This document shows, piece after piece, positions 1-22,239 of a stretch of DNA of 22,239 nucleotides. The notes beneath the pieces were generated by a model, which saw only the letters and a program-made list of their open reading frames with translations, ran no database searches and had not been told where the DNA came from. The stretch is from IMG/VR virus record IMGVR_UViG_3300020121_000211, positions 1-22,239 of that record; one strand, given 5' to 3'. Position 1 is the first letter of the stretch; every line of letters starts with the position of its first letter. The DNA is from a virus. Position numbers and translations under genes: made by a program.

Positions 1-2
1 CA

Positions 3-602
3 TTTCTTGAGCTGATGACGGACAAGATGACACCCGAGCAGATCAACGAGATTCTCACACAGGAACAAGGCAAAGCATTCGAGGGTGACATCCTTGATTT
101 GTATAACGCTACATGTCGCGTGGAGATCGTCGCTGGTTCCAAACTCACGAGCCGTGATGCAGCAGCGCAACTCGCTCCTCTCATCATGCAGTTGATGCAA
201 GCGCAGCCGTTCCAAGACTCGCTTGCTCAGCAGGGCAAGAAATGGGACTACTACGGCTTCTTTGAAGACGTGATGGATCGCTTGGGCTGGGATGCTGATG
301 CCTTCGTTGTGAATATGACACCAGAAGATCAGCAACGTGCTGATGCTGCACAGCAAGGTGGTGCTGCTGCTAAAGCTCAAGTCTCACTCCTGCTCCAGCA
401 ACTCAAGGGTCAGCAGGCTATTGACCAAATTGATCGCAAGGGCGATGTGGCTCTTGCTCGTGATGGCGTGAAGGCGGTCTATAAGGGCCAGTCTGATCAC
501 ACGAACGCCACATTGGATTCCGCTCTCAGCCGTCAGGAAGCGAACCAAGAAGCACACAACGCGCTAATCGAGAGCGCAACAGAGAACCCAAATGGACAGT
601 AA
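3..602 (+). CDS. Portal protein, C-terminal end (5' partial)
   Basis: The reading frame is open to the left edge of the window, so the ATG at 15 is probably internal and about 200 residues of a longer protein are visible. The visible part is helical and acidic, with a conserved-looking stretch (CRVEIVAGSKL, then KKWDYYGFFEDVMDRLG) followed by a Gln/Ala-rich helical tail. This is what the end of a podovirus head-tail connector (portal) usually looks like. Position supports it: a scaffold-like gene and the major capsid gene follow directly. A portal forms the dodecameric ring through which DNA enters and leaves the capsid. The gene overlaps the next one by 11 bases. The portal call is inferred from context and general resemblance; the conserved core of the protein lies outside the window. 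Confidence 0.6.
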   Translation, partial: FLELMTDKMTPEQINEILTQEQGKAFEGDILDLYNATCRVEIVAGSKLTSRDAAAQLAPLIMQLMQAQPFQDSLAQQGKKWDYYGFFEDVMDRLGWDADAFVVNMTPEDQQRADAAQQGGAAAKAQVSLLLQQLKGQQAIDQIDRKGDVALARDGVKAVYKGQSDHTNATLDSALSRQEANQEAHNALIESATENPNGQ

Positions 603-852
603 TGTACGCAATCAGATCGCTGCAACCGTGAGCACTCAGGGCTGGGAATTTATCAAACAGCTTGGCGAGCGTCTCATCCGTGCGCAAGCAGATGTAGCAA
701 TCGAAGAAGAAGATGACACCAAGGGTGAACAGGAACGCCAAACGGCACGGGCACAAAAGCGTTTTTTCACCAACTTTATAAGGCTGGTACAAGCCGCCGT
801 TGAAGGTGAGTATGACCCGGAAGCGGAGAACATTAATGAGGTCGTATTTTAA
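592..852 (+). CDS. Small acidic/helical protein between portal and scaffold
   Basis: This encodes an 86-residue protein that I do not recognise. It starts inside the end of the portal gene (11-base overlap) and its TAA shares an A with the ATG of the next gene (TAATG at 850-854), so it is translationally coupled on both sides. The sequence is helical, with an acidic run (EEEDD near residue 40), a basic stretch (RAQKRFFTNF) and an acidic C-terminus. There is no membrane segment. Its place between portal and scaffold suggests a head-assembly role, but nothing in the sequence shows a function. Confidence 0.7.
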   Translation: MDSNVRNQIAATVSTQGWEFIKQLGERLIRAQADVAIEEEDDTKGEQERQTARAQKRFFTNFIRLVQAAVEGEYDPEAENINEVVF

Positions 853-1892
853 TGCCTGAAGAGATTTTGAACCAAGACGAAGTATCCCTGAATCAAGGGG
901 ACACATTTGACGCCAATTTGACAGAAGGATCGCTGGAGGAGCTAAAAGCTCAAGCGCTGAAAGCTTTTGCAAGTGCTGACCTGAATGAAATCCTTCCTGA
1001 AGCTGGTCAGCCTCGTGATGAGAAGGGACGCTTTATAGCGAAGAAGGAAGAAGACGCTGCTGAAGAGCAGACAGTCGAAACCCCTGAAAAAGAGGAAGAG
1101 CCGGAAGAGTACATCTTCGAGCAGGTGGTCGAGAACGCAAACGGCACCAAGCAGGTATTCCGTGGCAAAGGGGCTTCGGAAACTGAGGCATTGCAGGACC
1201 TGGTTCAAAAGCTGACGCAGGCTCAGACCAACGCAACGAAGAAGATCAATGAGCAGGAATCTCGCCTGAAGACCATCGTCCCGAAGGATGATTTCAAACC
1301 GAAGGAATATTCCAAAGAAGAAGAGTTCGTCATCTCGCAGGAGATGATGCAGAACCCCACCAAAGCATTCCAAAAGATGTTCAAGGACATGACTGGATAC
1401 GAGGTTACTGAGTTTCGCAGTAGCGTGGAAGCAGCAAAAGCTTACAACCAAGCGCAAGAAGAATCGCAAGCTACTTCTAATTTTATAGCTACGCACCCCG
1501 ATTATGAGACTACTCCTGCAAATGGCAAGAAGATGGTCAACTGGGTGAGAACCCAAGGCGATCCTCGAAAGTCAGTTCAGGAAAATCTCGAAGCAGCCTA
1601 CCAAGACCTGAAAGAGAGCGGATTGCTCAAACTCAAGGACGAGGCAGGGAGCACTGAACAGCCCACCACAGAAGAGGATACTTCGCGGATTGCGAAACCC
1701 TCCAACGTAGGAGCGACGCAGACACCGAAGGCACAGCCAGTGCCCGCTAAGAAAGCGAGTTCGATCACTCAAAAGGGTCGGGGAATCCCGGCACCAGCAG
1801 TGGACGAAGGCGCTAAGAGAGCAGAACTGGCAAAGAACCTGTCAACGGAAGAACTGCGGACTCTGGCGTACAAACACGCGGATCAATTCTAA
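852..1892 (+). CDS. Putative capsid scaffolding protein
   Basis: This 346-residue protein is highly charged, rich in Glu, Lys, Gln and Ala, and low in hydrophobic residues. A PRDEKGRFIAK motif near residue 55 is of the kind seen in phage scaffold and virion-assembly proteins. Acidic low-complexity (EEEPEE) and long predicted helices follow, and the C-terminus is Pro/Lys-rich and probably disordered. It lies immediately upstream of the major capsid gene, the usual scaffold position in podoviruses. Scaffolds line the procapsid and leave before or during DNA packaging. Start and stop are fixed by the TAATG overlap with the upstream gene. The assignment rests on composition, length and synteny, because scaffold sequences are poorly conserved. 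Confidence 0.6.
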   Translation: MPEEILNQDEVSLNQGDTFDANLTEGSLEELKAQALKAFASADLNEILPEAGQPRDEKGRFIAKKEEDAAEEQTVETPEKEEEPEEYIFEQVVENANGTKQVFRGKGASETEALQDLVQKLTQAQTNATKKINEQESRLKTIVPKDDFKPKEYSKEEEFVISQEMMQNPTKAFQKMFKDMTGYEVTEFRSSVEAAKAYNQAQEESQATSNFIATHPDYETTPANGKKMVNWVRTQGDPRKSVQENLEAAYQDLKESGLLKLKDEAGSTEQPTTEEDTSRIAKPSNVGATQTPKAQPVPAKKASSITQKGRGIPAPAVDEGAKRAELAKNLSTEELRTLAYKHADQF

Positions 1893-1908
1893 GCGCAGCA
1901 CCCGGTGA

Positions 1909-1938
1909 CATGGAACAGTCCATGGAGGACTAACTATG
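1909..1938 (+). promoter_or_regulatory. Hairpin abutting the capsid-gene ribosome binding site
   Basis: CATGGA (1909-1914) and TCCATG (1919-1924) form a perfect 6-bp stem with an ACAG loop. The final G of the stem is the first base of the GGAGG Shine-Dalgarno at 1924-1928, which lies 7 bases before the capsid ATG at 1936. The stem could modulate initiation or act as an mRNA 3'/5' boundary. No function is shown. Confidence 0.35.
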
Positions 1939-2928
1939 TCTCTAGCAACAGTAGCTTCAGTCGTATCGACTGGCTTAAATTCATTTCCTACACTTTATTG
2001 GGAAAAGGTTGGTCTGGACACCCTGACCGCGAACCTCTTTCTCTACGAAGCAATCGAGAAGCGCACCATGCCGAACCGCAGTGGTTTGGTCATGCGTCTT
2101 TATGACTTCTCTGCGATGAGCGCTAATACCACAGCAGCCACAGAAGGTACGCCTTCTACTGGTCAGTCTCTCACAGACAACACCCGTGATCTCACTCTCA
2201 GTCAGTACGGTGATTACATCAGTGTATCCGATGTTACGGACAAAACTCACATCATCGACCTGATGGGCGAAGCCAGTGGATTGCTCGGTTATCGTGGTGC
2301 ATTGACTGTGGACACAATCATCTCCACGGTTATTGACACCGCTGCAAACAGCGATTCAACGGCACGTATCGAAGTCAACGATGGAAGTTACATGACTGGT
2401 GCTATCAGCCGTAAGGCTGCGGCTCAGCTCCGTGCAAACAAAATCAAGACCAAGGACAATGGTTTGTTCTTCGGTGTTTGCCACCCGTTGGTCTCGTTCG
2501 ATCTTCAGAACGATACAGGCACTAACAGCGTGAGCGACCTCCAGAAGTTCTCTTCTGCTCTGGCGTCTAACAACCCTGCTCTCGTGGGCGTTCGCAAGAA
2601 TGCTTTCGTAGCACAGGTGGGTGGAGTCGAGTGGTACGAGAGCGCAGCGCTTCCTACGGAAACGCACTGGCAGTCGAGCGCCAACAACGGCTATCACAAC
2701 TACGTTTTCGGTCTGAACGCCTTCATCGGCGCATCGCTGGGTAACACTGCTCTCGGGCAGAAGAACTTCGCGGTTGGCGCAAAGCGCTTCAAGCCGGGTG
2801 ACAACGTGTTCGACATCGGTGGTCAGATCGCACTCGCAACTTTCTACAACTTTTTGTTTGGCTGCGTGAAGCGTACCGGATCAACCGCTGGGTATCGCAG
2901 AATCCGTTGCGAAAGCTCAATCGGGTAA
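1936..2928 (+). CDS. Major capsid protein, N4-gp56-like
   Basis: This 330-residue protein builds the icosahedral shell and is expected to have an HK97 fold. Sequence features of the N4-gp56 major capsid family are visible: an N-terminal TLYWEKVGLDTL segment, a TEGTPSTGQ motif (residues 69-77), QYGDYISVSD (90-99) and GYRGALTVDT (118-127). The length fits the family. The start is well supported by GGAGG at 1924-1928, 7 bases before the ATG. A strong hairpin with a T-rich tail follows the stop (2952-2976), so this gene probably gives an abundant, separately ended transcript. The scaffold-like gene lies directly upstream, the order used by many podoviruses. This is the most secure assignment in the left half. 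Confidence 0.85.
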   Translation: MSLATVASVVSTGLNSFPTLYWEKVGLDTLTANLFLYEAIEKRTMPNRSGLVMRLYDFSAMSANTTAATEGTPSTGQSLTDNTRDLTLSQYGDYISVSDVTDKTHIIDLMGEASGLLGYRGALTVDTIISTVIDTAANSDSTARIEVNDGSYMTGAISRKAAAQLRANKIKTKDNGLFFGVCHPLVSFDLQNDTGTNSVSDLQKFSSALASNNPALVGVRKNAFVAQVGGVEWYESAALPTETHWQSSANNGYHNYVFGLNAFIGASLGNTALGQKNFAVGAKRFKPGDNVFDIGGQIALATFYNFLFGCVKRTGSTAGYRRIRCESSIG

Positions 2929-2951
2929 ACAACATCAATAACCAAATTGGG

Positions 2952-2976
2952 GGGTGCCAAGCGGCACCCTCTTTTG
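2952..2976 (+). terminator. Intrinsic terminator after the capsid gene
   Basis: GGGTGCC (2952-2958) and GGCACCC (2963-2969) pair perfectly around an AAGC loop and are followed by TCTTTTG. A 7-bp GC-rich stem plus T tract 23 bases after the capsid stop is a typical rho-independent terminator, here on the + strand. Confidence 0.75.
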
Positions 2977-3007
2977 TTAGCTACCCAGCTCTTCCTTAGA
3001 GGACATC

Positions 3008-3331
3008 ATGGAAGAGCCACAAGCAGCGCAAGAACTTCCTCAGTACTACATCTTGAGCCGGGAGCTTCCCGAAGAGTATGCGGAACAAATTACCCGCATG
3101 CTGGGTATGCACCCAATCGTCTGCGTAATTGTTTCTTCCCTCATTGATGCCCGTTTGGGCTTTCGCATTTGCGGCAATGTGATGCGTCGTCGTGACGATG
3201 CTGAGGCTATTAACACAGCACAAGAAGTTGCCCAGCAAACAGGTAAACCCGCGTTAGTCATTGGCACTGCTGATTTCCTCGATGCCGTGTATCCAGACGG
3301 AAGGAGAGAAGCACTTGCCAAAACAGCATAA
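3008..3331 (+). CDS. Hypothetical protein, 107 aa
   Basis: I do not recognise this protein. It is soluble-looking, with a central hydrophobic strand (HPIVCVIVSSLID, about residues 35-47) and a C-terminal segment containing GKPALVIGTADFLDAV. A strong AGAGG (2998-3002) lies 5 bases before the ATG, and that AGAGG is the 3' arm of a short CTCT/AGAG hairpin. The gene is the first after the capsid terminator, which suggests read-through or a local promoter. Its end overlaps the proposed start of the next gene by 17 bases. A small head-completion or decoration role would suit the position, but the sequence does not show one. Confidence 0.65.
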   Translation: MEEPQAAQELPQYYILSRELPEEYAEQITRMLGMHPIVCVIVSSLIDARLGFRICGNVMRRRDDAEAINTAQEVAQQTGKPALVIGTADFLDAVYPDGRREALAKTA

Positions 3332-3866
3332 ACAGAAAGCACCAGCAGTGTTCGCTGATAGCGGACATCTGGGGGACAGAAACCTCGATGCACGGGGAGT
3401 AGTTGACAAAGCTACGGAAGAAAACCAAGCAATGACGGACAAGTTCCGCATTGCTGGGCAGGACGAGCTTGAGGATCAGGAGCGATCCGCCGGGCCGCGG
3501 ATGGAACCCAGTGAGTTCATTTGGCGCGTGAAAAAAGAAAATTCCCAAATCATTGTCAGGGACGGAGGCGTTCCGGGCGCAGTTGCTCTTTACGTCTACG
3601 TAGAGCCGTACTTACGAGAAGAGGGCAATGAAACCCAGCCTTTCAAGTATGTAGCAGGGTTTGAGTGGGAGCCGTTGCCAGAGTTCGCACACATCATTAC
3701 GGACTCGCGGGGCTTGCCCAAAAAAGAATATCGCGGCTGGAGATCGGTGTTGATCTCGCTCATTAAGGGCGGGGCACTGACTTACAGGCAAGCGGTAGAA
3801 GAGTTTGGAAACCCAACCGGGCAAAGAGCCGAAAGATGGTTCTCAGAGCTTAGAAATTACAGGTAG
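3315..3866 (+). CDS. Hypothetical virion-region protein, 183 aa
   Basis: I chose the TTG at 3315 as start because AAGGAG (about 3301-3306) sits at good distance before it; this gives a 17-base overlap with the previous gene. The frame is open upstream to 3261, and an ATG at 3432 is a weaker alternative. The N-terminal ~70 residues are charged and probably disordered. The rest contains a strand-rich part (YVYVEPYLRE) and a helical C-terminus with WRSVLISLIKGGALTYRQAVEEFG, resembling a small helix-turn-helix-like end. I do not recognise a family. The stop is TAG, used rarely in this window, and it lies within the ribosome binding site region of the next gene. Confidence 0.6.
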   Translation: MPKQHKQKAPAVFADSGHLGDRNLDARGVVDKATEENQAMTDKFRIAGQDELEDQERSAGPRMEPSEFIWRVKKENSQIIVRDGGVPGAVALYVYVEPYLREEGNETQPFKYVAGFEWEPLPEFAHIITDSRGLPKKEYRGWRSVLISLIKGGALTYRQAVEEFGNPTGQRAERWFSELRNYR

Positions 3867-3873
3867 GAAATAT

Positions 3874-4281
3874 ATGTCGGAAAAGAAAGAAGCAGTAAAC
3901 CCTAACGCATCAGTAACCATGGAACAGGTTTTGGAGCTTATCAAGACTTTGAAAGAACCTTCTCTCATGGAGAAGCGTCAGCTTGCGAAGGAAGAAGCAG
4001 AACTAGCAGCACGTCAGAAAGAGCGCGTGGAGAATGCACAACTAATTCTCCGCGAGGTTAAGATCAAGCACCAAGATCAGATGGATTGTACGCACAAGCG
4101 GGGTAATGGGCAGTCCCGTGCGGTTCACAATGCCAATCCCCCATTTTTTATTTGCCAGAAATGCCAAGCAGTGATCTTTCCCGGACCGGAACCCGCTGCG
4201 GAGCAACGTATCCCCGGTGCGTTCTATGACACCCGTATGTACACCGAGCTTTTGCAGTCCACTCGTTTGACTGATTTCTAA
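3874..4281 (+). CDS. Small protein with zinc-ribbon-like motif
   Basis: This encodes 135 residues from the ATG at 3874, which is preceded by AGGTAGGA; the frame is open further upstream but that part overlaps the previous gene. The N-terminal two thirds is a long charged helix (KRQLAKEEAELAARQKERVE) likely to form a coiled coil. It is followed by a Cys/His cluster: CTHKR, an intervening His, then CQKC about 25 residues on. This CxH...CxxC arrangement is typical of a structural zinc site. A helix plus zinc-ribbon could bind nucleic acid or act as a structural accessory protein. The family is unknown to me. The noncoding structured segment begins immediately after its stop. Confidence 0.65.
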   Translation: MSEKKEAVNPNASVTMEQVLELIKTLKEPSLMEKRQLAKEEAELAARQKERVENAQLILREVKIKHQDQMDCTHKRGNGQSRAVHNANPPFFICQKCQAVIFPGPEPAAEQRIPGAFYDTRMYTELLQSTRLTDF

Positions 4282-4287
4282 CAAAAA

Positions 4288-4488
4288 TTCGTAGCGGTGT
4301 CCGATACGGCTACTTCTGGAATGAAGCCGCAAGGCTGGGGGTTTCGACACCCCCGTTCCGTATCACTTGTTCCCTACGAGATTTAACTCACGGCGTCCGG
4401 GGTTGCTAACGCGGAGCGATCCGCCCGCCGTTCAGTCAGGACAGACCCGGAAACTGCTGACTTTCAGCCTCTAGTTAGAGGCATTTTT
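4288..4488 (+). ncRNA. Structured RNA or 5' leader element before the tail adaptor gene
   Basis: This is the only gap of about 200 bases in the late operon, and it folds well by hand. TCGTAG (4289-4294) pairs with CTACGA (4374-4379). Inside it GATACGG (4303-4309) pairs with CCGTATC (4358-4364). Inside that lie AGCC-GCAA-GGCT (4325-4336, GNRA-type tetraloop) and, directly adjacent, GGGGGT/ACCCCC (4337-4342 with 4349-4354). A second domain has CGGCG (4391-4395) with CGCCG (4426-4430) enclosing GCGGA-GCGA-TCCGC (4411-4424, another GNRA-type loop). It is followed by AGTCAG..CAG pairing with CTG-CTGACT (4434-4462) and a terminator-like GCCTCT/AGAGGC hairpin with a T tract (4467-4488). TCCGGG (4396-4401) is complementary to CCCGGA (4446-4451), allowing a 6-bp pseudoknot or kissing contact. 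I do not recognise a known RNA class. It could be a cis-acting leader/attenuator or a free small RNA. Confidence 0.55.
4467..4488 (+). promoter_or_regulatory. Terminator-like hairpin containing the adaptor gene's RBS
   Basis: GCCTCT (4467-4472) pairs with AGAGGC (4477-4482) around an AGTT loop, followed by ATTTTT. It has the form of an intrinsic terminator, yet its 3' arm AGAGG is the only good Shine-Dalgarno for the gene starting at 4493 (11 bases away, or 5 bases from an alternative TTG at 4487). It may end transcripts, hide the ribosome binding site, or both. Confidence 0.5.
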
Positions 4489-4492
4489 GCAG

Positions 4493-5536
4493 ATGGCACT
4501 AACCACGTTAACACTTCAATCTCTACTCAATTTCGCGAGCATTCACACGGATTTGACTCCCTTCTCTGGAGGTGCCTACGGCATTGATCCGGGTTTGCAG
4601 ATTTGCAACGATGCGATCTCTTCTCTGTTGTTAGCTCCGTATGACTGGGATTTCAACCGCAAGGAAATGCCGTTCTTCGTCACTGCTCCCAACCGTCAAG
4701 ATTATCAGTTCGGTGGGGCAACGGTTTTCAGTCTTGGTTCCACTGCACAGGGCTTTGGTGTAGGACTCGCAACGAATAGTGGCGTCAGCACCAGTGGTGG
4801 AGTTGTCACTGTCACGACTCTTGAAACTCATCGTTTCGCAGTGGGTGACGTTGTTTACTTCAACAACCGCATTGCCCTCACAGGCAATTCCGCAAATGCA
4901 ACCAAGTACAACGCGATTTTCACGAACAACGGAAGCACGAGCACATGGTCTGGTGGATTTACCGTAGCGACTGTTCCCAGCACCACGACATTCACATTCA
5001 CCGCTGTCAGTGGTCAGAACAATGGCGATGCACTGGGCGCATCGGGCATTACGGATTTCGGTTGGCTGACTGATGCGTCAACGGTCAGCATCACGGACAC
5101 TGCTTCTCCTCGCGTCATTCGGCGCATTCAGGCTGTTAGCCAGATGCAGCCGAACTCAGATGTAAATGATCCGCAGAAAGTTTGTGTGCTCACCGATAAC
5201 GGTGACGGCACAGTGAAGCTCAGACTTAATCAGCATGCGGGTCAAACCTCATGGGCTGCATTTGCGGTTTACCAAGCCAAACCTCCGTTGAAAGTTGCTT
5301 TAACCGACAAGATTGATCCATTCCCTGATCACTACGCTTCAGTTGTGCGTCAGGCTGTCATTGCCCGTGCCTACAGGCTCATCAATTCGCAGCGTGCAGA
5401 AGTAGAGTTCCAAAAGCTTCAGCAGGAAATTCAGCGTGCGCTCATGGCGAATGACCGTGAAGCAAGTGCTGTCAACATCGTGCCGGAAGACGGCGGGCTT
5501 ACGGGTTGGCAGGCGTCCCCGTTCTGGAGTTACTGA
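4493..5536 (+). CDS. Head-tail adaptor / tubular tail protein A-like
   Basis: This 347-residue protein occupies the place of the podovirus adaptor that binds under the portal (T7 gp11-like, or gp4-like). The N-terminal helical part contains an invariant-looking PYDWDFNRKEMPFFV segment (about residues 49-63). That combination of a Trp-rich turn, a charged strand and NRQDYQF is typical of this family. The C-terminal helix bundle (AYRLINSQRAEVEFQKL) also fits. Residues roughly 95-190 look like an inserted beta domain rich in Thr, Ser and Asn. The ATG at 4493 is preferred; a TTG two codons upstream has a closer ribosome binding site. The gene ends in TGATG with the nozzle gene, whose GGAG ribosome binding site lies in its last codons (Trp-Ser-Tyr). 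Confidence 0.6.
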   Translation: MALTTLTLQSLLNFASIHTDLTPFSGGAYGIDPGLQICNDAISSLLLAPYDWDFNRKEMPFFVTAPNRQDYQFGGATVFSLGSTAQGFGVGLATNSGVSTSGGVVTVTTLETHRFAVGDVVYFNNRIALTGNSANATKYNAIFTNNGSTSTWSGGFTVATVPSTTTFTFTAVSGQNNGDALGASGITDFGWLTDASTVSITDTASPRVIRRIQAVSQMQPNSDVNDPQKVCVLTDNGDGTVKLRLNQHAGQTSWAAFAVYQAKPPLKVALTDKIDPFPDHYASVVRQAVIARAYRLINSQRAEVEFQKLQQEIQRALMANDREASAVNIVPEDGGLTGWQASPFWSY

Positions 5537-7365
5537 TGCCTGCAAATGTTCGCAATTTAGAACGCAACGGACTGTATATAAATCGCTGGAACACGGGCGA
5601 AGTCAGTAACCGCTCCCCGATCTTCACGCCTTTTTCTGCAATGGGATTGCAGATGCTCAGCCGTCAGGATGCTTTCCTCACGGGCTTGAACATGGAAATC
5701 AGTCCGCAGATGACGGCTGTGCGCAGCTATGGGTTTTCTCGCTATTGCAGTGCAGCGTTCGGATCAAGTGATTTTCCGCTTGGTGGATTCAGCTTCAAGA
5801 ACATCGCTGGAACCATCACACCGTTGGTTGATTGCCCCACCAAGGTCGTGAAGTTCACCACCAGTGCCCAGACCACAGTTTTCAGCAAGTCTGTAACAAC
5901 GCAGGGCAGCTTCTCCAAGGTTGGTGATTACTGCTATTACGTCGATGGCACGGATGCGAAGAAATTCAATGCTGCTCTCACGGTCAGCGGCATCGGTATC
6001 ACCGCGCCTGCCTCAGCCCCGAGCTTGAGCTTTGGTGCAGGAGCACTGAGTCCTCTGCGTGGGTATGTGTACGTGTATGTGTACCGCAACTCCACCACTG
6101 GACACGTAAGCACTGCATCACCAGTCAGCGCAAACACCGGGGCACTCACGAGTCAGAACATAACCGTGCATTACACCGCATCGAGCGATGCACAGGTGGA
6201 CAAGATTTGGATTTTCCGCACGCAGGATGGTGGTGGGCAATTCTATTTCCTCACTGAAGTCGCAAACGCAACTTCGACCTTCACAGACTCAACAGCAGAC
6301 AGCGGATTGAATACCGCTATCGTCGCTCCTGTTGCTCACGCCAATGACCCCATTCCCAGTGGTGCGGGTTTGCTGGTGTGGCATGCAGGACGGCTGTGGG
6401 TCGCATCAGGCAACAATCTTTACTTCAGTGCCGGCCCGGACGCAACTCTGGGCAACGGTGCAGAAGCATGGCCCCCGGCAAATGTCTTTCCTTGCCCCGG
6501 CAAGATCACAGCACTGCGCAGTACCTCAAGCGGTCTGGCTGTTTTCACTGCTGACAACCTCTACGTGGTTTATGGCGTGGATGCCGCGTCATTCACGGTG
6601 CCCCAACTCTGGCAAGCGAACTTCGGTGTGCCGGATCAGAACCATGTGGTGCAGGACGGCGATCTGCTGTTCATGTACACGAGCAAAGCGCAGTGCATGC
6701 AACTAACTGCAAGCGGTTTTGAAGAAATCGGCAGCATGATCGGTAAGAGCCTCAGAACAAATTTCACACCGGGTTCCTGCTATCTCGCGCTGCACCGTAG
6801 CGGTGAGGATCAAGGGCTGTGGATCAGCAACGGCAGCACGAAGATGCGCCGTTATTCCTTCAATACAAATTCATGGGACGTTGAGCGTCAGGTAGTAGGT
6901 GGTGCGGGTGCTGTGTTCAGCATTGAAGCCACACTCGCGAACTGGGTGCTCTTCACCGGGCGCACAACGGGCAGTGGCTTCATCTTGGGTCGTGACACAA
7001 CCACATATCAGGATGATGGTCAGAATTTCACATGCACCGCCACTGTCGGAAGTTTGGTGGTTGCTCCTCCGGGCGGTACAGCGCCGATTGACTCTGTGCT
7101 CTTGCAGGTTATGCCCGTGGGCACATATCCGACTGTTGGCATCCTCGCGAATGAAATCAGCGGAACATTCACCACATTGCCTAACCCAGTGAACGATCCA
7201 CCGCTCCTGTTGCCAAGCAGCACGATTACGCAGAAGCGCCATTACCTCTTGGCAGCGACAACCGCAACTCCACTGGATATGTGTCATTGCCAAATTCAGA
7301 TCAGCTTCATTGCAGAAAACGCTCGTGCCGAAATTTTGGGTTTGGGTCTGGGGAACAAAGTTTAA
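5536..7365 (+). CDS. Tail nozzle / tubular tail protein B-like, propeller-rich
   Basis: This 609-residue protein starts at the ATG in the TGATG overlap; the open frame extends 10 codons upstream into the previous gene. After an N-terminal FSRYCSAAFGSSDFPLGG segment comes a fibronectin-like region (GYVYVYVYRNSTTGHVST). Next are repeated blades of the kind WHAGRLWVASGNNLYFS, LAVFTADNLYVVYG, DLLFMYTSKAQCMQL and GLWISNGSTKMRRYSFN. Such repeats suggest a beta-propeller, the central fold of T7 gp12 and P22 gp10 nozzle proteins. Location after the adaptor gene agrees. The protein would form the DNA exit tube and the platform for fibres. The exact homologue family cannot be decided by eye. It is coupled to the next gene by TAATG. 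Confidence 0.6.
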   Translation: MPANVRNLERNGLYINRWNTGEVSNRSPIFTPFSAMGLQMLSRQDAFLTGLNMEISPQMTAVRSYGFSRYCSAAFGSSDFPLGGFSFKNIAGTITPLVDCPTKVVKFTTSAQTTVFSKSVTTQGSFSKVGDYCYYVDGTDAKKFNAALTVSGIGITAPASAPSLSFGAGALSPLRGYVYVYVYRNSTTGHVSTASPVSANTGALTSQNITVHYTASSDAQVDKIWIFRTQDGGGQFYFLTEVANATSTFTDSTADSGLNTAIVAPVAHANDPIPSGAGLLVWHAGRLWVASGNNLYFSAGPDATLGNGAEAWPPANVFPCPGKITALRSTSSGLAVFTADNLYVVYGVDAASFTVPQLWQANFGVPDQNHVVQDGDLLFMYTSKAQCMQLTASGFEEIGSMIGKSLRTNFTPGSCYLALHRSGEDQGLWISNGSTKMRRYSFNTNSWDVERQVVGGAGAVFSIEATLANWVLFTGRTTGSGFILGRDTTTYQDDGQNFTCTATVGSLVVAPPGGTAPIDSVLLQVMPVGTYPTVGILANEISGTFTTLPNPVNDPPLLLPSSTITQKRHYLLAATTATPLDMCHCQIQISFIAENARAEILGLGLGNKV

Positions 7366-10205
7366 TGGACGACAATTTCACATTAGAACAATCGCAGCTT
7401 CTCATTGACGAGAAGGTGTGGCGTCCTACGCGGCAATTTGGGCAGTCGTTGGATGATCTCGCGATCCGTAACAATCTCAATCGCGTCACTTCGCTTGTTC
7501 TGCAACCGCCTATAACCACACCGCTACAACCACCGGACACCAGCGGCACCAACAATATTCCGAGTCACCTGTTGAGTCTCAGTGCAACTGAGACTCCCAC
7601 TGTGGTGCAGGGTGGAACGATGAGTGAAGTCAGCGTCAGCTTCACGTATGACGCGACTGATCCAAATTTTGCAGGCATTCACATTTGGTTCAAAGGGTAT
7701 AAGGGCGATCCAAATCCTCAGTTAATGACTGATGGTGTTACCAGCCCCACGAGCTTCATTGTGGAGACAACGGGCGAAGCCGTTACGGTATTGGCTCAGC
7801 CGTTCAACACCAGTTATCAATCTGCTGATCTGTCATTTGCTTCGACTACAACTGTCTTGCTGGATGGCGTTATCAGTGCTCCCCCGGCTCCCAGTATTGC
7901 GCAGACTCTTGTCACCACTCCAACGGGATTGCAGTTTGCTTTTAACCAAGAGGGCGGGCTACTCGCGGATGTGATCTCGTGTTACAAGGTGTACCACAAC
8001 ACCACCAACAGCAGTGGCAGCGCAACCGTTTATCAAACTTTTCCGCAAGACCCCAAGAACGTGGGTCAGATCGTGGTGCAGGAAACTCTGCCCAATGGCA
8101 CGATCATGTTTTATTGGGTCTCTGCTGTTAACACCAGTGGTCTTGAATCTTCTCTCACAGCAGTGAGCGGAAGTGGTATCCCCAGCGGTCTTGCAATCGC
8201 TGGTGACAATCTTGTTCGCAATGGTGACTTCAGTGCGGGCCTGGCTAACTGGACTGCGACCAGCAGCACGAGCGAAATTTTCAGCGGTGTCTCCAACCTT
8301 CCTGTTGGCAACACAGAACTGAAAACCAGCGCCTCCAAAGTGCTTGAAACGGATGATTTCATTCCCATTGATCCGAATCGCAGCTATTTGATGTCCTGCT
8401 GGGTGAGGCTCGCCTCGAATACGAGCGGCAACTTTTACGGTGGATTGAAAGAGTATGACTCCACTAAGACTGGCATCACGCATGTGACTGCTGGTAATGA
8501 TTCGGCTTACTGTTTGTTCCGCAACATCACCAAAACATCCGGTAACTCTGGTTCCGAACCCAGCACTAACGGATTCCAGTTCTTTCAGGGCATCATCAGC
8601 GGCCCGATGGTCAGCCCCGGTGCGACTCCGGCTCCCGGTATTTTCCAATTTGCGTCTGGCACTCAGTACGTGCGTCCAAGGTTCTTCCTAAATAACACCG
8701 GAACTCCGCAACAGATCGAAATTGTGAACGTGCGTCTCTCTGCTGTTGAAGCTGTGTCACAGCAAGCGTACATGAAGGCGAGTGGCATCAACCTTATAGC
8801 AAACTCTGATTTTCTTGGTGGGTCTTCCAGCGGTTACAGCGTGTATGACAACAACAGCACTGGCAACGTCACGATCAGTGTTGTGACAGATTCCACAGCA
8901 CCCAACAGTACGGGAAAAGCATTACAGATAAGCACAGCAGCAGGCACCGCTCCAAATCCGGGGCTGGGGGGATTCTTCGTAGCTCTCCCTGTGGACAGCG
9001 GCACTTTGCAGCTTGGCAGCTACCACAAGGGGGATCGTCTGCTATTCCGCCTGAAGGCGAATATTCCCGAAGGCGGAACCCTGCACTACAACACGAATGC
9101 TTATGGTGACAGTGGCACAATCCGGTGGATCACCGGACAGGCGGGGCGTGGTCAGTATGTGGACTACATGGTGCTGGTGACCCCCGGTGCATCAGGCTCA
9201 TTCAGCACTATTGGGTTTTTCTATCTTGATTCCACTCTCACTGCTCCACAGACATGGAAAGTCGCTGTTTTTGAAGCGGTTGATCTTGAGCATCAGCAAT
9301 TCACCAACAACGTTTATCAACTGACTCGTCAGGGAGTGAGCACTTCGCTACTCACGCAGGGTTCGATCATCCCTACACAAGCATTCACGATCACATTCAC
9401 ATCAACGAGCACCAGCTTGAGCTTGAGCTGGTCCTCCGCGACATTGTTCCGGTCGGATGGAAGCACTTTTGTTGTTGCCAGTGGGACTAAAAATTACACG
9501 TCTTTATCTTCGTCAACAACTTATTACATTTACCCCTACATTGACCTCGTCAACCTCGTGATCGCATTCACGAACCCCACACCTCCGGGCACCAGCATTA
9601 ACTCCACACAAGCAGTGGAGTGCAACTTCGACCTTCGCAGCGGACTATCAGCGATGGTTCTCACAACCCCGGCATCCGGTGGTGGTGGAGGATCGGGCGG
9701 TGATGGCGGATCGGGTGGAGGTGGTGCCCCGTGCCCTGAAGAAAACGAACTGGTTGAAGTACTCCGTGTACAGAATGTTCATGGTAAGCACATCACGGTT
9801 GTTCGTGATGGCAGAACGCTAACGGTTAACCCGCATGAAGTCCTTCCATCCGATGGTCAGATTTTACAGATCAAAGTTGGCACTATTAATCCGCAAACCG
9901 ATCTCCTCAAAGGTTACAGCTTCAAACACCAGAAGGACGTTTACCGTCGCTTAAAAAACAAACATCTTCGTGGGTGCGCTGCTTGGCGAATTGTGGACGG
10001 TTACAAAGTCACACCTTGCGAACCGATTTGGAAAAACAATCAGTGGATGCCCGCGTATAAAGCACCGGGTGCCGTCATTGATTACAGCGTTGGGATTCGT
10101 GTTGATCTGGTGGTGGATACGGGAGCAGACGAAGAACACAACTACTACGTGGTGGGACGCGGGGAACCACTATTGATCCACAACTTCTTTGTGCTGCCCT
10201 GCTAA
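7365..10205 (+). CDS. Large tail protein with C-terminal Hint-like domain
   Basis: This 946-residue protein starts at the ATG in the TAATG overlap (the frame is open 28 codons upstream). The N-terminal ~70 residues look like a virion-attachment segment. Beta-rich domains follow: a fibronectin-like block (SVSFTYDATDPNFAGIHIWF), another with VSAVNTSGLESS, and two carbohydrate-binding-module-like jelly rolls (NLVRNGDFSAGLANWT near residue 285 and NLIANSDFLGG near 485). A glycine/serine linker at about 771-788 leads to Cys790 and a ~150-residue C-terminal module ending ...NYYVVGRGEPLLIHN. The terminal His939-Asn940 after a YYV strand is the signature of the last block of Hint/intein domains. The middle block reads KVTPCEPIW where TPxHPV is usual, so a His seems lost, and Phe follows the Asn. 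It is probably a tail or adhesin protein; the processing activity is uncertain. Confidence 0.6.
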   Translation: MDDNFTLEQSQLLIDEKVWRPTRQFGQSLDDLAIRNNLNRVTSLVLQPPITTPLQPPDTSGTNNIPSHLLSLSATETPTVVQGGTMSEVSVSFTYDATDPNFAGIHIWFKGYKGDPNPQLMTDGVTSPTSFIVETTGEAVTVLAQPFNTSYQSADLSFASTTTVLLDGVISAPPAPSIAQTLVTTPTGLQFAFNQEGGLLADVISCYKVYHNTTNSSGSATVYQTFPQDPKNVGQIVVQETLPNGTIMFYWVSAVNTSGLESSLTAVSGSGIPSGLAIAGDNLVRNGDFSAGLANWTATSSTSEIFSGVSNLPVGNTELKTSASKVLETDDFIPIDPNRSYLMSCWVRLASNTSGNFYGGLKEYDSTKTGITHVTAGNDSAYCLFRNITKTSGNSGSEPSTNGFQFFQGIISGPMVSPGATPAPGIFQFASGTQYVRPRFFLNNTGTPQQIEIVNVRLSAVEAVSQQAYMKASGINLIANSDFLGGSSSGYSVYDNNSTGNVTISVVTDSTAPNSTGKALQISTAAGTAPNPGLGGFFVALPVDSGTLQLGSYHKGDRLLFRLKANIPEGGTLHYNTNAYGDSGTIRWITGQAGRGQYVDYMVLVTPGASGSFSTIGFFYLDSTLTAPQTWKVAVFEAVDLEHQQFTNNVYQLTRQGVSTSLLTQGSIIPTQAFTITFTSTSTSLSLSWSSATLFRSDGSTFVVASGTKNYTSLSSSTTYYIYPYIDLVNLVIAFTNPTPPGTSINSTQAVECNFDLRSGLSAMVLTTPASGGGGGSGGDGGSGGGGAPCPEENELVEVLRVQNVHGKHITVVRDGRTLTVNPHEVLPSDGQILQIKVGTINPQTDLLKGYSFKHQKDVYRRLKNKHLRGCAAWRIVDGYKVTPCEPIWKNNQWMPAYKAPGAVIDYSVGIRVDLVVDTGADEEHNYYVVGRGEPLLIHNFFVLPC

Positions 10206-10215
10206 GGAAAACAAC

Positions 10216-10560
10216 ATGGCAATGAAACAAGCGCAAGCATGGTTCTTATCGCAATTTTATGACGATCCGCTTCACGTAGCGGGGCAACTTCCTGTGTGTA
10301 CGGCATACGGCACCACATTTGGATTTCATCGCCCTGATGGAAGTGATTGGGGACTCGTGCTGATGTATACCACGCCTCCACAGATCGAAGCAGCAAAGCA
10401 GGATGAGCGCGTCGTGTTCTGTGGCACTGGTTACAGCAAGCCACCTGAGCAAGTGCTGAGTTGCTACGCCTCATACCTTGATCCGCAGGAAACATACACA
10501 AGCATGGGACAGATGTTAGCGAAGCTCGCTGAGACTGAACCCCTGTTTATGCACGACTAA
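10216..10560 (+). CDS. Hypothetical protein, 114 aa
   Basis: This is an unrecognised small soluble protein. The ATG at 10216 is chosen because AAGGAAA precedes it at normal distance; the frame continues upstream into the end of the tail protein gene. It shows a possible core of strands (TAYGTTFGFHRPDGSDWGLVLMY) and a helical C-terminus, with no membrane segment. It is followed after 4 bases by the next gene, with TAAGGAAATGATG giving that gene's ribosome binding site. Its place between the tail protein and the ejection genes suggests a tail or assembly accessory role, by context only. Confidence 0.65.
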   Translation: MAMKQAQAWFLSQFYDDPLHVAGQLPVCTAYGTTFGFHRPDGSDWGLVLMYTTPPQIEAAKQDERVVFCGTGYSKPPEQVLSCYASYLDPQETYTSMGQMLAKLAETEPLFMHD

Positions 10561-10564
10561 GGAA

Positions 10565-11017
10565 ATGATGAAAAAGATCAAAGCAGAAATTTTGCCGATC
10601 ACTGAGATGTCACAACAGGACATCCAGATTTTTATTGATTGGGTCTGGAAGATGCGGCACCTCAATTGGTTTGATCCGCAAGTGTTGAGTTACCCCCGCA
10701 CGGTCATGTGCAGAGCGGACAACGGTGAGGAGCCTTTGCTCTACATACCGTTGCAGTCCGTGCTCATGTGGGACGCCATTGCGCCGAAGCCCGGTCTCAC
10801 TCCTCGTCAAGAAGCCATGTGTCTGTGGCAGATCGGAGAAGCGGTTAACCAAGCCATGGAGGCTACGGGACATCGGGAAGCATATTTCTTCACTGCGGAT
10901 GATCGGGTGGCTGATATTTGTGCTCGTCATGACTTCGAGGAGTTACGGGGTATCAGGGTATTGAGACGCAAGGCAAAACCGCCAATTTCCAACCCTTCTA
11001 CAGAGGCAAAAGAATGA
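10565..11017 (+). CDS. GNAT-like protein, 150 aa (tentative)
   Basis: The C-terminal part has the look of an N-acetyltransferase end: a helix (LWQIGEAVNQAMEATG), a strand (EAYFFTADDR), then helix and strand ADICARHDFEELRGIRVLRR, which fits the GNAT pattern of a terminal 'GF' turn followed by a strand. The N-terminal half has IPLQSVLMWDAIAPKPGLTPRQEAM, where a GNAT would have its acetyl-CoA loop, but no clear Q/RxxGxG/A motif is visible. It may therefore be an inactive or divergent acetyltransferase fold. Two ATGs (10565, 10568) are available. The stop overlaps the next start by ATGA. Confidence 0.5.
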   Translation: MMKKIKAEILPITEMSQQDIQIFIDWVWKMRHLNWFDPQVLSYPRTVMCRADNGEEPLLYIPLQSVLMWDAIAPKPGLTPRQEAMCLWQIGEAVNQAMEATGHREAYFFTADDRVADICARHDFEELRGIRVLRRKAKPPISNPSTEAKE

Positions 11018-11904
11018 AGGGGAACTGGATTAACACCAAAATTGAGATGGATTGGGACGGAAATGTCCTCTACCGCGAGGGGTACGAGTGGTTTGGGGGG
11101 ACTGCCCAATGTAAGGGGGATGATGTTGCCAAGCAGCAGGAACAACAGCAACTAGCTTTCAACCAGCAGCTCTCCTCTATTTTCCAACAGCAATTTGCGC
11201 AGCAATCTGCTGTCTTGCAGTTTTTAAAAGGGAAATTGGAACCTCTCATCGACAACCCCACTGGGTATGACCCCGTGGCTCTTAGCGCGATGCGTACTGG
11301 AGCAACAGACGCCATTTCGCAGCAATATCAGAATGCACAGAAGGCGCTCAATAACCAACTCAACTCTAAAAACGGCGGGTCAGATTTACCGAGTGGCGTA
11401 GACGCACAGATTCAAGGCGGGTTTCAACAAAGCCAGGCCCAAGATCAGGCAAATGCACAGAACACCATCACGCTGAACGATGCCAACCTCAAGAACACCA
11501 ACATGTGGAACGCCTTCAATGTGCTCAGTGGTAATGTCGCTTCTCAGTTCAACCCCTTGGGTTACGCAGGTGCGTATAACCAAGGCTCAGGAACAGTTGC
11601 GAATCTCAGCCAAGCCTACACCAACTCACGGCAAAGCGGTCTACTGGGTGCTCTCGGTGGTGTCACCGGAAGTCTGCTGGGTGCAGCGGGTAATGCTGGT
11701 GGGTTCGGCTCCCTGTTCTGCTGGGTAGCAGCAAGCTTTTTCGGTTGGAACTCCGAGAAGACCTGTCACATTCGTCTGTGGATGCTTGCGAAGGCTCCCG
11801 GATGGTTCCGCAATTTTTATATCAATCACGGTGAGTGGATCGCTTCCACTCCTCTACGCTGGGCTTTTCGTCCGCTATTTGAAGCCGTGCTCTGGAGTTA
11901 CTAA
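11014..11904 (+). CDS. Putative ejection (internal virion) protein with C-terminal membrane-like domain
   Basis: This encodes 296 residues, starting in an ATGA overlap. Residues 40-65 are a glutamine-rich helix (KQQEQQQ..FNQQLSSIFQQQFAQQ), followed by more Q/A/N-rich helical sequence. A Gly/Ala/Leu-rich stretch (LLGALGGVTGSLLGAAG) could insert in or cross a membrane. The last ~62 residues form a compact Trp-rich module (FCWVAASFFGWNSEKT...WRFxP-like end) resembling a small conserved end-domain seen on several phage proteins. Such composition is usual for podovirus proteins ejected ahead of DNA to form a channel across the envelope. It is coupled to the next gene by TAATG with the GGAG ribosome binding site in its last codons. 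The function is inferred from composition and synteny. Confidence 0.55.
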   Translation: MKGNWINTKIEMDWDGNVLYREGYEWFGGTAQCKGDDVAKQQEQQQLAFNQQLSSIFQQQFAQQSAVLQFLKGKLEPLIDNPTGYDPVALSAMRTGATDAISQQYQNAQKALNNQLNSKNGGSDLPSGVDAQIQGGFQQSQAQDQANAQNTITLNDANLKNTNMWNAFNVLSGNVASQFNPLGYAGAYNQGSGTVANLSQAYTNSRQSGLLGALGGVTGSLLGAAGNAGGFGSLFCWVAASFFGWNSEKTCHIRLWMLAKAPGWFRNFYINHGEWIASTPLRWAFRPLFEAVLWSY

Positions 11905-13475
11905 TGGCTGACGATTACACAGCAGCACCACCAATTGATGACAGCTTGGTTGGTTCGCCTGAATATCAAGACCCCGGCAGTGGGCCGGTTGCTCCTCCGA
12001 GCATGCAGGACATGCTCACAGGTGCAGGCACACCTCCGTTCGTAGCGCCTCAAACAGCACCGCCTGATCTCAGCACTCCGGGTCAACGTCCGGGTTACGC
12101 AGGCAACATCAATGGGCAAACGGGGCAAGCGATTCCGCCCGCACCTCCGCAGAACAAATGGGAACGTTTATTCCAGACAATCGCAGTCGGTTTGAGCGGT
12201 AGTGGTGGGGCAAAGAACTTTGCTGAAGGACTCGCAGGGGGAGCTAAAGCTCAACAGGGATTCCAGCAGCAGCAAATTGAGAATCAGCAAAACCAGCAGA
12301 AGCTTGCTATGGAACAGCAGCGCAGCATGGACGAGCATCAGGTTGCTCAGGCTCAACTTGCCACAGCACACTTGAATCAGCAGGTTCTCGCTGCGCAGTA
12401 CAACACCATGCCGAAGTCCACACAGGATATTTTGGATCAGGTGATGTACAAGCAGGGCGCGGAGCTTCAAAGCGATCCGAATGCCAAGAGCATTTTCACA
12501 GGTTCATATAACGATGCCGTTGCTCGTTCACAGGATGAGATGACACAGAAGGGCGGGAACAGCCCGCTCAATGTCAGGGTGTTGAAGAACCCTGACGGCA
12601 CGTTCAGTGTTTGGGATGTGAACAACCCGGACAAGCTCAATGACAAGCCTCAGGATGTGGTTATCGGGTATGACTTCAATACCGGAAAGCCGCAGACCAA
12701 AACCTACGCACCGGGAACGATCACATACGCGCAGAAATCGCAGATGGAAACCAACGCAGCGATGAATGTTGCGAATGCGAATAATCAGCTTGAAATTCAC
12801 AAGAAGCAGTCTGCTATTGATACCGCAGCAGCGGGTCAAAAAGCTTATCTGGAACAGAAGGGCAAGAACAAGGCTGATCAAGAGTCGTTGGGGACTCTTC
12901 AGGATTCTTTCGGCAACCCCATTGCGGTTACACCCGAAGGTACGAGACTTTCCCCGAAGGAATACACGTCACGTTCTGACAAGTTCGCAAAGGATTACGT
13001 TCAACCTCTGGGTGTGTTGCAGAAGACCACAATGGAGTTCAACCGTATCAATAATAATCCGAACCAAACAGGTGCGGAGAAGGTTACCGCTCTGCTCAAC
13101 GCAGTGGGTATCTCTGGCGATCCGTTGAAAGGCAAGGGATTCCGTATCAGCAGCCAGATCATCAATGAGCACGCAGAAGCCCGTAACATTTGGGAGTCTG
13201 GCGTTCAGAAGCTCAACACTATCGCAGGCAGCGGTGGCCCGATCACCAGTAAGCAGATCGCAGACTACACGGCTGTTGCTGAGGGCGTGGTTCACGATGC
13301 TTACGTGACAGCGGCTCAGGAAGCACGGCGTCAGGGATTGCCTGTCAACTTCTTGCCTAAGCCAACGCAGCAGGGACAGGTGCCGGACAAACTGACGGCA
13401 CAAATTTACTTGGATTCAGAAGCCGGGAATATTGATGCTGCGCACAAAGCACTGCTTGCAGCGGGGTACAAGTAA
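11904..13475 (+). CDS. Putative ejection (internal virion) protein, 523 aa
   Basis: The N-terminal ~85 residues are Pro/Ala/Gly-rich and probably flexible. A glutamine-rich coiled coil (QQQQIENQQNQQKLAMEQQ, about 118-136) and long helical segments rich in Gln, Ala and Asn follow. There is no membrane segment or recognisable enzymatic motif. TAATG overlaps at both ends place it in a block of three coupled genes with similar composition. In podoviruses of this gene order such blocks encode the internal core or ejection proteins. I cannot match it to a named family. Confidence 0.55.
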   Translation: MADDYTAAPPIDDSLVGSPEYQDPGSGPVAPPSMQDMLTGAGTPPFVAPQTAPPDLSTPGQRPGYAGNINGQTGQAIPPAPPQNKWERLFQTIAVGLSGSGGAKNFAEGLAGGAKAQQGFQQQQIENQQNQQKLAMEQQRSMDEHQVAQAQLATAHLNQQVLAAQYNTMPKSTQDILDQVMYKQGAELQSDPNAKSIFTGSYNDAVARSQDEMTQKGGNSPLNVRVLKNPDGTFSVWDVNNPDKLNDKPQDVVIGYDFNTGKPQTKTYAPGTITYAQKSQMETNAAMNVANANNQLEIHKKQSAIDTAAAGQKAYLEQKGKNKADQESLGTLQDSFGNPIAVTPEGTRLSPKEYTSRSDKFAKDYVQPLGVLQKTTMEFNRINNNPNQTGAEKVTALLNAVGISGDPLKGKGFRISSQIINEHAEARNIWESGVQKLNTIAGSGGPITSKQIADYTAVAEGVVHDAYVTAAQEARRQGLPVNFLPKPTQQGQVPDKLTAQIYLDSEAGNIDAAHKALLAAGYK

Positions 13476-14251
13476 TGGCGGATCAGAACGACAGCCTATC
13501 TGTACTACAGTCTCTTGCTCAAAGCAGTCAGCAGCAACAGACTCAGAACTCTGCACAGTCACAAGCTCCTAACTCTCTGGCTGTATTGCAGCAGATTAGT
13601 AATAACACCCCGGTGACGATGGTCGGCCCCAAGGGCGAGAAAACGCAAGTCAGTGCTAATGATGTGACCTCTATGCGGCAGAAGAATTATGCAATATCTC
13701 CCGATACTCCGGGTGCTCAGCAGATGGTAACGGCTGACGGAAAAATCGCGTATGTGCTCCCCAATGAAGTTACGAATTTTGAGGACAACGGAGCAACACA
13801 CATTCTTCCTGATGGACGTTTCCTCGTGAAGAACCTTCGTTCTAATAACACCGAGTTCCCTGACTCCATTCCTGACGTGCGGGAACGAGCTGTGAACGTT
13901 GCGAAAGCTCTGGGCGATGAGCAGATGAAAAAGTCCGTCGCAGCAGAACAGAAATACTGGACTTCCAAAGAAGGACTGAAAGAAGAAGCTAAGGGCGCTC
14001 TAAATGTCGCTCTCGTGGGTGGCGGAACAATGGCAGCACTCGCGGCTCCGGCTGTAGCGGCTCGTGTATTTGCCCCAAGTGTTGTTCCGGTTGCCGCAGG
14101 AGCGGGATTCGGTGGTGCAGCAGCGAGTGAGATCGCCGGCCCTAGTCTTGCGACTCAAGCTGCGACTTGGGTTGGTCGTCAACTACTGTCACACGGAGTA
14201 AAAACTGTTGTTGGTGGTGGAATCCTCGGAAAGCTTTTGCATTGGTGGTAA
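13475..14251 (+). CDS. Putative ejection protein with hydrophobic C-terminus, 258 aa
   Basis: The N-terminus is Gln/Ser-rich (SQQQQTQNSAQSQ). The middle part is soluble and contains repeated-looking short strands (GKIAYVLPNEV, ATHILPDGRFLVKNL). The last ~85 residues are Ala/Gly/Val-rich with at least two stretches long enough to cross a membrane (VALVGGGTMAALAAPAVAA and VVPVAAGAGFGGAA), ending HWW. A soluble head with a membrane-seeking tail suits a DNA-ejection channel component. It starts in a TAATG overlap and is followed by the next gene after 2 bases. The function is inferred. Confidence 0.55.
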   Translation: MADQNDSLSVLQSLAQSSQQQQTQNSAQSQAPNSLAVLQQISNNTPVTMVGPKGEKTQVSANDVTSMRQKNYAISPDTPGAQQMVTADGKIAYVLPNEVTNFEDNGATHILPDGRFLVKNLRSNNTEFPDSIPDVRERAVNVAKALGDEQMKKSVAAEQKYWTSKEGLKEEAKGALNVALVGGGTMAALAAPAVAARVFAPSVVPVAAGAGFGGAAASEIAGPSLATQAATWVGRQLLSHGVKTVVGGGILGKLLHWW

Positions 14252-14253
14252 AC

Positions 14254-14502
14254 ATGGATCAAACAGCAGTTGAACAAAATGAAAATCTATTGGGACAGTT
14301 CCTCGACCAGAGCGACAAAAAGTTTATTGGGCAGGTGGGAGTAATGGCGCTGACTTTGCTCAGCGAACAGATGGAACCCCAGCAATACAAGCAGTTTCTC
14401 TCCGAGTGTGTTGACAACGCAGTTGAGATGCACCGCTTCAAAATGCTGAACGGCAAGCCTGATAAAACCAGTAGCCCAGCGGACGATTCTCCGCAGCAGT
14501 AA
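14254..14502 (+). CDS. Hypothetical protein, 82 aa
   Basis: This is a small helical, acidic, Gln-rich protein that I do not recognise. The ATG at 14254 lies 2 bases after the preceding stop, with GGTGG upstream as a weak ribosome binding site; the frame is open further upstream inside the previous gene. The C-terminus is polar (Ser/Pro/Asp/Gln). It is the last gene before a hairpin with a T tract (14547-14566), so it probably ends this transcription block. Confidence 0.55.
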   Translation: MDQTAVEQNENLLGQFLDQSDKKFIGQVGVMALTLLSEQMEPQQYKQFLSECVDNAVEMHRFKMLNGKPDKTSSPADDSPQQ

Positions 14503-14508
14503 TCCCTT

Positions 14509-14537
14509 TAGACATTCCCGAAAACCCACGCTATGAG
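14509..14537 (+). promoter_or_regulatory. Possible sigma70-like promoter
   Basis: TAGACA (14509-14514) and TATGAG (14532-14537) are separated by 17 bases in the gap between two gene blocks. The boxes match the consensus at 5/6 and 4/6 positions. A hairpin with a T tract follows directly, so a transcript from here would meet it. This is weak evidence from sequence alone. Confidence 0.25.
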
Positions 14538-14546
14538 GTTATAAGT

Positions 14547-14566
14547 AGAGGCACTCACCTCTTTTT
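14547..14566 (+). terminator. Short terminator-like hairpin
   Basis: AGAGG (14547-14551) and CCTCT (14558-14562) pair around CACTCA and are followed by four more T. The 5-bp stem is weak, but the form is that of an intrinsic terminator at the end of the ejection gene block. It uses the same AGAGG/CCTCT sequence pair seen in other leaders of this phage. Confidence 0.4.
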
Positions 14567-14583
14567 AACCCTAAGGAAGACTC

Positions 14584-14832
14584 ATGGCTTTTGACTGGAC
14601 ACAACTTATTACACCCACTTTCATTCTTGGCGTCGGCGGAGGTTTGGGCAAGCTGATCAAAAATGTAATGAACCACAAGGCAACCGAGAATTTTCATCAG
14701 CAAACCGCCGAATTGAAAGCCGTGATCAAAGACGGTAATGCTGAAGTGCGGGAAGGCATTGCCGAATTAAAAGGCAGCATCGAAGGCGGAAACAAAGCTC
14801 TCGTCGAAGCTGTCAAAGGGCTGAAGAATTAG
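14584..14832 (+). CDS. Small protein with N-terminal hydrophobic segment and helical tail
   Basis: This is an 82-residue protein with a good ribosome binding site (AAGGAAG before the ATG). A hydrophobic glycine-rich stretch (ITPTFILGVGGGLGKLI, about residues 9-25) could anchor it in a membrane. The rest is a charged helix with heptad-like repeats (AELKAVIKDGNAEVREGIAELKG). This one-segment plus coiled-coil plan is found in small holin or spanin-like and tail-associated proteins, but I see nothing decisive. The stop is TAG. Confidence 0.55.
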   Translation: MAFDWTQLITPTFILGVGGGLGKLIKNVMNHKATENFHQQTAELKAVIKDGNAEVREGIAELKGSIEGGNKALVEAVKGLKN

Positions 14833-14850
14833 CTCGTTTACAAGACTTTT

Positions 14851-14866
14851 CCTCTCTATATAGAGG
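14851..14866 (+). promoter_or_regulatory. Hairpin containing the tail-fibre RBS
   Basis: CTCTATATAGAG (14854-14865) is a perfect 12-base palindrome within CCTCT...AGAGG. Its AGAGG (14862-14866) is the Shine-Dalgarno of the fibre gene, 9 bases before the ATG at 14876. There is no T tract, so control of initiation is more likely than termination. Confidence 0.45.
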
Positions 14867-14875
14867 ACGAACCAC

Positions 14876-17830
14876 ATGCCCACCACCCCCGGCGTAACGA
14901 TCACAGGCACACTTGAAAATCTTGCAGGCAGTGCCAATGCAGGTCAACTTTTTTGGACACTGGTAAATTATGGAGATTTTCCGCCTGAGGTATCGGGTAC
15001 AGCGATTATTGCAGCCACAGCGGTGACGACCCAAGCAGCAGGAGATGGCACTTTCAGCCAAACCTTATGGGGCAATTATCAGATCAGCCCCAGTGGAACT
15101 TTTTATCAGTGCAAAGTGGTTGGAGCGGATGGCTCTCAGATCATCGTTGCATCTTTTCAATTCAATTCAGCAGGTTCTTTTGATCTCAGCACATTGGTTC
15201 CGATCTCCGGTTCCACGCCTCCATTCTTCATCCCCACAGCAGTAACATCTTTTAATGGCAGGACTGGAACTGTTGTATCTGTAAACGGAGATTACAATTT
15301 CTCCCAGATCAGTGGCACGGTAGGGGCTTCGCAATTACCCAACCCCAGTGCGACTACATTGGGCGGCGTAGAAAGTTATGCAGCCGTAACGCACCAGTTC
15401 CTCACAAGCATCAGTACGTCTGGTGTGCCTGCGTCAGCTCAACCAGCGTTCACGGATATTAGCGGCACGGTAGCAGCAGGACAACTCCCCACTCCCACTA
15501 CTTCGAGCCTCGGTGGAGTACAGGCTGTCAATGCCGTATCACATCAATGGATCAACAGCATCAGTGCTCTGGGTGTCCCAGCGTTAAGTCAACCAGCATT
15601 CACAGATATCAGCGGAACACAGACTGCGGGGCAGCAACCCAGCACAACTGTAAACGCAGTCACAAATGACACCAACATCACCGGGGCAATCGCCTCCCAG
15701 ACTTTGACACTGGGTTTCACGGGCACCGTAGCTGCGGGACGGCTCAATTCAAATGTTGTGCAGTCGGTTGTGAATGACACCAATGTCACGGGAAGCATTG
15801 CAGCACAAGCCCTCACATTGGGGTGGACAGGAACTCTTGCAAAAGGGCGCACTCTGGCAACCACCGTTTACACGGATCAGACCAACACGTTTGGAGCATT
15901 CCTGCAAAAGTTTCAAGCAGGTGCGAACTTTGATCTGGTCGATCCAACGGACACAACCAAAATTACTCAGTTTGATCTGAGCCACATTACCACGGGGACA
16001 ACTCGAACCGTCAATGTGCCGGACGCCAACAGCACCACCGTGCAGAGTTCGTCTGCGGGGTCACACCAATTTGCAACGGGAGTGAGTGCTCAAGGTGTGG
16101 TCTCTTATGCTCAGCCTGCGTTCACTGACATCAGTGGTACGGTAGCAGCGTCACAATTGCCCAACCCCAGCGCAACCACGCTTGGCGGTGTGGAGAGCAT
16201 CGCAGCCGTTTCACACAAATGGATCAACTCAATCAGTACGAGTGGTGTTCCCAGCCTCACACAGCCCGCAGCAGCGGACCTGAGTGACGGTACTAATGGC
16301 TCTGGCTCAGTGGTGTTAGCGACATCGCCGACCCTGACCACTCCGAACATCGGAGCTGCTACCGCTACCAGCATCACAGGTTTGACAGGAGCGGTCACGC
16401 CGAATGCCGCTGGAGGGACTGATGTCGGATCGGCTGCAAAGCCGTTCGCCAATCTGTATGTTGGTGGAAGTGCAACGAACAATATCAAGATTACAGGAAC
16501 GGCTTTAGCTGCAAGAACTTTTACCCTTCCTGATGCAGATTCTGTAGCTGTACAGCCTTTTGGTGGGTTGGGACATCAGTTCGTTACATCAATCCAAACA
16601 AACGGTGCAGTAATTTCTGCCCAGCCTTCTGTTGCTGATTTGAGTGATGGAACAACCGGGTCTGGCAGTGTGGTTCTGGCGACATCCCCAACCCTCGTCA
16701 CGCCAACTTTGGGTGTAGCCTCAGCAACATCAATCAACAAGGTGGCGATCACCGCTCCGGCTACGGGTTCAACCCTGACGATTGCGAACGGCAAAACGCT
16801 TACCGCAAATAACTCACTCACGTTTGCCGGAACGGATGCCACAACCCTGACCTTCCAAGCAACCGGGACTGTCGTCAATCGCGATTCAACCGATACGCTG
16901 ACTCACAAGACGATTGATACTGGGGGCACGGGGAACCACATCCAAATTGCGGGCGTCGATCTTCCGAACTCCATTGGCACGAGCGGTCAAGTGCTCACGA
17001 ACAGCAGCGGGGTATTAGCATTCACAACGGTTTCTGGCGGTGGAGGCGGAACTCCGGGCGGGGCTACAAACAGCATTCAGTACAACACAGGGAGCACGTT
17101 TGGCGGTGAGATAAGTCTGTCCCCAGCGGGCACTTTGTCGCCCAATGCTTCGTTCAAGAGTTCCATAAAAACTTTCAGTTCTACCGGGAACAATGACATC
17201 TACACCTGTCCCGCGAATAAACGGGCGATCATCACCGAGATGACGGCTTTCAATGGTCATGCGACTAACTCGTCATCAATGGTTGCAATGCTGAAAATTG
17301 GCGGGGTGTACTACCCTGCAACTCCATCAACTTCCATCATCGCTCAGAGCACGGGTACGCGGTCGGTCACTTACGTCCTTGAGGCGGGTGAGACCATTGC
17401 GATCAACATGACGCAGCAGCCGTTCAACGTAGTGGTCAGCATCATGGAGTTCGACAATACATCAAACCTGAAGTCCGCGAAGGTGACAACTTCGACACTG
17501 ACCTCAGGGGACAATACGATTTACACCGTGCCAAACGGCAAGTCCGCGCTGGTGCTCAACAACACATTGACCATGTGCAGCGGCACCCAAGGGACATTCA
17601 CTGCTGGGAACAACTCAGGCGGGAACGTTACTTATAAATGGAACGTCGTTCCGAGCGGAGGATCAGTGGGCACGAACAATCAGATGTCTGCATCCACGAC
17701 CATCAGCACCGGGGCTGGAAGCAGCCAGACTCTCACAAGTTTTTCAATGGGGGCTGGAGATTTCATCAATGTGAATCTGAGTTCTGGTACAGCAGACCAA
17801 ATCGCCTTTGTGACGGTCGTGGAAATGTAA
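14876..17830 (+). CDS. Tail fibre / receptor-binding protein with repeats
   Basis: This 984-residue protein is low in charge and rich in Thr, Ser, Gly, Ala and Val. Its N-terminal ~130 residues (beginning PTTPGVTITGTLENLAG) look like an attachment domain. Four copies of an ISGTxxAxQxP...LGGV...SISxxGVPxxxQPAFTD unit start at residues 145, 195, 245 and 419; the first three are exactly 50 residues apart. Two copies of DLSDGTxGSGSVVLATSPTL begin at 468 and 588. Both kinds are common in the stalks of phage tail fibres. A glycine-rich hinge near residue 720 precedes a ~260-residue C-terminal part of two similar beta domains (ending with a DQIAFVTVVEM strand), probably the receptor-binding tip. The ribosome binding site lies in a hairpin. 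Receptor specificity cannot be told from sequence. Confidence 0.75.
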   Translation: MPTTPGVTITGTLENLAGSANAGQLFWTLVNYGDFPPEVSGTAIIAATAVTTQAAGDGTFSQTLWGNYQISPSGTFYQCKVVGADGSQIIVASFQFNSAGSFDLSTLVPISGSTPPFFIPTAVTSFNGRTGTVVSVNGDYNFSQISGTVGASQLPNPSATTLGGVESYAAVTHQFLTSISTSGVPASAQPAFTDISGTVAAGQLPTPTTSSLGGVQAVNAVSHQWINSISALGVPALSQPAFTDISGTQTAGQQPSTTVNAVTNDTNITGAIASQTLTLGFTGTVAAGRLNSNVVQSVVNDTNVTGSIAAQALTLGWTGTLAKGRTLATTVYTDQTNTFGAFLQKFQAGANFDLVDPTDTTKITQFDLSHITTGTTRTVNVPDANSTTVQSSSAGSHQFATGVSAQGVVSYAQPAFTDISGTVAASQLPNPSATTLGGVESIAAVSHKWINSISTSGVPSLTQPAAADLSDGTNGSGSVVLATSPTLTTPNIGAATATSITGLTGAVTPNAAGGTDVGSAAKPFANLYVGGSATNNIKITGTALAARTFTLPDADSVAVQPFGGLGHQFVTSIQTNGAVISAQPSVADLSDGTTGSGSVVLATSPTLVTPTLGVASATSINKVAITAPATGSTLTIANGKTLTANNSLTFAGTDATTLTFQATGTVVNRDSTDTLTHKTIDTGGTGNHIQIAGVDLPNSIGTSGQVLTNSSGVLAFTTVSGGGGGTPGGATNSIQYNTGSTFGGEISLSPAGTLSPNASFKSSIKTFSSTGNNDIYTCPANKRAIITEMTAFNGHATNSSSMVAMLKIGGVYYPATPSTSIIAQSTGTRSVTYVLEAGETIAINMTQQPFNVVVSIMEFDNTSNLKSAKVTTSTLTSGDNTIYTVPNGKSALVLNNTLTMCSGTQGTFTAGNNSGGNVTYKWNVVPSGGSVGTNNQMSASTTISTGAGSSQTLTSFSMGAGDFINVNLSSGTADQIAFVTVVEM
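15308..16279 (+). repeat. Tail-fibre 150-bp repeat units
   Basis: Units start at 15308, 15458 and 15608 (spacing exactly 150 bases) with a further diverged copy at 16130. Units 1 and 4 are most alike, sharing ISGTV.AASQLPNPSATTLGGVES at protein level with many silent differences. The third unit keeps the start but then diverges. This is internal duplication in the fibre gene, not a separate element. Confidence 0.65.
16277..16732 (+). repeat. Second fibre repeat pair (DLSDG units)
   Basis: Two copies about 95 bases long begin at 16277 and 16637, 360 bases apart. They encode DLSDGTNGSGSVVLATSPTL and DLSDGTTGSGSVVLATSPTL, with numerous third-position differences. Protein-level conservation with silent divergence implies an old duplication kept by selection. 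Confidence 0.6.
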
Positions 17831-17863
17831 CCGCTTCCCAAGTATTGGTAGGGAGCAAAATCA

Positions 17864-18175
17864 ATGAGCAACATTTTAGTAATTACTCAAGCATCCACCA
17901 AAGTCATCACTGTTGTGAACGCTGCCGACAATGGCGTGTCCGGTACTTTCCTTTCTTTCAGTACCGCACTTGCCACCAGCAAAGACGCAATCGAGAACAA
18001 ACTGTTTTCCGGTCTGGTAGCAGGCAAGGCACTGGTCGTGCGCGTTGACGGGAGCGGCAACATAATCGTGCTGTTTGCTGACGATCCGAGTTTGTCTGGA
18101 GATTTTGTCGCTGAGTCTGCGACTCTTTCACAGATCACAGATGCCGTTGCGGATGCGCTTTACGCGGGTCTCTAA
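17864..18175 (+). CDS. Hypothetical protein, 103 aa, downstream of fibre
   Basis: I do not recognise this small protein. It is beta-strand-rich at the start (NILVITQASTKVITVVNAA), then has GKALVVRVDGSGNIIVLFADD and a helical end (ITDAVADALYAGL). GGGAG lies about 8 bases before the ATG. It follows the fibre gene by 33 bases and could be a fibre chaperone, a tip protein or a small virion protein. Its end faces the HEPN gene with only 8 bases between the two stop codons and no visible terminator. Confidence 0.6.
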   Translation: MSNILVITQASTKVITVVNAADNGVSGTFLSFSTALATSKDAIENKLFSGLVAGKALVVRVDGSGNIIVLFADDPSLSGDFVAESATLSQITDAVADALYAGL

Positions 18176-18183
18176 CTCATCCA

Positions 18184-19392
18184 TTAAATGGCACTGTAAG
18201 TGCCGTCTCCGTTATCTTTAATCAGTCCCTTGCCAATTGCTGCTTTCAGATATTTTGTCGCATCGGTGTCGCTGAGCAGCTTCAGTCCATCCTGTTTTTC
18301 CTTGTTGAGGAATGCCGCAACATCTCCCGGCTTCAGCGGGCTGGTTTGAGATTTCAATACTCGCAAGACCTCTCTCTGTCCCAAGAGGTCGCGTCTTGTC
18401 AGCCCAAATCCTTTCCAGTACTTGCGCGAACTCACACGGTCTTTAAAGTCTTCGACCAGATTGTCTTTAAACACCTTCAGCAGGCTTTTGCGGAGGATGA
18501 AGCTCAATCCCTCGAACAAAACATCTATTTTGCTTATTGGCTCTTTTAAACTCACGCCCGCCCTCGCCGGGGCCCAAAACTTGTCGGGAACCTTTTCGCC
18601 ATGAACGATGTGGTTTCTGACCTCATACACGTCTTTGATAATTTCGCCAACTGTGAACTTTGCCTGAGGCAAATAGCTTGGAATGTCACCCGGCTCATAA
18701 ATATTTGTGTCAGCGCCCAAGAAGTGCTTGATTCTCTCACTCACCACCATACGACCGCTGTGGTCGGTGTCGTCAACCGCAAACAGCGATTCAATGCCGG
18801 ATACCCAAAGGCTGAATCTCGGCTTCCAGAATGTGTCTTGCCAATGACCGCCATCATGGTATTGAACTGCTAGACGAATCTTCCAGTAATCGCCAAACAT
18901 CGCTTTTAAAAATGGCTGTATCACGGCGCAAAGCAAGTCCAAGTCTTCATTCCGCAAAGCAAAAAGCTTTTGCACATAAGGGACATCCAGCAGGTTTCTG
19001 GGGTGCCCAAAATGTTGGACATCGAATTTTCCTTCCGGCGTGAGCTGCCCCTGTATCAAAATAGCTTTTTGCCGCATGGGACGAATCAATCGAAGACAAG
19101 CGGCAATAGTTGTAATGTGTTCGCCTGCTTTGGCATCGTCATCTCCATAGTTTGCATGGGGGCTTTCATACCGATAGACGAGCGCATAGCTGGTGGAAAT
19201 TATCGCTTTGAAATCGTCTTCGGACAGCGTGGTCTTTGCCCATGCGAATGCGTCTGCCGTCAGAAACGCGGATACATTCTCAATAGATACATCTGGAAGA
19301 ACAGCGAATGGCAGTTTCGATTTGTCAAATGGGGTGCCGCTCCAGTCGGAGCTTATCCCGTGAATGGCATAGATAGCGATCTTACTGTTCAT
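18184..19392 (-). CDS. Apea-like HEPN protein with C-terminal winged-helix-like end
   Basis: This encodes 402 residues from the ATG at 19392; the frame is open 55 codons further upstream but that part is Cys/Pro-rich and crosses the divergent gene. The key feature is R259-N-H-I-V-H264 in the segment YEVRNHIVHGEK. It matches the Rx4-6H active-site motif of HEPN ribonucleases and the RNxxxHG form of the Apea-like family. Upstream, WVSGIESLFAVDD and SERIKHFLG are the usual preceding helices. The N-terminal half is of unknown fold. The last ~55 residues (GDVAAFLN...ATKYLKAAIGKGLIKDNGDGTY) look like a winged helix. HEPN proteins of this type often act in abortive infection by cutting RNA. Catalytic activity and target are inferred, not shown. 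Confidence 0.65.
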   Translation of the reverse strand: MNSKIAIYAIHGISSDWSGTPFDKSKLPFAVLPDVSIENVSAFLTADAFAWAKTTLSEDDFKAIISTSYALVYRYESPHANYGDDDAKAGEHITTIAACLRLIRPMRQKAILIQGQLTPEGKFDVQHFGHPRNLLDVPYVQKLFALRNEDLDLLCAVIQPFLKAMFGDYWKIRLAVQYHDGGHWQDTFWKPRFSLWVSGIESLFAVDDTDHSGRMVVSERIKHFLGADTNIYEPGDIPSYLPQAKFTVGEIIKDVYEVRNHIVHGEKVPDKFWAPARAGVSLKEPISKIDVLFEGLSFILRKSLLKVFKDNLVEDFKDRVSSRKYWKGFGLTRRDLLGQREVLRVLKSQTSPLKPGDVAAFLNKEKQDGLKLLSDTDATKYLKAAIGKGLIKDNGDGTYSAI

Positions 19393-19396
19393 GCAT

Positions 19397-19425
19397 GACT
19401 CAAGTTTCTTTGCGCAGATTATAAT
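19397..19425 (+). promoter_or_regulatory. Divergent promoter region with palindromic -10 box
   Basis: ATTATAAT (19418-19425) is its own reverse complement, so a perfect TATAAT is present on both strands between the HEPN gene (start 19392, minus) and the nuclease gene (start 19436, plus). No convincing -35 box is visible. On the plus strand the -10 ends 10 bases before the nuclease ATG, which would give a nearly leaderless mRNA. On the minus strand it would leave a ~20-base leader for the HEPN gene. Confidence 0.45.
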
Positions 19426-19435
19426 CCAGAGCAGA

Positions 19436-20002
19436 ATGGGCAGCAGCGGCGATCTCGGGGAGCAAAGGGCGATTGAATTTTTCGCGCAACACGGATTGAC
19501 GTGTGTGCGGTATTCAAAGGCTGAGCTTCGCGGTGGAAGCCAGACCCCTGACTTCAAAGTTTATAGGGGCGATGAGTTCGTTCTATATGCGGAAGCGAAA
19601 CACATCCAAGAAGACAATTGGGAAGGCGGGCTGCGGAACGACCCTATTTTCAATCGGCTCAGCAACCGCATCCATGAGGCTGCAAAGCAATTCGCAGCAG
19701 TCAATCCGGATCATCAATTTCCAAATGTGCTGATTTTCACAAATTCAGACCACGTGTGTTCAGCGCAGGATTTGAAATGTGTCCTTACGGGCGATCAGGA
19801 AATAGACGGCGGGCCGCCGGAGCCGATGTTCAAGAATATTTCCGAGGGACGCATCAGGGAAGAAAAGCACTCCGTTGATCTTTATGTTTGGAACGACGTT
19901 TACTTGGGGGCAGACCAAAGATTCATTAAGCTATTCGCTGGAGAATCCAAACATGAGCGCCTGCGCTCGCTGTTGCAGCCCGAGGCAAAGCAAGCTTTAT
20001 AA
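19436..20002 (+). CDS. PD-(D/E)XK nuclease-like protein
   Basis: This encodes 188 residues from the ATG at 19436; an earlier in-frame ATG at 19391 would overlap the start codon of the HEPN gene. The protein begins GDLGEQRAIEFFAQHG, whose Glu9 fits the first helix of restriction-endonuclease-like folds. It has P38-D39 at the end of a GGSQTPDF strand and E53-A54-K55 in VLYAEAKHI: the PD-x13-ExK catalytic pattern. The C-terminal part (NVLIFTNSD, HSVDLYVWNDVYLG) continues the mixed alpha/beta fold. No cyclic-nucleotide-binding or SAVED-like domain is apparent. A DNA-cutting role in defence is plausible. It is followed by the cyclase gene after 9 bases. Confidence 0.6.
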   Translation: MGSSGDLGEQRAIEFFAQHGLTCVRYSKAELRGGSQTPDFKVYRGDEFVLYAEAKHIQEDNWEGGLRNDPIFNRLSNRIHEAAKQFAAVNPDHQFPNVLIFTNSDHVCSAQDLKCVLTGDQEIDGGPPEPMFKNISEGRIREEKHSVDLYVWNDVYLGADQRFIKLFAGESKHERLRSLLQPEAKQAL

Positions 20003-20003
20003 T
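19973..20003 (+). promoter_or_regulatory. Possible promoter for a leaderless cyclase mRNA
   Basis: TATAAT (19998-20003) overlaps the stop of the nuclease gene and ends 8 bases before the GTG at 20012. TTGCAG at 19973-19978 is a poor -35 with a 19-base spacer. No Shine-Dalgarno precedes the GTG, so a leaderless transcript is a possible explanation. The arrangement repeats that before the nuclease gene. Confidence 0.3.
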
Positions 20004-20011
20004 TTGCATCT

Positions 20012-20620
20012 GTGACGCGAGAAAATGAAACCCTAACGATCATCCGAAAAGTAGTTGTTGTCTTTGACATCAGCTCCTCAACCACCATCCTTGAAGACCT
20101 GATGAGGTGCGAACGCCTTGACGTGTGGCGGAATGTTCTTATCGTACTCAAAGAAACTTTGATGTACGCTCCCGCAGTTGAACTTTACAAATTCATGGGG
20201 GACGGTTGGATATTGCTGTTCTCACCCGACATCAAAAAGGATGAACTTTTTGAGTTTCTGAATCAGCTTGTAAACTGCTTTCTATTTGAATTTCAAAACA
20301 ACATCGAGCCAGTCATGCAAGCTGATCCCAACCCGATTGGGCTGACTTTCGGAATTGATTCAGGGCTTTTGATTAAGCTGGAAATGAATGAGCAGCAGGA
20401 ATATATCGGACGTGCAATCAATGTTGCGGCTCGATTGCAGGGACAGGCAAAGAGTCTGGCAAAAGACGGTTATTCCAACATTGCTCTGATGTCAAAAGCG
20501 TCGTTCAATTCACTTTCACCGGACACAACTGAGTTCCGGACAACTGAACAACGCATGGACTTAAAAAACATCACTGGAGGAGAAAAGTTCCAGTGTTTCG
20601 CGATTGAAATACACGACTAA
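20012..20620 (+). CDS. Stand-alone class III nucleotide cyclase, Pycsar-like
   Basis: This 202-residue protein has a GTG start (no in-frame ATG is available near the conserved N-terminus). It is a single cyclase homology domain. VVVFDISSST gives the first metal Asp (D19), KFMGDGW the second (D64) with K60 at the base-recognition position, FGIDSG the third strand, and EYIGRAINVAARL the transition-state pair N137 and R141. All expected catalytic residues are present, so it should be active. The end (LKNITGGEKFQCFAIEI) is the usual LKGI-type tail. A small cyclase without sensor or membrane domains, beside a nuclease in a prophage cargo region, is the plan of Pycsar systems, whose cyclases make cCMP or cUMP. 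Which nucleotide is made here cannot be told by eye. Confidence 0.7.
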   Translation: MTRENETLTIIRKVVVVFDISSSTTILEDLMRCERLDVWRNVLIVLKETLMYAPAVELYKFMGDGWILLFSPDIKKDELFEFLNQLVNCFLFEFQNNIEPVMQADPNPIGLTFGIDSGLLIKLEMNEQQEYIGRAINVAARLQGQAKSLAKDGYSNIALMSKASFNSLSPDTTEFRTTEQRMDLKNITGGEKFQCFAIEIHD

Positions 20621-20621
20621 A

Positions 20622-20643
20622 AAACCCGCCTTTCGGCGGGTTT
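20622..20643 (+). terminator. Strong intrinsic terminator, probably bidirectional
   Basis: AAACCCGCC (20622-20630) and GGCGGGTTT (20635-20643) pair perfectly around TTTC. A flanking A tract on the left and T run on the right let it work in both directions. It would end the nuclease-cyclase transcript and also the minus-strand integrase/membrane protein transcript. Confidence 0.85.
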
Positions 20644-20669
20644 GCTCCACAATAGGCGAGTAAGAAAAT

Positions 20670-20852
20670 TCATGATCTCTTGCTGGAGGGTCTCACCCAC
20701 AGCGTTATCAGGATCAAAAACAGCAAACCCCGAACAGTAACAAGCTGATCAAATACCGCACTGAAAAATGACCAGCACACCACCGTCAAAATGACAGCGG
20801 CAATCAGCACCACGCTGGGCCAGTTCTGTTTGAGATAAGTACGGAATGTCAT
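20670..20852 (-). CDS. Small two-helix membrane protein downstream of integrase
   Basis: This encodes 60 residues with two hydrophobic stretches, roughly residues 12-32 (PSVVLIAAVILTVVCWSFF) and 36-54 (LVTVRGLLFLILITLWV), separated by a short polar turn. The C-terminus is basic (RPSSKRS), so both ends are probably cytoplasmic. Its ATG overlaps the integrase TGA (ATGA at 20849-20852 on the minus strand), a coupled arrangement that supports real expression. The role is unknown; superinfection exclusion or a holin-like function are possibilities with no direct evidence. Confidence 0.55.
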   Translation of the reverse strand: MTFRTYLKQNWPSVVLIAAVILTVVCWSFFSAVFDQLVTVRGLLFLILITLWVRPSSKRS

Positions 20853-21958
20853 TGGACTGCCTCCCTGCTGTTGCCGTTTGCGTCCAGTCCTTGTTTCATG
20901 AACGCTTGACGCTGAACTTCGTCAAGGCGATCTTCACGCTCTTTAATCCAGTGCGCATACGTGCGTTTGATTTCTTTTTCAGAGGTGCCCACCATGTCCG
21001 CTACATCGTGCGGAGCCACGCCCTGACTCAGCCATTCACTGATGCGGAAGTGCCGGAAACCATGGGGCGTCATCCTGACTTTTGCTTGGCGGAATACTTT
21101 GTAGCACCGTTCACGCCACTCCCGGTATGTGCCTCCAAACTTGCCCAGTGCTTTCAGGGATTCAGCAAGCTGCTGCGGGATGCGCACCCGGAACCGCTCT
21201 TTGGTCTTTTGACGGTTACCACGGATCACTGATCCTTCCCATGTGTACTGGTCAAACTGCTGAGCATCCACCAGTGCCATACCTGACCAGCGCATGAGTT
21301 CCAGCAGCAGCCGGACTTCTGCGGTTGCAGTGTGGAGCACCCTCTCTACTTCTTTACTGGTGGGGGGCTGGACTTCGGGTTTGTCGAACTCAATGCGGAA
21401 CTGAGGCATCAGCTTGGGGTTGGGGCAGGGGTTCTTCTCGATGTACCCCATGCCCTCACACCAATTGAAAAACTGATTCATCACTGCCCAGTGAACCGCG
21501 AGGCTGCTGCTGTCACCTGTACGGAACGGAAGGGACATGCGGAAGTTGATCGCCTTCTCCGTGGTGATCTGAGTGACGAGCATCACGTTATTAGCAGCGC
21601 ACCAGTCGATGAGCTTACGCCCCATGAGATCAGCTTTGGTATTGCCCTTGCCGTGCTGCTAACGGAACTCAAGCCACTTTTGAACGGCGGTCTCAACGCC
21701 GATGGTGTTGCGCACTGGCTTGCCTTCCAGCAGCGCATCCAAGTCTTCGGACAGCTTCTTCCATGCGGCTTGCGCCTTGGACATGCTGGTCAATTCGCTC
21801 GACCATTTGTTCTGCCCGTGCTTCAGCTTCTTGCCGTCGAATTGCCCGGAATCGCCCTTCCAGTTGAACTGGAACCACAGGGGGCACCCGCAGCGGGGGT
21901 CGTAGCGATCCTCGCTCCGACAGTCCTTCTGGTGACGGCGGTATATGGTGGCTTCCAT
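20849..21958 (-). pseudogene. int: Tyrosine recombinase (phage integrase) interrupted by one amber codon
   Basis: On the minus strand one frame runs from ATG 21958 to TGA 20849 (369 codons) with a single TAG at 21659-21661, codon 100. The N-terminal part (99 residues) has the zinc-binding-looking RRHQKDC...RCGCPLW pattern and a core-binding domain. The C-terminal part carries RWSGMALVDA, HGFRH (the HxxR pair) and RTYAHW with the catalytic Tyr. The second catalytic His (GHS in relatives) appears as GTS here. The reading frame matches well on both sides of the TAG (...KWLEFR, stop, QHGKGNTK...), so one CAG-to-TAG change would explain it. GGGAGAG precedes the ATG. The gene is either inactivated, read through at low level, or affected by a sequence error. 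A restart at ATG 21625 would yield only the catalytic part. Confidence 0.75.
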
Positions 21959-21970
21959 GGTCTCTCCCTG

Positions 21971-22006
21971 AGGGCATCAGCGGTGTCTCTTAGATGCCCT
22001 GTTTTT
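21971..22006 (-). promoter_or_regulatory. Inverted repeat in the integrase leader
   Basis: AGGGCATC (21971-21978) and GATGCCCT (21993-22000) form a perfect 8-bp inverted repeat with a 14-base loop. It lies 13 bases upstream of the integrase ATG. On the plus strand GTTTTT follows it, giving terminator form against transcription coming from the left. For the integrase it is a 5' hairpin or a protein-binding site. Confidence 0.5.
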
Positions 22007-22187
<181 letters not shown>

Positions 22188-22239
22188 GTGGGCAAACGCA
22201 CCGCCACGGGGATGGGCGGCCGATTGAATTGTCTTCTTC
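22188..22239. other. Probable host chromosomal flank
   Basis: These 52 bases lie beyond the 5' end of the tRNA gene and should be bacterial chromosome if the tRNA is the attachment site. No gene is visible. The sequence is too short to say more. Confidence 0.4.

Follow-up and report, generated by a model that had tools for sequence, protein, structure and literature searches.

A hairpin over the Shine-Dalgarno sequence of a phage head-to-tail adaptor gene, at the end of an unconserved intergenic gap

The late operon of an uncultivated virus, known from a contig of 22,239 bases (the whole stretch analysed here, termed the window), contains a noncoding gap of 211 bases directly 5′ of a head-to-tail adaptor gene. 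The gap ends in a probably regulatory hairpin of an ordinary kind, and the body of the gap is unconserved. With a probability of about 0.5, the gap serves the adaptor cistron as an untranslated leader and lowers the adaptor relative to the capsid protein, the gap body being a spacer.

The gap and its gene neighbourhood

The gap and the features around it are the following.

1936-2928, plus strand: major capsid protein gene (PHROG 1357, E 3.5e-18; Pfam PF25209), on the capsid side of the late operon
2949-2976, plus strand: terminator-like hairpin directly 3′ of the capsid gene (stem 2949-2972, then TTTG)
3874-4281, plus strand: small gene upstream of the gap (translation, Shine-Dalgarno-based start, orthologues in relatives)
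4282-4466, plus strand: gap body, untranslated, apparently lineage-specific, with stable hairpins (fold; covariance models R1 and R2 without a junction match in relatives)
4325-4354, plus strand: GCAA-capped hairpin (4325-4336), directly followed by a GGGGGT/ACCCCC hairpin (4337-4354; pair probabilities of the two 0.83-1.0)
4467-4488, plus strand: hairpin GCCTCT-AGTT-AGAGGC over the adaptor Shine-Dalgarno (SD) sequence, then ATTTTT (fold; arms recur in relatives L132 and L123, with a trace in L122)
4493-5536, plus strand: head-to-tail adaptor gene (Pfam PF24175 SU10_adaptor)

The gap (4282-4492) extends from the upstream TAA, which ends at 4281, to the adaptor ATG at 4493. The initial annotation had described it as noncoding, as conspicuous in a tightly packed operon and as situated between capsid-side and tail-side genes, and all three descriptions hold. 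There are no plus-strand open reading frames of at least 60 amino acids within the gap and no frame is open across it; a small coding gene was rejected, as no frame supports one. At most other late-gene junctions, the genes either overlap or lie close together. The gap is preceded by a small capsid-side gene and followed by an SU10-type adaptor gene, whose Pfam score of 27.7 bits is barely above the cut-off of 27. The reading frame of the small gene opens at 3805, and ATG 3874 is the probable start, chosen on the basis of its SD. Its product has two cysteine pairs (CxxH-like and CQKC) and may be zinc-finger-like. Downstream of the adaptor is a head-closure protein gene, and its best match among cultured phages is to Tunturi_3, a phage of an acidobacterium.

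A search for a sigma-70-like promoter within the gap found none. ARAGORN reports only a tRNA-Asn in the window (22113-22187, minus strand), and a tRNA or tmRNA in the gap was rejected. The topologies of HDV-like, hammerhead and group I RNAs do not fit, as judged by eye only. The gap was also set aside as a duplicate of the upstream gene (plus strand, 64/300 shuffles; reverse strand, 278/300) and of the adaptor gene (plus strand, 7/300; reverse strand, 77/300).

Elsewhere in the window, the tRNA-Asn adjoins a phage integrase reading frame (20849-21976, minus strand; Pfam Phage_integrase below cut-off) that is broken by an in-frame stop. This frame represents either a broken gene or a sequencing error, and the tRNA-Asn beside it is likely an integration site. 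At 15299-16251, within an open reading frame of 984 amino acids (14876-17830), a 131-nt repeat is present three times, the copies being 60-70% alike.

The hairpin over the Shine-Dalgarno sequence

A terminator-like hairpin holding the ribosome binding site of the next gene had been pointed out at the end of the gap, and folding bears this out. The order in the window is GCCTCT-AGTT-AGAGGC-ATTTTTGCAG-ATG. The hairpin (4467-4482) is followed by ATTTTT, and the GAGG inside it is likely the adaptor SD. The stem is formed by six pairs, four of them G-C, with pair probabilities of 0.85-0.98, and is weak at about -8.0 kcal/mol. The mean probability that the SD is unpaired is 0.01. This is the lowest accessibility of the 17 window genes that were given an SD (21 genes examined in one scan), and the next most buried SDs are those of two other window genes (0.03 and 0.07).

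Located just 5′ of the start codon, this 6-bp hairpin would bury the adaptor SD and thereby reduce ribosome loading. The adaptor, of which few copies per virion are presumably needed, would then be produced at a lower level than the capsid protein. The stop codon of the upstream gene is 211 nt away, and therefore translation of that gene would be unable to open the hairpin by coupling. In the window phage, part of the transcription may in addition be terminated at the T-run. The other ∼185 bases would constitute a lineage-specific spacer with stable, unconserved hairpins. An attenuator setting the head/tail expression ratio was one of the roles proposed for the whole gap; that proposal survives for the last hairpin, which may be a step that sets the adaptor/capsid ratio, and falls for the gap body.

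Recurrence of the hairpin in relatives

Relatives were not obtained by single-protein searches of viral contigs with the adaptor, the capsid or the head-closure protein, nor by searching genome contigs with the adaptor or with an alignment of head-closure proteins, and 3805-5000 has no DNA similarity to phage records. An alignment of the head-closure protein with its Tunturi_3 counterpart led to 56 loci, and better alignments led to near relatives that have the same gene order. These are relatives at the protein level and are not close in DNA. There are 11 distinct near relatives: L059, L063, L115, L118, L119, L120, L122, L123, L126, L128 and L132 (L060 has the same values as L063 in the comparison). 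Their capsid proteins are 42-63% identical to that of the window (a partial comparison for L120 and L126).

Arms of the form GCCTC(T)/(A)GAGG(C) are found directly 5′ of the adaptor ATG in three of 12 junctions, those of the window, L132 and L123. The L132 junction (8910-8981) is 72 nt long, has the order CCGAATGCCTC-TGTA-GAGGCATTCGG-AAC-ATG, and displays an 11-bp perfect hairpin over the SD; its z score is -6.45. In L123, CCTCT-ATT-AGAGG is found just before the adaptor gene. L122 shows a trace, in that TAGAGGCATT is kept, with a 4-bp CCTC/GAGG pairing. The hairpin is absent in the other eight near relatives. Since the L132 and L123 hairpins have no T-run, the property shared is burial of the SD, not termination. 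At the sequence level, the missing T-runs would make a translational role more likely than termination.

Local alignments of the gaps were compared with those of 300 shuffles, with 28 pairs tested and eight at or below 15/300. None of the shuffles were as good for the pairs window-L122, L123-L132 and L132-L122, and eight were as good for window-L132 and likewise for window-L123. A similarity of the window gap body to the L126 gap (6/300) was rejected, since 28 comparisons should yield about one pair of this kind. The last 26 bases 5′ of the adaptor start appear to be the only part of the gap that has convincing kin. Hardly any compensatory changes are available in the hairpin, and conservation of the SD itself accounts for half of the shared letters. 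A three-protein tree groups the window with L115 and L119 (support 94/93, not starred), although it is poorly resolved and the window branch is long. L115 and L119, the nearest on the tree, have no hairpin; thus the hairpin was lost there, was gained more than once, or was exchanged.

Turnover of the junction

Gaps between the small gene (or the open reading frame in its place) and the adaptor gene differ widely in length between near relatives. They are 3 bases in L118, 6 in L128, 10 in L063, 22 in L120, 72 in L132, 80 in L123, 97 in both L115 and L126, and 99 in L119. The gap in L122 is 632 bases and has a NUMOD3 homing-endonuclease-like open reading frame of 173 amino acids at 4760-5281, and that in L059 is 491 bases and has two orphan open reading frames at 7787-8296. 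A gap RNA of ∼200 nt is thus not found in these relatives, nine of the 11 gaps being only 3-99 nt and the other two holding open reading frames. Absence of the gap in relatives is one of the results that the initial annotation had set against its own proposal, and a structured RNA of ∼200 nt is therefore unsupported. In a wider set, where the gap was taken to the nearest upstream open reading frame of at least 50 amino acids, 53 junctions remained after identical ones were removed. Fifty of these, including that of the window, were measurable; the median gap is 12 and the 211 bases of the window are the largest. More distant relatives have gaps of 60-164 nt with hairpins of unrelated sequence. 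In L120, a tRNA gene (3784-3856) is found between the adaptor and head-closure genes.

Judged from these sequences, the junction appears to be a site of gene gain and loss, and its length and content would turn over quickly, with a range of 3 to 632 nt. This raises the question of whether the gap body is what is left of an insertion, for instance of a homing-endonuclease gene plus flanking sequence or of small orphan genes, and has no function itself. The L122 and L059 genes at the same junction and the wide variation in gap length are in keeping with such an origin. However, the two L059 open reading frames have no match of meaningful score in any frame of the gap, and no target-site repeats were recognised at the gap. 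We regard a remnant as unlikely. It would concern the origin of the gap and is compatible with a leader function.

The gap body as a structured RNA

The initial annotation viewed the gap as a discrete, functional structured RNA of ∼200 nt with a regulatory or packaging role, of no known class. The absence of a known class is confirmed: no Rfam 15 family matches the gap at the gathering score, and none matches 4182-4592 even at E 10. Covariance models of the two gap halves, R1 and R2, matched only the window among 70 sources, with none in the 69 relatives. R1 found nothing in six whole virus records. In seven nearer loci, the two models gave a single weak match, of R1 (E 0.25), which lies on the L118 minus strand and outside the junction. 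R1 and R2 were built from the window alone, and single-sequence models have low power, so that these results signify no detectable homologue and are not proof. As far as these sequence searches go, the gap body (4282-4466) appears to be lineage-specific.

The gap folds only mildly better than chance. The predicted RNA has a free energy of -76.9 kcal/mol and a z score of -2.78, with 3/200 shuffles as good (6/500 in a second run), and the minus strand folds about equally well (z -2.43). Among 185 equally long segments of the contig, the gap ranks tenth. Of the nine that fold better, eight are wholly in open reading frames; the other (2881-3091) takes in the terminator 3′ of the capsid gene. The helices were said to total over 40 base pairs; the minimum free energy structure has 69, but this is not distinctive, as the shuffle mean is 63 and 40/500 shuffles reach 69.

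Of two hairpins reported with GNRA-type tetraloops, the GCAA hairpin (4325-4336) is near-certain in the ensemble, as is the GGGGGT/ACCCCC hairpin. The GCGA hairpin (4411-4424) is present in its letters only, its stem being absent among pairs with a probability above 0.2. A kissing or pseudoknot contact between TCCGGG and CCCGGA had also been suggested, but these segments form an ordinary nested helix (probability 0.66-0.70) and a kissing contact is unnecessary. The pairing would be a pseudoknot only alongside a competing ACGGCG/CGCCGT helix (0.24-0.28). In addition, the helix 4303-4309/4358-4364 (∼0.47) is rivalled by pairing of 4295-4309 with 4233-4246, in the last part of the upstream coding sequence (∼0.48).

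A discrete structured RNA could draw on the z score, on the pair of GNRA hairpins whose stems reach 4 bp or more (found in 1/500 shuffles, counted post hoc) and on 12 perfect 6-bp inverted repeats, a number reached by 15/500 shuffles. Against this, the RNA was found in none of the relatives examined, its fold energy is unexceptional for the contig, it has competing folds that involve the end of the upstream gene, and the gap has neither a sigma-70-like promoter nor an Rfam match. Such an RNA is quite improbable. More speculatively, 4282-4466 might be a young, lineage-specific regulatory domain that switches the adaptor SD hairpin between closed and open. Its parts would be the GCAA hairpin, a multi-helix junction, an optional pseudoknot and the helix competing with the end of the upstream coding sequence, and the trigger might be, for instance, ribosomes finishing the upstream gene or the binding of a phage protein. 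We give this switch, its proposed parts included, very little credence.

Transcription termination at the junction

Termination at the same site is a tentative alternative to a translational leader. Here the hairpin and ATTTTT would form an intrinsic terminator, and only a part of the polymerases would pass from the head genes into the adaptor and tail genes. The pattern fits: the hairpin is G+C-rich and a T-run comes after it. U-tailed hairpins of -10 kcal/mol or lower are found within 150 nt 5′ of the adaptor gene in 6/47 relatives vs 17/400 random windows, a mild excess. The window hairpin misses this energy cut and is outside the 6/47; its weakness speaks against termination. Nor is a terminator kept at this junction in the near relatives, since the hairpins common to L132 and L123 lack a T-run and four of the 11 gaps (L118, L128, L063 and L120; 3-22 nt) leave no space for one. 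Terminator-like patterns are also frequent by chance: a scan of 1-11200 gave 15 sites, compared with 11.9 in shuffles.

The hairpin directly 3′ of the capsid gene is strong (10 pairs, seven of them G-C; -18.7 kcal/mol). If attenuation sets a gradient of transcripts, this stronger terminator would be its first step. By a strict test, a U-tailed hairpin directly 3′ of the capsid gene is found in 5/16 loci (the window, L059, L063, L067 and L082), and in none of the 16 is one found in the 150 nt 5′ of the capsid gene. Several other loci, e.g. L065, L087 and L090, have a stable hairpin after the capsid gene without a T-run, as seen by eye.

Comparison with known phage systems

A hairpin at the ribosome binding site is reportedly found in mobE of phage Aeh1. 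In phage T4, genes e, soc, 49 and I-TevI have SD-sequestering helices, and as in the window, the helix directly 5′ of the start buries the SD of a gene on a long transcript (PMC3014915). A late promoter inside the helix of e and I-TevI yields transcripts without the 5′ arm, in contrast to the window gap with no sigma-70-like promoter found. The window gene also differs from these four in that it encodes a structural adaptor.

Phage T7 has a terminator, Tphi, after the capsid gene, with a similar read-through role to that of terminators in phiX174. The phiX174 terminators allow read-through and step down structural transcripts, a precedent for termination between structural genes (PMC9135205). 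The window resembles both phages in having a hairpin and T-run between capsid-side and connector/tail-side genes, but its hairpin is weak and the L132 and L123 forms have no T-run. The terminator after the capsid gene (2949-2972) fits this class better than the adaptor hairpin does.

T4 gene 32 has a leader pseudoknot that functions in autoregulation, and is like the window in having a structured leader, with a possible pseudoknot, 5′ of a phage gene (PMC3014915). Unlike gene 32, the window pairing is better read as a nested helix, there is no A+U-rich operator, and the adaptor protein shows no sign of RNA binding.

Biological significance

As this gap shows, folding that is mildly better than chance in one contig does not amount to evidence for an RNA family. 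The L132 junction is better suited than that of the window to a test of SD sequestration with a reporter. If the leader interpretation is right, the window represents another phage that sets the dose of its head-to-tail connector through a buried ribosome binding site, in a phage group that is poorly known and mostly uncultivated.
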